In this document: in pieces, positions 1 through 64,000 of the stretch | How the letters are laid out: every line of letters starts with the position of its first letter | Numbering within the stretch: the stretch's first letter is position 1 | From: Pseudotabrizicola sp. | Lineage (GTDB): Bacteria; Pseudomonadota; Alphaproteobacteria; Rhodobacterales; Rhodobacteraceae | Length of the DNA: 64,000 nucleotides | Direction: 5' to 3' | Assembly: GCF_030684215.1 (NCBI RefSeq) | Contig: NZ_JAUXOV010000065.1 | Coordinates: 1 to 64,000, forward strand | The notes under the pieces: model-generated | The model's input: only the letters and a program-made list of their open reading frames with translations | Database searches by the model: none | What the model was told of the DNA's origin: nothing | Position numbers and translations under genes: made by a program

Positions 1-1
1 C

Positions 2-1019
<1,018 letters not shown>

Positions 1020-1023
<4 letters not shown>

Positions 1024-3431
1024 CGCAAATAAGCCTCGGTCAGCAGATCAGAGATTCCGGCGATCTGTCCATGCAGGGCTTGCAAGGCTTCGGTGGTCAG
1101 GGTGTCTGGGGTGGCCGTTGCGATGTCTACCTGACAGCGCAGCATGGCGCGGCCCAGTTCTGAAAGCTGACCATGGGTCGCGGCACCGGGCAGGGCCTGA
1201 ACCTGTTCGCTCAGCCCGTCGATCAGATGGCGCACCGATCGTGGGTTCATCGGGTCCAGCGCCAGAAGATCGATCACCGTCTCGCGCGTGGATCCCAGGC
1301 TGAAGCGGCGGCGATAGGTCAACACGCTGTCGCCCAACTCGATGCACAGATCCAGCGCTCCGGGCGTGGCCTTGGGATCGGCAAAGGCGATCAGCACACC
1401 TGTCATGGCTGACGCCCGTTCCAACTGGCGACCAATGGACAGGAAGCGCCAGCCGAAGAAGCGATACATGTTTTCATGCACCAGACCAGAAAACCCTGCC
1501 AGTTTGCGCAGCAGCGCCGAAAGTGCGCGGGCGGCATCATCGCCGGGGGCGACGCGCCCAGCCATCCGGCGCGCGGTTTTGTCCAGATCATTCAGGGCGG
1601 ACCAGCCATCGGGGGAAAATCGGTCACGCACCTGTCCTGCTGTCGCCACCGCCGCGCCCAGTGTATTCAGCAAACCCGACGAAAGGCCAACCGCGCCATC
1701 GACGCCATAGGATTTCAGCACCGCGTCCATTTGCTTTTGCAAGGGCAGGGCGGCGCGCCCGCCTTCGGCCAGACGGATGTGGCGCGCACGAAGCAGGCGG
1801 ATCATGCCCTCGGTGCGTTCAACATAGCGGCCCAGCCAGAACAGGTTGTCGGCGGCACGGGCAGGCAGCGCACCGGGGGATGACCGGCGATAAGGCGCGT
1901 CGGCGGGAGTAACCATGCTGACGGCGGGCACTTCTTCGGGGCTGACGACCCAGACATCAGCGGCACTGCCACCCCGCTGCATTGCCAGTGCCGTCGGGTC
2001 TGCCGAGGCCCCGATCCGGGCAAAGCCCCCTTGCATCACCTGCCAGCCGTTTGGGGTGCGGGCCAGAAAGACCCGCAGGCTCATTGGGCGTGGCTCAAGC
2101 TTTCCGTCAATCAAGGCGGGCGTGGTTGACAGGGTGACTGCCTCTTGTGCGACCAGATCTGGGCCATCGAGCACCAGCCTTGCGGCCAACTCGTCTGGGG
2201 TCAGACTTGCGGCCACGGTGCTTTCGCCCTGACGATCAAACGGCAAGCCCGTGCCAAGTGCGGGCGACAACACCAGCCGTGACCGTTCGGCCATGACTTG
2301 CGCACGCTCTGGCAGGCCGCCGCACCACCACGTTGCAATGTTGGGGATCGCCAGCTTTTGCCCGGTCAGATGGACCGAAAGCTTGGGCAGAAACGCCATC
2401 AGCGCGCGGGTTTCCAGCACACCAGACCCAAGTGAATTCACCATGGTCAGCCCGCCCTGACGCAACACGGCAACCATGCCCGGCGTGCCGATACGCGATG
2501 CAGGGTCCAGTTCCAGCGGGTCGGCATAGCTGCCGTCCAGCCGCCGCCACAGCACGTCCAGCGGGCGCAGACCCGACACGGTGCGCACCATCAGGCGACC
2601 GTCCGAGACCATCAGATCTTCGCCCTGCACAAGGCTTACGCCCATGTAACGCGCGATCCATGCCTGTTCGAAATAGGTTTCGTTCAGCGGGCCGGGTGTC
2701 ATGATGGCAACGCGCCCATCCCGCGCACCCCTGAGACCCAGCAAAGCATCGCGGAAATCACGGAAAAATCCGGCCAGACGATGCACGTTCAGCCCGGCAA
2801 ACACATCGGTATAGGCGCGCGAGGTTGCCACACGGTTTTCCAGCGCATAGCCCGCGCCCGAAGGTGCCTGCGTGCGATCTGCCAGCACCCACCAGCGACC
2901 ATCAGGCCCGCGCCCGATCTCAAAGGCCACGAAATGCAGAAAATGGCCTGACGCCGGGCGCACCCCGACCAGCGGGCGTAGCCATTCCGGATTGCCCGCC
3001 ACCAGTGCTGCGGGCAAATGCCCGTCGGCCACCAGACGGTTTTCGCCATACAGATCGGCCAGAACTGTCTCCAGCAGATCGGCGCGCTGGATCAGGGCCG
3101 GGGTCAACGCGGCCCAATCGGCCTCATCTATCAGCACCGGAATATGGCTGAGCGGCCAAGGCCGTTCAACGGATTGGCCAGAGCCATACTGTCGGTAAAA
3201 TACCCCGGAATCGCGCAGATATTGATCGGCGCGTCCCGTGGCACGGGTCAGACCCTCATCCGTCAGGCCCTGCAGATGGTTGACCAGCGGCTGCCACAGC
3301 GGGCGCAAGGTGCCATCGGGCGTGACCAATTCATCTGGCACGCCCGGCAGCGGGCGATAGGCCGACAGCCCGCGATCCCGCGCCTTGCCCTTGCTTGCCG
3401 TTTTCACCTTAGCCGTCACTGCACTGTCCAT
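1020..3431 (-). CDS. Circularly permuted ATP-grasp / alpha-E domain fusion protein
   Basis: 803 residues. Roughly residues 70-500 match the circularly permuted type 2 ATP-grasp family (motifs DVFAGLN, IMTPGPLNETYFE and a late LRVFLA segment). Residues about 520-803 match the helical alpha-E domain (LPARAADNLFWLGRYVERTE near 521-540). In many bacteria these are two separate proteins; here they are fused. ATP-grasp enzymes form amide bonds using ATP, and this family has been proposed to make or attach short peptides. It starts 7 bases after the upstream DUF2126 transglutaminase gene and overlaps the downstream transglutaminase by 4 bases, so all three probably act together. Product unknown. Confidence 0.9.
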
Positions 3432-3438
3432 GGCCGGA

Positions 3439-6400
3439 CTAGAGACCCATGGGCCGCCTCAGGTCAAGCGTCAGCGGGAATTCCCGGTGCGGATGTTCCG
3501 AGACTGGGCGCGGGTGGTGGCCGGGGCGATGGCCGCCGGGTTCAAACCGCGCCAGCCTGCGCGCCTCGGCCTCGTTGCCATTGACGGGGAAGGTGTCGTA
3601 GTTGCGCCCCCCCGGATGGGCAACGTGATAAACGCAACCGCCAAGCGGACGCCCCGACCATGTGTCAAAGATGTCGAAGGTCAGCGGCGCATCGACCGGC
3701 AACACCGGATGAATGGCCGAAGACGGTTGCCACGCCTTATAGCGCACCCCCGCCACTGCCTCGCCCGCGCCAACATCGGTCAGCGGCATCATGCGGCCAT
3801 TGCACAAGACCTTGTAGCGCGAAGGGTCCGGCGCTGTCAGCTTTACCTGCAAACGTTCGGTCGAACTGTCGGTATAGCGCACCGTGCCGCCAATAGCCCC
3901 GGTCTCGCCCAGCACATGCCACGGCTCCAGTGCCTGACGCAGTTCCAGATCCACGCCGTCATAGTCCACCTCACCGCAGAATGGAAAGCGGAACTCGGCC
4001 TGTGCTTTGAACCAGTCTTCGTTTAGCGCAAAGCCGTGCTGCGCCAGATCGGCGAGCACATCGCGGAAATCCTGCCAGACATGGTGCGGCAGCATGAAAC
4101 GGTCGTGCAGCGCGGTGCCCCAACGGGTCATCTCACCTTGCGCGGGATTGGCCCAGAACCGCGCGATCAGCGCGCGGATCAGCAGTTGTTGTGACAGGCT
4201 CATGCGCGGGTCTGGTGGCATCTCGAACCCGCGGAATTCGACCAGACCCAAGCGGCCCGTGGGGCCATCAGGGGAAAACAGTTTGTCGATGCAGATTTCC
4301 GCCCGGTGGGTGTTGCCGGTCACATCGGTGAGCATGTTGCGCAGCAGGCGGTCCACCAGCCATGGCATCGGGGCTGCGCCCTGCCCGGGTGCGGGGATCT
4401 GCGCCAGCGCGATTTCCATTTCATAAAGCGCATCATGGCGGGCCTCATCCATGCGCGGGGCCTGTGACGTTGGCCCGATGAACAGCCCGGAAAACAGGTA
4501 AGACAGCGACGGGTGCCGGTTCCAATGCAGGATCAGGCTGCGCAACAGGTCAGGGCGGCGCAAAAATGGGCTGTCGTTGGGCGTGGCACCGCCAACAACC
4601 ACATGGTTGCCACCGCCGGTGCCAGCGTGTTTGCCGTCAATCATGAACTTGTCCGCGCCAAGGCGGCACTGGCGGGCCTCTTCATACACCGCCGAGGTGA
4701 TATCCACGCAATCCTGCCAAGTGTGGGCCGGATGCACGTTCACTTCGATCACGCCCGGATCGGGGGCCACGCGGATCACGTTCAGGCGCGGGTCATGCGG
4801 CGGGGCGTAGCCTTCGATATGAACCTGAAGGCCCAGCTTTTTCGCCGCTTCTTCTGCCGCGCGCACCAGATCAAGGTAATCTTCAACCGAGACCACCGGC
4901 GGCATGAACACACACAGCCGACCGTCGCGCGGCTCCACTGACAAAGCGGTGCGGATGTGGCCATCCAGTTCGGGATCACCGGTGCCTTGTTCAATCTGTG
5001 CGCCCTGGGCCGACGCTGCGGTAAAGCTGGCCGGGCTCTGCGGGCGCTGTTCGGTTACGTCGGGACTGTTGGGCGCGGGCAGTGGGGCGCGGTCGACCGT
5101 TGGGTCGGTCGGGTTGATATAGGGATATTGCGATGGCGGCAGCCAAGGCAGGCTTTCCAGCGGCAAACGATACCCCACCGGACTGTCGCCGGGCACAAGG
5201 AACATATGCCCGCGCCGCAGCTTCCACTTTTCCGTGCGCCAACGACGGCCCGACGCTTGCGATTGCCAGCTTTGCACCGGCAGCACAAAGCCCGATGGAT
5301 TGGTCAGCCCGCGATTGAACACAGTTGCCAAACGGTGCCGTTCCTCTGGGTCTTTCAACTTGGAATTGGCGGGGGTTACGTTGTCGGGCAGGTTTGCCTC
5401 TTTGACCAGCCATTGTGCCGGGTCTTCAAAGGCGGGGACGATGCAATCGGCCTCCAGCGCCAGATCGGTAGCGATCTGCTGTAACAAACGTTCGGCATCA
5501 TCGGTTGTTACCCCGGTTTGTGCACCTTCCTCGGCGATCAGCGCGGGGTCAGACCAGATCGGGTGGCCATCGGTGCGCCAGTACAGCGAGAACGTCCAGC
5601 GCGGCAAGGTTTCTCCCGGATACCACTTGCCCTGCCCGTAATGCAGGAACCCTCCCGGCGCGAAACGGTCCCGCAGGCGGCGGATCAGCTGATCCGCCAG
5701 CACGCGTTTGGTGGGGCCGACGGCATCTGTGTTCCACTCCTCCGCCTCAAAGTCATCAATGGAAACAAAGGTTGGCTCGCCGCCCATAGTCAGGCGCACA
5801 TCACCCGCAGCCAGTGCAGCGTCCACCTTATGCCCCAGCGCGTTCAACTCATCCCACGCGTCATCGCTGAACGGCTTGGTAATGCGCGGATGCTCGGCCA
5901 CACGGGCCACCGTCATGTCAAAGGCGAAATCGACCTCGGCAAAGCTGGCCATGCCGGAAATCGGCGCCGCGTTGCGGTAATGCGGGGTCGCGGCCAATGG
6001 GATATGGCTTTCGCCGGCCAACAAGCCGCTGGTCGGGTCAAGACCGACCCAGCCCGCGCCGGGCAGATACACCTCACACCAGGCATGCAGATCAGTGAAA
6101 TCGACCTCGGTTCCTGATGGGCCATCCAGCGCCTTGAGATCCGGCTTCAGCTGTATCAGATAGCCAGACACAAACCGCGCGGCAAACCCCAGGTGCCGCA
6201 GCGCCTGCACCAACAGCCAGCTAGAATCGCGGCATGACCCGCTTTGCACGCCCAGCGTTTCCTCTGGCGTCTGCACGCCGGGTTCCATGCGGATGGTATA
6301 GCGCAGGGTGTTCGACACCATCGCATTCAGGTTAACCACGAAATCAACGCTGCGCACGCGGTCTTTGGGCACCGAATCCAGAAACTGTTGCAACAGCGGC

Positions 6401-6771
6401 CCGGCTGGGTCTTTGCGGCGATAGATTTCCAGATCGTCAGTCAGATCCACCGGATACTCAAACGGCCAGGTCTCTGCCGATTCCTCGACAAAGAAATCGA
6501 ACGGGTTATAGACCGTCATATCCGCGACCAGATCGACCTCTATCTTGAACTCGCGCACAGGCTCGGGAAACACGAACCGCGCCAGCCAGTTGCCGAACGG
6601 GTCTTGCTGGTGGTTCACAAAATGCCCGCCCGGACTGACCTTCAGCGCATGTGAAATCACCCGCGTCCGGCTGTGCGGGGCAGGGCGCAGGCGGATCACC
6701 TGTGGCCCCAGCGTGACCGGGCGGTCGTATTTGTAATGCGTCAGGTGGTGAATCGCGGCCTTAATCGACAT
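3439..6771 (-). CDS. Large transglutaminase / DUF2126 protein
   Basis: 1110 residues. The N-terminal third is a transglutaminase-like module with Cys180 (QSGSCRDSS), His229 (DLHAWCEVY) and Asp245 (GLDPTSG). The remaining two thirds match DUF2126, a region thought to be related to amidoligase/glutamine-synthetase-like folds; blocks such as [21 protein letters not shown] and [10 protein letters not shown] are typical. It is the first gene of the three-gene minus-strand set. The ATG is preceded by a purine-rich GAGAAAAA at suitable spacing. No signal peptide is visible, so a cytoplasmic role is likely. Family and gene company are well established; the reaction is not. Confidence 0.9.
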
Positions 6772-6787
6772 GGGAATTTTTCTCGTG

Positions 6788-6799
6788 AGGTCATGACCT
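6788..6799. promoter_or_regulatory. 12-bp perfect palindrome upstream of the DUF2126 gene
   Basis: AGGTCATGACCT reads the same on both strands and lies 17-28 bases before the start codon of the large transglutaminase gene, in the 292-base divergent region shared with the LysR-type gene. It could be an operator. Nothing else gene-like is convincing in 6772-7063. Confidence 0.3.
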
Positions 6800-7063
6800 G
6801 AATAGCAGCAGGCGCGGTGTGCGTGTGGTTATAGCCTTGTATTGCACGACTGCCGCTTTGGTGTCGCACAAAACCTGCTCAGCGGACAAAAGTCTGCGTG
6901 ACAATTGGGCAAATCGAAAACTGGATGCGCCTTGCGCTTGTTTCCTTAACCTCAACGATCCTACGAAATTCCCCGGATAGAACGCATAACCGCCGCTATC
7001 CTGCCCGATTTCAGGATCAAAACAGCCTCAGAAACCCGTATTGCTGCCTGTTGGGGAATAAAG

Positions 7064-7969
7064 ATGGACCGACTGACTGAAATGGAAGCCTTTGCCACGG
7101 TTGTAGACCAGGGCGGCTTTACAGATGCGGCAAAGAAGATGGGGATCTCCAAATCTGCCGTATCCAAACACGTTTCGGCGCTGGAGGCCCGACTTGGGGC
7201 TCGTCTCCTGAACCGAACCACACGCCGGGTCAGCCCGACCGAGATCGGCCTTGCGTATTATGACCGCGCCCGCCGTGTTCTGAATGATGCAGGTGAGGCG
7301 GATGCGCTGGTCACATCCATGCAATCGGCACCTTCGGGACTGCTGCGTATCAGTGTCGCCACCGATTTTGGCGTAAACCTGCTGTCGCCGATCCTTGGCG
7401 ATTTCCTGCTGGAATATCCCGATATCACCGTGAACATGGTGCTGAACAACCGCTATGTAGAGCTGATCAGCGAAGGGTTCGATATGGCCATTCGTGTGGG
7501 CGATCTGGAAGACAGCAGCCTTCGCGCCCGCAAACTGACCGACACAACCAAGCGGATGATCGCCTCGCCCAGCTATTTCCAGCGCTATGGGCGGCCCATG
7601 AAGATCGACGATCTGAATGATCACAAGCTGCTGCACTATTCCAATCAGGCCAATGGCAACGTGTGGAAAATCACGGCACCATCCGGCGAAAAGCGGCAGG
7701 TTCGCACGGCGGGCTGGCTGACAGTAAACGATGGTCAGTCCCTGCTGAACGCCGCGATTTCGGGGCTTGGCATCGCATTCCTGCCCAGCTTTCTCTATGC
7801 CGAAGCCATGAAAGACGGACTGGTCGAAGAGGCCCTGCCGGGACTGCCGACCGAAACGCTTGGCATCTACGCAGTTTACCCGCCGGGCCGATTCACCCAG
7901 CCCAAGGTGCGCGCGTTCATCGACTTTCTGGCCCGCCGCTATACGGACAAAGGCCCTGACAAGTGGTAA
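7064..7969 (+). CDS. LysR-family transcriptional regulator
   Basis: 301 residues. Residues 1-60 form the LysR winged helix-turn-helix (MDRLTEMEAFATVV, then AAKKMGISKSAVSKHVSALE and RTTRRVSPTEIG). Residues about 90-295 form the effector-binding domain, ending in the RAFIDFLARRY helix typical of the group. It belongs to the large CrgA/DsdC-like branch. It is divergent from the ATP-grasp/transglutaminase operon, so it may control that operon or itself, but LysR targets are often elsewhere. The effector cannot be predicted. Confidence 0.93.
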   Translation: MDRLTEMEAFATVVDQGGFTDAAKKMGISKSAVSKHVSALEARLGARLLNRTTRRVSPTEIGLAYYDRARRVLNDAGEADALVTSMQSAPSGLLRISVATDFGVNLLSPILGDFLLEYPDITVNMVLNNRYVELISEGFDMAIRVGDLEDSSLRARKLTDTTKRMIASPSYFQRYGRPMKIDDLNDHKLLHYSNQANGNVWKITAPSGEKRQVRTAGWLTVNDGQSLLNAAISGLGIAFLPSFLYAEAMKDGLVEEALPGLPTETLGIYAVYPPGRFTQPKVRAFIDFLARRYTDKGPDKW

Positions 7970-7988
7970 TCACTCCCTGACGCTTTCC

Positions 7989-8978
7989 TCAAGGCGCAAC
8001 TTGGGTCGAGGTCACCATGACCTCGACCCTTCTGTTTCTCTCGCGACCCTCATCTGTCAGATTGGACGCGCGCGGCGACAAATAGCCCACCCCTTGCGCT
8101 TCGATCTGTGTTGCCGCAACGCCTTCTGCCCGGATCAGGTGCTGGCGCACGGCCTCGGCGCGTTTGCGTGACAGGGCGATATTTCCCTCCAGCCCACCCG
8201 AAGCATCGGTATGGCCGACAAGGGCAACGGTCAGGCCCGGATTGTCCCGCAACCAGCCTGCCAGCCCTGCCAAAGATGCAAAAGGCCCCTCGGTCAGCGC
8301 TGACGAGCCGGAGGCAAAGACCAGATCCTCCAGCGCGACCGCCCCACCCGTCAACAGGCGGTCACCCAAAGTGTCGGATGTCGCGGCGTCAGTCTGCGGG
8401 CGGGCTGGGGCGGTCAACGCAACCATCTGTCCGCCGGATGCGGCCTTTGATGATGCAGTCAGCAGGGGGGCAGCATTCACCTGCCCGCCAACATGGATCA
8501 TTTGCACAAATCCGGAAGCCGCTGTCCGGCTGACGATAAGGCTGACGACCTCTGTGCCCCGTTCGGCCGAGAAAAAGCGGTAGTCGCCCAGATCTACATG
8601 CATGTCAGGTTCAGGCAGAATCATTGTGCCATAGCGAAAATCAAACCCGCCGCAGGCCACGGCCTCACATTCAAAGACGGTCTGAAATCCGGCCTGACGC
8701 AGTTGCGCGCGCAAGGGCATCAGAAGTTCAAGCGTGCTGACTCCCGGTGCGTCGATCCGCCATGCTGTCTGTTGCAAAGCCCCCTCGACGATGCGTGTGG
8801 GCAGCACTCCATTGGAATAGGCCGCGATGGGTAGGGCGTAAGATGTCAGATCCTGGGTCTTTGCCACGCTTGGCACAGCAGCAAAGGGCATCTCCAGCGT
8901 GATGGCCTGTGCCAGCCCTGCGGGTGCCACTAGTGTCAGCGCAAGCGCTGCAAAAAGGGTGGTTCTGGTTCGTGTCAC
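7989..8978 (-). CDS. OmpA-family outer membrane / peptidoglycan-binding protein
   Basis: 329 residues. A signal peptide (hydrophobic about 8-20, cleavage near GLAQA) is followed by a poorly conserved N-terminal domain (about 25-180) that resembles DUF4892-type regions. The C-terminal OmpA-like domain (about 215-325) shows LVGHTDASG, NIALSRKRAEAVRQHLI and RERNRRVEV. That domain binds meso-diaminopimelate in peptidoglycan, so the protein probably sits in the periplasm or outer membrane. It starts 21 bases after the GNAT gene stop and is the last gene of a CinA-N/GNAT/OmpA run. The N-terminal assignment is tentative. Confidence 0.85.
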   Translation of the reverse strand: MTRTRTTLFAALALTLVAPAGLAQAITLEMPFAAVPSVAKTQDLTSYALPIAAYSNGVLPTRIVEGALQQTAWRIDAPGVSTLELLMPLRAQLRQAGFQTVFECEAVACGGFDFRYGTMILPEPDMHVDLGDYRFFSAERGTEVVSLIVSRTAASGFVQMIHVGGQVNAAPLLTASSKAASGGQMVALTAPARPQTDAATSDTLGDRLLTGGAVALEDLVFASGSSALTEGPFASLAGLAGWLRDNPGLTVALVGHTDASGGLEGNIALSRKRAEAVRQHLIRAEGVAATQIEAQGVGYLSPRASNLTDEGRERNRRVEVMVTSTQVAP

Positions 8979-8999
8979 CTGCCGTGCGCCTCTTCGGGC

Positions 9000-9710
9000 T
9001 TATCGCTGCCGATAGTGATAGTGTCCCACAACTTCCATCCCCATGGAAGTATACAGGTTGCGCGCTGTCGTGTTTGCGACGGTGACGACCAGCGACAGCG
9101 TATCCGCCCCGTTCTGTTGCGCCCAAGCCCCCGCGGCCCGCAGGATATTGTGCGCGGAACCCTGCCGACGCGCTTCGGGCCGCACCTCAAGCGCGTGCAC
9201 CATGGCCACGCCCTGATGGATGGCCACAAAAGCCACCCCGGTCGGCTGATCATTTGCCCGGCCCAGAATGGCAGATTTTGGCCCCTCCACGCGCTGCATC
9301 ACCGCCAGCCGCGCTGCGCCGATACCGCCTTCAGCCCAGATCTCGGCACAGATCGCCAAAGGTGGCCAATGCGCAAAGGCCGCCATGGGCGGGGCGGGCG
9401 GGTTCGCCAGCGCGGAAGCTGGCGCGACATAAGCGACGACCGGATCAACCACCCGGTAGCCGCGCGATTGCAGCGCCTGATCCAGCAGATCATCGCCCTG
9501 CCGGATGAGAAACAGTGGGGGCTGGTGCAGCGCAAGCATTGCGGCCTCAGCCTCCGGGATCGCCTCATCGCGCCACTCTGGTTCGGCGGTTGCCGCCGAC
9601 ACCCGCTTGCCGCCGCCCTGACCGTCGCGGATGCGCCAGGGCCCAACCGCAAAGGCCCGCGCCGGGGGCCACGTTTGTTCCATCACCTCGGCCAGCATCT
9701 CGGGGGTCAT
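9000..9710 (-). CDS. GNAT-family N-acetyltransferase
   Basis: 236 residues. The C-terminal half (about 130-236) carries the GNAT acetyl-CoA site: VHALEVRPEARRQGSAHNILRAA is motif A with the R-x-x-G-x-A-like pattern, and NTTARNLYTSMGMEVVGHYHYR is the closing motif. The N-terminal half is less conserved and may be a degenerate second GNAT fold. The ATG overlaps the TGA of the upstream CinA-N-like gene by 4 bases, so the two are translationally coupled. Acceptor substrate unknown. Confidence 0.88.
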   Translation of the reverse strand: MTPEMLAEVMEQTWPPARAFAVGPWRIRDGQGGGKRVSAATAEPEWRDEAIPEAEAAMLALHQPPLFLIRQGDDLLDQALQSRGYRVVDPVVAYVAPASALANPPAPPMAAFAHWPPLAICAEIWAEGGIGAARLAVMQRVEGPKSAILGRANDQPTGVAFVAIHQGVAMVHALEVRPEARRQGSAHNILRAAGAWAQQNGADTLSLVVTVANTTARNLYTSMGMEVVGHYHYRQR

Positions 9711-10426
9711 GGGAATAACGCTGCCAGTTGCGTCATCGCCGCATCAATCTGCGCCGCATCAGTTCCGCGGATCACCAGATTGGTGCCATGCGCGCCGTTG
9801 TGGATGAACGGATAAGACCCCATGCTCAGATCGGGAAACGCAGCAGCCAGCACACCGAATGGCCCGGCCACTTCGCCCTCACCACAATTGACGCGCAAGG
9901 ACTGGCTCAGCAACGGTTCGCCCCCGGTCAGGGTCGGCATTACACTGGCGACCATGGCCTGAAAGATATTCGGCACTCCGGCCATCACATGCACATTGCC
10001 AAGCGTGAACCCCGGCGCGGTGCTGACCGGGTTGTCGATCAGGCTTGCCCCATCGGGAATCCGCGCCATCTGCTTGCGGGCGTCGTTGAACTCCAGCCCC
10101 GCGCGGTCGTAATGTGCGGCCAAAAGCGCCAGCGCATCGGCACGCTGGCTGATTGCCACACCAAAGGCCGCTGCAATTGCCTCGGCGGTGATGTCATCAT
10201 GCGTCGGGCCGATGCCGCCGCTGGTGAAAAGATGGTCATACCCGACCCGCAGCGCATTGACGGCCGCAACAATGGTGACGTGATCATCGGCCACAACCCG
10301 CACTTCTTGCAGGCGGATGCCGTGGCGGGTCAGTTCACCCGCCAGATAATGCATGTTGGAATCGCGGGTCCTGCCCGACAGGATTTCATCGCCGATCACC
10401 AGCATCGCCGCGGTTGGATTCGCCAT
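9707..10426 (-). CDS. CinA N-terminal / molybdopterin-binding-like protein
   Basis: 239 residues from the ATG at 10426, chosen because AAGGAAGA lies just upstream; an in-frame start further upstream (10483) has no such site. The sequence opens with AAMLVIGDEILSGRTRDSN and contains FTSGGIGPTHDDITAEA, hallmarks of the MoaB/Mog/CinA-N fold. It lacks the C-terminal nicotinamide-nucleotide amidase half of full CinA. Such stand-alone proteins are annotated as competence/damage-inducible protein A-like; some have ADP-ribose pyrophosphatase activity. It is divergent from map. Confidence 0.9.
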   Translation of the reverse strand: MANPTAAMLVIGDEILSGRTRDSNMHYLAGELTRHGIRLQEVRVVADDHVTIVAAVNALRVGYDHLFTSGGIGPTHDDITAEAIAAAFGVAISQRADALALLAAHYDRAGLEFNDARKQMARIPDGASLIDNPVSTAPGFTLGNVHVMAGVPNIFQAMVASVMPTLTGGEPLLSQSLRVNCGEGEVAGPFGVLAAAFPDLSMGSYPFIHNGAHGTNLVIRGTDAAQIDAAMTQLAALFP

Positions 10427-10563
10427 GGCTGTCTTCCTTTTGCTTGCCCTATCCGGGTATAGGCCTCGTCCGCCCGGTTTCAAACCACGCTCTGCGGTCT
10501 TGTGCCCCTCTGGTCAAGCCACCGCGATTTGCTTATTCAGGCAAAAGACAAAGGACATCTGAC

Positions 10564-11373
10564 ATGAACGACACGCACGGGCGCATCACAAAAGACGGTA
10601 TCCGAATCTATCAAGAGGCGGATTTTGCCGGAATGCGTGCGGCCGGTCGGGTGGCCGCCGAAATTCTGGACGACGTGGCCGCACTGGTTCAACCGGGGAC
10701 GACGACGGCGCAGATTGATGATTTCATCCGCGAAGACATTGTACGGCGCGGGGTCACTTCGGCAACGATCGGGTATAAAGGCTATCAGCACGCGTCCTGC
10801 ATCTCGGTTAACCATGTGGTCTGCCACGGCATTCCGGGCACGAAGGTGCTGGCCGACGGCGATATCCTGAATGTTGACGTGACAGTAATTGTTGACGGTT
10901 GGTTCGGTGATACCAGCCGGATGTATGTGGCCGGAAATCTGCCGCGCAAGGCCGAGCGGTTGATCGATGTCACGCATGAGGGGCTGATGCGGGGTATTGC
11001 TGCTGTGAAGCCGGGTAACACCTTTGGCGACATTGGCCATGCGATTCAGACCTATGTAGAGGCGAACCGCATGTCGGTGGTGCGCGACTTTTGCGGCCAT
11101 GGACTTGGCAGGGTGTTCCATTCCCCGCCCAATGTGCTGCACTATGGCCGCCCCGGCTCTGGCGCGGTGCTGGAGGAGGGCATGTTTTTCACCATCGAGC
11201 CGATGGTCAACTTGGGCCGCCCCGAGACCAAGGTTCTGGCCGATGACTGGACAGCTGTCACGCGCGACAAATCCTTGTCTGCGCAGTTTGAACATTCTGT
11301 CGGCGTAACGGCAACAGGGTGTGAGATTTTCACTCTGTCGCCCGCGGGCCGCTTTCACCCGACCTGGGGATAA
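10564..11373 (+). CDS. map: Type I methionine aminopeptidase
   Basis: 269 residues from the ATG at 10564, preceded by AAAGGA; an upstream in-frame extension lacks family similarity. It removes the initiator methionine from nascent proteins. Family signatures are visible: CISVNHVVCHGIPG, LNVDVTVIVDGWFGDTS with the metal-binding Asp pair, CGHGLGRVFHSPPNVLHYG with the metal His, and FTIEPMVNLG with the metal Glu. The length fits the standalone bacterial enzyme. It runs convergently toward flgI with a 51-base gap that shows no strong terminator. Confidence 0.96.
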   Translation: MNDTHGRITKDGIRIYQEADFAGMRAAGRVAAEILDDVAALVQPGTTTAQIDDFIREDIVRRGVTSATIGYKGYQHASCISVNHVVCHGIPGTKVLADGDILNVDVTVIVDGWFGDTSRMYVAGNLPRKAERLIDVTHEGLMRGIAAVKPGNTFGDIGHAIQTYVEANRMSVVRDFCGHGLGRVFHSPPNVLHYGRPGSGAVLEEGMFFTIEPMVNLGRPETKVLADDWTAVTRDKSLSAQFEHSVGVTATGCEIFTLSPAGRFHPTWG

Positions 11374-11424
11374 AGCAGTGCGCGGATTGACGTCCCGATC
11401 ACAGCGCAATGCCGCGGCCTTGGC

Positions 11425-12525
11425 TTAATTTACCACAAAATCTGCATGCAGGGCCCCGGCAGCCTTTATGCTTTTCAGAATATCAATCATGTCATGCGGC
11501 GCCACACCCAATGCATTCAGCCCGGCCACCAGTTCCGAAAGGGATGTGCCCCCCGACACCTCGGCCAGCCCGGTGCCGGGATCTCGATTGATATTGGCAT
11601 TGGTGCGCGGCACCACCATCGTTTCCCCCTCGGCAAATGGGTTGGGCTGCACCACCATAGGCGCTTCTTCGATCCGCAGAGTGAGGCTCCCTTGCGCCAC
11701 AGCCACCCGGCTGATGCGCACATCCTGACCAATCACAATCGTGCCAGAGCGTTGGTCAACCACCACCCGCGCGCGCGTTTCCGGTGCGATGGTCAGGTTT
11801 TCAATCCGCCCGATCACATGCGCCGGGGATCGCATGCCAGCGGCATCTATGTTCAATTCGACCGTGCCGGAGTCCAGCATCAGCGCGACCCGTTTGCCGA
11901 ACTCCCGGTTCAGCACAGTTTCAATCCGGGCCGCGGTGGTGAAGTCAGGGCTGCGCAAAGCAAGCCGGATTGATTGCAGACTTGTGAAGTCAAACTCGAT
12001 CTCACGCTCTACCCGTGCGCCCGAGGGGATAACCCCAGCCGTCGGCACCCCTTGCACGACGCGCGCGGCCTGACCTTCGGCCGCAATACCACCAGCAATG
12101 ATGGTGCCTTGAGCCACTGCATAGATCTGGCCATCAGCGCCGTTCAGCGGCGTCATGATCAGCGTGCCGCCGAGCAGACTTTTGGAATCGCCAATCGCAG
12201 AAACCGTCACATCAATACGACCGCCTGCGCGCGCGAAAGGTGGCAGGCTTGATGTGACAAAGACTGCAGCGACGTTTTTCGGACGATAGGCTTCTCCTGC
12301 AACATTTACACCCATCCGTTCCAGCAGGTTGGACATGATTTCTTCGGTAAAGGGTGCGTTGCGGATGCCATCGCCCGTGCCGTTCAGCCCGACGACAAGG
12401 CCGTAACCCACCAGATCATTGCCGCGCACGCCGTCAAACTCGACCAGATCCTTGATCCGCACGGCATCGGCAAAAACCGGTCCACAGCAGAGCAGCACCA
12501 GAAAAACCATCAGGCGCCGGATCAT
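11425..12525 (-). CDS. flgI: Flagellar P-ring protein FlgI
   Basis: 366 residues, the usual length. A signal peptide (MIRRLMVFLVLLCCGPVFA) is followed by VRIKDLVEFDGVRGNDLVGYGLVVGLNGTGD, the diagnostic FlgI opening. The C-terminus has the GGTSLSELVAGLNALGVAPHDMIDILKSIKAAGAL block. FlgI forms the periplasmic ring around the flagellar rod. Its ATG overlaps the flgL stop by 4 bases. It is the last gene of the motB-flgE-flgK-flgL-flgI run. Confidence 0.97.
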   Translation of the reverse strand: MIRRLMVFLVLLCCGPVFADAVRIKDLVEFDGVRGNDLVGYGLVVGLNGTGDGIRNAPFTEEIMSNLLERMGVNVAGEAYRPKNVAAVFVTSSLPPFARAGGRIDVTVSAIGDSKSLLGGTLIMTPLNGADGQIYAVAQGTIIAGGIAAEGQAARVVQGVPTAGVIPSGARVEREIEFDFTSLQSIRLALRSPDFTTAARIETVLNREFGKRVALMLDSGTVELNIDAAGMRSPAHVIGRIENLTIAPETRARVVVDQRSGTIVIGQDVRISRVAVAQGSLTLRIEEAPMVVQPNPFAEGETMVVPRTNANINRDPGTGLAEVSGGTSLSELVAGLNALGVAPHDMIDILKSIKAAGALHADFVVN

Positions 12526-13526
12526 CGCAGGAAATCCGTCAGTGACATGCGCGACAGGCGCGCAGTGATGGCATAGACCGCTTCCAGATTGGTCTGCACC
12601 GCCTCGAGTTCGATGGCGATGCGCTCGGGGTCACTGCGGACCAGATCCGCCTGCGCCATCTCATGGATCAACAGATCTATTGCGTTGCGGCTCTGCGCCG
12701 CGTCAATCCGGCCTTCACTGATGCCCAGCCGACCAGAAAGGTTTATGAGCGCATCATGCCCTGCAAACAGCGCCTCAGCCGATAGCCGCGCGAGGGTCCG
12801 TGTTTCGGTCGCAGGGATCAACGTGCTGCTATCTTCAATAAGCGCTGCTGCCGTCAAACCCTTAAAGGCCGCGCGAAAGGCAGGATCTTCGGCCGTGACA
12901 GCCATCCAGACCTGATCTGTCGGTGAAACAGCGATATGCTCCAGCGATGCTCCGCCCAGATATGCAATGTCCCGGTATCCCGCCGGATCATCAAACCATG
13001 CAGAAATGCGATCCATCATCTCCTGCGCGGTCTGGGCGCCCACCAACGTACTGCGCAGCGCAGTTAAAATGGTGTCTGAATCGGCGACTGCGGGCGCATG
13101 CACTGCTTGGCCGGCGAACAAAGATCGCCCCCCGGCAGCAACATTCATTGTGGCCAGAATAGTATCAAGCCTTCCGCGGGCATCCATGCTGGCCAAGGCA
13201 AGGTGGTCCGGGTTGGTGGTCTGGGAAGCTGTCAGCAGGGGGGCCGTCAGCGCCTGGATCGAGCCGGCAATTGACGCTATTGCCGTCTGCATGGTCGCGG
13301 CTTGGGTTGCGGCCTCCCGTGCGGCAGATTGATACCCCTCTGTAACGGAACGGGCGCGCGAAACCGAAGAAAGCCGGGCAAAATCGCCGGTCAGCGCGGC
13401 ACCGACATCGCTTACGCGACCGGCGCTGAACTCATTTGTCAGCCGGCCAAGTTCGCCCTTAAGGCGGGCAGTCTGAGATTTCAGCAAGAATGACTGAGCC
13501 AGGTCGCCAAGGGATACCAATGTCAT
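12522..13526 (-). CDS. flgL: Flagellar hook-filament junction protein FlgL
   Basis: 334 residues. The N-terminal coiled region (LGDLAQSFLLKSQTARLKGELGRL) and C-terminal helix (LEAVYAITARLSRMSLTDFLR) are flagellin-like, as in HAP3. Position directly after flgK with a 1-base gap and overlapping flgI by 4 bases supports FlgL rather than flagellin. The central domain is variable, as usual in this family. It is exported by the flagellar type III system, so it has no signal peptide. Confidence 0.9.
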   Translation of the reverse strand: MTLVSLGDLAQSFLLKSQTARLKGELGRLTNEFSAGRVSDVGAALTGDFARLSSVSRARSVTEGYQSAAREAATQAATMQTAIASIAGSIQALTAPLLTASQTTNPDHLALASMDARGRLDTILATMNVAAGGRSLFAGQAVHAPAVADSDTILTALRSTLVGAQTAQEMMDRISAWFDDPAGYRDIAYLGGASLEHIAVSPTDQVWMAVTAEDPAFRAAFKGLTAAALIEDSSTLIPATETRTLARLSAEALFAGHDALINLSGRLGISEGRIDAAQSRNAIDLLIHEMAQADLVRSDPERIAIELEAVQTNLEAVYAITARLSRMSLTDFLR

Positions 13527-13527
13527 G

Positions 13528-14985
13528 TCACAGCCCCAATAGAATTTTGATCATGTCATCCACGGTCTGAACAACCTTGGCGTTTGCGGCGTAAGCCTGT
13601 TCGATCAGAAGAAGGTTTTGCATTTCCTGATCGGTATCGACGCCATCACGCAGCAATGCAGATCGCAAAGTATCGCTTCGCGCCGTGGCAAAAGCAGTGC
13701 CTGATTCTGCGCCAAGGCGCGCCACTGATTGCAGCGATGCAATGTCTGACGCAAAGCCGGATAAGCTTCGCGCGCCGATAGACAACCCGCCAGAGACCTG
13801 AGTTCGTGGTGCACTGAGTGAGCTTGCAAGGGAGGTAAGATGCGCGGCAAAGCCACCGGGCCCGGGCGTTGCGGCGCCAAGACCGTCTCGCAATCGCCAA
13901 AGGGCGCCGCCCTGTTCTGGCACAACCAGGGCGTTGATCCGGATGCGTCCGGCAAGACCAACCTCGTCCAGTGGATCAAAGCCGCCGCCAATGTCGGTAA
14001 ACAAGCCCGCAGCACCGGGAGCAAGGGTCGTATCGACACCGGAGCCAGATACCCTTTCGATAAGATCACGCGCCAAAGCATCAAGATTGGCCTGTGCCTC
14101 GGGCGCAAGCGTGTCGCGCAGATCAAATAGCGCAGACAGTCGCCCCTCGCCCAAGCGACCGCCTGCGGGCGAAGTGGAAAGGGGCTGGCCGTTCACCGTC
14201 AGGCCGGACAAGCTGCCAGACGCGAGGGTCATGTCTGGCGTGATCAGGCCTGCGGGCGTGAATTCGATTTTGGCAGCCCGCCCTTCCAGCAAGATTGTGC
14301 CGCCAGTGGTGAAAAGAGCAACTTGGTTGTTTTCGCGCAAAACCTCTCGCACAGGGACAATTGCCGAAATCGAGTCTATCAATTGCTGTCGTTGGTCCAA
14401 AAGGGCGCTGACATCTCGGCCTGACGATGCAAATGACCGGATACGGACGTTTAGTTCGGCGACCCCGGACAAAGAGTCGTTCAGCAAGGTCACGTCGCTT
14501 GCGATCCGAGAGTCTGCAATCTGGCGTTCCGATTGAACGGACTTTGAGATTTCGATCAGGCTTTGGGTCAGGCTTTGGGCGGCGTCCACGACTGATGCGA
14601 GACGGGCATCAGCCTCTGGCCGGGCTGCCGCTTCAATCAGCTTGCGCTCAAATGTCGCAATTCTGGCGGAAAGAGAGCCGTCCTGATCTGCGGTGCCCAT
14701 GGCGCGTTCCATGCGAGCAAGAAAGTCAGACGTGGTTTTGCGCGCACCTTGGGCGGATGAAGACAAGCGTAGATCCTGAAGCAAGAGCGTGTCGATGCGG
14801 CGTGCAATACCCGTGACCGACACACCCCCACTGCCCTTGTCAAGGCTACGCGCCGCAAGCTGGACGTCGCGCCGCGCATAGCCTTCGGTGAGGGCATTCG
14901 AGACGTTGGAGGCCGTCACTTCCGCCATGCGTGACGTGGCTGACAACCCGGAAATAGCCGATGAAAGCGCGGAAGAAATGCTCAT
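13528..14985 (-). CDS. flgK: Flagellar hook-associated protein 1 FlgK
   Basis: 485 residues. The N-terminus has the rod/hook motif (SSALSSAISGLSATSRMAEVTASNVSNALTEGYARR) shared by axial flagellar proteins. The C-terminus has DQEMQNLLLIEQAYAANAKVVQTVDDMIKILLGL, the typical HAP1 tail. It links hook to filament. It starts 11 bases after the flgE stop. At 485 residues it is somewhat shorter than enterobacterial FlgK (about 547), as usual in alphaproteobacteria. Confidence 0.95.
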   Translation of the reverse strand: MSISSALSSAISGLSATSRMAEVTASNVSNALTEGYARRDVQLAARSLDKGSGGVSVTGIARRIDTLLLQDLRLSSSAQGARKTTSDFLARMERAMGTADQDGSLSARIATFERKLIEAAARPEADARLASVVDAAQSLTQSLIEISKSVQSERQIADSRIASDVTLLNDSLSGVAELNVRIRSFASSGRDVSALLDQRQQLIDSISAIVPVREVLRENNQVALFTTGGTILLEGRAAKIEFTPAGLITPDMTLASGSLSGLTVNGQPLSTSPAGGRLGEGRLSALFDLRDTLAPEAQANLDALARDLIERVSGSGVDTTLAPGAAGLFTDIGGGFDPLDEVGLAGRIRINALVVPEQGGALWRLRDGLGAATPGPGGFAAHLTSLASSLSAPRTQVSGGLSIGARSLSGFASDIASLQSVARLGAESGTAFATARSDTLRSALLRDGVDTDQEMQNLLLIEQAYAANAKVVQTVDDMIKILLGL

Positions 14986-14996
14986 CTGTCAGATCC

Positions 14997-16316
14997 TCAG
15001 CGTTTGATGTTGGTGGTTTCCTGCAGCATTTCATCGACCGTCTGAATGACTTTGGCATTCGATGAATACGCGCGCTGCGTGGTAATCAGGGCGGTGAGTT
15101 CGGCCGCAACATCTGTGGCTGAAGCCTCACGCGCGTACCCTGCGATACTGCCAGTCGGCCCTTCGCCCGCATTCCACAAATAGAAAGCACCCGACTGTGG
15201 CGAGACCTGAAACGTTTGATTGCTCAGCGGCGTTAACCCGTTGATATTGGGCACGTCAACCAGCGGAATCTGGTAGATCCGACGGATGAAACCCGTGTCA
15301 TATGTCGCAAGAAGGTAGCCGTTTTCGTCGATCTCTACAGATGCAAGCGTGCCAGTGGGTGAGCCGTTTTTTGTGATCCCGGTCGGGATAAAGCTGTCCG
15401 CCAGTTGGGTCATGCCGCCCGGTTCACCGGGGCGACCAATGGTCATGGTGATCGGCCCAGAGGCAACGGTCAGATCAAAAGTGCCGACGGCTGCGTTGTA
15501 GGCTCCGCCCGAAACAGTGGTAACTGATGCCAGAGTGCCGCCCGCGCCACGGGTATCGTCGAAGACCAGAGTATACTCCCCAACCACTGCCCCATTTGAC
15601 GCGCTGTCGCGAATTTCCATTGTCCAGGTATTTGTGCCTGCTGTCGACGGAGGCACCGGCACTGTTGGGGTGAAGGAGATATTCAGGCTCTCCGCCGAGC
15701 CAAGATTATTGTAATATTCAACCATGATCGGAAACGGGTCGCCGGATGCGCCGACACTTGTCTGGATTGAGGGCAAGTTTACTGCCAGACCGATTGCGGT
15801 GGTCGGATCTGCAACGGTCTGATTGGCGCTGATCACAACGGGCTGCAGCCCTGAAAGGGTATCGCGCGAAAAGGCTGGGATCGTCCCGTCCTGATTGGCG
15901 GGCCAACCCAACAGGACCAGCCCCGATTCTGTCCGAAGAACACCTTCTGCATCCATTCGGAATGATCCGGTTGTGGTCATCATCATGGGTTGTGTGCCCA
16001 TCCCGCCGTCTGACATGCGCACAGATGGCATAACCGGCAGCATGCCACGACCTGTCACGGCCATATCAAGGGCGTTGGAGGTGCTCACGATGCCGCCCCG
16101 TTCGTCGATCAGCCGATAGCTTGAGGTGCGGACCCCGCCTGCCGAGTATTTGCCCGAGCCCCGCCCCCCGCTCAGCACCATGCTTTCAAATTCAGCCGCC
16201 GCCCGCTTGTAGCCATAGGTCGAGGAGTTGGCGATGTTATCGGATATGGTCGCAAGCCGTGCCGCGTTCGCGTTCAAGCCTGCCACGCCCGCATTTAGCG
16301 AGGAAGAAATAGTCAT
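14997..16316 (-). CDS. flgE: Flagellar hook protein FlgE
   Basis: 439 residues from the ATG at 16316, chosen because AGAAAGGCGG precedes it; an upstream in-frame ATG at 16370 gives a poor N-terminus. It begins SSSLNAGVAGLNANAARLATISDNIANSSTYGYKR, the conserved axial N-terminus, and ends LTALITTQRAYSSNAKVIQTVDEMLQETTNIKR. The middle carries the hook D1/D2 regions. It polymerises into the flexible hook. A CtrA-like sequence lies 60-74 bases upstream. Confidence 0.95.
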   Translation of the reverse strand: MTISSSLNAGVAGLNANAARLATISDNIANSSTYGYKRAAAEFESMVLSGGRGSGKYSAGGVRTSSYRLIDERGGIVSTSNALDMAVTGRGMLPVMPSVRMSDGGMGTQPMMMTTTGSFRMDAEGVLRTESGLVLLGWPANQDGTIPAFSRDTLSGLQPVVISANQTVADPTTAIGLAVNLPSIQTSVGASGDPFPIMVEYYNNLGSAESLNISFTPTVPVPPSTAGTNTWTMEIRDSASNGAVVGEYTLVFDDTRGAGGTLASVTTVSGGAYNAAVGTFDLTVASGPITMTIGRPGEPGGMTQLADSFIPTGITKNGSPTGTLASVEIDENGYLLATYDTGFIRRIYQIPLVDVPNINGLTPLSNQTFQVSPQSGAFYLWNAGEGPTGSIAGYAREASATDVAAELTALITTQRAYSSNAKVIQTVDEMLQETTNIKR

Positions 16317-16375
16317 CAATGCCGCCTTTCTACAGGTCGATGCCTCTATATGCCTCGCACCCTGCAGCATGGCGA

Positions 16376-16390
16376 TTAACAGCCCGCTAA
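16376..16390 (-). promoter_or_regulatory. Candidate CtrA-binding box upstream of flgE
   Basis: On the minus strand the sequence is TTAG-N7-TTAA with exact 7-base spacing, one mismatch from the CtrA consensus TTAA-N7-TTAA. It lies 60-74 bases before the flgE start. CtrA controls flagellar genes in many alphaproteobacteria, including Rhodobacteraceae. One such match can occur by chance. Confidence 0.4.
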
Positions 16391-16413
16391 TTCCGAAAAC
16401 TTGATGAAATCTG

Positions 16414-17247
16414 CTATCGGTTCTTGCGCAACAAAATCACCTCGAGCCTGTTGTTTCTGATCACCGATGGGTCCGGGGTCAGCGGCTTGCGGTCGGCGAA
16501 CCCGGTGATGCGGGCAAAACGGGTATCGGCCACGCCTTGCGCTCGTAACAATTGACGCCCTGCCTGTGCACGGTCCGCTGACAAGGACCACACCGGATTA
16601 TCCCGCATCATCAAGGGGTAGCTGCGCACATAACCCCCAACAGCCAGGTCGTTTCGAGTGGCCAGCAGCACGTCGGCCAGCACCACTGCAAGATCACGCA
16701 AGGTCTGGGTCGCAGTGGCGGAATCGGGCTGAAACAGGGGGGCTTGTTCCAGATCGAACAGTTCGATCACCAGCCCTTCGTCGGTCACGCGGGTCACGAC
16801 GTGGCGCAACAAACGCTCCATCGTCATACTCTCACCACTGCGGGCCAGCAAAGATTTTTGCACTTCGGCGAGGCGTTCTTCTTCTGCCTGCCGCGCCTCG
16901 GCCTGGGATTCGCTGCGCGATTGCCGTTCATCCGTTGGCTTGTTCGACGACGCGCCAGTGCCATTCTGGGCAAGCGTGTCTTCGGCCAGAACAGAGTCGC
17001 CCCCGAATGAACCGTCGCCCCCGCCAGAGATGCGGCTGAGCGGGATTGTCGGACTGAAATAATCCGAAATGCCCTTACGTTGTTGTTCTGTCGTCGCGTT
17101 CAGCAGCCACATCAGCATAAAGAAGGCCATCATGGCCGTTACGAAATCGGCATAGGCAACCTTCCACGCACCCCCGTGGTGGCCACCGCCGATAACTTTC
17201 TTCTTACGCTTGATGATGACTGGCGCGGCATTGTTCTGCCCGGCCAT
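16414..17247 (-). CDS. motB: Flagellar motor stator protein MotB
   Basis: 277 residues from the ATG at 17247. A basic N-terminus (IIKRKKKVIGGGHHGGAWKVAYADFVTAMMAFFMLMWLLNA) contains the single membrane helix and the conserved proton-carrying Asp in YADFVTAMMAFF. A charged, probably coiled linker (about 80-150, rich in Glu/Arg/Gln) leads to an OmpA-like peptidoglycan-binding domain (about 160-275) ending VIRNNRLEVILLRKN. It anchors the MotA/MotB stator. No motA lies next to it in this window. An alternative start at 17271 would fall at the base of the hairpin at 17272-17302. Confidence 0.93.
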   Translation of the reverse strand: MAGQNNAAPVIIKRKKKVIGGGHHGGAWKVAYADFVTAMMAFFMLMWLLNATTEQQRKGISDYFSPTIPLSRISGGGDGSFGGDSVLAEDTLAQNGTGASSNKPTDERQSRSESQAEARQAEEERLAEVQKSLLARSGESMTMERLLRHVVTRVTDEGLVIELFDLEQAPLFQPDSATATQTLRDLAVVLADVLLATRNDLAVGGYVRSYPLMMRDNPVWSLSADRAQAGRQLLRAQGVADTRFARITGFADRKPLTPDPSVIRNNRLEVILLRKNR

Positions 17248-17271
17248 CACACACCCATGTTTCACACCCAT

Positions 17272-17302
17272 CCCCGGTTTACACGGGCGCGGTAAACCGG
17301 GG
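17272..17302 (-). promoter_or_regulatory. Perfect 10-bp inverted repeat before motB
   Basis: CCCCGGTTTA at 17272-17281 and TAAACCGGGG at 17293-17302 flank an 11-base spacer. It lies between the aldo/keto reductase stop and motB. No T-run follows on the minus strand, so it is not a textbook terminator. It may be a leader hairpin or an operator. Confidence 0.5.
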
Positions 17303-17335
17303 CTTAAAGATTGGTGTTTTAAACATTTCCCATGG

Positions 17336-18364
17336 CTATTCGGCGGATGAGCGTGCCCATAGGTTGATGTCTTCTTCTGCTGCAACCCGGTCGATCTGGG
17401 CAAGTTCATCGGCAGAAAACTCCAGATTGCCGATTGCTCCCACACAATCCACAACCTGTTCAGGCTTTGACGCCCCGATCAGGGCCGTGGTGATCTTGCC
17501 CTCACGCAGCACCCAGGCAATCGCCATCTGCGCCAGCGTTTGCCCGCGCGCCTGTGCGATTGCATCCAGCGCCCGCACGCTTTCAAGCGCGCGGGGGGTG
17601 ATCGTGCCGGGGTTCAGGCTTTTACCCTGCGCGGCGCGGCTGCCGTCGGGAATGCCGCCCAGATACTTCTTGGTCAGTATCCCCTGTGCCAAAGGCGTAA
17701 AGGCAATAGACCCGATGCCCAATTCGTCCAAAGTCTCGCGCAATCCATCTTTTTCCACCCAGCGATTCAGGATGTTGTAGCTTGGCTGGTGGATCACGCA
17801 GGGCGTGCCAAGGCTACGCAAGATCGCTGCCGCCTCGCGCGTTTTCGCGCTGGAATAGCTTGAAATGCCAACATAAAGCGCGCGGCCTGACCGCACAATA
17901 TGATCCAGCGCGCCCATGGTTTCTTCCAGTGGGGTATCGGGATCAAAGCGGTGGGAATAGAAGATATCAACGTAATCCAGACCCATACGCTTCAGGCTTT
18001 GATCACAAGACGCGATCAGGTTCTTGCGACTTCCCCATTCGCCATAAGGCCCTTGCCACATCAGATACCCTGCCTTGGAGCTGACGATCAGCTCATCTCG
18101 ATGGCCCGCAAAGTCGGTGCGCAAAATCTCGCCAAATGCCTCTTCGGCGCTGCCGGGGGGCGGGCCGTAGTTGTTGGCCAGATCGAAATGGGTGATCCCG
18201 TGATCAAACGCTGTGCGGCAGATCTCGCGTTTCACTTGATGCGGGGTGTCATGGCCGAAGTTGTGCCATAATCCCAGACTGATCGCGGGCAGTTTCAGGC
18301 CCGAGACCCCGCAGCGGCGGTAGGTCATCCGGGAATAGCGCTCGGGATGGGCGGTGTAAGACAT
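17336..18364 (-). CDS. Aldo/keto reductase, L-glyceraldehyde 3-phosphate reductase type
   Basis: 342 residues from the ATG at 18364, which has a perfect AGGAGG upstream. The (beta/alpha)8 reductase core shows GLWHNFG, HFDLANNYGPPPGSAEE with the catalytic Asp and Tyr, SSKAGY with the Lys, and DYVDIFYSHRFD with the His. A C-terminal NADPH-binding block is TALIGASKPEQV. The GPPPGSAEE and MWQGPYGEWGSRK motifs are those of the YghZ/GPR branch, which detoxifies L-glyceraldehyde 3-phosphate and methylglyoxal. It is divergent from the YihY gene. Confidence 0.93.
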   Translation of the reverse strand: MSYTAHPERYSRMTYRRCGVSGLKLPAISLGLWHNFGHDTPHQVKREICRTAFDHGITHFDLANNYGPPPGSAEEAFGEILRTDFAGHRDELIVSSKAGYLMWQGPYGEWGSRKNLIASCDQSLKRMGLDYVDIFYSHRFDPDTPLEETMGALDHIVRSGRALYVGISSYSSAKTREAAAILRSLGTPCVIHQPSYNILNRWVEKDGLRETLDELGIGSIAFTPLAQGILTKKYLGGIPDGSRAAQGKSLNPGTITPRALESVRALDAIAQARGQTLAQMAIAWVLREGKITTALIGASKPEQVVDCVGAIGNLEFSADELAQIDRVAAEEDINLWARSSAE

Positions 18365-18451
18365 TGGCAAGCCTCCTGTTGGCGCTATTCTTTCATTCGC
18401 CAAGGTCTTGTGCAAGTTGCACAAAGGCGAACAACGAGCTTAGAAGGGCTG

Positions 18452-19291
18452 ATGACGTTTCACGTGGGTTCAGTGTTCAGGTTTGTCGGGGCCGTTTGGG
18501 GCCGGATGAACGATGGCCATTTCGGCCTGATCGCGGCAGGTGTGGCGTTCTACGCCATGTTCGCCGTTTTCCCCGGCCTCGCCGCCAGTGTCGCGATATG
18601 GAGCCTGATGGCCGACCCCAAGGTCATCGAAGACTATCTGGAGGTGGGCGAGCAATTTTTGCCCACCGACGCTGCCCTGCTGATCCATGATCAGGTAATG
18701 GGCCTGCTGGCCACGCCACGCACCACCCTTGGTTGGGCGACCTTTGTATCGTTGATGATCGCGCTTTATTCCGCCCGAGCCGGGGTGTCGGCATTGATCA
18801 CCGGGCTGGATGTGGTGAACCGCACCGCACCGCGCGGCTGGATATGGGGCTGGGTGGTCGATATCACGCTGACACTGGCACTGATCTTTGCCATCATTGT
18901 CGGGTTGGCCACGATTGTTCTGGTGCCGCTGGTGCTGCAATACATTGACCTCGGCCCGGCAGAGGAATGGTTACTGGGCGTTCTGCCGTGGGTTGCCATG
19001 TTTGTTCTGGTGCTCAGCTGTCTGTCGATCCTGTATCACTTTGGCCCGAACCTGCCGTCGGGCAACGGGCGGCCATGGGTGTCTGTGGGGGTTGTCGTTG
19101 CGGCGCTGACATGGTCGGCGGTCAGCTTTGCATTTTCGGCCTATCTGGCGAATTTCGACAGCTATAACCGGATTTATGGCTCAATCGGTGCCGTGGTGGC
19201 GCTGCTGATGTGGCTTTACCTTGGTGTGCTGGCGGTGCTTTTGGGTGGCGCAGTCAATGCGGAACTGACCACGCCAAAGATCAGGGACTGA
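18452..19291 (+). CDS. YihY/BrkB-family inner membrane protein
   Basis: 279 residues from the ATG at 18452, preceded by AGAAGGG. About six membrane helices are visible, with the family signatures DGHFGLIAAGVAFYAMFAVFPGLAA at the N-terminus and YNRIYGSIGAVVALLMWLYLGVLAVLLGGAVNAEL at the C-terminus. Earlier naming as ribonuclease BN is not supported for this family; its function is unclear. Its last 11 bases overlap the end of the convergent CRTAC1-like gene. Confidence 0.93.
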   Translation: MTFHVGSVFRFVGAVWGRMNDGHFGLIAAGVAFYAMFAVFPGLAASVAIWSLMADPKVIEDYLEVGEQFLPTDAALLIHDQVMGLLATPRTTLGWATFVSLMIALYSARAGVSALITGLDVVNRTAPRGWIWGWVVDITLTLALIFAIIVGLATIVLVPLVLQYIDLGPAEEWLLGVLPWVAMFVLVLSCLSILYHFGPNLPSGNGRPWVSVGVVVAALTWSAVSFAFSAYLANFDSYNRIYGSIGAVVALLMWLYLGVLAVLLGGAVNAELTTPKIRD

Positions 19292-20810
19292 TCGTCGCCA
19301 CGGTGTTCGCCGCGACCTCGGCCCAATCGCTCACCTGGCCATCGGGCCAGATCACCCGCACCTCGGCCCGGTCCGCGTCGCCCAGACCAAAATGCTGCGG
19401 CCCCCAGATGCCGCTGACATGACCGCCGCCCGATGTAGTCTCATGCCGTTGCAGATGATCCTTGGTCCGCACTTCGACCCACGCGCCAATGCCCGTCGGG
19501 TTCGGCCCCGGCTGTTCCAGCGCCACCTTCAGCCAATTTCCCGCCACCCCGGCATTGCGCCAGATTTGCGCAGGCCCGTTGCGGTTGACCACCACCAGAT
19601 CCAGCGCGCCATCCGCGTTCATATCCACCACAGCCGCCCCCCGCGCCGCAAGCGTAGAGGCCACGCCCGCCGTGCCTGCCGATTCCACAAACACCCCATC
19701 CGCGCCCTGCAACAGCAGGTTGTTGGGGTCCGCCATGGCAAAGTCGGGCATTTCCCAGACATTGCCCTTGGCCACGAACAGATCGGCCCGCGCGTCGTTG
19801 TTCACATCGGCAAACTGCGCATGCCATCCGGTGGACGGGCGCAGATCGTCACCCATGAACGGGCGATGCGCGGTCACGCCGCGCGCCCATGCGATATCGC
19901 CATAGTCGGGCGTTGCATCGGGGCCGGTGGCCACAAGCCGCTGCAACTTGTTATCCGCCATGCTGGTCAGGTAAAATTCGGGGTAGCCATCGGCATCCAG
20001 ATCGGTGCTGGCAATACCCATCCCCCAGATCCGCAGGCGTTTCCAGCCCTCGGCTTCGGTATACAGGCGCGGCGGCTGGCCCGGCTCCAGATGCCACATC
20101 TGTTCCTGCCCGCCCTCATAATATTCGCGATCATTCGACACCCGCAGCGATTTGCGCCCCGATCCGTTCCAGTCGGTAAACAGCATCGACAGCGCGCAAT
20201 GGCTGGGCGTCAGCGCCACGGGCGCGCCGTAACCCCCGCCATCGGGCCGATGCAGCCAGTTCTCGGTGCATGACCCCCAAGGGTAGGCTTCCTCGCGCTG
20301 GTTGATGTAATTGCCGATGGCCAGCGTGGGCAGGCTTGCTCCCGCTTCCCACATCGCGGCAAAGGCAGTCGACCACGCGTCGCCGCCGTCAAATCCCCAG
20401 TCTTCATTCGCGCGCTCAAACCGGCAATTGCCAAGCCCGCGCATCACCACGTTTTCGCCCACCCGCAGCAGCACCAGATCGGTGATCCCGTCACTGTCAA
20501 TGTCGATCGGATAGGTGCCGGTCACGCCCTCCATTTCGATCCCGCTGACCACAGCCGTAAATGCCAAGGCCCCCCCCCGAGCGCTTTGGTTCAGGAACAA
20601 TGCGGCAGGCGCAGTGCCGCCCGCCAGCGCCAGATCGGGCAGGGTATCGCCGTTGCAATCGAACGCGGCCACACCACCGCCCACCATATACTCCCACTCG
20701 CCTGCAAAGCTGTGCTCCAGCCCCGCAGGAGTGGTTTCCTCGACAAACTGCGGAACGGTCTGCGCGGCAGCGGGGGCCGCCAGCAGGATCAGAACCAGCG
20801 CGCGGATCAT
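19281..20810 (-). CDS. CRTAC1-like VCBS/FG-GAP repeat protein with UnbV (ASPIC) domain
   Basis: 509 residues. A signal peptide (MIRALVLILLAAPAAAQ) indicates export. Several FG-GAP/VCBS repeats follow, each with Asp-rich calcium loops (AFDCNGDTLPDLALAGG, DIDSDGITDLVLLR, DLDADGYPEFYLTS, DVNNDARADLFVAKG, DMNADGALDLVVVNR), suggesting a beta-propeller. The C-terminal ASPIC/UnbV domain includes HVSGIWGPQHFGLGDAD. It overlaps the haloperoxidase-like gene by 4 bases, so the two are coupled; this pairing recurs in bacteria. A run of nine Cs (plus strand, 20570-20578) lies inside the coding sequence. Function unknown. Confidence 0.92.
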   Translation of the reverse strand: MIRALVLILLAAPAAAQTVPQFVEETTPAGLEHSFAGEWEYMVGGGVAAFDCNGDTLPDLALAGGTAPAALFLNQSARGGALAFTAVVSGIEMEGVTGTYPIDIDSDGITDLVLLRVGENVVMRGLGNCRFERANEDWGFDGGDAWSTAFAAMWEAGASLPTLAIGNYINQREEAYPWGSCTENWLHRPDGGGYGAPVALTPSHCALSMLFTDWNGSGRKSLRVSNDREYYEGGQEQMWHLEPGQPPRLYTEAEGWKRLRIWGMGIASTDLDADGYPEFYLTSMADNKLQRLVATGPDATPDYGDIAWARGVTAHRPFMGDDLRPSTGWHAQFADVNNDARADLFVAKGNVWEMPDFAMADPNNLLLQGADGVFVESAGTAGVASTLAARGAAVVDMNADGALDLVVVNRNGPAQIWRNAGVAGNWLKVALEQPGPNPTGIGAWVEVRTKDHLQRHETTSGGGHVSGIWGPQHFGLGDADRAEVRVIWPDGQVSDWAEVAANTVATISP

Positions 20811-22114
20811 GCAAGCGTCCTCAGACTTACGGCGTGCGCGCCAATGCAGCGCCCCTGCTCCATGCCCTGTTCAATGGCTGACCGAAAGTGAATCCCGCCA
20901 TACAGCCGCGAGATGCCAGCCTCGTCCGCCGCTTGCCAGAAACTTGCGTAGGATCGGGCGTCCAGCCCCTCGCGCTCGTGGGTGAAATCCTCATAGGCAA
21001 AAGCTTCGCCAAGCACGCCCGTAAGGACCGTTGCCGCCGCCGCCGACACGGTGGAGTGGCCCGACGGATATTCGGCAAAAGGCGGCGTGATCAGCAAAGG
21101 TTTCCAGTCTTTGTCAATCACCCGGTTGATATAGGTCACGGGCCGCAAAAGGTTGTATTCGGTCTTGTCATGCCAGCAACCGATAAACGCGTCAGCCATG
21201 CCGATGCCTAGTCGCGCCATCATGTCCACACTGACGGTTAGCGGCAGATTGTGACGTGATATCAGATCATTGGCTACAAAAATCCAATGGCCCGGCGGGG
21301 TCGATGACAGCATCGGGTCGTCTGACCAGAAGCGCGCAATCAGCGCCTGTTCGTCGGTCAGCGCCTTGGTGGCGGTGTAAACCTCCATCGCCTCGGCATA
21401 GAAATCTGATGTCGGGTCTTCGCTATAGACGGGCGGCGGGGGCAGGGCGCAGGTGTTTCCCGCAGGCATGGCAAAGGGGCGCACGCGGCCCCAATCGGGT
21501 AAAAGCGGCGCCTGTTGCTGGCGGATCAGGCTGGTCGGCACCCATGCTGACGGGTCGGCGGGCGGGCGGTAGCTTTGCGCAAAGCCCATGTTTTCCACCA
21601 CCGCGCCGCCATCAACATCCGCCCAATCAATGATATGCGCGGCAATCGCCTGACCCAAGCCAACGCTTTGGCGCAACACCTCGGGGGCCAGCCCTTGGGC
21701 CACTTGGGCATCAAGCTTGCGCGTCATCGTGGCCAAGGCGCGTTGGCCAGATGGCCCGGTATTGGAAAAGAAATGCGCAACCGTGGCCGACAGTGCAGCC
21801 TGAAGCACCGCCGCCGCATCATGCACCCCGTCGCCTGCCCGTGGAAGCGTGGTCAACCCGTTCAACTGCCCGGCAAGTGAGGTCATACCCTCATCGCAAG
21901 CCGCAACCGCCTCATACCCTGTCACCCCAAGATAGCCAAAGGCGCGGCTGGCGACGGGGGGGGAATAGGTGGCGGTATGGCGTACCAGTTGAAGGCTCAG
22001 CTTGTACCAGTTGGTCAGCACCGATCTTGGGTCGGATGCCACCTGCGCCCGCGCCGGCAGCAGGACAGCGGTCAATGCCGCTGCCCCCAGTCCAAGAACC
22101 CTGCGCCGGTGCAT
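20807..22114 (-). CDS. Vanadium-dependent haloperoxidase-like PAP2-superfamily protein
   Basis: 435 residues. The N-terminus (HRRRVLGLGAAALTAVLLPARAQ) looks like a Tat signal, fitting folded export. The acid-phosphatase/haloperoxidase motif is visible: Lys317-x6-Arg324-Pro325, then PSGH at 350-353, and Ser402-Arg403-x5-His409. The usual Asp after the last His is Ala413. Vanadium haloperoxidases oxidise halides with peroxide; relatives are phosphatases, so activity is open. It begins 11 bases after xylA, with AAGGGG overlapping the xylA stop region, so it is probably cotranscribed with the xylose genes. Confidence 0.87.
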   Translation of the reverse strand: MHRRRVLGLGAAALTAVLLPARAQVASDPRSVLTNWYKLSLQLVRHTATYSPPVASRAFGYLGVTGYEAVAACDEGMTSLAGQLNGLTTLPRAGDGVHDAAAVLQAALSATVAHFFSNTGPSGQRALATMTRKLDAQVAQGLAPEVLRQSVGLGQAIAAHIIDWADVDGGAVVENMGFAQSYRPPADPSAWVPTSLIRQQQAPLLPDWGRVRPFAMPAGNTCALPPPPVYSEDPTSDFYAEAMEVYTATKALTDEQALIARFWSDDPMLSSTPPGHWIFVANDLISRHNLPLTVSVDMMARLGIGMADAFIGCWHDKTEYNLLRPVTYINRVIDKDWKPLLITPPFAEYPSGHSTVSAAAATVLTGVLGEAFAYEDFTHEREGLDARSYASFWQAADEAGISRLYGGIHFRSAIEQGMEQGRCIGAHAVSLRTLA

Positions 22115-22125
22115 ATTGACCCCTT

Positions 22126-23427
22126 TCAGATGTATTTGTTCCAGAGGTTTTCCAGCCGCTCCTGACGGCCAGACTTTGGCTGCGGCTCCAGCCCCTCGGT
22201 CGTCACGCGCGCCGCTGCCGCCTCCAGACTTCCGTCCAGCATCGCCTTGGCGGCAGGCGTCTGCCAGCCAGCATAGCGGGTGCGCAGTTGGGCTTCCATC
22301 TCATCTGATTCCATCATCGCGGCGGCGCATTTCAACGCCCGCGCACAGGTATCCATCCCGCCGACATGGCCAAGGATCAGATCTTCTGGGTCCAGCGACT
22401 GACGGCGCACCTTGGCGTCAAAGTTGGTGCCACCAGTGGTATACCCACCCGCCCGCAATATCTCATAGAACGCCACGGCCTTTTCGGCGTGGTTGTTCGG
22501 GAACTGGTCTGTATCCCAGCCCGACTGGTAGTCATTGCGGTTCATGTCGATCGATCCAAAAATTCCCAGCGCCGAGGCAAGGGCAATCTCGTGTTCAAAC
22601 GAATGGCCGGCCAGAATGGCGTGGCCCTGTTCCACATTGGTCTGAACCTCTTTTTCCAGCCCAAAATCCTTGAGGAAGCCGTAAACCGTCGCCACATCGT
22701 AATCATACTGATGCTTTGAAGGTTCCTGCGGCTTTGGCTCGATCAGGATCGCACCTTTGAAGCCGATCTTGTATTTGTATTCCACCACCTGTTGCAGGAA
22801 CCGCCCGGCGTGGGCGCGTTCCGCTTTCAGATCGGTGTTGAGAAGTGTCTCATAGCCCTCACGTCCGCCCCAAAGCACATAGTTCGCGCCGCCAAGCTTC
22901 ATCGTGGCGTCCATGTTCGCCTTCACGGTCGCTGCCGCATAGGCGTAGACATCGGGGTCGGGGTTGGTGGCCGCGCCCGACATCCAGCGCCGGTTGGTGA
23001 ACATGTTCGCCGTGCCCCACAGCAGTCTGGCCTTATGGCTTTCCTGCTTTTGGGCAATATAGTCGACCATTTCATCCAGATTGCGCTTTGACTCTGCAAA
23101 CGTAGCGCCTTCGGGGCGCATGTCGGCATCGTGGAAGCAATAGAACGGCGCGCCCAGAATATCGAACATCTCAAACGCCACATCCGCCTTCAGACGGGCC
23201 AGATCCATGCTGTCACCGAACCAAGGCCGGTCAAACGTCTGTCCGCCAAACGGGTCACCGCCGGGCCATGCAAAGCTGTGCCAATAGGCCACGGCAAAGC
23301 GCAGATGGTCTTCCATCCGCTTGCCCATGATGACTTCATCAGGGTTGTAATGGCGGAAGGCGAATTCGCTGGTGGCATCCGGGCCTTCGTATTTAATGGT
23401 GGGGATGTTTTTGAAAAAATCAGTCAT
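22126..23427 (-). CDS. xylA: Xylose isomerase
   Basis: 433 residues, fitting the class II enzymes. It converts D-xylose to D-xylulose using two divalent metal ions in a TIM barrel. Landmarks: [27 protein letters not shown] with the catalytic His/Asp, [35 protein letters not shown], and [22 protein letters not shown] with metal-binding Asp residues. Its ATG overlaps the xylB stop by 4 bases. Control is expected through the divergent ROK repressor gene. Confidence 0.97.
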
Positions 23428-24863
23428 GTCAGGCCCTTGATGGCAGATTGTGCGTTGATATGGCGGGCGTGGCCCGCGTCGAATGCGTCTTTCAACGCCG
23501 GATCCGGGTCAAAAACCCGTGCGATGGCGGGCAGCGTGGCGACTTCGGCCCCGGCCCCGGTTGCAGCCATAAGGGCCAGACGGGCGGCGCCGTAAGCCCC
23601 GCCAAAATCGCCCGCCACCGGCACTTGCACCGGACAGTTCAGCGCGGTCGCGATGGTGCGCAGCCAGTAGTCCGACTTTGACCCGCCGCCCACCGCCAGC
23701 AGGCTTTCCAGCTTGGTCCCCGTGGCCGCCAAAGCGTCGCGGCAATCGCGGAAGGCAAAGGTCACACCCTCCAGAATGGCGCGGGTGGCAGCTTGCCGAT
23801 CGGTCGCATGTTCCAGCCCAACAAAAGCCCCGCGCACGGACGCGCTGTTCAGGGGGGTGCGCTCGCCGCCCAGATAGGGCAGGAACAGCGTCTTGCCAGG
23901 GGCCTGCAATGTCCCCAGATCACTGGTCAGGCTGGCGGCATCACTGCCCGACAGCCGCGCAAACCAGTTCAGCGCATCGGTGCAGGCAAGGATCACGCCC
24001 ATCTGATGCCACGTGTTGGGCAGCGCATGGCAAAACGTATGCACCGCCGTTGCCGGGTCGGGCTGATAGCCGTCATTTGCGGCAAATAACACGCCCGACG
24101 TGCCGAGGCTGACAAACGCCTCACCCGCACGCACCACGCCAACGCCAACCCCCGCCGCCGCATTGTCACCGCCGCCGCCCGCGACGACAACACCCTTGGG
24201 AAAGCCCCAGCGGGCGGCCAGATCGGGGCGCAGCTTGCCCGACACTGCCGAGCCTTCGACAAGCGCGGGCATATGGCTGCGGCTCAGCCCGGTTGCGCCA
24301 AGCAGGTCATCCGACCAGTCCCGCGCGCCCGTATCCAGCCAGGCCGTGCCAGCGGCATCAGACATCTCAGACACATGATTGCCTGTCAGCCACAGCCGCA
24401 GGTAATCCTTGGGCAGCAAGACCTTTGCCACCTTGTCCCACAGCGCGGGCTCGTTTGCCTGCATCCACATCAGCTTTGGCGCGGTAAAACCGGGGAACAC
24501 GATATTCCCGGTCACGCGCCGGAACATCGGGTCGTCATCCAGTTCAGCCGCCTCAAGATGGCTGCGGGTGTCGTTCCACAGAATGCAGGGACGCAACACT
24601 TGATCCGACGCATCCAGCACCGTGGCCCCGTGCATGTGCCCGGACAGACCAATGCCACGCACCGCGCCAAGACCATGGGCCGACAGCGCATCAATCACCG
24701 CTTCGGCCGCAGCGATCCAGTCGTTCGGCGATTGCTCGCTCCAGCCCTCATGTGGGCGTTGAACGGTCAGGGGCATGGTGGATTCCGCCACCACCTCCTG
24801 CGCCTCGGTCATCAGAATGCCTTTCAGCCCCGAGGTGCCCAGATCAAGACCAATATACATCAA
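23424..24863 (-). CDS. xylB: Xylulokinase
   Basis: 479 residues. FGGY-family carbohydrate kinase: [14 protein letters not shown] is the N-terminal phosphate-binding loop, followed by [44 protein letters not shown] and the C-terminal [25 protein letters not shown]. It phosphorylates D-xylulose for the pentose phosphate pathway. It overlaps xylG upstream and xylA downstream by 4 bases each. Confidence 0.96.
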
Positions 24864-25621
24864 TAGGCCTTTGCTGGCTTTTTACCCATGATGATCATGC
24901 CCAGAATATCGTCATCAGACACATCGCCCACGTTCACCGTGCCGACCCGCTGACCGTTCTTCATCACCACAGCGCGGTCGCACAGATCCATCACGGCATG
25001 AATGTCATGCTCGATCAGGAAAATGCCCAAGCCCTGCCGCTTCAGTTCCTGAATCAGCTCGGCCACCATCTGGGTTTCCTGCGGGCCAAGTGCGGCTGTG
25101 GGTTCGTCCATGATCAGGATCTTGGCGTTGAAATAGACCGCCCGCGCGATGGCTACCGATTGACGCTGCCCGCCGGACAGCGCCGATACCGGCACGTTGA
25201 ACTTGCGGAAGTTCGGGTTCAGCCGTGCCATGATCTTGCGTGTCTCGGCCTCCATCTGGGCGTCATCGACAAAGCCCGCCGCCGTCACCAGCTCGCGCCC
25301 CAGAAACAGGTTCGACGCTGCGTCCAGATTGTCGGCCAAGGCCAGCGTCTGATAGATCGTTTCGATGTTGTAGTGCCGGGCATCGCGCGGGTTGTGGATA
25401 TCAACCCGCTCACCGTTGATGTAGATTTCTCCGGCATCCTTTTGATAGGCGCCCGACAGGCACTTGATCAGCGTGGATTTGCCCGCGCCGTTGTGGCCCA
25501 AAAGGCCCACAACTTCCCCCGGATGCAGGTCAATGCTGACATGATCGACAGCCTTGATGCCGCCGAAAGAGATAGAGATGTCACGCATCTCGACCAGCGG
25601 TGTTCCTTTGGTAACGGTCAT
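24860..25621 (-). CDS. xylG: Xylose ABC transporter ATP-binding protein
   Basis: 253 residues from the ATG at 25621. A single ABC domain: Walker [10 protein letters not shown] at 42-50, signature [14 protein letters not shown], Walker [14 protein letters not shown] and the switch His in [11 protein letters not shown]. The E. coli XylG has two tandem ABC domains (about 510 residues); here there is only one, as in FrcA-type and many alphaproteobacterial sugar systems. It powers uptake through XylH with XylF. It lies 10 bases after xylH and overlaps xylB by 4 bases. Confidence 0.93.
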
Positions 25622-25631
25622 GGCTGCCTCC

Positions 25632-26945
25632 TTACTTCGTGCGGGCGCGGTAGAGGTTGTCAAGATAGACGGCGAGAACAAGAACCACGCCTACGACGAT
25701 CCGCTGTATGGCGGCGTCAAAGCCGATTAGAACCATGCCCGATTGCAAGGATTGCATGACCAGCGCACCAAGGATGGCACCGTAAATCGTGCCGACCCCA
25801 CCTGCGAGGGACGTGCCCCCGATCACGGCGGCCGCGATCACATACAGCTCGTCCAGCGTGCCAAGCGCGTTGGTGGCAGAGTTCAGGCGGGCCGAGGCGA
25901 TAACGGCTGCGATGCCGGTCAGTGCCCCCATCAGGGCAAAGATCTTCATCGTCATCCAGCGGGTGTTGATCCCGGCCAGTGCCGCCGCTTCGGGGTTGCC
26001 GCCGATGGCAAAGACATAGCGGCCAAAGCGGGTGCGGGTCATCAGTATGGTCATCAAAATCCCGACGGTCAGCATGATCAGCACCGGAATGGCAAAGCCG
26101 TGCGACACAAACGTATCATCAGGCAGGTTCATCTGGCGCAGAATGCCGCGTGGCAGCGGGTAGGCGTTCATAAGCATGACCGCCCCAAGGATCGCGCCAC
26201 AGCCAATGGCCCCCAGTGTCATCTCTGCCCACATCGGGCGCAGCGGAAATTCGTGTTTGACGCGTTGTTTGCGCCCGTTGATCAGCAGCCAGACCACACC
26301 AACACAGGCCAGAATGCCGACAATCCAGCTTCCCGTTGCGCCGATATTTCCACCCGGACCGCCGCCCAAAAGCGCAAATGTGCTGTCCACCGGGGAAATG
26401 GTCTTGCCGCCATTGGCGATAAACGCCATCCCGCGCCAGACCATCAAGCCGCCAAGCGTGACGATAAACGACGGAATGCCGCGATAGGCGATCAGCCAGC
26501 CGTGGAATGCGCCGATCAATGACCCCAGAACAATGCCGACCGCACAGGTGATGATCCAGATCGACCAGTGACCAAGGCCCAGAATTTGTGGCAGCACATC
26601 AACCTGCAAAATCCCCATGGCCATGCCGGTCACGCCAATCAGCGATCCTACCGACAGATCGATGTTGCGGGTTATGATGACCAGCACCATCCCTGTGGCC
26701 ATGATCCCGATGCTAGAGGTCTGCACCGACAGGTTCCACAGGTTGCGCGGGGTCAGAAAGGCGCCATTGCCGTTCACGACCGCGCCGTAGATGTGAAAAC
26801 CACCCCAGATCAGCATGAGGGCGGCCAACATGCCAAGCAGACGGGTGTCAATCTCGGTCGCGGCCAGAAAGCGCTTTATCGGGTTTCCGCCGGCCACCGT
26901 ATGGGTGGGCGTTGCAGGAGGGGCAGTCAAGGGTGTCTTGGTCAT
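25632..26945 (-). CDS. xylH: Xylose ABC transporter permease
   Basis: 437 residues from the ATG at 26945 ([10 protein letters not shown]). An in-frame ATG at 26978 is possible, but neither start has a strong ribosome site. About ten or more membrane helices are visible. The BPD_transp_2 family motif appears as the [15 protein letters not shown] block and, near the end, [34 protein letters not shown]. It forms the membrane channel for xylose with XylG and XylF. It is separated from xylF by 167 bases holding a strong hairpin. Confidence 0.93.
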
Positions 26946-27070
26946 GGCATCGTCCAACGCTATGGGGGACAGGGACATCGCGAAAAAGACCAGACCGAGG
27001 CAAGCATCGGCCACATGTGGTCACGCAACCGTTCACGGTTGCAAGATGTCGCAAACAGGTGGTGAAAAGT

Positions 27071-27104
27071 GCGGCGCGGCATCCCTAAGGGAACGCCGCG
27101 CCGC
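27071..27104 (-). terminator. Intercistronic hairpin between xylF and xylH
   Basis: GCGGCGCGGC at 27071-27080 and GCCGCGCCGC at 27095-27104 pair perfectly, and the spacer holds a second short palindrome (TCCCTAAGGGA, 27082-27092). On the minus strand only ACTTTTC follows. It is probably a partial terminator or 3' mRNA stabiliser that raises binding protein over membrane components, as in other sugar ABC operons. Confidence 0.7.
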
Positions 27105-27112
27105 GACAGATC

Positions 27113-28138
27113 TTATTCGCAGCCAACAACGCCAGCGACAGCACCTTCACAGGCCGCAGCCTTGGTGATGTGGCCTGCGTCGATAGCGACGTTCAGGTTG
27201 GCGCGGGTCAACGGTGTTGGCGCCAGCAGGATGGCGTTCATCTCGACACCCTTTTCGCCACCCGAGAACTTGGTCGCGCCTTCGATCGAGTCGAGCGAAG
27301 CACCCTCTGCCAATGCCGAGGCGATTTCGCCCGCAGCCTTGCCCAGCTGGCGCGCGTCTTTCCAGACCGAAACGGTCTGGGTGCCGCGTGCCACACGGTT
27401 GATTGCTGCATGGTCGCCATCCTGGCCGCCGACCGGAACGGTCAGGCCCTGTGCGCCAAGGGCTGCAACAACGCCGCCCGCCATGCCATCATTCTGGCTC
27501 AGAGCCGCGTCAACGTCGTTGTTGTTGGCGGTCAGGATCTGCTCCATGTTCTTCTGGGCATTTTCTGGCTTCCAGCCGTCCGAGAACGCTTCGCCGACGA
27601 TCTTGATGTCGCCCGAATCGACTGCGCCCTGAATAACCGACATCATGCCTTGCAGCAGGAAGCCGGCGTTCGGATCGCCCGGATCGCCCTTGATGATCGC
27701 ATAGTTGCCCTTTGGCACTTCTGCAAAGACGGTTTCCGCAATGATCCGGCCCACGCCAACGTTGTCAAACGTCAGATAGAATGTGCGGTCATCTTCGATC
27801 AGACGGTCATAGCCGACAACCGGAATGCCTTCGTTTGCGGCAGCTTCAATCGCTGGCCCGATGGCGTCCTTGTCCCATGCGTTGATGATCAGCGCGTCAA
27901 CGCCCTGAGCGATCAGCGCCTCAACATCTGTCAACTGCTTGGCCGAGGACGATTCAGCATCAGCCGAAACGTATTCGTTGCCAGCGGCTTCCAGCGCTGC
28001 TTTTACCGCTGCTTCGTCGATCTTCCAGCGCTCTTCCTGAAAGCTTCCCCAAGAAACGCCGATTTTTTTACCCTCTGCCAGTGCGGCAGACGAAAACCCC
28101 GTCGCCGCGATCACGGCGAGCACGATTGCGTTACGCAT
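27113..28138 (-). CDS. xylF: Xylose-binding periplasmic protein
   Basis: 341 residues from the ATG at 28138, preceded by AGGGAGG. A signal peptide (MRNAIVLAVIAATGFSSAALA) leads to a type 1 periplasmic-binding (ribose-binding-like) fold: KIGVSWGSFQEERWKIDEAAVKAAL, GVDALIINAWDKDAI, GIPVVGYDRLI, ALSQNDGMAGGVVAAL and VPVGGQDGDHAAINRVARGTQTVSVWKD. The last motifs are typical of XylF. It is the first gene of the operon, divergent from the ROK regulator. Confidence 0.95.
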   Translation of the reverse strand: MRNAIVLAVIAATGFSSAALAEGKKIGVSWGSFQEERWKIDEAAVKAALEAAGNEYVSADAESSSAKQLTDVEALIAQGVDALIINAWDKDAIGPAIEAAANEGIPVVGYDRLIEDDRTFYLTFDNVGVGRIIAETVFAEVPKGNYAIIKGDPGDPNAGFLLQGMMSVIQGAVDSGDIKIVGEAFSDGWKPENAQKNMEQILTANNNDVDAALSQNDGMAGGVVAALGAQGLTVPVGGQDGDHAAINRVARGTQTVSVWKDARQLGKAAGEIASALAEGASLDSIEGATKFSGGEKGVEMNAILLAPTPLTRANLNVAIDAGHITKAAACEGAVAGVVGCE

Positions 28139-28202
28139 ATGTATCCTCCCTATGGATGCAGCCAGCGTATGGCTGGTTCGACGGATTCGCCGAGACGGGC
28201 AA

Positions 28203-28231
28203 AATTTGCCCTTATTAATTTCAGTTGTCAA
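28203..28231 (-). promoter_or_regulatory. Candidate promoter of the xyl operon
   Basis: On the minus strand a perfect TTGACA (28226-28231) is followed after 17 bases by CAAATT (28203-28208), a weak -10. It lies about 65-93 bases before the xylF start, within the AT-rich centre of the 213-base divergent region 28139-28351. Small inverted repeats CCAGC/GCTGG (28162-28176) and GCTGC/GCAGC (28283-28295) also lie there and could be repressor sites. Confidence 0.4.
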
Positions 28232-28351
28232 AATAAAAATAGTGATGAAATCTAGGGTGGAGTAAGTATAAGCCTGTTTCTCGCTGCTTTGCAGCAATTT
28301 TCAGGCATATGACGAAGAATGTCGGCGATAATTTGTTAGGGTGCCAAAGAA

Positions 28352-29632
28352 ATGCTGACACAATATACGGCGGGTGAGGCAGGCGAAGCGCGCAAGGGCG
28401 TGGGGCCTTTGATCCCGCCCCTGTCCGATACGCTGCGCCCACTGCGCCAGCAGGTGTTTGAGTGCGTGCGCGCTGCCGGGCTGATTCCCCGCGTGCAGGT
28501 GGCAAAAGATCTGGGGGTCAGCCCGGCCTCTGTCACCACCATCACCTCGGAACTAATCGAATCGGGGCTCATCGAAGAAGTCGCGGCCCCCCCCCGCGAC
28601 GGAGAAACTGTTCGTGGGCGCCCCGCTGTGGCACTGGGCGTGCGAGCGTCCGCGCATCGTGTGGTGGGGATGAAGCTATCAGACCGCGAGCACACCGCCG
28701 TGGTTGTCGATTTTGCTGGCAATCTGATTGCTGATGACGCGATCCCCCGTCGTCCCGGTCCGATGGCCGTGGCCGAGCTTCTGACAGCCGTTGAAACGTT
28801 GCTGGACCGGGTTTGCGCCAAGGCGTCGATCAGCAGGTCAGACCTGAGCGCCGTTGGCTTGGGCGTTCCCGGTTTTGTCGACAGTGCCGAGGGGGTCGTG
28901 CTTTGGTCCTCGGTTCTGAATGACCGCAAGGTCGCACTGGCCGCACTGGCAAGTGCGCGTCTGGGGCTTCCGGTCTGGGTCGATAACGATGCAAACCTTG
29001 TGGCTCTGGCCGAGCTTTGGTTCGGTGTAGGGCGCGGTCTGTCCGATTTTGCGGTTGTCACCATCGAACATGGCGTCGGTATGGGCTTTGTGATGAACCA
29101 CCGGATCTATCGCGGATCGCAGCGGCTTGGGCTGGAATTGGGCCATACCAAAGTGCAGCTTGATGGTGCTTTGTGCAGATGCGGTCAGCGCGGCTGTCTG
29201 GAGGCGTATATCGCCGACTATGCCCTTGCGCGTGAAGCGACAACCGCCCTGAACTGGGGCCATAAGGAAGGGCAAAGCATCGCCGTTCTGCTGGAAAGCC
29301 TGTATGATCATGCCAAGGCGGGCAATGCCACTGCGCGCAGCATTTTCCGCCGTGCAGGGCGCTATCTGGCGGTTGGGCTGTCGAATGTGGTCAACCTGTT
29401 TGATCCGGCGCTGATCATCTTGTCGGGTGAGCGCATGCGCTACGATTACCTCTATGCCGCCGAGACTTTGGCCGAGATGGACAATCTGACAATCAACACC
29501 GGCCGCCCCCGCCCACCGATCGAAATTCATGCCTGGGGCGATCTTCTTTGGGCGCATGGCGCCGCAGCCCTTGCCCTGTCGTGCGTAAGTGAAAGCCTGC
29601 TGTCGGCCAACCGCGACATCGCCGCGCAATAG
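28352..29632 (+). CDS. xylR: ROK-family transcriptional repressor of xylose genes
   Basis: 426 residues. The N-terminal part has a winged helix-turn-helix (RVQVAKDLGVSPASVTTITSELIESGLIEE), then a ROK sugar-kinase-like domain with WVDNDANLVALAELWFG, IEHGVGMGFVMNH, LELGHTKV and the zinc motif CRCGQRGCLEAY. Divergence from xylF and the known role of ROK-type XylR proteins make it the likely xylose-responsive repressor. The ATG has only a weak AAAGAA upstream. A run of nine Cs (28587-28595) lies between the DNA-binding and ROK domains; the frame is intact. Confidence 0.9.
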   Translation: MLTQYTAGEAGEARKGVGPLIPPLSDTLRPLRQQVFECVRAAGLIPRVQVAKDLGVSPASVTTITSELIESGLIEEVAAPPRDGETVRGRPAVALGVRASAHRVVGMKLSDREHTAVVVDFAGNLIADDAIPRRPGPMAVAELLTAVETLLDRVCAKASISRSDLSAVGLGVPGFVDSAEGVVLWSSVLNDRKVALAALASARLGLPVWVDNDANLVALAELWFGVGRGLSDFAVVTIEHGVGMGFVMNHRIYRGSQRLGLELGHTKVQLDGALCRCGQRGCLEAYIADYALAREATTALNWGHKEGQSIAVLLESLYDHAKAGNATARSIFRRAGRYLAVGLSNVVNLFDPALIILSGERMRYDYLYAAETLAEMDNLTINTGRPRPPIEIHAWGDLLWAHGAAALALSCVSESLLSANRDIAAQ

Positions 29633-29786
29633 CATCTTCCGTCGGGGAATGTCGCAGGACACTGCATCTTGCGGGTATTGCGCTATAGTGGCGGAAAGGC
29701 GCAAAATGTGATGGCAGTTGGCCTCGGAATGACCCGCAGTTGATTGCACATCCGGGCGGCTGTTGCGATAGTCGGAACAATCGCCG

Positions 29787-31634
29787 GTGAGGTTCCCATT
29801 GACACAGAGCAGACACCCCTTGTTGCGCCTGCCCTTTGTGGCCTGCCTCGCCGTTGCGCTTAGCGCCGGGCAGGCCGGGCATGCGCTCGACCGAGTGCTT
29901 TTCACAGTGGCTGGTGCAAATGCTGATCTTGGCGGGGCGCTCCGCTCTGCGTCTGCGCTGCTGGCCCTGTCCAATGAAGAAGATTTGCCAGATCAGGTGC
30001 TTGCCGCTGCCCGTGCCGAATATGGCCGCCTTGTCGGCGCGCTTTATGCGCAGGGGCATTATTCCCCCGTCGTGTCGGTCTTGCTTGACGGGCGAGAGGC
30101 GGCGGGCATCGCACCCCTTGATGCTCCGCAGCGCGTCTCGCGGATCGAGGTGCGTGTTGATCCCGGCCCGCAGTTTCGCTTCGGTCAGGCCTCGGTCTCT
30201 CCGCTTGCCACAGGGACAGAGCTGCCCGATGGCTTCGCGCGCGGGCAGGTGGCTGAAAGCGGCCTTGTGCGTCAGGCTGTGACCGCAGGCGTTGATGGCT
30301 GGCGCGCGCAAGGCCACGCCAAGGCCCGTGTTGCCGGTCAGGACGTGGTGGCCGACCACCCCAACCGCACCCTGTCCGCGCGCGTTGCGCTGGAACCCGG
30401 CCCGCGTCTGCGCTTTGGCCCGGTCGATGTTGTCGGCAACCAGCGCACCCGCGAAAACCGCGTGCGCAAGATCGCTGGCATCCCGCAGGGTGAAACCTAT
30501 GATCCGGCCGACGTCGCCCGCGCTGAAAACCGCCTGCGCCGCACCGGTGCGTTTTCATCTGTCACCATCACCGAGGATGAGGGCATCACCCGCCCCGACC
30601 TTCTGGGCACCACCATCACTGTGGTCGAGGAAAAGCCCCGCCGCCTGAGCTTCGGGGCCGAGATTTCAAGTCTCGAAGGGCTCGACCTTTCCGCAGCATG
30701 GATGCATCGCAACCTGCTTGGCGGGGCCGAACGTCTGCGCATCGAAGGTCAGGTTTCAAACATCGGTGCCAAAGACAATGGCGTGGATTACAGTCTGAAG
30801 CTGACCATCGACCGGCCCGCCACCCTGACGCCCGATACCACGGCGCGTTTCGCCACTGAAATCGGTCATCTGGATGAACCCGACTTCCGCGCCGATCTGG
30901 CACGGCTTGGCGTTGGCTTTACCCATGTGTTTTCGGACAGCCTGACTGGGCGGGTTGATCTGGCCTACAGCATCATCGATGGAACCGAGTTTTCAGAAGA
31001 CCGAGTCTTTTCAACCGATTTCCGGTTCCGCAGCCTGTCACTTCCCGTGGGTCTGGCATGGGATCGTCGCGACAACAAGAACGACGCCAAGCGCGGCTTT
31101 TATATCGAAGCCGAGGTGAAGCCCTTTCTTGGCTTTGGCACCACAGGCTCTGGTCTGCGCGCCACCGCCGATCTGCGCGGCTATCGCGGCTTTGGCCCGG
31201 ATGACCGTTTCGTCATCGCCGCCCGCGCACAGGCGGGTATCGTGACCGGAGCAAACCTGCTCGCAACCCCGCGCGATGATCTGTTCTATTCGGGCGGCGG
31301 CGGCACCGTGCGCGGCCAGCCGTTCCAGTCGCTTGGCATCAACGTCTCACGCGGGCTGATCGACTATAAAATCGGCGGCAACCATTTTCTTGCAGGCTCG
31401 CTGGAATTGCGCACCAAGGTCACGCAAAATATCGGCGTTGTCGGGTTTGTGGATGCCGGGCGGGTCGATGTCGGTGGGTTCTTTGATCCCGCTGGCGACT
31501 GGCACGCCGGGGCTGGTCTTGGCCTGCGGTATGACACGGGCTTTGGCCCGATCCGGCTGGACATCGCCGGGCCTGTTGGAGGCACCACGGGGCGCGGTGT
31601 GCAAATCTACGTTGGTCTGGGGCAGGCGTTCTGA
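29787..31634 (+). CDS. tamA: Translocation and assembly module protein TamA
   Basis: 615 residues. The start is a GTG at 29787, or a TTG at 29799 that has GGTGAGG at better spacing. A signal peptide precedes POTRA domains (about 35-270; a motif such as VDVVGNQRTRENRVRKIAGIPQGETYDP is visible), and an Omp85-type 16-strand barrel (about 290-615) ends in an aromatic Phe. The barrel has the VRGQPFQSLG motif of Omp85 proteins. TamA sits in the outer membrane and works with TamB in exporting or inserting envelope components. A possible -10 (TATAGT) is at 29684-29689. Its stop overlaps the tamB start (TGATG). Confidence 0.93.
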   Translation: MRFPLTQSRHPLLRLPFVACLAVALSAGQAGHALDRVLFTVAGANADLGGALRSASALLALSNEEDLPDQVLAAARAEYGRLVGALYAQGHYSPVVSVLLDGREAAGIAPLDAPQRVSRIEVRVDPGPQFRFGQASVSPLATGTELPDGFARGQVAESGLVRQAVTAGVDGWRAQGHAKARVAGQDVVADHPNRTLSARVALEPGPRLRFGPVDVVGNQRTRENRVRKIAGIPQGETYDPADVARAENRLRRTGAFSSVTITEDEGITRPDLLGTTITVVEEKPRRLSFGAEISSLEGLDLSAAWMHRNLLGGAERLRIEGQVSNIGAKDNGVDYSLKLTIDRPATLTPDTTARFATEIGHLDEPDFRADLARLGVGFTHVFSDSLTGRVDLAYSIIDGTEFSEDRVFSTDFRFRSLSLPVGLAWDRRDNKNDAKRGFYIEAEVKPFLGFGTTGSGLRATADLRGYRGFGPDDRFVIAARAQAGIVTGANLLATPRDDLFYSGGGGTVRGQPFQSLGINVSRGLIDYKIGGNHFLAGSLELRTKVTQNIGVVGFVDAGRVDVGGFFDPAGDWHAGAGLGLRYDTGFGPIRLDIAGPVGGTTGRGVQIYVGLGQAF

Positions 31635-34600
31635 TGCGCTGGTTGCTTCCCCTTGCGCTGATCGCTGCGCCTTGCGTCACCTTTGCGCAGGAAACCGAGG
31701 CTGAACGCACCGATCGCGGCACCATTGTCGCTTTTCTCGAAGACAACCTGTCCGGTGCGGGTCGCCAGATCACCCTGCGTGGCTTTCAGGGCGCGCTGTC
31801 GTCGCGCGCCAGTGCCACGCAACTGACCATCGCTGATGAAGATGGCATCTGGCTGACCCTGAACGATATTGTGCTGGATTGGTCGCGGTCTTCCCTGCTG
31901 TCGGGGCAGGTGTCGATCAACGAGCTGACTGCTGCAGAAATCATCATCGCCCGCGCGCCCCTGACAAACGATGCCACGCCGTCGCCAGAGGCAAAGGGCT
32001 TTGCCCTGCCCGAACTGCCCGTTTCGGTCGAGATATCGAAAATTTCGGCGGCGCGGGTGGTGTTGGGCGAAGCCCTGCTGGGTCAAACGGTTGAGGGCAG
32101 CATAGAGGCGTCTGTGTCGCTTGCTGGCGGCGACGGGTCGGCTGATCTGACCATCAACCGCACTGACGATGGCCCGGATGGGCGGATTGATCTGTCCGCA
32201 TTTTATGCCAACGCAACCACGCAGCTATCTCTGTCGCTGAACGTGGTCGAAGACGCGGGTGGCATTGCAGCCACGCTACTTGACCTGCCCGGCACCCCTG
32301 CTGTGACGCTGCAAATCAGTGGCGAGGGGCCGCTTGATAACTTCGCCTCGACCATCGCGCTGACCAGCGACGGGGCCGAGCGTCTGACAGGCACCGTCAC
32401 CCTGACGGGCACCGATGCTGGTGGCACCCTGTTCAACGCCGAACTGGGGGGCGATCTGGCCCCGCTGTTCGTACCGGAATATGCCGATTTTCTGGGCGAT
32501 ACCGTCAGCCTAAATGTCACCGGCCAACGCAGCACCGAAGGGCGGCTTGACCTCTCGGCGCTCGATCTGCGCGCCCGCTCGGTTGAATTGCGCGGTCAGG
32601 CTTTGATCGCCGCCGATGGTCTGCCCGAACTGATCGCGCTGAACGGCTTTCTGCGCGATCCTGATAACAATCCGGTTCTGATCCCCGGTTTCGATGCCGG
32701 GGTGTCGGTCCGCACCGCCCGGCTGGAGGTGGCCTATAACGCGGGCACAGACGAATCGTGGCGCGCGGTGGTCGAGGCCGAGAATCTCATCACGCCCGAG
32801 GCCAGCCTTGGGCGGCTTGATCTGCGCGGCTCTGGCCGGATATCGCGCACGCCCGTGGGCCGGGTCATCGGTGGCACCCTGACCCTGACGGGCAGCGGCA
32901 TTGCGCTGCAAGACCCAAATCTGGCGATGGCGATTGGCGATGCCGTCACCGCCTCTACCCGGTTGTTCTGGCAAGAAGGCACCGGTGTCACCCGGATCGG
33001 TGCGCTTGATCTGATCGCTGGCCCGGTCACCATCGCGGCAGGCGGCGAAATCGCGGGCCTTTCTGACGGGTTCCGGACCCGTGGCCGGATCAGCATTGAT
33101 GCCACTGACCTCGCCCCGTTGTCTGGCCTTGCCGGTCGCCCGCTGTCCGGTCGTGGCACCATATCGGCGGCAGGGCAGGGCAGCCCGTTGGCCGGTGATT
33201 TCGACGTTCAAGGCCGGATCGACGGCCAGAACCTGACCGTTGACATCGCACAAGCCGATAACTTTTTGCGCGGCCCGTCCAGCATCGCGTTCGACGTCCG
33301 CCGCGATACCACCGGCACCGTGCTGCGCAGCTTTGCCCTGCGCGCGCCGTCGCTTGCCGCCGATGGGTCAGGCACGCTGACCTCTGACACGGCCGACCTG
33401 TCTCTGACCCTGCGCATGGATGACCTCTCCCGCCTTGGGCCCGAATACGGTGGCAGCATCGCGGGCGATATGCGCCTGTCCGGCCCGCTGGCCAGCGGTC
33501 AGGCGCTGATCAAAGCCGATCTTTCCGCCAACGCCCTGCGCATCGGCCAGCCCGAGGTGGACCGCTTGCTGGCAGGGGCGTCACAGGTTTCGCTTGTCGC
33601 AAACCTGATCGACAACACCCTGATCGTCGAGCAGTTGACCGTCACCGCCCCCGGTGCCAGCGCATCGGCTGCCGGCACCTTGGCCAGCACCGGCAGCGAC
33701 GTCACAGCTCAGCTGACCCTGCAAGACCTGTCGCGCCTGCGCCCCGGTCTGGGTGGCCAGATCGCCGCCAACGCGACCTTCAAGGGCACGGCCGACACCG
33801 CCGCCCTGACCCTGAGCGCCGAGGCCAACGGCCTGCGCACCGGCCAGACCGAGGCAGACCGCCTGCTGACAGGCACCTCACAACTCAGCGCCGCCCTGCG
33901 GCTGGAGGGTGGGACGTTGCGCGTCGATGACCTGCGCCTCACCAGCCCGCAGATCACCGCGCAGGCCACAGGCCGCCTGACCGATGACCTCCGTGAAGTC
34001 GACCTTACTGCCCGTCTGGTCAACCTTGGCATTCTGCTCCCCGAATTTCCCGGCCCTGTCACCCTGTCAGGCACCGCCATCGATACCGGCAACGGCAGCG
34101 GCTATACCTTGTCTCTGGCAGGCACCGGGCCGGGCAGCATAAATGCCCGTGTGGCGGGCCAATTGGCCGCCAGTTTTGCCAGTGCCAACCTGACCATTCA
34201 GGGCACGGCACAGGCGGGTCTTGCCAACCCCTTTCTTGGCAGTCGTGTCGTGTCTGGCCCTCTAAGCGTTGATCTTTCGTTGAATGGCCCGCTTGCGCTG
34301 TCGTCTTTGTCCGGGCGTGTGGGCCTGTCGGGCGGCAATCTGGCTGACCCGTCCTTGCCGTTTTCGCTGCAAGCCATCGACGCTAGCGCCACGCTGTCGG
34401 GCGGTTCGGCCCAGATCGCAACCACCGCTAATGTTTCGACCGGGGGGCGCCTGTCCCTGAACGGCCCCATAAACCTTACCGCGCCATATCGGGGCGATCT
34501 TGCGCTGATCCTGTCCGGCGTCGTCCTGCGCGACCCGCAGCTTTATGAAACGCTTGCCAACGGCCAGTTGCGCATCAACGGCCCGCTTGCCGGGGGCGCG

Positions 34601-35479
34601 TTGATTTCGGGGCGTATTGCCTTGCCGCAGACAGAAATCCGCATTGCGGCCACCGGTCTTGGTGGCCAAGAGATGCTGGACGGGTTGCAGCACATCAATG
34701 AACCCGCCGCCGTGCGCGAAACCCGCCGCCGTGCCGGACTTATCGCTGACCCGAATGGCACAGGCCGCAGCACCTCCGCCCGCCCCTTTGATCTGGATAT
34801 TGAAATCTCGGCCCCCAATCAGCTTTTCATTCGGGGCAGGGGGCTTGATGCCGAGCTTGGTGGCACGCTGCGGCTGGCTGGCACCACGGCAAACATCATC
34901 CCTTCGGGCGCGTTCAACCTGATCCGGGGGCGGCTTGATATTCTAGGCCGCCGCCTGACCCTGACCGAGGCGTCGCTGCAACTCGAAGGCAACTTTGACC
35001 CGCTGTTGCGGGTGGTTGCCAGCAGCCAAAATGACAATGTGACCAGTTCTGTCGTGATTGACGGCTCAGCCACTGACCCTCAGGTCAGCTTCACCTCCAG
35101 CCCGCAACTCCCGCAGGAAGAGGTGCTGTCGCAGCTTTTGTTCGGCAGGCGTCTGGAATCGCTCTCTGCCTTGCAAGCCCTGCAACTGGCCAATGCTGTG
35201 GCCACTCTGGCGGGGCGCGGTGGTGAAGGTATCATCAGCCGCTTGCGCCAAGGCTTTGGTCTGGATGATCTGGATGTGCAGACCTCTGCCGATGGCACCA
35301 CGCAATTGACGGCTGGCAAGTATCTGACCGAGAATGTGTATTCCGAAGTTGTCGTCGATCAGAATGGCCAAAGCCAGATCAACCTGAACCTTGATCTGAC
35401 CGACAACCTGACACTGAAGGGCCGCGTGGGCGCCGATGGTAACACCGGGATCGGCCTGTTCTTTGAACGCGATTACTGA
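31634..35479 (+). CDS. tamB: Translocation and assembly module protein TamB
   Basis: 1281 residues. The N-terminus is a signal-like segment (MRWLLPLALIAAPCVTFAQ). A long, repetitive beta-rich region of AsmA/TamB type follows, with repeats of the form LSLTLRMDDLSRLGPE and TAQLTLQDLSRLRPG around 590-800. The C-terminal DUF490/TamB domain (about 940-1281) includes GRLDILGRRLTLTEASLQLEG and LTLKGRVGADGNTGIGLFFERDY, the conserved tail. It spans the periplasm and is thought to move phospholipids or barrel proteins with TamA. Its final 7 bases overlap the convergent TetR gene. Confidence 0.94.
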   Translation: MRWLLPLALIAAPCVTFAQETEAERTDRGTIVAFLEDNLSGAGRQITLRGFQGALSSRASATQLTIADEDGIWLTLNDIVLDWSRSSLLSGQVSINELTAAEIIIARAPLTNDATPSPEAKGFALPELPVSVEISKISAARVVLGEALLGQTVEGSIEASVSLAGGDGSADLTINRTDDGPDGRIDLSAFYANATTQLSLSLNVVEDAGGIAATLLDLPGTPAVTLQISGEGPLDNFASTIALTSDGAERLTGTVTLTGTDAGGTLFNAELGGDLAPLFVPEYADFLGDTVSLNVTGQRSTEGRLDLSALDLRARSVELRGQALIAADGLPELIALNGFLRDPDNNPVLIPGFDAGVSVRTARLEVAYNAGTDESWRAVVEAENLITPEASLGRLDLRGSGRISRTPVGRVIGGTLTLTGSGIALQDPNLAMAIGDAVTASTRLFWQEGTGVTRIGALDLIAGPVTIAAGGEIAGLSDGFRTRGRISIDATDLAPLSGLAGRPLSGRGTISAAGQGSPLAGDFDVQGRIDGQNLTVDIAQADNFLRGPSSIAFDVRRDTTGTVLRSFALRAPSLAADGSGTLTSDTADLSLTLRMDDLSRLGPEYGGSIAGDMRLSGPLASGQALIKADLSANALRIGQPEVDRLLAGASQVSLVANLIDNTLIVEQLTVTAPGASASAAGTLASTGSDVTAQLTLQDLSRLRPGLGGQIAANATFKGTADTAALTLSAEANGLRTGQTEADRLLTGTSQLSAALRLEGGTLRVDDLRLTSPQITAQATGRLTDDLREVDLTARLVNLGILLPEFPGPVTLSGTAIDTGNGSGYTLSLAGTGPGSINARVAGQLAASFASANLTIQGTAQAGLANPFLGSRVVSGPLSVDLSLNGPLALSSLSGRVGLSGGNLADPSLPFSLQAIDASATLSGGSAQIATTANVSTGGRLSLNGPINLTAPYRGDLALILSGVVLRDPQLYETLANGQLRINGPLAGGALISGRIALPQTEIRIAATGLGGQEMLDGLQHINEPAAVRETRRRAGLIADPNGTGRSTSARPFDLDIEISAPNQLFIRGRGLDAELGGTLRLAGTTANIIPSGAFNLIRGRLDILGRRLTLTEASLQLEGNFDPLLRVVASSQNDNVTSSVVIDGSATDPQVSFTSSPQLPQEEVLSQLLFGRRLESLSALQALQLANAVATLAGRGGEGIISRLRQGFGLDDLDVQTSADGTTQLTAGKYLTENVYSEVVVDQNGQSQINLNLDLTDNLTLKGRVGADGNTGIGLFFERDY

Positions 35480-36123
35480 ACCCGCAGCCCGTTCAGCACC
35501 AAAGCGGTGATTTCGGCACTGATATGATCCGCGTTCAGCGGGTCATCCGGTCCAAGCCCAGACATGAACCGTGCCTCGCTTCCCATCACAGCATAGGCCT
35601 CGGTCATCGCCCAGATGTGGAACTGCAACAACAACGGGTCCACCCGCCTGATCAGCCCCTGATCAGCCCAGCCCGTGATCAACGCAGACGCCCGCAGCGT
35701 CGCTTCACGCGATCCGGCCCAGACCTCTTGCAGCATCGGTGCGCCGCGCATCACCTCGCCGGTGAACATCCGCACCTCTGCCGGATGGCTCAGCGAAAAC
35801 CGTACCTTGCGCGCGATGTAATCCGACAAAAACGCCTCTGGCCCCTTGTCCAGCGCGATACCTTCAAACAACTCAGCCCAGATCGCGGTAATCTGGGACA
35901 GGGCTTCGGCATACAGCTCTTCCTTGCTGTCGATGTAATAATGCAGCTTGGTTTTAGAGATGCCCGCCCGATCAGCAATGCCTTGGGTTGATGCGCCCCG
36001 CAAGCCATGCTCGGCAAATTCCACAATCGCTGCGGCGCGGATCACATCGCGCAACTCGCCGCGCTTGCGGGCCAGATCGCCCCGGCCCACATGGCGAAGG
36101 CTTACGGCTTCAATGGCAGCCAT
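35473..36123 (-). CDS. RutR-like TetR-family regulator
   Basis: 216 residues. Residues about 23-70 are a TetR helix-turn-helix (VIRAAAIVEFAEHGLRGASTQGIADRAGISKTKLHYYIDSKEELYAEAL). The C-terminal domain (RMFTGEVMRGAPMLQEVW, ALITGWADQGLIRRVDP, LQFHIWAMTEAYAV) resembles the YcdC/RutR ligand domain. E. coli RutR senses uracil and thymine. It is the last gene of the nine-gene run, overlapping the RidA gene by 22 bases. The palindrome at 43261-43282 has a RutR-like core, so autoregulation of the operon is inferred. Ligand unproven. Confidence 0.88.
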   Translation of the reverse strand: MAAIEAVSLRHVGRGDLARKRGELRDVIRAAAIVEFAEHGLRGASTQGIADRAGISKTKLHYYIDSKEELYAEALSQITAIWAELFEGIALDKGPEAFLSDYIARKVRFSLSHPAEVRMFTGEVMRGAPMLQEVWAGSREATLRASALITGWADQGLIRRVDPLLLQFHIWAMTEAYAVMGSEARFMSGLGPDDPLNADHISAEITALVLNGLRVQ

Positions 36124-36557
36124 GCCGTCGCCTCCACCTCAATCAAAATATCATCCGATGGCATCATGGCGCTGACTTCTACCACAGTCGAGGCGGGCGG
36201 CGTGTCGGGAAAGAACATCCGCCGCACCGTGTTATAGCGCGGAAAGTCGTTCAGATTCTTGAAATATTGCACCAGCTTGAACACATCATTCATGGACCCG
36301 CCCGCCTGTTCCATCGTGGCGCGGATGCGGTCGAACACATACCAGCTTTGCGCCAGAACAGGCCCATCCTTGGCATCAACCGAAAACTCCCCGGTTTGGC
36401 CAATCGTCGGGCCAATCCCGTCAGGCAGATCGCCAAAGCCGCGAATGATCCGCCCGGCGCCGGGGTCCACCGCGATAACCCCGGATAGGAAAATGAAATC
36501 CCCCCGGCGCACCCAAGCAGAATAGCGGGCCAAAGGGGCGGCAGTGGGATCAGACAT
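36102..36557 (-). CDS. RidA-family protein
   Basis: 151 residues. RidA/YjgF/RutC fold: YSAWVRRGDFIFLSGVIAVDPG, QSWYVFDRIRATMEQAGGSMNDVFKLVQYF, RYNTVRRMFF and SALTVVEV-like STVVEVSAMMPSDDILIEVEATAWL. Family members hydrolyse reactive enamine/imine intermediates or, as RutC, act on aminoacrylate-like products of pyrimidine breakdown. The usual Arg near the end of RidA (in xKVEIE) is not obvious, so it may be a divergent subgroup. It starts 2 bases after the oxidoreductase gene. Confidence 0.88.
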   Translation of the reverse strand: MSDPTAAPLARYSAWVRRGDFIFLSGVIAVDPGAGRIIRGFGDLPDGIGPTIGQTGEFSVDAKDGPVLAQSWYVFDRIRATMEQAGGSMNDVFKLVQYFKNLNDFPRYNTVRRMFFPDTPPASTVVEVSAMMPSDDILIEVEATAWLPLKP

Positions 36558-36559
36558 GG

Positions 36560-37159
36560 TTACACCGGAATGGTTGAAAGACTGCGTTCGACCTTACCCA
36601 AAAAGACCTTACGATCGTCTTCGGTGACGTGGTTCATGTTGTAAAGCTGTTTCCAGATCACCCGGCAGCGCGGGCTGAACAAGGGCCGCAGCCCGCGTGT
36701 CCACAAAGACCTCCCCGGATCGCGGATCAGCCTGATCCACCACCACGGACTGCCTGATGTGGTGATACCGACCAACAGCCTGATATTTTGCAACTTCGGC
36801 TTGGTGCGCTTTTGCTTGCCATCGGCCACCTCAAAGGTGATCCCCGGCAGCCAGACCCGCTCCAGCCAGCCCTTGAGCATGGCAGGCGGACCATAATACC
36901 ACGTCGGGTAAATCACGACCAAGCCCTCGGCCCATTGCAGGTTGTCTACATGCTCGGGGTGCTTGGCGATGATCGCGGCGGTGTCGGTCAGATATTGCCG
37001 CCGTTCTTCGGTGGACAGAACCGGGTTGAAGTTCTCGGCATACAGATCATGGCAACGCAATTCATGGCCCGCCGCACGCAGGGTGCGACAGGCGGTTTCA
37101 TACAGCGCCGCGCCAAAACTTTCCGGGCACGGATGAGAAAAGACGACCAGAAGGCGCAT
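36560..37159 (-). CDS. Flavodoxin-fold NAD(P)H oxidoreductase
   Basis: 199 residues. NQO1/MdaB/KefF-like fold: LLVVFSHPCPESFGAALYETA at the N-terminus binds FMN/FAD phosphate, and LVVIYPTWYYGPPAMLKGWLERVWLPGITFEV is the flavin/quinone-site block. It probably reduces a flavin or quinone with NAD(P)H. Here it may supply reducing power or reduce a ring intermediate, as RutF supplies flavin in the Rut system, though it is not homologous to RutF. It lies 12 bases after the binding-protein gene. Confidence 0.88.
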   Translation of the reverse strand: MRLLVVFSHPCPESFGAALYETACRTLRAAGHELRCHDLYAENFNPVLSTEERRQYLTDTAAIIAKHPEHVDNLQWAEGLVVIYPTWYYGPPAMLKGWLERVWLPGITFEVADGKQKRTKPKLQNIRLLVGITTSGSPWWWIRLIRDPGRSLWTRGLRPLFSPRCRVIWKQLYNMNHVTEDDRKVFLGKVERSLSTIPV

Positions 37160-37171
37160 GGCGCAGACCCC

Positions 37172-38176
37172 TTACTTCGGCATCAGGTCCATACCGACCT
37201 TTTTGTTCACGAACCGCGCGGTGGCGACCTTTTCAATATCGACCGACCCGGCCGCAAGAATCCCAGACTCGACCGCCAGATCGTAGAACGCCTGAACCCG
37301 GCCCATATCAATTGCGCCAATCCCCATTTCGGTCTGATACCCGGTGCCGATGATGCCAAGCGCTTTCATCTGCTCAACCTCGGCGTTCAGCTTTTCCACC
37401 GTCTGTTCGGGGTTGTCGGCGATGATTGCGGCACTGCCTGCCGAATTGTCGTTGTACAGGAAGTTATACCAGCCAATCGTGGACGCATCGACGAAGCGCT
37501 GCACCAGATCGGGGTTTTCCTCGACCATCTGTACCCGCGCCTCAATGGTGGTGGAATAGGTGTTCCAGCCATTGTCGGCCAGCAAGAACCACTCCGGCTC
37601 TGCCCCGGCAGCGGCGGCATAGATCGGCTCTGCGGTGCCGTAGCCTTGCTGCACCATCTTCTTGTCGGTCAGGTATTCCGCAAGGTTAAAGCCATATGGC
37701 TTTAGCTGTTCATCCTTGAAGCCTTTGGATTTCACCATCCACTGCCAATAACTGAACTGCCCGTCTTTAGAGACAAGGATCGTCGGCGCGTTCACCAGAT
37801 CATCAAACGATGCATACTCGCCTTTGTGTGTCAGCATCACCTGCGGATCTTTTTCGAAATAGGCCGCGACCACGATGGTCGGAATCTCGTTGCGAACATT
37901 GTCCATCGACAGCAAAAGATTTCCCGCCATCAGGAAATCCACTTTGCCTGCGGGCAGCATGGGCCGGTTGTTGACCTGCGGCCCGCCTTGCTGAATCTCT
38001 ACCTCCAGCCCGTATTTGGCGTAAGTCCCGTCTGCCATCGCCTGATAGAACCCGCCATGCCCACCTTGGGCCAGCCAGTTGGTGGCGAACACCACCTTAT
38101 CCTGCGCCATAGCGCCGCTTGCCACCACGGTTGCCGCCACGAATGTTGCCACTGTGGCCAGTATACGCGTCTTCAT
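37172..38176 (-). CDS. NMT1/THI5-like ABC transporter substrate-binding protein
   Basis: 334 residues from the ATG at 38176, with AGGGAAAGGGA upstream. A signal peptide (ILATVATFVAATVVASGAMAQ) leads to an NMT1-type binding fold: VVFATNWLAQGGHGGFYQAMADGTYAKYGLEVEIQQGGPQVN and FLMAGNLLLSMDNVRNEIPTIVVAAYFEKDPQ. The family carries pyrimidine precursors, nitrate, taurine or riboflavin-type ligands. Aromatic residues (SYWQWMVKS, EWFLLADNGW) suggest a planar ring ligand. It partners the permease and ATPase of the same operon. Confidence 0.92.
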   Translation of the reverse strand: MKTRILATVATFVAATVVASGAMAQDKVVFATNWLAQGGHGGFYQAMADGTYAKYGLEVEIQQGGPQVNNRPMLPAGKVDFLMAGNLLLSMDNVRNEIPTIVVAAYFEKDPQVMLTHKGEYASFDDLVNAPTILVSKDGQFSYWQWMVKSKGFKDEQLKPYGFNLAEYLTDKKMVQQGYGTAEPIYAAAAGAEPEWFLLADNGWNTYSTTIEARVQMVEENPDLVQRFVDASTIGWYNFLYNDNSAGSAAIIADNPEQTVEKLNAEVEQMKALGIIGTGYQTEMGIGAIDMGRVQAFYDLAVESGILAAGSVDIEKVATARFVNKKVGMDLMPK

Positions 38177-38205
38177 CGCAATCCCTTTCCCTGTTGTAAT
38201 ATGTG

Positions 38206-39573
38206 TCACGCCTTGGCCATATCCGGCGTCCAGCCCCGGGTTTTTCCCGGATTCATCAATCCATGCGGGTCAGCCTCGCGTTTGAAGTCGATCTGCGTGG
38301 TGTCGATTTCCTTCATCCCGCCGTCTTCAATCGTGATGACATGCGGGTCATAGATCGTGCAGCCATCCAGCCGTTCCATCTCGGCGATGATCTGATACAT
38401 CCGGTCGCGGCTGGTCCAGCGCACCAAGGGCAGGGCAAAAATCTGCACCTCGCTATGCAGCCGCGCCATTTCGTGATGCATCAAGACCTCATCGCCATAG
38501 CGGGCGATCTGCGCCATCACCAAGCCCGGATCAAACGGGCTGGGGTAGGCAACCTGAAGGTAGCTCCACACTCCCGGCTCGTGTTTCAGCGCCTGCAAGG
38601 TCGTGTGGTTCCACCCGCATTCCCACGCGGGCGGCAACCGCTGCGCTTCAAGATCATGCAGCGTGCCGCTCAGGCTTACCGTGCCGCCCATCGCGGCCAC
38701 CCGTGCGTTGAAATCATCCATCGCATCCGGCGCGATCATCGAAAACACCGCGTCTTTGTCCACTGGAAAATACTCGGCCAACCGCTTGTAAAACGGCGCA
38801 ATCCGCCCCTCTACCACCGTCATCAGATAGGCATCCAGCCCCGCCGCCTGAGCGTCGGCCGCAAAGCGCAACGCGGAGTCATAGCCATCAAACAGCGCAA
38901 TCGTATGCACCCAGTCGGTCGCTGGGACCAAGGCATAATCCAGCGCGGTGATGATCCCGTTGGTGCCATAGGCGTGCTGCACCTTCATGATGTCAGCCCC
39001 GCGCAACTCAATCACGCGCGGTACTTCCTCAACCGTCACCATCCGTAGCCAGGTGATGTTCTCGCCATCGCGCAGCATCCCGTTGCGCAGCGACCCGATG
39101 CCGCCAGACCCGCCCGAGACAAAGCCGCCCATGGTGGCAAAGCGCTTGGTCGATGGGAACATCGACAGCATTTGCCCGCTTGCCCCCACGGCCGTTTCCA
39201 CCCGTTCCATTCGCGCACCCGCCTCACAGATCACCCGGCCGGGGCCGATGTCGATCACTCGGTCCAGCTTGGTCATCTCAAGGATGATCCCGCCCTCCAT
39301 CGGCACGCATTGCCCATAATTCCCGGTGCCGCCGCCGCGCACCGTGATAGGCAGGCGCAACCGCGCCGCCGCCGCCGCCACGGTCATCACCTCGGCCTCG
39401 GTCCGGGGCGTCACCACCAGATCGGCGGCGCGATGATCCAGCAGGTCTTTCAGAATGGGCGAATACCAATAGTAATCCTTTGATTTCGCTTCCAGCAGCC
39501 GCGCCTCATCCGAACAGGGCACCTCACCGATGGCGGCCTTGAAAGCAGCCAGTTTTTCAGCACTCACGCTCAT
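38206..39573 (-). CDS. FAD-linked oxidase (PCMH/VAO type)
   Basis: 455 residues. The N-terminal FAD-binding domain (about 45-220) has VVTPRTEAEVMTVAAAAARLRLPITVRGGGTGNYGQ and FATMGGFVSGGSGGIGSLRNGM, the typical FAD phosphate and pyrophosphate loops. The rest is a less conserved substrate domain ending DPHGLMNPGKTRGW, the GlcD-like closing motif. It probably oxidises a hydroxy or amine group on the imported compound or a breakdown product. It overlaps the amidohydrolase upstream by 4 bases and ends 29 bases before the binding-protein start. Confidence 0.9.
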   Translation of the reverse strand: MSVSAEKLAAFKAAIGEVPCSDEARLLEAKSKDYYWYSPILKDLLDHRAADLVVTPRTEAEVMTVAAAAARLRLPITVRGGGTGNYGQCVPMEGGIILEMTKLDRVIDIGPGRVICEAGARMERVETAVGASGQMLSMFPSTKRFATMGGFVSGGSGGIGSLRNGMLRDGENITWLRMVTVEEVPRVIELRGADIMKVQHAYGTNGIITALDYALVPATDWVHTIALFDGYDSALRFAADAQAAGLDAYLMTVVEGRIAPFYKRLAEYFPVDKDAVFSMIAPDAMDDFNARVAAMGGTVSLSGTLHDLEAQRLPPAWECGWNHTTLQALKHEPGVWSYLQVAYPSPFDPGLVMAQIARYGDEVLMHHEMARLHSEVQIFALPLVRWTSRDRMYQIIAEMERLDGCTIYDPHVITIEDGGMKEIDTTQIDFKREADPHGLMNPGKTRGWTPDMAKA

Positions 39574-40739
39574 GCAGCAGTTCCTTGCGTCATCGCCGCG
39601 CCCGCCCGGTAAATCCGGCGTGGCGCGCGGGGGTTGCTCAGGGCCTCGGTCCAGTCGGCCCCTTCGATCAGTATGAAATCCGCAGGTGCACCGACTGTCA
39701 GCCGTGCAGGGGGCAGCCCCAAGGCGTGGGCCGCATCCCCCGCAATCGCGCCCAGCCAGTCACCTGGCGACAGGTGCAGCGTCAGGCAGGCCAGCCGCAG
39801 CATCTCCACCGGGTCATGCGCGCCGTAGGGGTAGAACGGGTCGCGCACATTGTCCGATCCGAACAGCACCGTGACCCCCGCCGCGCGCAATTCCTGCGCC
39901 GGGGCCAGCCCTCGCAACCGCGGGCTGCGACCGGGGGCCATATCCTGCAAATGCAGGTTGGTGGTGGGCAATATGGTCAGCGCCAGCCCCGCCTCGGCAA
40001 TCTGCGCGATGGCCCGGTCGGCATCCGCCCGGATTGCCAGCGAACAGGCGTGGCCGCACAACACCCACCCTGCCATGCCATGTGCACGCGTCAGCCGGGC
40101 CACCTCATCAATCGCCACGGCATCGGCATCGAGGCCCTCATCGACATGGAAGTCGAGGCGCAGCCCATGATCCGCCGCCAGCCGGAACACCCGGCCCAGA
40201 TGGTCGGCGTAATTGTCGTGGCGATAAATGAACGTGCCCAGAACCGCGCCATCTGCCGCCACCCGCGCCGCAATCCCGGGCCCATGATCCGGGTCGCCCA
40301 GAATATCCAGCGACACCAGCGCCGCGCGTTGCAGCGTCACCTCGGTATCCGCCTCGCCCATCACCGACCAGGCCAGCGGCACGCCCGGCTCGGTCCAGTC
40401 GACATGGCTGCGGATCACGCCGACCCCATTGGCCACCGCATCCGCCAGCCCGCGTGTGATACGCGCGCGCAGGTCGTCGGCGCTCCACGCAGCCTTGTCC
40501 GCCGCCATCGCCTCAATCGCGCCAAACAGCCCCGGCTTGGCCGCGCGGGCGCGATGCGCGGTAAAGCATTTGTCCAGATGCACATGCGCATCCACCGACA
40601 GCGGCATTGCCACCGCCGCCGCAGGCGCCTGCGTTGGCGTCAGAGCCACAATCCGGCCCCCCGCCACACTCAGCGCGACCGTCTGTCCGTCAATCAACAC
40701 TGGGCCCAGCTCAATGCTCACGCCGGATCTCGCTTTCAT
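39570..40739 (-). CDS. Cytosine-deaminase-like amidohydrolase
   Basis: 389 residues. Metal-dependent amidohydrolase of the CodA/AtzC branch: DAHVHLDK with His52 and His54, DFHVDEGLD with His198 and Glu201, CGHA with His230, LPTTNLHLQD, and GSDNVRDPFYPYG with Asp296. The sequence order matches cytosine deaminase closely. Relatives deaminate cytosine, isoguanine, creatinine or melamine-type rings, so a cyclic amidine or imide is expected. It overlaps the permease gene by 29 bases, so a later start may be used, and overlaps the FAD-oxidase gene by 4 bases. Confidence 0.9.
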   Translation of the reverse strand: MKARSGVSIELGPVLIDGQTVALSVAGGRIVALTPTQAPAAAVAMPLSVDAHVHLDKCFTAHRARAAKPGLFGAIEAMAADKAAWSADDLRARITRGLADAVANGVGVIRSHVDWTEPGVPLAWSVMGEADTEVTLQRAALVSLDILGDPDHGPGIAARVAADGAVLGTFIYRHDNYADHLGRVFRLAADHGLRLDFHVDEGLDADAVAIDEVARLTRAHGMAGWVLCGHACSLAIRADADRAIAQIAEAGLALTILPTTNLHLQDMAPGRSPRLRGLAPAQELRAAGVTVLFGSDNVRDPFYPYGAHDPVEMLRLACLTLHLSPGDWLGAIAGDAAHALGLPPARLTVGAPADFILIEGADWTEALSNPRAPRRIYRAGAAMTQGTAA

Positions 40740-41565
40740 GCCAATGCCCCAGAACCCGGCGCGACAGCCACGCAGTCGCCAAAAAGATCACCACCCCCAG
40801 AAGCGACACCAGAACCAGCGCCGCAAACATCCGCGGAATCTCATTCCGAAACGACGATTCAATGATCCGGCTGGCCAACCCGGTATTCTTGCCCGCAGCG
40901 CCTGCCACAAACTCGGCCACCACAGCCCCGATCAGGCTAAGCCCGCCCGCCACCTTCAGCGCCGCCATGAACGACGGCAGCGCACTTGGGGCCAACAGAA
41001 ATCGCAACCGCTGCCACGGCGTCGCGCGGTACAGCGTGAACAGATCGCGCAGGTTGTGATCCGCACTGCGCAGCCCGATCACCGTGCCCGACAGAATGGG
41101 AAAAAACGCCACAATCCACGCACAGATCAACAGGGCGGCAAAGGTGCTGTCCACATAGATCAGGATCAGCGGCGCAATCGCCACCACGGGCGTTACCTGC
41201 AAGATCACGGCAAAGGGAAACAGGCTCATCTCAACTGCGCGAGACAGGGCAAACAACGCGCCAAGCAGCACCCCCCCGATAATCGCCAGCCCCAGCGAAT
41301 ACACCGTCAGCTTCACCGTAAACCACGCCGACCCCATCAGGGATGGCCCATCGGTCCACAGGGTTTGCGCGATCCGACTGGGTGCCGGGATCAGGTAATG
41401 CGGGATCTGATAGGCCCGCACCACCCATTCCCAGCCACCAATTGCCACCACCAGCGCAAGGACAGGCAACACCCATGTCAGCACCCGCTCGCGCCGCTCA
41501 CGCGCCAGCGCAGCGGCATTGACCGGAGCATCCGGGGCAGGCTCAATGATCGATATGCTCTGCAT
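40711..41565 (-). CDS. ABC transporter permease (SsuC/TauC/ThiX type)
   Basis: 284 residues with about six membrane helices. The EAA loop is visible as TLYRATPWQRLRFLLAPSALPSFMAALKVAGGLSLIGAVVAEFVAGAAG, the typical binding-protein-dependent permease motif of the nitrate/sulfonate/pyrimidine-precursor family. It overlaps the ATPase gene by 23 bases and the amidohydrolase gene by 29 bases. A run of seven Cs is at 41271-41277 within it. Confidence 0.92.
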   Translation of the reverse strand: MQSISIIEPAPDAPVNAAALARERRERVLTWVLPVLALVVAIGGWEWVVRAYQIPHYLIPAPSRIAQTLWTDGPSLMGSAWFTVKLTVYSLGLAIIGGVLLGALFALSRAVEMSLFPFAVILQVTPVVAIAPLILIYVDSTFAALLICAWIVAFFPILSGTVIGLRSADHNLRDLFTLYRATPWQRLRFLLAPSALPSFMAALKVAGGLSLIGAVVAEFVAGAAGKNTGLASRIIESSFRNEIPRMFAALVLVSLLGVVIFLATAWLSRRVLGHWHESEIRREH

Positions 41566-42319
41566 CCAGCGTCCCTTTCAAACTGTCCGAAATCCGCCGC
41601 GCCTGTGCGCTGAACTCTGTCGAGATGCGCCAATCCTCGGTGCGGGGCCACGGCACATCGACCACCAGATCATCCGCCACCCGACCGGGCCGCGCGGCCA
41701 TCACCACGACGCGGGTGGACAGATAGACGCTTTCAAACACCGAATGGGTCACGAATATCACCGTCAGCCCCTGCTCTGCCGCAAGTCGCACCACATCATT
41801 GTTCAGCTTTGACCGCGTCATCTCGTCCAGCGCGGCAAAGGGTTCGTCCATCAGCAAGATCCGGGGCCGCGTCACCATCGCCCGAGCGATTGACACCCGC
41901 ATCTTCATGCCGCCCGACAATTCGCGCGGATAGGCTTGCGCGAATTTCGTCAGCCCCACCTCACGCAACGCTTGCTCAACCCTTGGCCGCGCATCCGCCT
42001 TTGTCACCCCCGCCAGCCGCAAAGGCAAAAACACGTTGTCATAGACTGTGGCCCACGGCATCAGCGTGGGTTCCTGAAACACAAAGCCCAGATCCTGCTC
42101 GGTCTTGCCCGCCGCAGGCGCAATGCTGATCGTGCCCGAAGTCACCGGCAACAGCCCGGCAATCATCTTCAGCGCCGTTGATTTCCCACAGCCCGACGGT
42201 CCCAGAAAACTGATGAAATCGCCCTCATTGATCGTCAGCGTCATGTCTGACACCGCCAGCGTGTCATTGCCGAACCGCTTCGACACCCGATCCATGCGAA
42301 TGATCGGATCACCCTTCAT
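41543..42319 (-). CDS. ABC transporter ATPase (SsuB/TauB type)
   Basis: 258 residues. Walker A GPSGCGKST, Q-loop FVFQEPTLMPWATVYDNV, signature LSGGMKMRVSIARAM, Walker B ILLMDEPFAALDE and switch HSVFESVYLS are all intact. The QEPTLMPW sequence is typical of nitrate/sulfonate/pyrimidine-precursor importers. Its ATG overlaps the creatininase-family stop by 4 bases. It energises uptake with the adjacent permease and binding protein. Confidence 0.94.
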   Translation of the reverse strand: MKGDPIIRMDRVSKRFGNDTLAVSDMTLTINEGDFISFLGPSGCGKSTALKMIAGLLPVTSGTISIAPAAGKTEQDLGFVFQEPTLMPWATVYDNVFLPLRLAGVTKADARPRVEQALREVGLTKFAQAYPRELSGGMKMRVSIARAMVTRPRILLMDEPFAALDEMTRSKLNNDVVRLAAEQGLTVIFVTHSVFESVYLSTRVVVMAARPGRVADDLVVDVPWPRTEDWRISTEFSAQARRISDSLKGTLDAEHIDH

Positions 42320-43131
42320 GCAAAGGCGTCCGGGTTTGCGCGCGTGTCCAGAAACGACAGCGGCATGCGGTGCACCTCTTGTAGCAGCGTCACGATCCGG
42401 GCGGCGGCATGGTCAATCGCGCGTTGACCCTTTTCCGCCGTGGCCTGCGTCGCATCGCCCGCCGCGCCTGCCGCGTTCATGTCCTGCATCTGCCACGCCA
42501 GACGGCCCGCCGGTGTCAGGCCCAACAGCTGGTTCTCCTCCGCCAGACGCGCATTCTGCGGCACGAAATTTCGCGCCCGGTCCATCCGCACCAGATCCGG
42601 ATGCAGCGCCAGCATCACGCTGGTCTCCAGATCGCCCGCATGTATCCCGTGCCGTTCCTCATCCGGGGAAATCAGCCCCTCGGGCAGACCCATGGCGAAC
42701 CAGTTTGCCGCCACCACCAGCATCTTGTGCTTGATCCGCAAATCGCGCGCCACGATGTCCATCGGCGCAATCTGCCCGCCATGACTGTTCAGAAAAACCA
42801 GTTTGCGCACCCCCGCCGACGCCACCGAGTCGCCGATTTCCGACCACATCGCCATCAGCGTTGCCGCCGAAAACGTCAGCGTGCCGGGCCAGGCGGAATG
42901 CTCATTTGACTTGCCCACCGACAGCGTGGGCAAAAACACCACCGGCAGATCAGGCGCCAACAGCGGCACCACGGCCGCCACCATGCCATCAACAATCGCT
43001 TGGTCCACCGACAACGGCAAATGCGGCCCATGCTGTTCGACCGCCCCGACGGGCAGCAACGCGATCAATTCACTGCGCGGCAGCTCGGCAAAATCCTTGG
43101 CGGTATATTGCGCCCAAAACCGATGCTTCAT
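42316..43131 (-). CDS. Creatininase-family amidohydrolase
   Basis: 271 residues from the ATG at 43131, with GGAGG upstream. Creatininase/MftE fold: PVGAVEQHGPHLPLSVD has metal ligands Glu32, His34 and Asp43; LNSHGGQ has His117; HAGDLETS has His164 and Glu169. Members open cyclic amides (creatinine, some pterin intermediates) or cleave peptides. It is the first gene of the nine-gene operon and so is directly behind the candidate operator at 43261-43282. The true substrate is unknown. Confidence 0.92.
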   Translation of the reverse strand: MKHRFWAQYTAKDFAELPRSELIALLPVGAVEQHGPHLPLSVDQAIVDGMVAAVVPLLAPDLPVVFLPTLSVGKSNEHSAWPGTLTFSAATLMAMWSEIGDSVASAGVRKLVFLNSHGGQIAPMDIVARDLRIKHKMLVVAANWFAMGLPEGLISPDEERHGIHAGDLETSVMLALHPDLVRMDRARNFVPQNARLAEENQLLGLTPAGRLAWQMQDMNAAGAAGDATQATAEKGQRAIDHAAARIVTLLQEVHRMPLSFLDTRANPDAFA

Positions 43132-43260
43132 TCGGCACCTCCGGCCCGGTTTAAACCGACGCTTAGGTCGTCTGAGCATAGCAGGGTGGGCAGTGTCATC
43201 ATCGTCTCACCTCGGATCAAGGCTCAGCTGACCTGAACTTGACCCGAGGATGAACCATTG

Positions 43261-43282
43261 TGTCAAACCATTTGGTTCGACA
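43261..43282 (-). promoter_or_regulatory. Candidate operator of the RutR-like regulator with -35 overlap
   Basis: Half-sites TGTCAAACCA and TGGTTCGACA flank TT; they are inverted repeats with a single mismatched position. The core AACCA-TT-TGGTT resembles the RutR site (TTGACCA-NN-TGGTCAA) in its CCA-NN-TGG centre. On the minus strand the sequence contains TTGACA, a perfect -35, so a bound repressor would block transcription. It lies about 130 bases before the creatininase-family start; no good -10 was found. Confidence 0.6.
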
Positions 43283-43324
43283 TCTGCAGATTGTTTTTTA
43301 TGCCCATTCAGCAGGCGCATTCAG

Positions 43325-43348
43325 GCCCGTGAAGCGCAGGCTTCGGGC
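43325..43348 (-). terminator. Weak hairpin after the LOG-family gene
   Basis: GCCC/GGGC and GAAGC/GCTTC arms pair across a short loop with one bulge, 14-37 bases past the LOG-family stop. There is no immediate T-run, but TAAAAAAC occurs further down the minus strand. It may end LOG-gene transcription before the operon promoter. Confidence 0.3.
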
Positions 43349-43361
43349 TGACTGAGAAGGA

Positions 43362-44168
43362 TCAGCGCCAGCCGTCAATCGCCGCCACGGCCTCCTCGGC
43401 GGTTTCGACGTATTGGAACAGGTCAAGATCCTCCGCGCTGATGGTGCCGGCTTCGGCCAGTGCCTCCCAATTGATGATCTTGTCCCAGAACTCCCGGCCA
43501 AACAGCAGGAAGGGAATCGGCTTCATCCGTTGAGTCTGGATCAGCGTCAGCGTCTCGAACATCTCATCCAGCGTGCCAAAGCCGCCGGGGAACACGCAGA
43601 TTGCCTTGGCCCGCATCAGGAAGTGCATCTTGCGAATGGCAAAGTAGTGGAAGTTGAAACACAGGTCCGGCGTCACATAGGGGTTGGGCGCCTGTTCATG
43701 CGGCAGCACGATATTCAACCCGATCGACTGGCCGCCCGCTTCATGCGCGCCCAGATTGCCCGCCTCCATCACGCCCGGCCCGCCGCCGGTAACGATCACA
43801 TTCTCGCGGCCATAGCTTTCCATGCTGCGCTCGGTCATCAGCTTGGCAAAGCGCCGCGCTTCTTCGTAATAGCGCGACAGTTCCGCCAGTGCGGGCGTCC
43901 GGCCCGCACCTGCCGTCGGCGGAATCCGCGCGCCGCCGAACAAAACGATGGTCGATTCAATCCCGCGCTCGTCCATCACAATCTGCGGTTTCAGCAACTC
44001 CAGCTGTAACCGCACCGGGCGCAATTCCTCTCGCGTCATAAAATCCGGGTCGGCAAACGCCAGCCTGTAGGCGGGCGCGCGGGTCTGGATGGTATCGGGC
44101 GTGCGGTCGGCGGCCTGCACGTCTTCGACGCTGTCGCGAAACGGGTGGGCGCGGGGTTCGTCTTTCAT
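43362..44168 (-). CDS. LOG-family (TIGR00730-type) nucleotide-binding protein
   Basis: 268 residues from the ATG at 44168, preceded by AAAGGCAG; ATGs at 44183 and 44201 are alternatives. Rossmann-like LOG fold: IVTGGGPGVMEAGNLGAHEAGG and ICVFPGGFGTLDEMFETLTLIQ, the PGGxGT-xx-E motif of cytokinin-riboside phosphoribohydrolases. Bacterial LOG proteins cleave nucleoside monophosphates at the N-glycosidic bond. The N-terminal 80-residue extension is a feature of the longer subgroup. It is divergent from dapD. Confidence 0.93.
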   Translation of the reverse strand: MKDEPRAHPFRDSVEDVQAADRTPDTIQTRAPAYRLAFADPDFMTREELRPVRLQLELLKPQIVMDERGIESTIVLFGGARIPPTAGAGRTPALAELSRYYEEARRFAKLMTERSMESYGRENVIVTGGGPGVMEAGNLGAHEAGGQSIGLNIVLPHEQAPNPYVTPDLCFNFHYFAIRKMHFLMRAKAICVFPGGFGTLDEMFETLTLIQTQRMKPIPFLLFGREFWDKIINWEALAEAGTISAEDLDLFQYVETAEEAVAAIDGWR

Positions 44169-44248
44169 AGGCTGCCTTTGCATTGCGTGATCTCTCCCCA
44201 AGCCTTATAGGCAGGGCGCAACAGGACCAATCAAAAATGGGTGACAGC

Positions 44249-45073
44249 ATGTCAAACGCCGCCTTGGAAACCGCCATCGAGGCCGCGTGGGAAGTCCGCG
44301 ACAGCCTTACCCCCGCCACCAAAGGCGAAGCCCGCGACGCGGTTGAAGCCACGCTGGCCGCCCTTGGCGCAGGCACATTGCGCGTGGCCGAAAAGCGCGG
44401 TGCCGATTGGCATGTGAACCAATGGGCGAAAAAGGCCGTGCTTCTGGGCTTCCGGCTGCAAGACATGGGCCTGCAATCGGGTGGCCCGCAGGGGTCGTCA
44501 TGGTGGGACAAGGTTGACAGCAAATTTCACGGCTGGGGCGAAGATGACTTCCGCTCCGCTGGCTTTCGCGCTGTGCCAAACTGCATCGTGCGCAAATCGG
44601 CTCACATCGCCAAGGGCGTGGTCCTGATGCCGTCTTTCGTCAACCTCGGCGCCTTTGTTGATGAAGGCACCATGGTTGACACATGGGCCACCGTAGGATC
44701 GTGCGCGCAGATCGGCAAGAACGTCCATCTGTCTGGCGGCGTCGGCATCGGTGGCGTGCTCGAACCAATGCAGGCAGGCCCCACCATCATCGAAGACAAC
44801 TGCTTTATCGGTGCGCGGTCCGAAGTGGTTGAAGGCTGCATCGTGCGCGAAGGCTCTGTCCTTGGCATGGGCGTGTTCATCGGTAAATCGACCAAGATCG
44901 TTGACCGCGAAACCGGCTCTGTAACCTATGGCGAGGTGCCCTCCGGGTCGGTCGTTGTGGCAGGCTCGATGCCATCGAAAAACGGTATCAACCTGTATTG
45001 CGCCGTGATCGTGAAAAAGGTCGATGCGCAAACCCGCTCGAAAACCTCTATCAACGAGCTGTTGCGCGACTGA
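44249..45073 (+). CDS. dapD: Tetrahydrodipicolinate N-succinyltransferase
   Basis: 274 residues from the ATG at 44249 ([18 protein letters not shown]), the same length as E. coli DapD; an ATG at 44237 is an alternative. It succinylates tetrahydrodipicolinate in lysine/diaminopimelate synthesis. The left-handed beta-helix hexapeptide repeats are visible ([64 protein letters not shown]). dapE of the same pathway lies 3.2 kb downstream, with two opposite-strand Hint genes in between. Confidence 0.97.
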
Positions 45074-45095
45074 ACCGCCCCTGAAAGGCCAGCCC

Positions 45096-45431
45096 ATGAC
45101 CGATGAAAAGCCCGCAAAAACCAGCCGCCAGCAGGTGTATACCCTGCTGGTGCAGGTTGGCCGCAAACCCGGTGACGATCTTCCCGCCAAAGCCACGGGC
45201 GGGGCTTTGATGTGCTATGCCAGTGGTGTGGACGAGGCCGAGGCGGTGCGTGAAACGGTGGCGATCCTCAAGCAGGCCGAACTGGCGGTGCTAGAGGTTG
45301 AAGGCCATGGCTCGCTTGACGAACAAAAAGCCGCCGGGGCAGAAATTCCTCCCGAAGAAGAGGCGCTGATGCTGCGCGCGCTGGAGGAAAACTCGGTCAT
45401 CGTGGCCCAGATGACTGCGCTTTACGACTAA
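45096..45431 (+). CDS. Conserved small protein of unknown function
   Basis: 111 residues from the ATG at 45096, with GAAAGG upstream, 22 bases after dapD, so probably cotranscribed with it. No signal peptide or membrane segment is seen. It is acidic toward the C-terminus (EIPPEEEALMLRALEENSVI) and has a YTLLVQVGRKPGDDLPAKATGGALMCYASGVDEAEAVRETVAILKQAEL core that looks like a small alpha/beta domain. I do not recognise a function; gene position suggests a lineage-conserved partner of dapD. Confidence 0.8.
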   Translation: MTDEKPAKTSRQQVYTLLVQVGRKPGDDLPAKATGGALMCYASGVDEAEAVRETVAILKQAELAVLEVEGHGSLDEQKAAGAEIPPEEEALMLRALEENSVIVAQMTALYD

Positions 45432-45434
45432 GGT

Positions 45435-46427
45435 TCAGGCCGCGCCAAACAGGCTGCGCCGCGCCATCAGGCTGACCAGTTGCTGCGCCTCAAACGGCAA
45501 CAGGACAGGCCGGGGCGGTTCCGCCCTGAACCCATGGCTAAGCAGTTTCAGACCATCTGCCAGCAGCAATTCCGGCAAACCAAGGTCAACCGTCACGCAG
45601 TCAATTGCGGCCTGCCGCCCGTCTATCCGGGCAATCGTTCCATTGGCCAGCGCGTCGGCGCGGACCAAGACTTCCTCAACACCGAACATGTATTCCACTT
45701 CGGCCCCGTTCAGCGCAACCAGCTGATCGGCGGCCAGCAACACATCACTGCCCTGACCCAGATAGGGCGCGCGCATGATGACCGGCGCAAAGCTGCCCCT
45801 GCTGGGCAGATTCAGGCGACTGACCCGCAAGACCGGCTGAAGGCCATTGTCTGCCGTATGAACCAGATCCCCCGCCCGCAAAGCCCCGGCAGCGACCGGC
45901 CCGCGCGCTGTGTCAACTGGGGTTCGCAAACCCAGCCACGGGGCGCGCTCTGGCGGGCGGGCGCCGGTTGTCACGCCAAACCACAACAGCGACGCATGAC
46001 GCAGCGCTGCCCCATCTCTGCGGCACAATGCAGCCAATTCATCCGGCGACAACGCGATCGGGCCTATACCGGTGTTTTGGCATTCCTCACCCATCCCGAT
46101 ACGGCCAAAGCTAAGGGTCCAACGCCCCGTGCGCCGGTTCCAGCCATAGGTGATCCGCGCCGCGCCAAGGCCAAAGGGCAAGGGTCCGGGCAGAACGTGC
46201 CGCCGCATCATCTCGCCGTTGCGGTGCAGCACCACAATCCCGGCTTGCGGGTCGGCAAAGATCGAAAAGCTGCGCCTGTCGCCATCATCCTGATGCCACT
46301 CCAGCAAGACAGTGCCAGCGCCCAGTGGCAACGTGGTCTCACAGATGAACAAGCCTTGCTCCAACGGAAGCCGGTCGCCGTTTGGCAGGGTAAGGTCAGA
46401 CAGCGCCAGCCAATCCTCCATGATCAC
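45435..46427 (-). CDS. Degenerate Hint-domain protein
   Basis: 330 residues. The start is GTG at 46427 (GTGA overlap with the upstream stop) or ATG at 46421. The N-terminal half (about 1-165) looks like a beta-rich jelly-roll of unknown role. The C-terminal half follows the Hint_2 layout (VAAGALRAGDLVHTADNGLQPVLRVSRL, FAPVIMRAPYLG, DVLLAADQLV, EEVLVRADALANG, LLSHGF, LLPFEAQQLV) but lacks the catalytic Cys of CFxxGT and has Gln where the H-R-x-L His would be. It is probably inactive and may assist or mimic the neighbouring Hint protein. Confidence 0.8.
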   Translation of the reverse strand: MIMEDWLALSDLTLPNGDRLPLEQGLFICETTLPLGAGTVLLEWHQDDGDRRSFSIFADPQAGIVVLHRNGEMMRRHVLPGPLPFGLGAARITYGWNRRTGRWTLSFGRIGMGEECQNTGIGPIALSPDELAALCRRDGAALRHASLLWFGVTTGARPPERAPWLGLRTPVDTARGPVAAGALRAGDLVHTADNGLQPVLRVSRLNLPSRGSFAPVIMRAPYLGQGSDVLLAADQLVALNGAEVEYMFGVEEVLVRADALANGTIARIDGRQAAIDCVTVDLGLPELLLADGLKLLSHGFRAEPPRPVLLPFEAQQLVSLMARRSLFGAA

Positions 46428-48004
46428 GCAGCCTTTTCTGCCGCAGTGAACAAAAGCTGTGCCTCAAATGGCCGCAAGGTCCGCCGTGCCGCCGGGCTGT
46501 AACCATCACCGGTCTTTGGGTCAAGATCCGGGAAAATGGTGCAGATTTCGTCGATAATCGCGGCATCGAACAGGCGGGTCGATTGCGGCCCCGGAAGAAA
46601 GCTTTCGGTGGCCAGACCCTCGGACGATACAATCTGATGCCGGTCAAACAGCAGGTGAACATAATCCACCTCGCCCCCTTCGATCACCCTCACCGACCGC
46701 CCGTTGACCAGATCCTTGGCCGACACCAGCACTTCGGTATCGCCAAACAAAAGCTCTGCCAGACTGTCATGCACAAGCACCCGATGCTGCGGAGATACAA
46801 GCAAACGCCGGTGATTGCCAAAGGTGCCCGCCCTGATCTCGATGGGTGCCAAAGACCCGGTTGCAGGCACCTGCCGCCGCCCGATCCAGCGCAGTGGTTG
46901 CGGCCCGTCATCCTTTGTTATCACCAGATCACCGGGCAAAAGCGACTCTACCGGGCATTCTCCGCGATCGGTCAAAATCATGGTGCCGGCGACAAAGCAG
47001 GGAATGGTGGTCAGGCGCACAAGCCCGGTGTCAACATGGCCGCCGGTGGTGGATGCGACGGTGTAGGTAAAATTAACCTGCTCGATATCACCATTCCCGA
47101 ACACCGTGATCGTGCCATCGGCATTCAGCCGGACCTGTTGGCCAGAGGGCAGGGTGATGACCTGCCCGGCCACAACGTTGGTCCCGTTGATCTGTGTGAT
47201 CTGAAGCGTTCCGGCGCCGCTGTAGATATCGTTGGCAAGAATATCGAGCGTCTTCTGCCCTGTCGCTACCATGGTGGCGGTATCGTCAATGGCAACCAGC
47301 GTGGTCTGAATGCTGTCCCCCACGATGATCAGGTTGGAATCGTATTGTGCATCGCCTGTATCCGCGATGCCAATCCGGATAGAGTTCACCTCTCCTGCCC
47401 GCACCGGAAAGGTCAGGGTCAGGGTCACGGTAAAGCCGTCCATTTCCGTATTATAGGCGTCGTTCATGTTGCTGGTGAACAGGTTCGGCTGTGTCAGCGG
47501 GTTGATGTTGTTGATCGACGAGGTGCCGTCGCCGATCGTCACCGGCACATAGACTCCGTTAACCCAGACCCCCATCACATCATTGAAGCTAGAGTTCACA
47601 TATTCCGGGTATTCTTCAGAACTGAACACAAAGCGCATCGTCATGACATCGCCGGTCGGGATGAAATCGACATCAATCCAAACCGCGTCAAATGTTGATG
47701 CACCGGCAATGGCGTTGAACTGGCTGTTGTTATCGACGCCGGTCGTGTTGGTCGATGTATTCGTAAGCCGGTTTGGATCGCCACTCGATTGGGTGAAATC
47801 GCGCACGTTCCCGGTGGACAGAATAACGCCTGTCGAAGTTGGCAGGACACCCGGCGAAAGTTCACCATTGGTGAATATGGCTGAACTGTCGCGTGGCCCG
47901 GTATAGCTTGCACCCACCACGGTCACGCCGCTGCCAAACATCGCATTCGCCATCTGCATGGCGGTTGCATTGACGTTGTAGTTCAGTTCTGCGCCTGTCG
48001 CCAA
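46424..48004 (-). CDS. Choice-of-anchor L / Hint-domain protein
   Basis: 526 residues from a TTG at 48004, chosen because GGTGGAGG lies 4 bases before it and the resulting N-terminus (ATGAELNYNVNATAMQMANAMFG) fits the family. Residues about 1-240 form a choice-of-anchor L-like beta domain (SPGVLPTSTGVILSTG, FVFSSEEYPEYVNSSFNDVMGVWVNG), then a cadherin-like linker with DDTATMVATGQKTLDILAND. The Hint_2 domain (about 335-480) has CFVAGTMILTDRGECPVESLLPGDLVITKDDGPQPLRWIG, QHRVLVHD and the late LLFDRHQIVSSEG. No signal peptide is seen; secretion by type I systems is possible. It may self-cleave. Confidence 0.88.
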   Translation of the reverse strand: MATGAELNYNVNATAMQMANAMFGSGVTVVGASYTGPRDSSAIFTNGELSPGVLPTSTGVILSTGNVRDFTQSSGDPNRLTNTSTNTTGVDNNSQFNAIAGASTFDAVWIDVDFIPTGDVMTMRFVFSSEEYPEYVNSSFNDVMGVWVNGVYVPVTIGDGTSSINNINPLTQPNLFTSNMNDAYNTEMDGFTVTLTLTFPVRAGEVNSIRIGIADTGDAQYDSNLIIVGDSIQTTLVAIDDTATMVATGQKTLDILANDIYSGAGTLQITQINGTNVVAGQVITLPSGQQVRLNADGTITVFGNGDIEQVNFTYTVASTTGGHVDTGLVRLTTIPCFVAGTMILTDRGECPVESLLPGDLVITKDDGPQPLRWIGRRQVPATGSLAPIEIRAGTFGNHRRLLVSPQHRVLVHDSLAELLFGDTEVLVSAKDLVNGRSVRVIEGGEVDYVHLLFDRHQIVSSEGLATESFLPGPQSTRLFDAAIIDEICTIFPDLDPKTGDGYSPAARRTLRPFEAQLLFTAAEKAA

Positions 48005-48313
48005 GACTGCCTCCACCCGTTGAAGACAGAGCATCATGTGCGGTCAGGCGGATGCCTGCCGGAGCATTTTGTCGGATTGGGTGCGTTGACCCTGCTCTGC
48101 CCTGCCTCTGGGACTTATAGTTTTATGAATGATTATCAGAGTTTTGCCATAAGTCATCCATCTTTTGGCCACAGTGCTTCGGTCGCTGCGCCGTAGTGAA
48201 AGAGCGTGTCGCAACAGCAACAATGGGATGCATCGCCGCTAGCGTTTGCGCAAAGGTTGCAGCAGGTCCGCCCTGTCGGTATTCCTGCGCCAAACCCATG
48301 CCGGAGACCCGCA
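48005..48313. other. 309-base intergenic region between Hint gene and dapE
   Basis: The region separates divergent genes and should hold both promoters. A 7-base inverted repeat GACTTAT (48112-48118) and ATAAGTC (48149-48155) brackets an AT-rich stretch and could be an operator. I saw no convincing small gene. Confidence 0.4.
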
Positions 48314-49462
48314 ATGCCCAAGCCAGTTGATCCTGTCGCCCTGACCGCAGATCTGGTGCGCTGCCCCTCAGTCACCCCGGTAGAGGGCGGGGCACTGGTC
48401 TTGTTGCAGGCCCTTTTGTCCGATGCGGGCTTTGACTGCACACGGGTTGACCGGGGCGGGGTGGCCAACCTGTTCGCCCGCTGGGGTACGCGGGGGGCAA
48501 ACCGCTCGTTTGGCTTCAACGGGCATACTGATGTCGTGCCCGTCGGTGATGCGGCCGCCTGGACCCATGATCCGTTCGGAGCCGAGATCGTCGATGGCTG
48601 GATGTATGGCCGTGGCACGACCGACATGAAATCCGGCGTTGCGGCCTTTGTCGCAGCCGCCATCGATTTCGTCCGCGACACCCCGCCCGATGGCGCCGTT
48701 ATCCTGACAATCACCGGCGATGAGGAAGGCGCATCGGTCGACGGCACAGTGGCTTTGCTCGACTGGATGGCCACCCAGGGCGAGCGCATGACACATTGTC
48801 TGGTCGGCGAACCGACCTGCCCGAATGACATGGGCGAGATGATGAAGATTGGTCGCCGTGGTAGCATGACCGCCTTTGTCACCGCAACCGGGGTGCAAGG
48901 CCATTCCGCCTATCCGCACCGGGCCAAAAACCCGATGAGTGCGTTGGTCAAGCTGCTGGCAAAGCTGGAGGAAAGGCCACTGGATGCGGGAAGCGCACAT
49001 TTTGATGCCTCGACACTGGCGATAACCACGATTGATTGCGGCAACCCCGCCAATAACGTGATCCCCGCGCGCGGTACGGCCACAGTAAACATCCGGTTCA
49101 ATGATCTGCATTCGGGCGACAGCCTAAGCCGTTGGGTGCAGGACTGCGCCCAGACAGTGCAGCACGAATCCGGCGTTCAGTTCGATGTGCGCCTTAGTAT
49201 TTCGGGCGAAAGTTTCCTGACTCCGCCCGGCGATTTCTCGGCCATGGTGGCCCGCGCGGTGCAAGCTGAAACCGGCCGCGTGCCGGTTACCTCAACCTCG
49301 GGCGGCACCTCGGACGCGCGCTTTGTGAAAAATCACTGCCCGGTGGTCGAATTCGGTCTGGTGGGCAAGACCATGCATCAAGTCGATGAACGGGTGCAGG
49401 TCGACCAGATCGGCCAACTCAAGACCATCTATAGCCGCATTTTGCAGGACTACTTTGCATGA
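48314..49462 (+). CDS. dapE: Succinyl-diaminopimelate desuccinylase
   Basis: 382 residues from the ATG at 48314, with CGGAGA upstream; an in-frame start further up lacks family similarity. M20 metallopeptidase: [29 protein letters not shown] and [12 protein letters not shown] carry the zinc ligands and catalytic Glu; HCLVGEPT and [27 protein letters not shown] follow. It makes LL-diaminopimelate for cell wall and lysine. It overlaps the downstream GNAT gene by 4 bases (ATGA). Confidence 0.97.
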
Positions 49463-49878
49463 TCCACATTGCCCCCACCCGTGACATCGCAACCTGCCGC
49501 CAGTTGCGTCGTATCGTGTTCATCGAAGAACAGGGCGTGTCCGAGGCGGATGAGATTGACGACAAGGATGATCAGGCCATCCATATCCTGGCCTTGGTTG
49601 ATGGCATCCCGATGGGCTCCGCCCGGCTTTTGCTGTCGGGCGACACTGGCAAGATTGGCCGGGTCTGCGTTTTGCGTCAGGCGCGCGGCACTGGCCTTGG
49701 TACTGCATTGATGCGCGAGGCTGTTGCCGAACTGCGGCGCCAGCCCGGCGTCACCCGTGCCAAGCTGGGGTCACAAACCCATGCCATGGGGTTTTACGAG
49801 CGCTTGGGCTTCGTTGCCCAGGGCCCGGTCTATGACGATGCCGGAATTGCGCACCGCGATATGGTCATGCCGCTCTAG
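49459..49878 (+). CDS. Small GNAT N-acetyltransferase (ElaA-like)
   Basis: 139 residues. Single GNAT domain: [28 protein letters not shown], the acetyl-CoA loop [24 protein letters not shown], and [36 protein letters not shown]. It resembles ElaA. Translationally coupled to dapE, it may act on a related amine or simply share expression. Substrate unknown. Confidence 0.92.
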
Positions 49879-49913
49879 CGCCGCCGCCGCGCACCTCTCG
49901 GCATTGCTGCTTT

Positions 49914-49933
49914 CAAAATACTCCCGCCGGAGG
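49914..49933 (-). terminator. 3' element with CTCC/GGAG hairpin and TATTTTG tail
   Basis: On the minus strand a short hairpin (CTCC-GGCG-GGAG) is followed directly by TATTTTG, 28 bases after the stop of the luciferase-like gene. The GAGTATTTT part recurs at 51967-51986, also after a minus-strand gene. It behaves like a short terminator-type repeat. Confidence 0.5.
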
Positions 49934-49960
49934 CGTCCACCACCCCAGCCCGCGCTGCGC

Positions 49961-51007
49961 TCAGGCCGCAGAACGGTCACGGGCCAGCATATCGTGAACC
50001 ATCGGAATGACAATTTCGCCATAAAGCCGGATACACGCCATCAGGTCGCCATGGGGCTGCGGGCCGGTTGCGTATTTCATGTCGAACCGCTGGATTTTCA
50101 GCGTCCGGATCGTTTTTGCGATCTTCTTCGCCACGGTGTCCGGGCTGCCGACATACAAAGAGCCTTGCTCGATCTCGGCCAGATACTTGTCTTTGGTCAC
50201 CGGTGGCCAGCCCCTTTCGCGGCCGATGCGGCCGAACATGTCGCGGTAATGCGGCCACAGAGCTTCGCGCGCGGCCTCATCTGTCGTGGCAATGAAACCG
50301 GGGGAATGCACGCCGATCGGGCGCACCTTTGCATCCATCGACCCCACCGCGCGGTGATACAAATCGACATAGGGCACAAAGCGCGCCGGATCGCCGCCAA
50401 TGATGGCCAGCATCAGTTGCAGGTCTTGCCGGACCACGCGCACGACCGATTCCGGGCTGCCGCCAACGCCGACCCATGTGGTCAGCCCCTTTGGCCCCAG
50501 TGGCGGATAGACCACCTGATTTTTCAGCGGCGCCCGCGTCTCGCCCTTCCAGCTGACCTTTTTCTCACGCACGAGGCGGGCGAACAGGTCCAGCTTTTCC
50601 TCGAACAACTGGTCGTAATTGGCCATGTCATACCCGAACAGCGCATAGCTTTCGCTGAAAGACCCGCGGCCCAGAATGGCCTCGGCCCGGCCATTGGACA
50701 GGGCGTTCAATGTGGAAAACCGCTGGAAGGCGCGCACCGGATCATCGGACGACAACACCGTAACGGCAGTGCCGAGCCGAATGGTCCTGGTGCGCCCGGC
50801 GATGGTGGCCAGCACGATTTCGGGTGCGGAAATGGCAAAATCATCGCGGTGGTGTTCGCCCAGTCCGATAAAGTCGATGCCGACCTGATCGGCCAGAACC
50901 GCCTGTTCCACCACATCGCGCAGCACCTGATCCATCGGCAAAAGCTGCCCGTTCGCGCCACGGTTCACATCGCCGAACGTGTCCAGTCCAAGGGAAATCT
51001 TGCTCAT
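49961..51007 (-). CDS. LLM-class flavin-dependent oxidoreductase
   Basis: 348 residues from the ATG at 51007, preceded by AGGAGA; upstream in-frame starts have no family similarity. Luciferase-like TIM barrel: LGLDTFGDVNR, LADQVGIDFIGLGEHHRDDF, IAGRTRTIRLGTAVTVLSSDDPVRAFQRFSTLNALSNGRAEAILGRGS and VGSPDTVAKKI. It uses reduced flavin to oxidise an unknown substrate. It is a single-gene unit between dapE-GNAT and the NYN gene. Confidence 0.92.
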   Translation of the reverse strand: MSKISLGLDTFGDVNRGANGQLLPMDQVLRDVVEQAVLADQVGIDFIGLGEHHRDDFAISAPEIVLATIAGRTRTIRLGTAVTVLSSDDPVRAFQRFSTLNALSNGRAEAILGRGSFSESYALFGYDMANYDQLFEEKLDLFARLVREKKVSWKGETRAPLKNQVVYPPLGPKGLTTWVGVGGSPESVVRVVRQDLQLMLAIIGGDPARFVPYVDLYHRAVGSMDAKVRPIGVHSPGFIATTDEAAREALWPHYRDMFGRIGRERGWPPVTKDKYLAEIEQGSLYVGSPDTVAKKIAKTIRTLKIQRFDMKYATGPQPHGDLMACIRLYGEIVIPMVHDMLARDRSAA

Positions 51008-51089
51008 AACGGTCTCCTGTAATTGGGCTGAACATAGGCGATGCGGGCCTGTGCGCAAAGGCGCAGACCCGCACGGCAGATGTGCGTCG

Positions 51090-51839
51090 TTACGACAGGT
51101 CGCGCAGTTCCAGCTGTCCGCCGGGGCCTTGGCGGACCTCGAACCGGGGCAGACGGCGCACCAGATCCGACAGCTTTGCCGCGCCATAGGTCCGCGTATC
51201 GAAATCGGGGTTGGCCTGCGTGATGAATTGGCCCAATGGCCCAAGCGTGTACCATTCGCCGTCCGGGTCAATCGCGCGCATGGCGGCGACGATCAGCGGA
51301 ATGGCCTTGGTCGGGGCCTCTTTGGTGCCGGATTTCACCGCAACCACACCTTCGACCGTCTCGCTCCGGGCGGCAACGCGCGGGGGCTCCTCGGCGATGG
51401 CACTCAGGTTTTCGACATAGATGAACCGCTTGCAGGCCATGCGGAAAGCTTCGGGCGTTTTCTTTTCGCCGATACCGTAGACATCAAGCCCCTGTTCACG
51501 GATCCGGGCGGCAAGGCGGGTGAAATCGCTGTCGGATGACACCAGCACAAAGCCGTCAAACAGGCCCGAGTGCAGGAAATCCATCGCAGCGATCACAAGG
51601 CCGATGTCGCTCGCGTTCTTGCCCTTGGTGTTGGAAAACTGCTGATCCGCAACCAGCCCCAGAGCGGCGACCTTCTTGGCCCAACCCGCCAGACGCTGCG
51701 CCGACCAATCACCATAGATGCGGCGCACAGAGGCTTCGCCCAAAGCTGCGATTTCTTCGAAAATCGCCTCGGCATAGCTGGCGGGCACATTGTCGGCGTC
51801 GATCAGGACGCAAAGGCGGGGGGTGCGGGTTTCCGGCAT
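51090..51839 (-). CDS. NYN-domain protein with C-terminal LOTUS-like domain
   Basis: 249 residues from the ATG at 51839, with GGAG upstream. The NYN/PIN-like RNase fold shows CVLIDADNVPASY, YGDWSAQRLAGWAKKVAALGL, NASDIGLVIAAMDFL and FVLVSSDSDFTRLAARIRE with conserved acidic residues, so the metal site is intact. Residues about 175-245 (APTKAIPLIVAAMRAIDPDGEWYTLGPLGQFITQANPDFDTRTYGAAKLSDLVRRL) match the OST-HTH/LOTUS domain, an RNA-binding module. It may be an RNA-processing nuclease. Confidence 0.9.
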   Translation of the reverse strand: MPETRTPRLCVLIDADNVPASYAEAIFEEIAALGEASVRRIYGDWSAQRLAGWAKKVAALGLVADQQFSNTKGKNASDIGLVIAAMDFLHSGLFDGFVLVSSDSDFTRLAARIREQGLDVYGIGEKKTPEAFRMACKRFIYVENLSAIAEEPPRVAARSETVEGVVAVKSGTKEAPTKAIPLIVAAMRAIDPDGEWYTLGPLGQFITQANPDFDTRTYGAAKLSDLVRRLPRFEVRQGPGGQLELRDLS

Positions 51840-51966
51840 CACATTTTCTCCATTCCGCCGCTTGTCGCATCTTGGCTCAGCCAAGGAAAGCCTCAAGCTG
51901 ACGGCTAGGGCGCGGCAAGCATGTCCTTCTCAATCGGGTCAAGGCCCTGTGGCTGGATTTTATCTT

Positions 51967-51986
51967 GGCAAAAATACTCTCGGGGG
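51967..51986 (-). repeat. Second copy of the GAGTATTTT(T)G 3' element
   Basis: On the minus strand the sequence reads CCCCCGAGAGTATTTTTGCC, sharing GAGTATTTT with the element at 49914-49933. It lies after the formaldehyde dehydrogenase gene and its hairpin. I recall similar sequences at many gene ends in Rhodobacteraceae, but this is memory, not a search. Confidence 0.45.
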
Positions 51987-51998
51987 TTGCTAATTGGC

Positions 51999-52019
51999 TG
52001 GGGGGCAGCCAGCCCCCCA
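51999..52019 (-). terminator. Hairpin terminator after the formaldehyde dehydrogenase gene
   Basis: TGGGGGGC at 51999-52006 and GCCCCCCA at 52012-52019 form an 8-bp stem with a 5-base loop, 14 bases past the stop of the minus-strand gene. The T-rich part comes only after the GAGTATTTTT element further down. Confidence 0.7.
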
Positions 52020-52032
52020 ATCAACATCAGCC

Positions 52033-53163
52033 TCAATACACCACGACTGACCGGATGCTTTCACCCGAATGCATCAGATCAAAGCCCTTGTTGATGTCTT
52101 CCAGTGTCAGCGTGTGGGTGATCATCGGGTCAATCTGGATCTTGCCATCCATATACCAGTCAACAATCGTTGGCACATCTGTCCTCCCACGCGCGCCACC
52201 AAAGGCCGTGCCTTTCCAGATGCGGCCGGTGACCAGCTGGAACGGGCGCGTCTCGATCACAGCGCCCGCAGGGGCCACGCCGATGATGATGCTTTGACCC
52301 CAACCACGATGGGTGCATTCCAGCGCATCGCGCATCACCTTGACGTTTCCGGTGCAGTCAAAAGAGTAATCTGCGCCGCCGATCTGGTCGAAGGGGGTTT
52401 TGGTCAGGTCAACAATATGCTGCACGACCGAGCCTTCAATCTCTTTGGGATTGACGAAATGGGTCATGCCGAACCGCTCGCCCCATTCCTTGCGGTCGTT
52501 GTTGATGTCCACGCCGATGATCATGTCCGCACCGGCCAGCTTCAGACCCTGCAACACGTTCAACCCGATGCCGCCCAGACCGAAGACCACGGCTTTGGCC
52601 CCGATCTCTACCTTGGCGGTGTTGATCACAGCGCCGATGCCAGTGGTGACGCCGCAGCCGATATAGCAGATCTTGTCAAACGGGGCGTCCTTGCGGACCT
52701 TGGCAAGGGCGATTTCTGGCACAACCGTGTGATTGGCAAAGGTGGAACAGCCCATATAGTGATGGATCGGCGTGCCATCCAGCATCGAAAACCGTGTGGT
52801 GCCGTCCGGCAGCAGGCCCTGCCCTTGGGTTGACCGGATTGCGGTGCAAAGGTTGGTCTTCTGGCTAAGACAGCTTGGGCATTGCCGACATTCTGGTGTG
52901 TACAACGGAATAACGTGATCACCGGGCTTCAGGCTTGTGACCCCCGGCCCGCAGGCGATGACAACGCCCGCGCCCTCATGCCCCAGAATGGCCGGAAACA
53001 GCCCTTCGGGATCGGCACCCGACAGGGTGAACTCATCGGTATGACAAATGCCGGTGGCCTTGATCTCGACCAGAACCTCGCCTTCCCTTGGGTCGGCCAG
53101 ATTGACCTCCATCACGGTCAGGGGTTTGCCGGGGGCAAGGGCGACGGCGGCACGGGTACGCAT
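52033..53163 (-). CDS. frmA: S-(hydroxymethyl)glutathione dehydrogenase (class III alcohol dehydrogenase)
   Basis: 376 residues from the ATG at 53163, preceded by AGGAGAAG. It oxidises S-hydroxymethylglutathione in formaldehyde detoxification and reduces S-nitrosoglutathione. Zinc-binding motifs: GICHTDEFTLSG, GHEGAGVV and the structural-zinc cluster CRQCPSCLSQKTNLC. The Rossmann loop is VFGLGGIGLNVLQGLKLAGA. It ends TLTLEDINKGFDLMHSGESIRSVV. A leader hairpin is at 53195-53213. Confidence 0.97.
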   Translation of the reverse strand: MRTRAAVALAPGKPLTVMEVNLADPREGEVLVEIKATGICHTDEFTLSGADPEGLFPAILGHEGAGVVIACGPGVTSLKPGDHVIPLYTPECRQCPSCLSQKTNLCTAIRSTQGQGLLPDGTTRFSMLDGTPIHHYMGCSTFANHTVVPEIALAKVRKDAPFDKICYIGCGVTTGIGAVINTAKVEIGAKAVVFGLGGIGLNVLQGLKLAGADMIIGVDINNDRKEWGERFGMTHFVNPKEIEGSVVQHIVDLTKTPFDQIGGADYSFDCTGNVKVMRDALECTHRGWGQSIIIGVAPAGAVIETRPFQLVTGRIWKGTAFGGARGRTDVPTIVDWYMDGKIQIDPMITHTLTLEDINKGFDLMHSGESIRSVVVY

Positions 53164-53194
53164 GGACTTCTCCTGTTTCGAATTGCACCTAGGC

Positions 53195-53213
53195 TGGGGG
53201 AAAGCGTCCCCCA
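53195..53213 (-). promoter_or_regulatory. Leader hairpin of the formaldehyde dehydrogenase gene
   Basis: TGGGGGA (53195-53201) and TCCCCCA (53207-53213) form a 7-bp stem with a 5-base loop, 32-50 bases before the start codon, in the 142-base divergent region. It may be an operator or a 5' leader structure. Confidence 0.45.
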
Positions 53214-53305
53214 AGGCAAGACCCTGCGCCGGGAAATTCAAAGGCAACCTTGCAAGAACACAGGCTGAGGGGTTAGGTGATCATCAGCTTTAGCATGGTT
53301 CACCA

Positions 53306-53650
53306 GTGGTCAGGTTCTTGTCGCTCATCGGCTTTCCAGTCTTCCGGCGGGGTGTTTTCGGGCTAACCCTGTGCGGGATGCTTTCCGGGTGCGTCCTGCC
53401 GACCTTGGGTGGGCAGGGGCCGGCCATTGTGCCACCGGCAAGGCTTGCCAGCAGTCAGGTGGCGGGCTGTGGTCAGGACCAGCTGACCCATCTTGCGGGA
53501 CGGTCCTTTGTGGAACTGGCGGATTATCGCTTGCCGGGCCATCTACGGGTGCTGCGACCCGGCCAAGGCGTGACGCGGGACTTGATGCCGGACAGGCTGA
53601 ATGCCCAAGTAGATGGCAGCGGTGTGATCTTGCACCTGTTTTGCGGCTAA
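53306..53650 (+). CDS. Putative lipoprotein with I78-inhibitor-like domain
   Basis: 114 residues from a GTG at 53306. The N-terminus has a hydrophobic segment ending LSGC, a lipobox, so lipid attachment is likely. The rest (CGQDQLTHLAGRSFVELADYRL then LRPGQGVTRDLMPDRLNAQVDGSGVILHLFC) follows the layout of the I78 peptidase-inhibitor family, with the conserved Cys pair and DRLN motif, but is more divergent than the next gene. The pair looks like a tandem duplication. Confidence 0.7.
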   Translation: MVRFLSLIGFPVFRRGVFGLTLCGMLSGCVLPTLGGQGPAIVPPARLASSQVAGCGQDQLTHLAGRSFVELADYRLPGHLRVLRPGQGVTRDLMPDRLNAQVDGSGVILHLFCG

Positions 53651-53667
53651 AGACCGGGAGAAAAACG

Positions 53668-53937
53668 ATGAAACAGATAGCCCTTGCCGGATGTGTGGTT
53701 GCCATGCTGGCGGCATGTCAGCCCGTTGTGTCGGATGGCCCTGATCTTGCAACCTGTGGCGCAGATGCGCTGCAAGGGTTGGTGGGTCAGCCTGCTTCGG
53801 TGCTACAGACAATGCGCTTTGGGCAGGAAACACGGATTATCCGACCAGATATGGCGGTCACTATGGACTACCGCCCCGACCGGCTGAACATCGAAATTGA
53901 CCGGGCAGAGCGCATTTCACGCGTCCACTGCAGCTGA
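53668..53937 (+). CDS. I78-family peptidase inhibitor-like lipoprotein
   Basis: 89 residues from the ATG at 53668, with GGGAG upstream. A lipobox-like signal (ALAGCVVAMLAAC) precedes an I78 domain: CGADALQGLVGQPASVLQTM, RIIRPDMAVTMDYRPDRLNIEIDRAERISRVHC, with the Cys pair expected to form a disulfide. The family includes an Aspergillus elastase inhibitor; bacterial targets are unknown. It follows the preceding I78-like gene by 17 bases and is ended by the hairpin at 53960-53986. Confidence 0.85.
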   Translation: MKQIALAGCVVAMLAACQPVVSDGPDLATCGADALQGLVGQPASVLQTMRFGQETRIIRPDMAVTMDYRPDRLNIEIDRAERISRVHCS

Positions 53938-53959
53938 ACCCGTTGTAGTAGAAATGATG

Positions 53960-53986
53960 AAGGCCCCCGAAGGATCGGGGGCCTTT
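53960..53986. terminator. Bidirectional hairpin terminator
   Basis: AAGGCCCCCGA and TCGGGGGCCTT form an 11-bp stem with loop AGGA, with a T-run on each strand. It lies between the I78 gene and the convergent cytochrome c' gene and can stop transcription from both sides. Confidence 0.88.
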
Positions 53987-54007
53987 GATCTGATCCGGCA
54001 CGCGTAA

Positions 54008-54442
54008 TTACATGCGGTAGGTGCTGTGGCAGTCGCGGCAGGTGCCACCAACTGCCCCCATACCAGCCTTGACGCTATCCAGAGACGCTGGGTCAAGGGA
54101 GGTTGCGGCTGCATTCAGCGCACCTGCCTTGGCAACAAAATCATCCCAGTTGGTCCAGATTTCGGGCTTTGCCTCGGCAACCGGGTCTGTTGCCTGCGGT
54201 TCGAATTTGGCGGCGATGTCTGCGGATGCAGCCACCAATGCCTCTTGCGCGGCCAGGGCAGCGGCGGCGTCAAACGCCACCTTGTCGGTTGCCATGTCGC
54301 CCAGAACTTTGACATTCATCCCGATGGTGCCCATCAGGTCCATGCGGGCCTTGACGGTCGGATCTTGCACGCCTTCTTTTGCCACGGCAACACCGGCCAC
54401 AAGAACAAGTCCGGCGATCAGGCTTTTCGAAATCAACTTCAT
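54008..54442 (-). CDS. Cytochrome c'-type protein
   Basis: 144 residues from the ATG at 54442. A signal peptide (LISKSLIAGLVLVAGVAVA) is followed by a four-helix-bundle region starting KARMDLMGTIGMNVKVLGDMA. The heme site is at the very C-terminus: Cys135-Arg-Asp-Cys138-His139 within GGTCRDCHSTYRM. This position and size are typical of cytochrome c' (PF01322), which binds nitric oxide and CO in the periplasm and is linked to NO defence. Its physiological role here is inferred. Confidence 0.92.
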   Translation of the reverse strand: MKLISKSLIAGLVLVAGVAVAKEGVQDPTVKARMDLMGTIGMNVKVLGDMATDKVAFDAAAALAAQEALVAASADIAAKFEPQATDPVAEAKPEIWTNWDDFVAKAGALNAAATSLDPASLDSVKAGMGAVGGTCRDCHSTYRM

Positions 54443-54545
54443 ATTCTCTGGCTCCCAGCTGGAAAATCTGAGCCAGTATAAGAGAGCCAAAGCATCGGCA
54501 TAGTGACGTTGTTGTCGATCACGCGAACGTCATTGCTGCCCGCGG

Positions 54546-54758
54546 TCAGTCCAGCGCCCGTGCTTCGGTTTGCAGCATGACCGGAATGCCGTTGCGTATC
54601 GGAAACGCCAGCCGGGCGGCTTTCGATATCAGCTCTTGCCGCGCGGCATCATATGTCAGCACTGCCTGAGTAAGCGGGCAGACCAGACTTTCCAACATGC
54701 GCGGATCAAAAGGCTGCGCCTGATTGGCGGCTGCTTCGGCTGCGTCGGGATCGCTCAT
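54546..54758 (-). CDS. Trm112-like small protein
   Basis: 70 residues. The Trm112/UPF0434 pattern is seen as [17 protein letters not shown] and [20 protein letters not shown]. The usual paired zinc Cys residues are reduced to one (CPLT), as in many bacterial members. The ATG overlaps the Lon-N gene stop by 4 bases. Function in bacteria is uncertain; Trm112 elsewhere partners methyltransferases. Confidence 0.88.
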
Positions 54759-55399
54759 TGCATCACCTCGTCATCCGCCCCGCCGCGCAGGGCAAATTCG
54801 ATCAACGTAACCAGCGTTTCGCGCCGGGTCGACAGCGATGGCGCTTCCAGCAAGGCTTGTTTGTCTTCGGGCGTAAAGGGGCAAAGCATCGACAGCGAGT
54901 TGATCAGCAACTCGGTGTCGGCTTCTTTCAGACTGTCCCAGTCGGTCGCAAGGTTAAGCGTGGTCAGATAACGCCCCAACACCGCCAGAAAGGCAGGGCG
55001 GTCAAAGCCGGGGTCAGTTTCATCCTCGCGGTTCAGGTCGCGGCCAAACGGGGACCAGTCAACCTGACAACGGCGATAGGGGGTAAATCCCTGCACCTCA
55101 TCGCGCACGCGAAACCGCGACATGCCCGACAGGGTGATCATGTATCGCCCGTCTTCCGTTTCGGAAAAACCCGTCAGCCGACCTGCGCAACCTATTGATT
55201 GCAGTCGCTTTTCTCCAGCCGGCGTTTCGCGGGTCTGGATCATGCCGATCAGCCGGGTTTTGGTTTTCATGCAGTCTTCGATCATCGCCAGATAGCGCGG
55301 CTCAAAGATGTGCAGCGGCAAACGCGCGCGCGGCAGCATCAGCGCGCCGGGCAGCGGGAAAACCGGGATGGTGTCGGGCAAGTCTGATGCGTTAATCAT
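54755..55399 (-). CDS. Lon substrate-binding (LON-N) domain protein
   Basis: 214 residues. It has only the N-terminal LON domain ([68 protein letters not shown]), with no AAA or protease part. Such proteins are common in alphaproteobacteria beside the thioredoxin-TPR and Trm112 genes. It starts 27 bases after the upstream gene stop and overlaps Trm112 by 4 bases. Role unknown. Confidence 0.92.
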
Positions 55400-55426
55400 G
55401 AGGGTCTACCTAGGCCGCGTGGCGCG

Positions 55427-56335
55427 TCAGGCAAATATCATTGACGACAGCTTGCGACGCCCTTTCATCACAATCGGATCTTTGGCAGCCAAGGCATCGA
55501 AAATGGTGAAAAGCTGGGTGCGCGCGGCACCATCGTTCCATTCCCGGTCGCGGCGGAACAGCTCCAGCAACTGATCGACCGCTTCTTCGGTCTTTCCTGC
55601 CGCTAGAAGGGCTGCGGCATAGTCAAACCGGGCCTGATGATTGGCCGGGTCCGCCTCGACCGCGTTGTGCAGATCCTGCTCCGGGCCTGCATTGGCCGCC
55701 TGTTTGGCCAGCTCGATCTGGGCGCGTGCCGCCTCGACCTCTTTTGCAGAGGCGATGGCCTTGGGCGCATTGGCGGCCAGAACTTCCGCTTGCTCCAGAT
55801 TGCCAAGCGCCAAATGGGTGCGGATCAAGCCACCATAAGCCGCAGCGTTTTCCGGTTCTTCTTCCAGAATGGCGGCAAATGTTTCAGCGGCATCAACCGC
55901 GGCGCCTTCTGTCAGCATCTGTTCTGCGGCCTCGATCGCTTCGGCCAGCCCGCCATCGCCGCCAAGAGCCTTGATCCGGTCGATGAACTTCTTGATCTCT
56001 GACCCCGGCAACGCGCCTTGAAACCCATCAACCGGCTGGCCCTGCCAAAAGGCAAAGACGGTCGGGATAGACTGCACGCGCAACTGCCCTGCGATCATCT
56101 GATTTTCGTCAACGTTCACCTTGACCATGCGAACCTTGCCGCCTTCGGCTGTCACCGCCGCTTCAAGCGCGGGGATAAGTGTTTTGCAGGGGCCACACCA
56201 CGGCGCCCAGAAGTCAACGATCACCGGCACTTCGCGGCTGGCCTCGATCACGTCGGCCATGAAGGTGGCTTCGGTCGTGTCTTTGATCAGGTCGCTTTTC
56301 GGTGCGGCGGCAGGTTTGTCACCAAGGCTGAACAT
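55427..56335 (-). CDS. Thioredoxin-TPR protein (CnoX/YbbN-like)
   Basis: 302 residues from the ATG at 56335, chosen for GAGGGA at good spacing; ATG at 56347 is an alternative. The thioredoxin domain (about 15-125) carries WCGPC in VIVDFWAPWCGPCKTLIPALE and the cis-Pro in QSIPTVFAF. Residues about 130-300 are TPR-like helices ending NDGAARTQLFTIFDALAAKDPIVMKGRRKLSSMIFA. CnoX proteins protect substrates from chlorine oxidation and work with GroEL; in E. coli the active-site Cys is altered, here it is WCGPC. Confidence 0.92.
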   Translation of the reverse strand: MFSLGDKPAAAPKSDLIKDTTEATFMADVIEASREVPVIVDFWAPWCGPCKTLIPALEAAVTAEGGKVRMVKVNVDENQMIAGQLRVQSIPTVFAFWQGQPVDGFQGALPGSEIKKFIDRIKALGGDGGLAEAIEAAEQMLTEGAAVDAAETFAAILEEEPENAAAYGGLIRTHLALGNLEQAEVLAANAPKAIASAKEVEAARAQIELAKQAANAGPEQDLHNAVEADPANHQARFDYAAALLAAGKTEEAVDQLLELFRRDREWNDGAARTQLFTIFDALAAKDPIVMKGRRKLSSMIFA

Positions 56336-56464
56336 CCGATCCCTCATCCGTCTGAAACTTCGTCCCCTATATGCGCACAGCGGGCGCAAAGGCCAAGGGG
56401 CAAGAGGCATTTACGCGCAAGGATTCTGGTCGTAGCGTTTGCCCAGCAAGACCGGGAGAGTGAC

Positions 56465-57100
56465 ATGCCGTATCTTTTAACCTTTGGCGACAGCAATACC
56501 CATGGAACGCCCCCTATCGTGACACGTGGCGAATATCACCGCTTTGGCCCGGCTTTACGCTGGCCGCAGGTGTGCTGGCGGGATCTGGGTGTTGGCTGGG
56601 AGCTGGCAGAAGAGGGCCTGCCGGGCCGCACCGCGCAATTTCCCGATCCGGTGATGGGCGCGCATATGAACGGTCAGGACGGGTTGAAGATCGCGCTGCA
56701 AAGCCATGGCCCGGTCGATGTGCTGACCATCATGCTGGGCACAAATGACGTAAAAGCGCGGTTCTCGGCCACGCCCGAGGCCGTCACCGCAGGCATTGCC
56801 GGTCTGGTCGATGTGGCGCAAAGCCTGGAAATGCAGGCACGGCATGGCGGGTTCAAGGTTCTGCTGATCTGCCCGCCACCGGTGCTTGAAGTCGGGCCAA
56901 TCTCGGGTGAGTTTCTGGGTGGGGCCGCGCGCAGCCAGGGTCTCGCGGCGCGCTACCGCGAACTGGCCATTGCGCGCGGGATCGGATTTCTGGACGCGGG
57001 CGAGATTATCGCAGTCAGCCCGCAAGACGGCATCCATTTTGAACCCCAAGCGCATACCACGCTTGGTCTTGCGGTGGCCGGGGTGATCCGCGGGCTTTAG
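56465..57100 (+). CDS. SGNH/GDSL-type hydrolase
   Basis: 211 residues from the ATG at 56465 (GGGAGAG upstream). The N-terminal GDS motif is FGDSNTHG; block III GTND is visible in IMLGTNDVKARF; the C-terminal catalytic pair is in DGIHFEPQAHTTLG. No signal peptide is seen. It hydrolyses esters or removes acetyl groups; its place beside the exopolysaccharide locus hints at sugar O-acetyl groups, but this is only suggestive. It overlaps the convergent glycosyltransferase by 4 bases. Confidence 0.92.
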   Translation: MPYLLTFGDSNTHGTPPIVTRGEYHRFGPALRWPQVCWRDLGVGWELAEEGLPGRTAQFPDPVMGAHMNGQDGLKIALQSHGPVDVLTIMLGTNDVKARFSATPEAVTAGIAGLVDVAQSLEMQARHGGFKVLLICPPPVLEVGPISGEFLGGAARSQGLAARYRELAIARGIGFLDAGEIIAVSPQDGIHFEPQAHTTLGLAVAGVIRGL

Positions 57101-57888
57101 TCTGCTGAGGGCGTCAGATCTGCCCAACCGCAACGCGACGCAAGCACGGCAGGCGCAGCACCGGTATCAACCGCCTCTGTCGCGCGCAGGGTCAGCGATT
57201 TGCGCATGTTCCAGCGCTCTCGCATCAGATGCAGGCCTGAACGGCTGATTTTCGTGACCGGGGTCTGAACCGGCAGATATTGCGGCCATTTCGCCTGCAT
57301 CCAGCGATAGCTTTCGGTGAAATCCGGTCCCAGGGCACCGTGAAAGCGGTCGTTGTGAATGCAGGGCAGCCCGATGGCATAGGCACCAAAGCCCGCCGCG
57401 CGCGCCCGGCATACGATATCGGTGCCATACATATGCCAGCCGGGCTGTTCGTCATCAAAGCGCAGGCCCGAAGCCCGACGCAGCACGATCAGCATTTCAT
57501 CCAGACTGTTCACTGATTCAGGCTGCAAAGGCACACGACCGATGATCTGCCCCAAAGAAGATGTCCAGACCGGCCCGAACTGATTGTAATCGCCAGCAAC
57601 CCCGTATGCCCCTGCCACAGCCCAGTTGGGGTCAATGCGTGTCAGCTCTGCCAGACGTGCGGTAAGCAGCCTGTCCCAGCCTTTGGGTAAATAAACATCG
57701 TGATGGGCGAAGACAATCACATCAGCATCGGTCGCATCAATGGCCCGGTTATAGGCTGTAGACGCCGACGCTGCGCCGCGCTCCACATGCAAGGACAGAC
57801 CTTCGGCCAGAATGGGCGAGGCGGCAAGGTTTGCTGACAGCACCGCATCGGAATTGCTGGCACAGACAAAGGAAAAGGGAACAGGCAT
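57097..57888 (-). CDS. Family 2-like glycosyltransferase
   Basis: 263 residues. It begins VPFSFVCASNSDAVLSANLAAS and has AYNRAIDATDADVIVFAHHDVYLPKGWDRLL, where HHD takes the position of the GT2 DXD metal site. A later YGTDIVCRARAAGFGAYAIGLPCIHND block resembles the ED/His region of such enzymes. No membrane segments. It overlaps the adjacent GT4 gene by 1 base and is probably cotranscribed. Sugar donor and acceptor unknown. Confidence 0.8.
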   Translation of the reverse strand: MPVPFSFVCASNSDAVLSANLAASPILAEGLSLHVERGAASASTAYNRAIDATDADVIVFAHHDVYLPKGWDRLLTARLAELTRIDPNWAVAGAYGVAGDYNQFGPVWTSSLGQIIGRVPLQPESVNSLDEMLIVLRRASGLRFDDEQPGWHMYGTDIVCRARAAGFGAYAIGLPCIHNDRFHGALGPDFTESYRWMQAKWPQYLPVQTPVTKISRSGLHLMRERWNMRKSLTLRATEAVDTGAAPAVLASRCGWADLTPSAD

Positions 57889-59147
57889 CAGGGATTGCCC
57901 TTGCTGGCAAAAAGAACCGTCAGTTTCTCGGCCTCGCGATCAATGTCGTGACGCTTCAACACGCGTTGTCTTGCGGCATGTCCCATCTCGGCCAACCGGT
58001 CAAGCGGCGTTGCGGCCATGGCGCAAATTCCATGCGCCAATGCTTCAACGTCACCAGCTGGCACCAGCCATCCGGTATCCGGCGTGACCAATTCCGGAAC
58101 CCCGGCGATGGCGGTGGCAATCACCGGGCGGCCTGCGGCCATGGCCTCCATAATCACCACTGGCAGGCCTTCGGCAAACGAGGGCAGGACCAGCGCCTGT
58201 GCCGCAGACAGCGCGTCACGCACCCGCGCCTCATCCAGCCATCCGGTCAGGGTGACGTGTCGGGAAAGATCGTGTCGGGCAATCGCCGCTTCGACTTGGG
58301 GGCGCAACTCGCCATCGCCGACAAGCGTCAAATGCAGGTCGGGCAATGTCTGTACCGCCCGAGCAACGGCCTCGATCAGAAGGGCAAATCCCTTTTGCTC
58401 TGACAGCCGGCCGATGGCCACAAGATGGGGGCCGCCGGCTGGCATCGGCGCGGGGTCGGGATACCGCCATGGCTCGATCCCGCAATGAACGACATGCAGT
58501 CGCGGCCAGGTCTGTGTGCTGGCCCACCGGCACAGTTGACTGCGGCCAAAGCTGGAAATGGCCACTGTAAAAAGTGCGTTGTCAGCCTTTTCCCCCAGGC
58601 ACAGCGCGCGGGGGGCGTCGAATTCTTCGGGGCCATGAACGGTAAAGGAATACCCCGCCCCCCCCATCATCGCCGAAAGCATCGCCACAGTGGCAGAGTT
58701 GGTTCCGAAATGGGCGTGCAGATGGGGCAGGCGCAGGTCGTGACAGCGGCGCGCCAGATGCGCGGCTTCTGCCAGATAGATCATATGGCGCAAACGGCCC
58801 CCTGTGCCCGGTGTGCCGCCTGCTCCCTTTGCGCCGCAGCGCAGAGCCATGACGAATGCACGCAACGCACCTTTGGGGTTGCGTGCGATCCATCCCAATG
58901 CAGACAGCGCCAGCTTGCCTGCACCAAAGCCCAGAATATGCTCGGTGCGCGCATCCTCGGCCAGATCCGCAGGCTCGACCAATGCAGCACGGTCTGACCG
59001 CAGCGCAAAACGGTGAACGTCCCACCCCGAACGCTCAAGCGCAAGAATCTCGCGCCGGATAAAGGTCTGAGATCCGCGGGGATAGGTGTTGATCAGATAG
59101 GCGATCTTCAAAGGCGGCTCCGGTTTGTCCGGTGCCACCTCAGGCAC
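57888..59147 (-). CDS. Family 4 glycosyltransferase
   Basis: 419 residues. Start GTG at 59147; a GTG at 59138 with AAAGGTG upstream is equally possible. N-terminal acceptor domain: IAYLINTYPRGSQTFIRREILALERSGWDVH; C-terminal GT4 domain: LVAIGRLSEQKGFALLIEAVA, VLPSFAEGLPVVIMEAMAAGRPVIATAIAGVPELV with the E-x7-E motif, then GWLVPAGDVEALA. It resembles WcaL/AmsK-type enzymes of exopolysaccharide assembly. A run of eight Cs lies at 58658-58665. Confidence 0.93.
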   Translation of the reverse strand: MPEVAPDKPEPPLKIAYLINTYPRGSQTFIRREILALERSGWDVHRFALRSDRAALVEPADLAEDARTEHILGFGAGKLALSALGWIARNPKGALRAFVMALRCGAKGAGGTPGTGGRLRHMIYLAEAAHLARRCHDLRLPHLHAHFGTNSATVAMLSAMMGGAGYSFTVHGPEEFDAPRALCLGEKADNALFTVAISSFGRSQLCRWASTQTWPRLHVVHCGIEPWRYPDPAPMPAGGPHLVAIGRLSEQKGFALLIEAVARAVQTLPDLHLTLVGDGELRPQVEAAIARHDLSRHVTLTGWLDEARVRDALSAAQALVLPSFAEGLPVVIMEAMAAGRPVIATAIAGVPELVTPDTGWLVPAGDVEALAHGICAMAATPLDRLAEMGHAARQRVLKRHDIDREAEKLTVLFASKGNP

Positions 59148-59339
59148 CTTTGACCAAGATCGCCATTGACGTCAGGGGATGCAAGGGCTTTGAAGTGGGT
59201 CAAATCAGGCACAAAACCGCCGTATCCCACCAAAAAATGTCAAAAAACATGTCAGAAATGCCTTGCGATATGTTTGAATGCTTTCACGCGACGCGAAATC
59301 ACATAAGACTAGGCGCGTAATCGGCAGGTCGGGGGACAC

Positions 59340-59519
59340 ATGCCAACTTTTTATATGGTAACTGCTGTGCTCGGCGGGTGGTTCGGCGCAGCCTCTACTC
59401 TGATCTTGGGGCACCCAGTTTCTCTGGCAGTTTTCGCTTATTCGGGGGCTGGATCGCTTTTCATGCTTCTTGCCGCACTGGCGATCGCATTGCGTCCAAC
59501 CTATGAGGCGGGTGACTGA
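59340..59519 (+). CDS. 59-residue two-helix membrane protein
   Basis: An open frame of 59 codons with GGGGG upstream (59331-59335). The product begins MPTFYMVTAVLGGWFG and has two hydrophobic stretches (about 6-20 and 27-51) with a short loop, then a charged end LRPTYEAGD. Base composition and codon use look like the neighbours. It lies between the GT4 gene and the ExoY-like gene, on the ExoY strand. It may be a small accessory membrane protein of the polysaccharide machinery. No family recognised. Confidence 0.6.
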   Translation: MPTFYMVTAVLGGWFGAASTLILGHPVSLAVFAYSGAGSLFMLLAALAIALRPTYEAGD

Positions 59520-59842
59520 CCGCCCTATTGTTTCCATTTTTTCGATAATTTTTGGGGATTTGCGCGTCAAAGCTTTGGTTTCTTTAGCGATTCAACATGG
59601 ATGCGACGTGTCCAGATCGCGCCACCGGATCGAATCATTCGTCTTGGTGTTGCGATGCTTATCGGTGCCAAACGCCCCTGAATACACGCATGGGTAGAAT
59701 TGGGCGCCGGGCTGACAAAGACATGGCAACATTGCTGCAGAATTGTGGTCTGAAAGTGGCGCGCTGCCTCGAAAGACAGTCGTCAAACACAACCAACACC
59801 CATTAAAATACAAAGTGGGGGCGCTTTATCCGAGTGCTGAAG
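59520..59842. other. AT-richer intergenic region before the ExoY-like gene
   Basis: This stretch of about 320 bases has T- and A-rich parts (59530-59560, 59775-59815) unlike the GC-rich surroundings and carries no open frame with a ribosome site. It probably holds the promoter of the exopolysaccharide priming gene. No clear palindrome or promoter hexamer pair was found. Confidence 0.4.
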
Positions 59843-59962
59843 ATGTTGTTTGAATTTCTGTCGATTGGGCTGCTCCGGGCAACCGGCATCATGGTTGGGC
59901 AGGGGGGCGTCAAGGTTCTATTGTTGCGATTTGGGATACAGGGTTCTGGGAGGGCTTGTTGA
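59843..59962 (+). CDS. Possible 39-residue upstream frame coupled to the ExoY-like gene
   Basis: The frame opens at ATG 59843 (or GTG 59834) and ends TGA at 59960-59962, overlapping the ExoY-like ATG (TGATG). It encodes a hydrophobic peptide beginning MLFEFLSIGLLRATGIM. Ribosome-site support is weak. It may be a leader peptide that couples translation or a chance frame. Confidence 0.3.
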   Translation: MLFEFLSIGLLRATGIMVGQGGVKVLLLRFGIQGSGRAC

Positions 59963-60669
59963 TGTCCTTCACTTTTCCTGAGTTTCCGGCACGCACGTCA
60001 GAGCCTGTCAAATCTCCGCCAGACTTTACTGGTCTGCCTTTGCTTTCCCAAGCGCGACCGTTTGGGCTTTACAGAAGTGTTTTCAAGCGGGTCTTGGATG
60101 TCGCGGCAATCGTTCTTGCTGCGCCTGTGGTGGTTCCCGTTGTGGCAAGCCTTGCGCTTGGCGTCGCTCTGGATGGTGGCAAGCCGTTTTACAGCCAGTT
60201 GCGCATAGGCAAGGGCGGCGAAGTTTTCCGCATGTGGAAGCTGCGTTCTATGGTGCGTGATGCAGATGCTCAGATGGAGGAGCTGCTCAAGCGTGATCCG
60301 GCGGCGCGGCATGAATGGGACACGACCCAAAAGCTGCGCAACGATCCGCGGATCACCCGCTTCGGTCTGTTTTTGCGCCGGTCATCGCTGGACGAGTTGC
60401 CACAACTGTGGAACGTTCTGACAGGCAGCATGAGCCTTGTCGGCCCACGACCGATGATGGTTGACCAGCGGTCGCTATACCCCGGGACGGCCTATTATGC
60501 GTTGCGCCCCGGTATTACCGGGTATTGGCAAACCGCAGGCCGCAACCGCACGACATTTCGGGCGCGTGCCGAGTATGACACGGTTTATGAAGAAGGCTTG
60601 GCATTTGCGACCGATCTTCGGATTCTGTGGCGCACGGTCAACGTCGTCATGAACGGCACCGGCTGCTGA
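59962..60669 (+). CDS. ExoY-like priming sugar transferase
   Basis: 235 residues from the ATG at 59962 with GGGAGGG upstream. Bacterial sugar transferase (PF02397): FKRVLDVAAIVLAAPVVVPVVASLALGVALDGGKPFYSQLRIGKGGEVFRMWKLRSMV with the membrane segment and KLRSM motif, then RITRFGLFLRRSSLDELPQLWNVLTGSMSLVGPRP and LRPGITGYWQTAGRN. It transfers a sugar phosphate to undecaprenyl phosphate, starting the repeat unit. ExoY and WbaP/WcaJ C-terminal domains have this size. It is ended by the hairpin at 60707-60738. Confidence 0.95.
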   Translation: MSFTFPEFPARTSEPVKSPPDFTGLPLLSQARPFGLYRSVFKRVLDVAAIVLAAPVVVPVVASLALGVALDGGKPFYSQLRIGKGGEVFRMWKLRSMVRDADAQMEELLKRDPAARHEWDTTQKLRNDPRITRFGLFLRRSSLDELPQLWNVLTGSMSLVGPRPMMVDQRSLYPGTAYYALRPGITGYWQTAGRNRTTFRARAEYDTVYEEGLAFATDLRILWRTVNVVMNGTGC

Positions 60670-60706
60670 TTTTCACCGGCTGCTGTCCTTCACCTTGGGT
60701 GAATCA

Positions 60707-60738
60707 AAAAGGCCCACCCCACAAGGGACGGGCCTTTT
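60707..60738. terminator. Bidirectional hairpin terminator
   Basis: AAAAGGCCC (60707-60715) and GGGCCTTTT (60730-60738) pair around an inner CCC/GGG, with T-runs on both strands. It lies between the ExoY-like gene and the convergent chain-length gene. Confidence 0.88.
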
Positions 60739-60754
60739 GACACATCACGCGGCC

Positions 60755-62092
60755 TCAGAGCATTGACACCAGCGCGATCAAAAGGATCAAAGCCGCTCCG
60801 CCTAAAATCACCAAGCTGCGCAAACCCACCATGGCAGGCAAACGCCCTGCCTCGCTTTCGATCAAAGATTTGATCGTCTTGCTACCAAAGGACTTACGAT
60901 TGCTGTGCGGCACTTCGGGGATCGACACGATCGGCCGAATATTAAGTTCGCGTTCCATCTGGGCTGCTGTGCGGATCACCGGATTGATAAGGTCCAGAAG
61001 GAAAGCCAGAAAAAACCCCATTCCCGTGCTGGCAATCAGCCCCGCGATTGCAATTTTCTTACCGCCAGATCCCACCGGATAATCGGGTGTGATCGCCCGC
61101 TCCAGCATGGCAAAGCGTTCTGTTTGCTGGCGCGACGCCAGACTTTGCGCCGTTTCCGCCTCGGCCATGCGCTGAGAAACAACGGTGTATTGATCCTGCA
61201 ACTGTCGCAACTGCCGCTCATAGGCTGAAAGCGCGCGCTCTACCTCGGCCGTATCGCCAAGTGTTGCCTCAAGTGCGGCCTTGCGCGCAGCAAGCGGCGT
61301 CCGTTGCGCCGCCAGCACTGACAGGCGTTGGCCGATGTCTTCCAGCCGCCGCCGATCTGTTGCCCGCATGGTTGGCAATGCCCGCACCTGCGCATCTTCG
61401 CTTTGCAACCCGGTGGTTTCTTGATCCAGCGCCCTAAGCGATGTTTCAAGCTGCGTTATTTCATCTTGCCGGGCTTCGCGCACACCCGGAAGGGCGCTGC
61501 GGTTTGCATCGCGATAGGTCGCAACTTCAGCTTCCAGCTCGGTCATCTGCTGCCACAGACGGTTTTCCTGTTCTTTGAAAAAGGCAAAGCTTGCTTCGGC
61601 AGTCGCGCGTTTGCCCTCAGACCCCAGATCAAGCACACTCTGGGCCAGATCATTTGCAATGCGTGCCGCATCTTCGGCATCACCTGCCTGTGCCGATACG
61701 ATCAATGCTGAAAGCGCACCGGATGGCCCGGTCACCGTCTGAAAACTCACGGAACGACGCATTGCGTCCACCTTATCCTCAACCGACATGCCGGGCGCGT
61801 CGGCAAAAAGAGAATGACGCTCGATCAGGGTGATCATATTCTCGCGTGTGGTCAGGCGCTGTTCGATACTGGTCAGCAGCTGCAAGGTGCTGACCGGCAA
61901 AGCGGGGGCCTGTCCGCCATCGGTGACCATTGGAAGTTCCACCTGCAATACGGCTGCCGATTCAAATACATTGGGGCGGGTTTTGGCATAGACGGCAGCA
62001 AAAATAGTCCCGATCAAAGCCACTGCAAGGATTATCCAGTATCGTCGCCGGACCAGACCAATCAGGTCTTCGATTGTTTGGATCGGACCCAT
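60755..62092 (-). CDS. Wzz/GumC-type polysaccharide chain-length protein
   Basis: 445 residues. Two membrane helices: about 18-36 (YWIILAVALIGTIFAAVYA) and near the C-terminus; a third hydrophobic part is at about 345-368 (IAIAGLIASTGMGFFLAFLLDLI). The N-terminal Wzz domain (ESAAVLQVELP) is followed by a long periplasmic coiled coil (about 180-320), with LRQLQDQYTVVSQRMAEAETAQ near its end and a PxxP-like DYPVG before the second helix. It has no kinase domain; that function is on the next gene, 3 bases away. Confidence 0.92.
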   Translation of the reverse strand: MGPIQTIEDLIGLVRRRYWIILAVALIGTIFAAVYAKTRPNVFESAAVLQVELPMVTDGGQAPALPVSTLQLLTSIEQRLTTRENMITLIERHSLFADAPGMSVEDKVDAMRRSVSFQTVTGPSGALSALIVSAQAGDAEDAARIANDLAQSVLDLGSEGKRATAEASFAFFKEQENRLWQQMTELEAEVATYRDANRSALPGVREARQDEITQLETSLRALDQETTGLQSEDAQVRALPTMRATDRRRLEDIGQRLSVLAAQRTPLAARKAALEATLGDTAEVERALSAYERQLRQLQDQYTVVSQRMAEAETAQSLASRQQTERFAMLERAITPDYPVGSGGKKIAIAGLIASTGMGFFLAFLLDLINPVIRTAAQMERELNIRPIVSIPEVPHSNRKSFGSKTIKSLIESEAGRLPAMVGLRSLVILGGAALILLIALVSML

Positions 62093-62095
62093 TGA

Positions 62096-63031
62096 TCAGT
62101 CCCTGCCATAGCGCAGGCGGCCAAGGCCCCGGTCTTGCGCACGGTTCAGAACAATCCCCAAAAGCGGAATGCGATGTTCGAACAGCGCCTCGCAGGCGCG
62201 GATGTCCTTGGCTGTTGTGATCTTGCCATCGGCTACCACCAGCACAGCGTCCACCTTGTCCCGCATTGCCAGCACATCGTCACTCAGAAGGGCAGGCGGC
62301 AGATCCATCACTGTAATATCGGGGTCAAGTTGTGTTTCCATTGCTTCCAGCGCTTGTGTCGCGTCTGCGCTGTGCAGAACGTCACCTGCATCCGGCACGG
62401 CCTCTCCATTGAAACCGATGGCCAAGGTTTTGCCAACGCGTGAGAAAAGCGACTCGAGCGGCTGAGAGCCATCCAGAAAATCGCGCAAGGCCCCCAAGGG
62501 CGCAGCGCCAAACAATGTGTGCAGACTTGGCCGCCGCAAATCGAGGTCTAGCAGCACCGTCCGGCTGCCGGGGCGGCGCGCAAGAGCCATTGCAAGATTG
62601 GCGGCCGTGAAGGACTTGCCGCACCCATGGGTGGGCGAGGTGATGCCAATGCGCTGCCAGCCGCGCTCGACCATGGCTTGCGAAATTCGGGTGCGCAAAA
62701 TGTCAAAGGCAGTGCCGGCAAGGCTTTGGTCCGGATTGATAAACAAACCGTTTCCAGCAAGGTGGTCGGTATCAAGGCTGATCGCGTTGAGCGATTCCCA
62801 TACGCGTGCCGGGCTGAACAGGGCCAGTGGGTAGGGCTCGGAAAAAATATTCCGACTCAAGTTAATATCAAACTGTTGCGGGCCGCGCTCGGCGTTCTTG
62901 CCGGGGCGAAACACCGATACAGACATCGGCCGCTCACGCTGCGATGCGGCATTGTCCTCATCGGACATCGGAAAATTCCCTATATCCAGTGCGTTTTCTG
63001 GTGGTATCGCCAAGTTGTTGCTTCGGGCCAT
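62096..63031 (-). CDS. CpsD/CapB-type tyrosine-kinase-like ATPase
   Basis: 311 residues from the ATG at 63031 (AGGAGC 10 bases upstream); an ATG at 62968 with AGGGAA is equally likely. BY-kinase P-loop fold: Walker A SPTHGCGKSFTAANLAMALA, Walker A' RTVLLDLDLRRPSLHTLFG and Walker B ITVMDLPPALL. The C-terminus has only one Tyr in the last twenty residues, without the usual Tyr cluster. It should regulate polymer length with the neighbouring Wzz-type protein. Confidence 0.9.
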   Translation of the reverse strand: MARSNNLAIPPENALDIGNFPMSDEDNAASQRERPMSVSVFRPGKNAERGPQQFDINLSRNIFSEPYPLALFSPARVWESLNAISLDTDHLAGNGLFINPDQSLAGTAFDILRTRISQAMVERGWQRIGITSPTHGCGKSFTAANLAMALARRPGSRTVLLDLDLRRPSLHTLFGAAPLGALRDFLDGSQPLESLFSRVGKTLAIGFNGEAVPDAGDVLHSADATQALEAMETQLDPDITVMDLPPALLSDDVLAMRDKVDAVLVVADGKITTAKDIRACEALFEHRIPLLGIVLNRAQDRGLGRLRYGRD

Positions 63032-63287
63032 CACCTGGCACGCTCCTGAAAAAGCGCAGCGCGGGGGCTGCTTGCCGATACGCCGGTCTGCACAATCGCA
63101 AACCAAACCCTTTGACCAATCTGATTGCGGCCTGCTGCACTTTGACCGTGTCGCCGTCGCCTCAGACTTGCCAGACCCCCGTCCAGTAAGAGACATGATT
63201 AGCAGATTATCTTCCGAATTGAAAGGCTTTGCCCCTTTTATCCGATGACGGCCATAGCGTTTGCCGCCTCTCGGTTTTAGGGTTGAA

Positions 63288-64000
63288 ATGGGAGAGGCAG
63301 AAGCAGCGGAAATGACCTTGATCGTCGATGCAGTTGTGATTGGCAGAAACGAAGGCGACCGTCTGGTTGCCTGCCTTTCTGCGTTGCGCGGACGCGTCCG
63401 GCGAGTGGTCTATGTAGACAGCGGATCCACGGATGCCTCGGTCGCGGTTGCGCAGGGGTTGGGGGCCAAAGTCATTATCCTCGACATGGACCGCCCCTTC
63501 ACCGCGGCGCGCGCGCGCAATGCCGGACTGCTGGCGCTGGCCGAGACTCCGCCGACATTTGTGCAATTTGTCGATGGTGATTGCGTGCTTGACCCTGGAT
63601 GGCTTCCTGCAGCGATTGAAGCGTTTTCGCTTCATCCGACGGCAGTGGTGGTCTGTGGTCGGCGGCGTGAACGCTTCCCGGAAGCGTCGGCCTATAACGC
63701 GATGGCCGACCGTGAATGGAACACCCCTGTCGGTGAGGCCAAAGCCTGCGGCGGGGATGCGCTGATGCGCTTTGCCCCTGTGCTGGCTGCTGGTGGTTAC
63801 CGGGATGATCTGATCGCCGGGGAAGAACCCGAGCTGTGCTTGCGCTTGCGCCGCGCCGGTGGGACGGTCTGGCGGATCGATGCGGAAATGACCCTTCACG
63901 ACGCCGCATTGGTGCGCTTTGGCCAATGGTGGAAGCGAATGGTCCGGTCTGGCCACGCCTTTGCCGAAGGGGCCGAACTTCATGGCGCCGGACCAGAGCG
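63288..64000 (+). CDS. Family 2 glycosyltransferase, 3' end beyond window
   Basis: 237 codons are visible and the frame is still open at the right edge. Start ATG at 63288 (AGGG nearby) or 63312. GT-A fold: LIVDAVVIGRNEGDRLVACLSAL, VVYVDSGSTDASVAVAQGLGAKVI, AARARNAGLLAL, and FVQFVDGDCVLDPGWL with the DGD metal motif; later EEPELCLRLRRAGGTVWRID carries the catalytic Asp/Glu region. It is divergent from the CpsD-like gene and belongs to the exopolysaccharide locus. Confidence 0.93.
   Translation, partial: MGEAEAAEMTLIVDAVVIGRNEGDRLVACLSALRGRVRRVVYVDSGSTDASVAVAQGLGAKVIILDMDRPFTAARARNAGLLALAETPPTFVQFVDGDCVLDPGWLPAAIEAFSLHPTAVVVCGRRRERFPEASAYNAMADREWNTPVGEAKACGGDALMRFAPVLAAGGYRDDLIAGEEPELCLRLRRAGGTVWRIDAEMTLHDAALVRFGQWWKRMVRSGHAFAEGAELHGAGPE

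Follow-up and report, generated by a model that had tools for sequence, protein, structure and literature searches.

The window, that is, the whole 64,000-nucleotide stretch of the Pseudotabrizicola sp. contig analysed here, carries nine tightly packed open reading frames on the minus strand between positions 35473 and 43131 (Table 1). Adjacent genes overlap by 4, 23, 29, 4 and 22 bases or are separated by gaps of 29, 12 and 2 bases, in agreement with the sequence-only reading, which had described nine minus-strand genes with overlaps or gaps of at most 29 bases. Its assignments of the gene families were checked with Pfam and NCBIfam, and both confirmed them. The open reading frame of crn extends to 43179, but the ATG at 43131 is favoured by a codon-based call and by the conserved start of the orthologues; the reading frame of sbp extends to 38209.

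Table 1. Genes and putative operator of the nine-gene operon, in positions of the window.
Feature	Positions	Strand	Matches and remarks
Putative two-box operator	43254-43276	minus	122 bases upstream of the crn ATG; sole 0-mismatch site in the genome
Creatininase-family hydrolase (crn), first gene; proposed amide/ring hydrolase	42316-43131	minus	PF02633, E 7.5e-75
ABC importer ATPase	41543-42319	minus	PF00005
ABC importer permease	40711-41565	minus	PF00528
CodA-like amidohydrolase (amh); proposed deaminase or cyclic-amidine hydrolase	39570-40739	minus	PF07969; PRK07583, 295.2/403 bits
FAD-linked oxidoreductase, PF01565 type (fad)	38206-39573	minus	PF01565; solved relative 6v42/6v43
NMT1/THI5-like periplasmic binding protein (sbp)	37172-38176	minus	PF09084
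Flavodoxin-fold NAD(P)H oxidoreductase (fldx)	36560-37159	minus	PF02525
RidA-fold protein, apparently without the catalytic Arg (rid)	36102-36557	minus	PF01042
RutR-like TetR regulator	35473-36123	minus	PF08362 and PF00440; best PDB match RutR 3loc, E 1.9e-29

The nine genes are a genuine operon, common to many relatives. We surveyed co-occurrence in 295 genomes of the family, the genome of the window included, counting relatives at E<=1e-40. Relatives of the amidohydrolase and of the FAD enzyme were each found in 103 genomes, and both occurred together in 100, as opposed to 36 expected if they were independent; in 96 of the 295 the two genes lie within 300 bp of each other. Two loci (L002 and L003) have the identical nine genes in the identical order, which together with the amh-fad co-occurrence argues that the grouping is not due to chance, and chance assembly was rejected on this co-conservation. 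The gene order, which the sequence-only reading had proposed to look for across Rhodobacteraceae, was found there and beyond. It recurs with small insertions on annotated plasmids of Pseudosulfitobacter, Nitratireductor, Salipiger and a record labelled Roseateles, and rearranged clusters with a LysR gene are present in Rhizobium, Klebsiella, Pantoea and Agrobacterium. A rearranged cluster in Palleronia has neither a TetR nor a LysR gene close by. One scan of viral contigs with the FAD-enzyme alignment retrieved no relatives.

The uracil contacts of RutR are W77, Y97, W167, Q171 and Q179'. The window regulator has W, Y, W, E and E at these positions, thus keeping three and replacing both glutamines by glutamate. 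Among 12 operon-linked regulators, W167 is kept in all 12, W77 and Y97 in 11 each, and Q171 and Q179 in 8 each, with both glutamines retained in seven. All five residues are present in only 5 of the 12, whereas among paralogues outside the operon, most of which come as pairs from genomes of a single genus, the full set is found in 25 of 26. The exchange of both glutamines in the clade of the window implies that the ligand there is not simply uracil. Since the LysR-linked operons have another class of regulator, what is deduced from RutR need not cover all members.

Against the curated RutR model, the window regulator scored 138.2 of 368 bits, below the cut-off, and a further two RutR-like proteins from this genome missed it as well (205.4 and 198.3 of 368 bits). 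These two adjoin an N-carbamoyl/allantoate-type amidohydrolase and an AptA-like omega-aminotransferase, genes which would suit the catabolism of pyrimidine products, and are preceded by boxes such as TTGACCGAATGGTCA.

The RutR operator is a TTGACC-type palindrome. A two-box element was found with up to three mismatches ahead of 8 of the 12 TetR-linked operons (the window and seven others) and in none of ten compared regions from nine other loci, the motif having been derived from the same sites on which it was scored; in the remaining 4 of the 12 TetR-linked regions it was absent at the tested place. The right-hand box reads TTGACC[A/G]NN[T/C]G.. in loci L034, L035, L038 and L094 and TTGACACAATGG in the window. 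The operator and the regulator pocket thus both appear to resemble those of RutR, which would put the link to RutR on firmer ground than originally claimed.

In addition to this regulator, with part of its uracil contacts, and the putative RutR-like operator, the operon shares a RidA/RutC-fold protein and a flavin-type reductase with the Rut pathway (RutA-G, RutR). However, as noted at the outset from the sequence, it lacks RutA and RutB: no protein encoded in the 81-contig assembly exceeded the curated cut-offs, the best scores being 39.9 of 498.3 bits for RutA and 119.9 of 377.95 bits for RutB, the latter on another contig. We therefore rejected membership in the Rut pathway. Not part of the Rut set are its FAD-linked oxidase, creatininase-family hydrolase, CodA-like amidohydrolase and ABC importer.

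As a single query, the binding protein retrieved only 4nmy, and weakly. A profile of 20 sbp sequences matched 4nmy, 3ix1, THI5 and THI13 at E<=1e-5; five of the six solved matches at this threshold are the formylaminopyrimidine-binding 3ix1 or THI5/THI13, and the best is 4nmy, which is not named by its ligand. With E values of 3e-8 to 8e-13, the likeness to ThiY/THI5 is a remote one. The binding protein therefore seems to resemble the pyrimidine-binding ThiY type, and its ligand may be a pyrimidine. The importer has the same composition as ThiXYZ, which imports formylaminopyrimidine (ThiY, 3ix1), namely an NMT1/THI5-like binding protein, an ATPase and a permease. Unlike ThiXYZ, it is linked to catabolic enzymes in an operon devoid of thiamin genes and of a riboswitch match. 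No Rfam family reached its gathering score between positions 30000 and 50000, and control by a TPP riboswitch was rejected on this result. AlphaFold models built from three close sequences each had a mean pLDDT of 31.4 for the binding protein and 35.6 for the FAD enzyme.

The amidohydrolase shares its fold family, metal ligands and catalytic His, Glu and Asp with CodA and with the 5-methylcytosine deaminase 4r7w/4r85. H52, H54, H198, E201, H230, D296 and N297 are invariant, and the CodA metal ligands and catalytic residues retained, in 23 of 23 sequences. In contrast to CodA, the position of Gln156, a cytosine-contact residue, is never Gln, and that of Asp314 is always Asn (23 of 23). The earlier assignment as a cytosine-deaminase-like hydrolase thus holds for the catalytic residues but not for two cytosine-contact positions; because these differ, we rejected a plain cytosine deaminase. 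According to PMC6186785, 5-methylcytosine deaminase has Ser at the Asp314 position.

The creatininase-family protein is the only PF02633 match of the genome. Its NCBIfam matches, to MftE (119.6 of 172 bits), creatininase (TIGR04448; 98.9 of 235 bits) and IolN (61.4 of 245 bits), all fell short of the respective cut-offs. It shares the family with all three; a creatininase converting creatinine to creatine was rejected on its score. The FAD enzyme has a near full-length relative in the solved FAD/FMN-containing dehydrogenase 6v42/6v43 (E 2.3e-116). No paper carrying these codes was found in open-licence PubMed Central; as so close a relative has been solved, the pathway may be known.

It is well supported that the substrate is a nitrogen-containing ring, and a pyrimidine-like ring appears favoured, judging from the regulator and the importer's binding protein. 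Our preferred reading, which we hold tentatively and just short of calling it probable, is that the operon is inducible and serves to take up and break down an exogenous ring, pyrimidine-like and substituted, which is not uracil, thymine or cytosine. The original proposal of an alternative route for a pyrimidine-, hydantoin- or creatinine-like ring thereby retains its catabolic and importing character and narrows toward the first of these rings. We infer both the substrate and the order of reactions. The RutR-like repressor would occupy the two-box operator until a pyrimidine-type ligand releases it, and the ThiY/THI5-like ABC importer would take up the ring. The CodA-like amidohydrolase may then remove an exocyclic amino group or otherwise hydrolyse an amidine C-N bond. 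Its product would be oxidised by the FAD enzyme, with the flavodoxin-fold reductase as a possible redox partner, and the creatininase-family hydrolase would cleave a ring amide.

Some variant loci contain further enzymes. The Klebsiella locus L044 encodes a PRK12393-type protein (822 bits for a cut-off of 543; 375 of 532 for 8-oxoguanine deaminase). Similar proteins occur in L085, at 50% identity, and in L084, where the match is weaker (35%). In L085, this relative of 8-oxoguanine deaminase is present and amh is missing, in keeping with the deaminating step of the preferred reading. Rieske proteins (L077, L085), TauD proteins (L082, L089), a molybdenum hydroxylase (L089) and a PucR-type helix-turn-helix regulator (L080) were also found. 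Hydroxylases of such various folds would be compatible with purine-like or N-methylated rings as well. The RutB/biuret-hydrolase-like isochorismatase of L085 fits the purine and pyrimidine classes alike.

The PRK12393-type proteins, the hydroxylases and the PucR-type regulator would speak for a purine- or pteridine-like substrate, such as an oxidised or methylated purine. Hydroxylases of the variant loci would produce an oxo-purine, to be deaminated by the amidohydrolase, and opening of the rings would fall to the FAD enzyme together with the creatininase-family protein. We consider this rather unlikely, since the extra enzymes occur in a minority of the inspected loci and are absent from the window operon, and pyrimidines, with their single ring, are what the regulator and the binding protein indicate.

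It is unlikely that the substrate is a cyclic guanidine or ureide with a five-membered ring (creatinine-, hydantoin- or glycocyamidine-like), the amidohydrolase acting as iminohydrolase and the creatininase-family protein opening the ring. Some cytosine-deaminase relatives act on creatinine, crn belongs to the creatininase family, and the two pocket glutamates of the window regulator might suit a cationic amidine. Yet the creatininase model was missed, the binding protein resembles binders of six-membered pyrimidines, and seven of the 12 operon regulators keep both glutamines. We judge it similarly doubtful that the operon variants represent a widespread bacterial route by which the 4-amino-2-methyl-pyrimidine moiety of thiamin (hydroxymethylpyrimidine and related compounds) is broken down for nutrition, by ThiY-like uptake, deamination by the amidohydrolase, side-chain oxidation by the FAD enzyme and ring opening by the creatininase-family protein. 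If the ring bears a 2-methyl group in place of the 2-oxo group, both the missing cytosine-contact Gln and the exchange of Asp for Asn would be accounted for.

An ordinary pathway built from unusual parts and acting on uracil, thymine, cytosine or 5-methylcytosine would account for the RutR-like regulator, the cytosine-deaminase-like enzyme and the RidA/RutC fold; it is very unlikely given that RutA and RutB stayed below their cut-offs in the assembly, the two better RutR matches beside genes suiting pyrimidine-product catabolism, and the absence of the cytosine-contact Gln from all 23 amidohydrolases. Salvage of a thiamin pyrimidine precursor agrees with the ThiY/THI5-like binding protein but deserves hardly any credence, as thiamin-biosynthesis genes are absent from the nine, no TPP riboswitch reached the gathering score between positions 30000 and 50000, and two hydrolases and an oxidase side by side suit breakdown.

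Returning to the preferred pyrimidine-like ring, the amh-fad pair in a third of the surveyed genomes (100 of 295) and the clusters in Rhizobium, Agrobacterium, Pantoea and Klebsiella suggest that a common nitrogen-ring compound is probably consumed. We found neither an account of this gene set in open-licence PubMed Central nor a described pathway matching such a route. The altered regulator pocket, the binding protein and the operator offer three separate and cheap handles on the substrate.

The RidA-fold protein would act at a late step, probably other than standard imine hydrolysis. Its solved relative is 3lyb (E 1.7e-59), and it scored 40.6 of 169.1 bits against the RutC model. The fold of the RidA-family assignment (PF01042) stands, but the imine-hydrolysing arginine seems to be absent: all eight C-terminal ends inspected have Ser at that position, as read by eye against the RidA motif, and on this reading we rejected a standard imine hydrolase. 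PMC4433059 states that imine hydrolysis by RidA needs the conserved Arg and puts the share of RidA proteins with Ser in its place at about 10%. The protein, apparently without this arginine, is thus a lead to a further Rid function.

The operon is compact and conserved. ORF calls and family models found the nine minus-strand genes of the sequence-only reading as it had described them; neighbouring genes overlap by 4, 23, 29, 4 and 22 bases or are separated by 29, 12 and 2 bases, figures that assume a binding-protein start at 38176. The creatininase ORF is extendable to 43179, and the ATG at 43131 is favoured by the codon-based call and the orthologues. The end of the TetR gene overlaps by 7 bases that of a convergent 1281-aa gene, presumably TamB-like, the second of a plus-strand pair. 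Elsewhere in the window, judged from first residues only, a 433-aa protein and a gene resembling sugar kinases accompany an apparent sugar-type ABC importer.

Coordinates of the operon, its putative operator and further features in the window and the compared loci
Feature	Region	Coordinates	Strand
Nine-gene operon	window	35473-43131	minus
Two-box element	window	43254-43276	
Gene pair convergent on TetR	window	29820-35479	plus
Sugar-type importer cluster	window	22126-28138	
Transketolase-like gene	L093	12597-14981	
Transketolase-like gene	L094	2850-5237	
Chemotaxis receptor (annotated)	L036	11547-13424	
Chemotaxis receptor (by similarity)	L076	13915-15558	
Cluster with two FAD-enzyme copies	L083	6885-13130	both
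RutB-like matches (L097, L098)	G000:C66	16566-19398	

A search for the gene order across Rhodobacteraceae, proposed with the sequence-only reading, recovered all nine genes in unchanged order (73-96% protein identity) in a MAG titled Gemmobacter nectariphilus (L002) and a Cypionkella MAG (L003). The amidohydrolase and the FAD enzyme each occur in 103 of the 295 family genomes (E ≤ 1e-40) and both in 100, against 36 expected by independence, a yardstick only, the genomes being related. They lie at most 300 bp apart in 96 family genomes. Creatininase matches of any kind at E ≤ 1e-20 were found in 121 family genomes and stronger ones in 100; the amidohydrolase, FAD enzyme and creatininase (stronger matches) share 10 kb in 78. 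Counter-cases, some at contig ends, comprise 12 of 114 FAD-enzyme places without an amidohydrolase within 10 kb and seven amidohydrolase places without the FAD enzyme. Of the 398 genomes in a phylum sample, 32 had the FAD enzyme, and the window's family accounts for 10 of these.

The order creatininase-ATPase-permease-amidohydrolase-FAD oxidase-binding protein-TetR also occurs on annotated plasmids of Pseudosulfitobacter, Nitratireductor, Salipiger and a Roseateles-labelled record; in Salipiger an NAD(P)H oxidoreductase precedes TetR. Rhizobium, Klebsiella, Pantoea and Agrobacterium carry a LysR gene with a rearranged cluster, which gave no amidohydrolase match in Agrobacterium, and Palleronia has a version with neither TetR nor LysR nearby.

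The regulator was rightly called RutR-like: RutR is its best solved relative (3loc, E 1.9e-29), and the ligand pocket is partly kept. PMC10891134 gives the uracil contacts of RutR as W77, Y97 (via water), W167, Q171 and, contributed by the partner chain, Q179. Among the 12 operon-linked regulators compared (window, L002, L003, L034, L035, L037, L038, L076, L079, L092, L093 and L094), W167 is present in all, W77 and Y97 in 11 each, and Q171 and Q179 in eight each, with Glu in four at either position; all five contacts coincide in five. They coincide in 25 of 26 RutR-like paralogues unlinked to the operon (exception, L126), a set made up mostly of pairs from genomes of a single genus, with some members cut by contig ends, and omitting the poor fragment L128 and also L127, apparently the L002 genome again; the uracil-type pocket is therefore a family trait. 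The clade of window, L002 and L003 departs from this pocket by two Gln-to-Glu changes. The genome holds three RutR-like regulators. The two outside the operon adjoin an N-carbamoyl/allantoate-type amidohydrolase and an AptA-like omega-aminotransferase, neighbours that suit pyrimidine-product catabolism, and the upstream boxes at their loci are TTGACCGAATGGTCA, TTGACCATACGGTCA and TTGACCGGATGGTCA.

Besides its RutR-like regulator, the operon has a putative RutR-like operator, the two-box element ACCAAATGGTTTGACACAATGGT, 122 bases 5' of the creatininase ATG, which we liken to the RutR consensus. No other site in the genome is a perfect match, and the runner-up has 3 mismatches. A motif built from the operon sites was found with at most 3 mismatches in 8 of 12 TetR-linked upstream regions, which measures conservation and is no independent test, the motif deriving from the loci scored. 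It was missing (>3 mismatches) from L076, L079, L092 and L093. The 10 regions from nine loci, LysR-type or other, all lacked it too, the closest having 8 mismatches; when three regions were each put through 200 mononucleotide shuffles, the best results were 6, 5 and 7 mismatches. L079 has a single RutR-like box, and in L093 inspection by eye picked out a related double site ahead of a transketolase-like gene adjoining the creatininase gene. This 794-795 aa protein, encoded beside the creatininase gene in L094 and overlapping it in L093, may be part of the pathway; L092 apparently retains only a C-terminal remnant upstream.

Cytosine deaminase is the nearest solved structure to the amidohydrolase, which keeps deaminase-type catalytic residues intact and has lost two cytosine-contact residues. 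It shares the catalytic residues of CodA, with H52, H54, H198, E201, H230 and D296 kept in 23 of 23 sequences, but differs at two positions. Gln at the position of CodA Gln156, a cytosine-contact residue, was seen in none of the 23, and that of Asp314 is Asn in all. This Asp position governs cytosine versus 5-methylcytosine specificity (PMC6186785). The creatininase-family protein scored under the cut-off of each NCBIfam member model that it matched.

In the RidA-fold protein, the Rid arginine appears lost: read by eye, all eight printed sequences have Ser at the position taken as RidA Arg. That Arg is required for imine hydrolysis, and about 10% of RidA proteins carry Ser instead (PMC4433059). 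The protein is 63-65% identical to its Klebsiella and Pantoea counterparts, against 35-37% for the FAD enzyme there, and 49% identical to that of L079. The redox helper seems to differ between loci, being flavodoxin-fold in the window, a 2Fe-2S ferredoxin in L035 and L038 and a PDR/VanB-type reductase in L040, L044 and L075. In L083, a single cluster combines two flavodoxin-fold genes with two copies of the FAD enzyme, which are encoded on opposite strands.

The importer is, judged by profile similarity, NMT1/THI5-like. At E ≤ 1e-5, a 20-sequence binding-protein profile matched six solved sequences: 4nmy, whose entry is for an ABC solute-binding protein and not named by ligand; 3ix1, which binds N-formyl-4-amino-5-aminomethyl-2-methylpyrimidine; and two each of THI5 and THI13. 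None of the six is named sulfonate-, taurine- or nitrate-binding. The single window sequence matched only 4nmy, over 60 residues.

We infer a substituted pyrimidine as the ligand; the operon enzymes would open its ring, in an order that is likewise our proposal. A purine-like or cyclic-guanidine substrate is possible, and the additional genes of variant loci, occurrences rather than rates in a survey of 20 hand-picked regions and annotated plasmids, suit a nitrogen ring, pyrimidine or purine alike. These include oxygenases of four folds: Rieske (L077, L085), TauD (L082, L089), 2OG-Fe(II) (L042, L044 and, as a partial copy, L077) and molybdenum hydroxylase, seen in L089 and as an annotated PaoABC set next to L036. 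L085 lacks the amidohydrolase and has a PRK12393-type relative of 8-oxoguanine deaminase, which accompanies the amidohydrolase in L044 and, more weakly, L084. An isochorismatase-fold protein occurs in L077 and L085, the latter copy equally similar to biuret hydrolase and RutB.

The reported absence of RutA and RutB stood, model searches of the assembly giving nothing above cut-offs; two RutB-like isochorismatase-fold matches under cut-off lie about 1.5 kb apart on another contig, and the matched frame of one contains an internal stop. Nor was the gene set, a prior description of whose order the sequence-only reading had considered, found described in the open-access literature searched, which leaves out most subscription journals. 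The FAD enzyme has a solved relative (6v42/6v43), so a close homologue has already been studied by others. We regard the operon as a putative variant of the RutR-type, nucleobase-catabolic kind. Chemotaxis-receptor genes lie near several clusters, and their products might sense the same compound.
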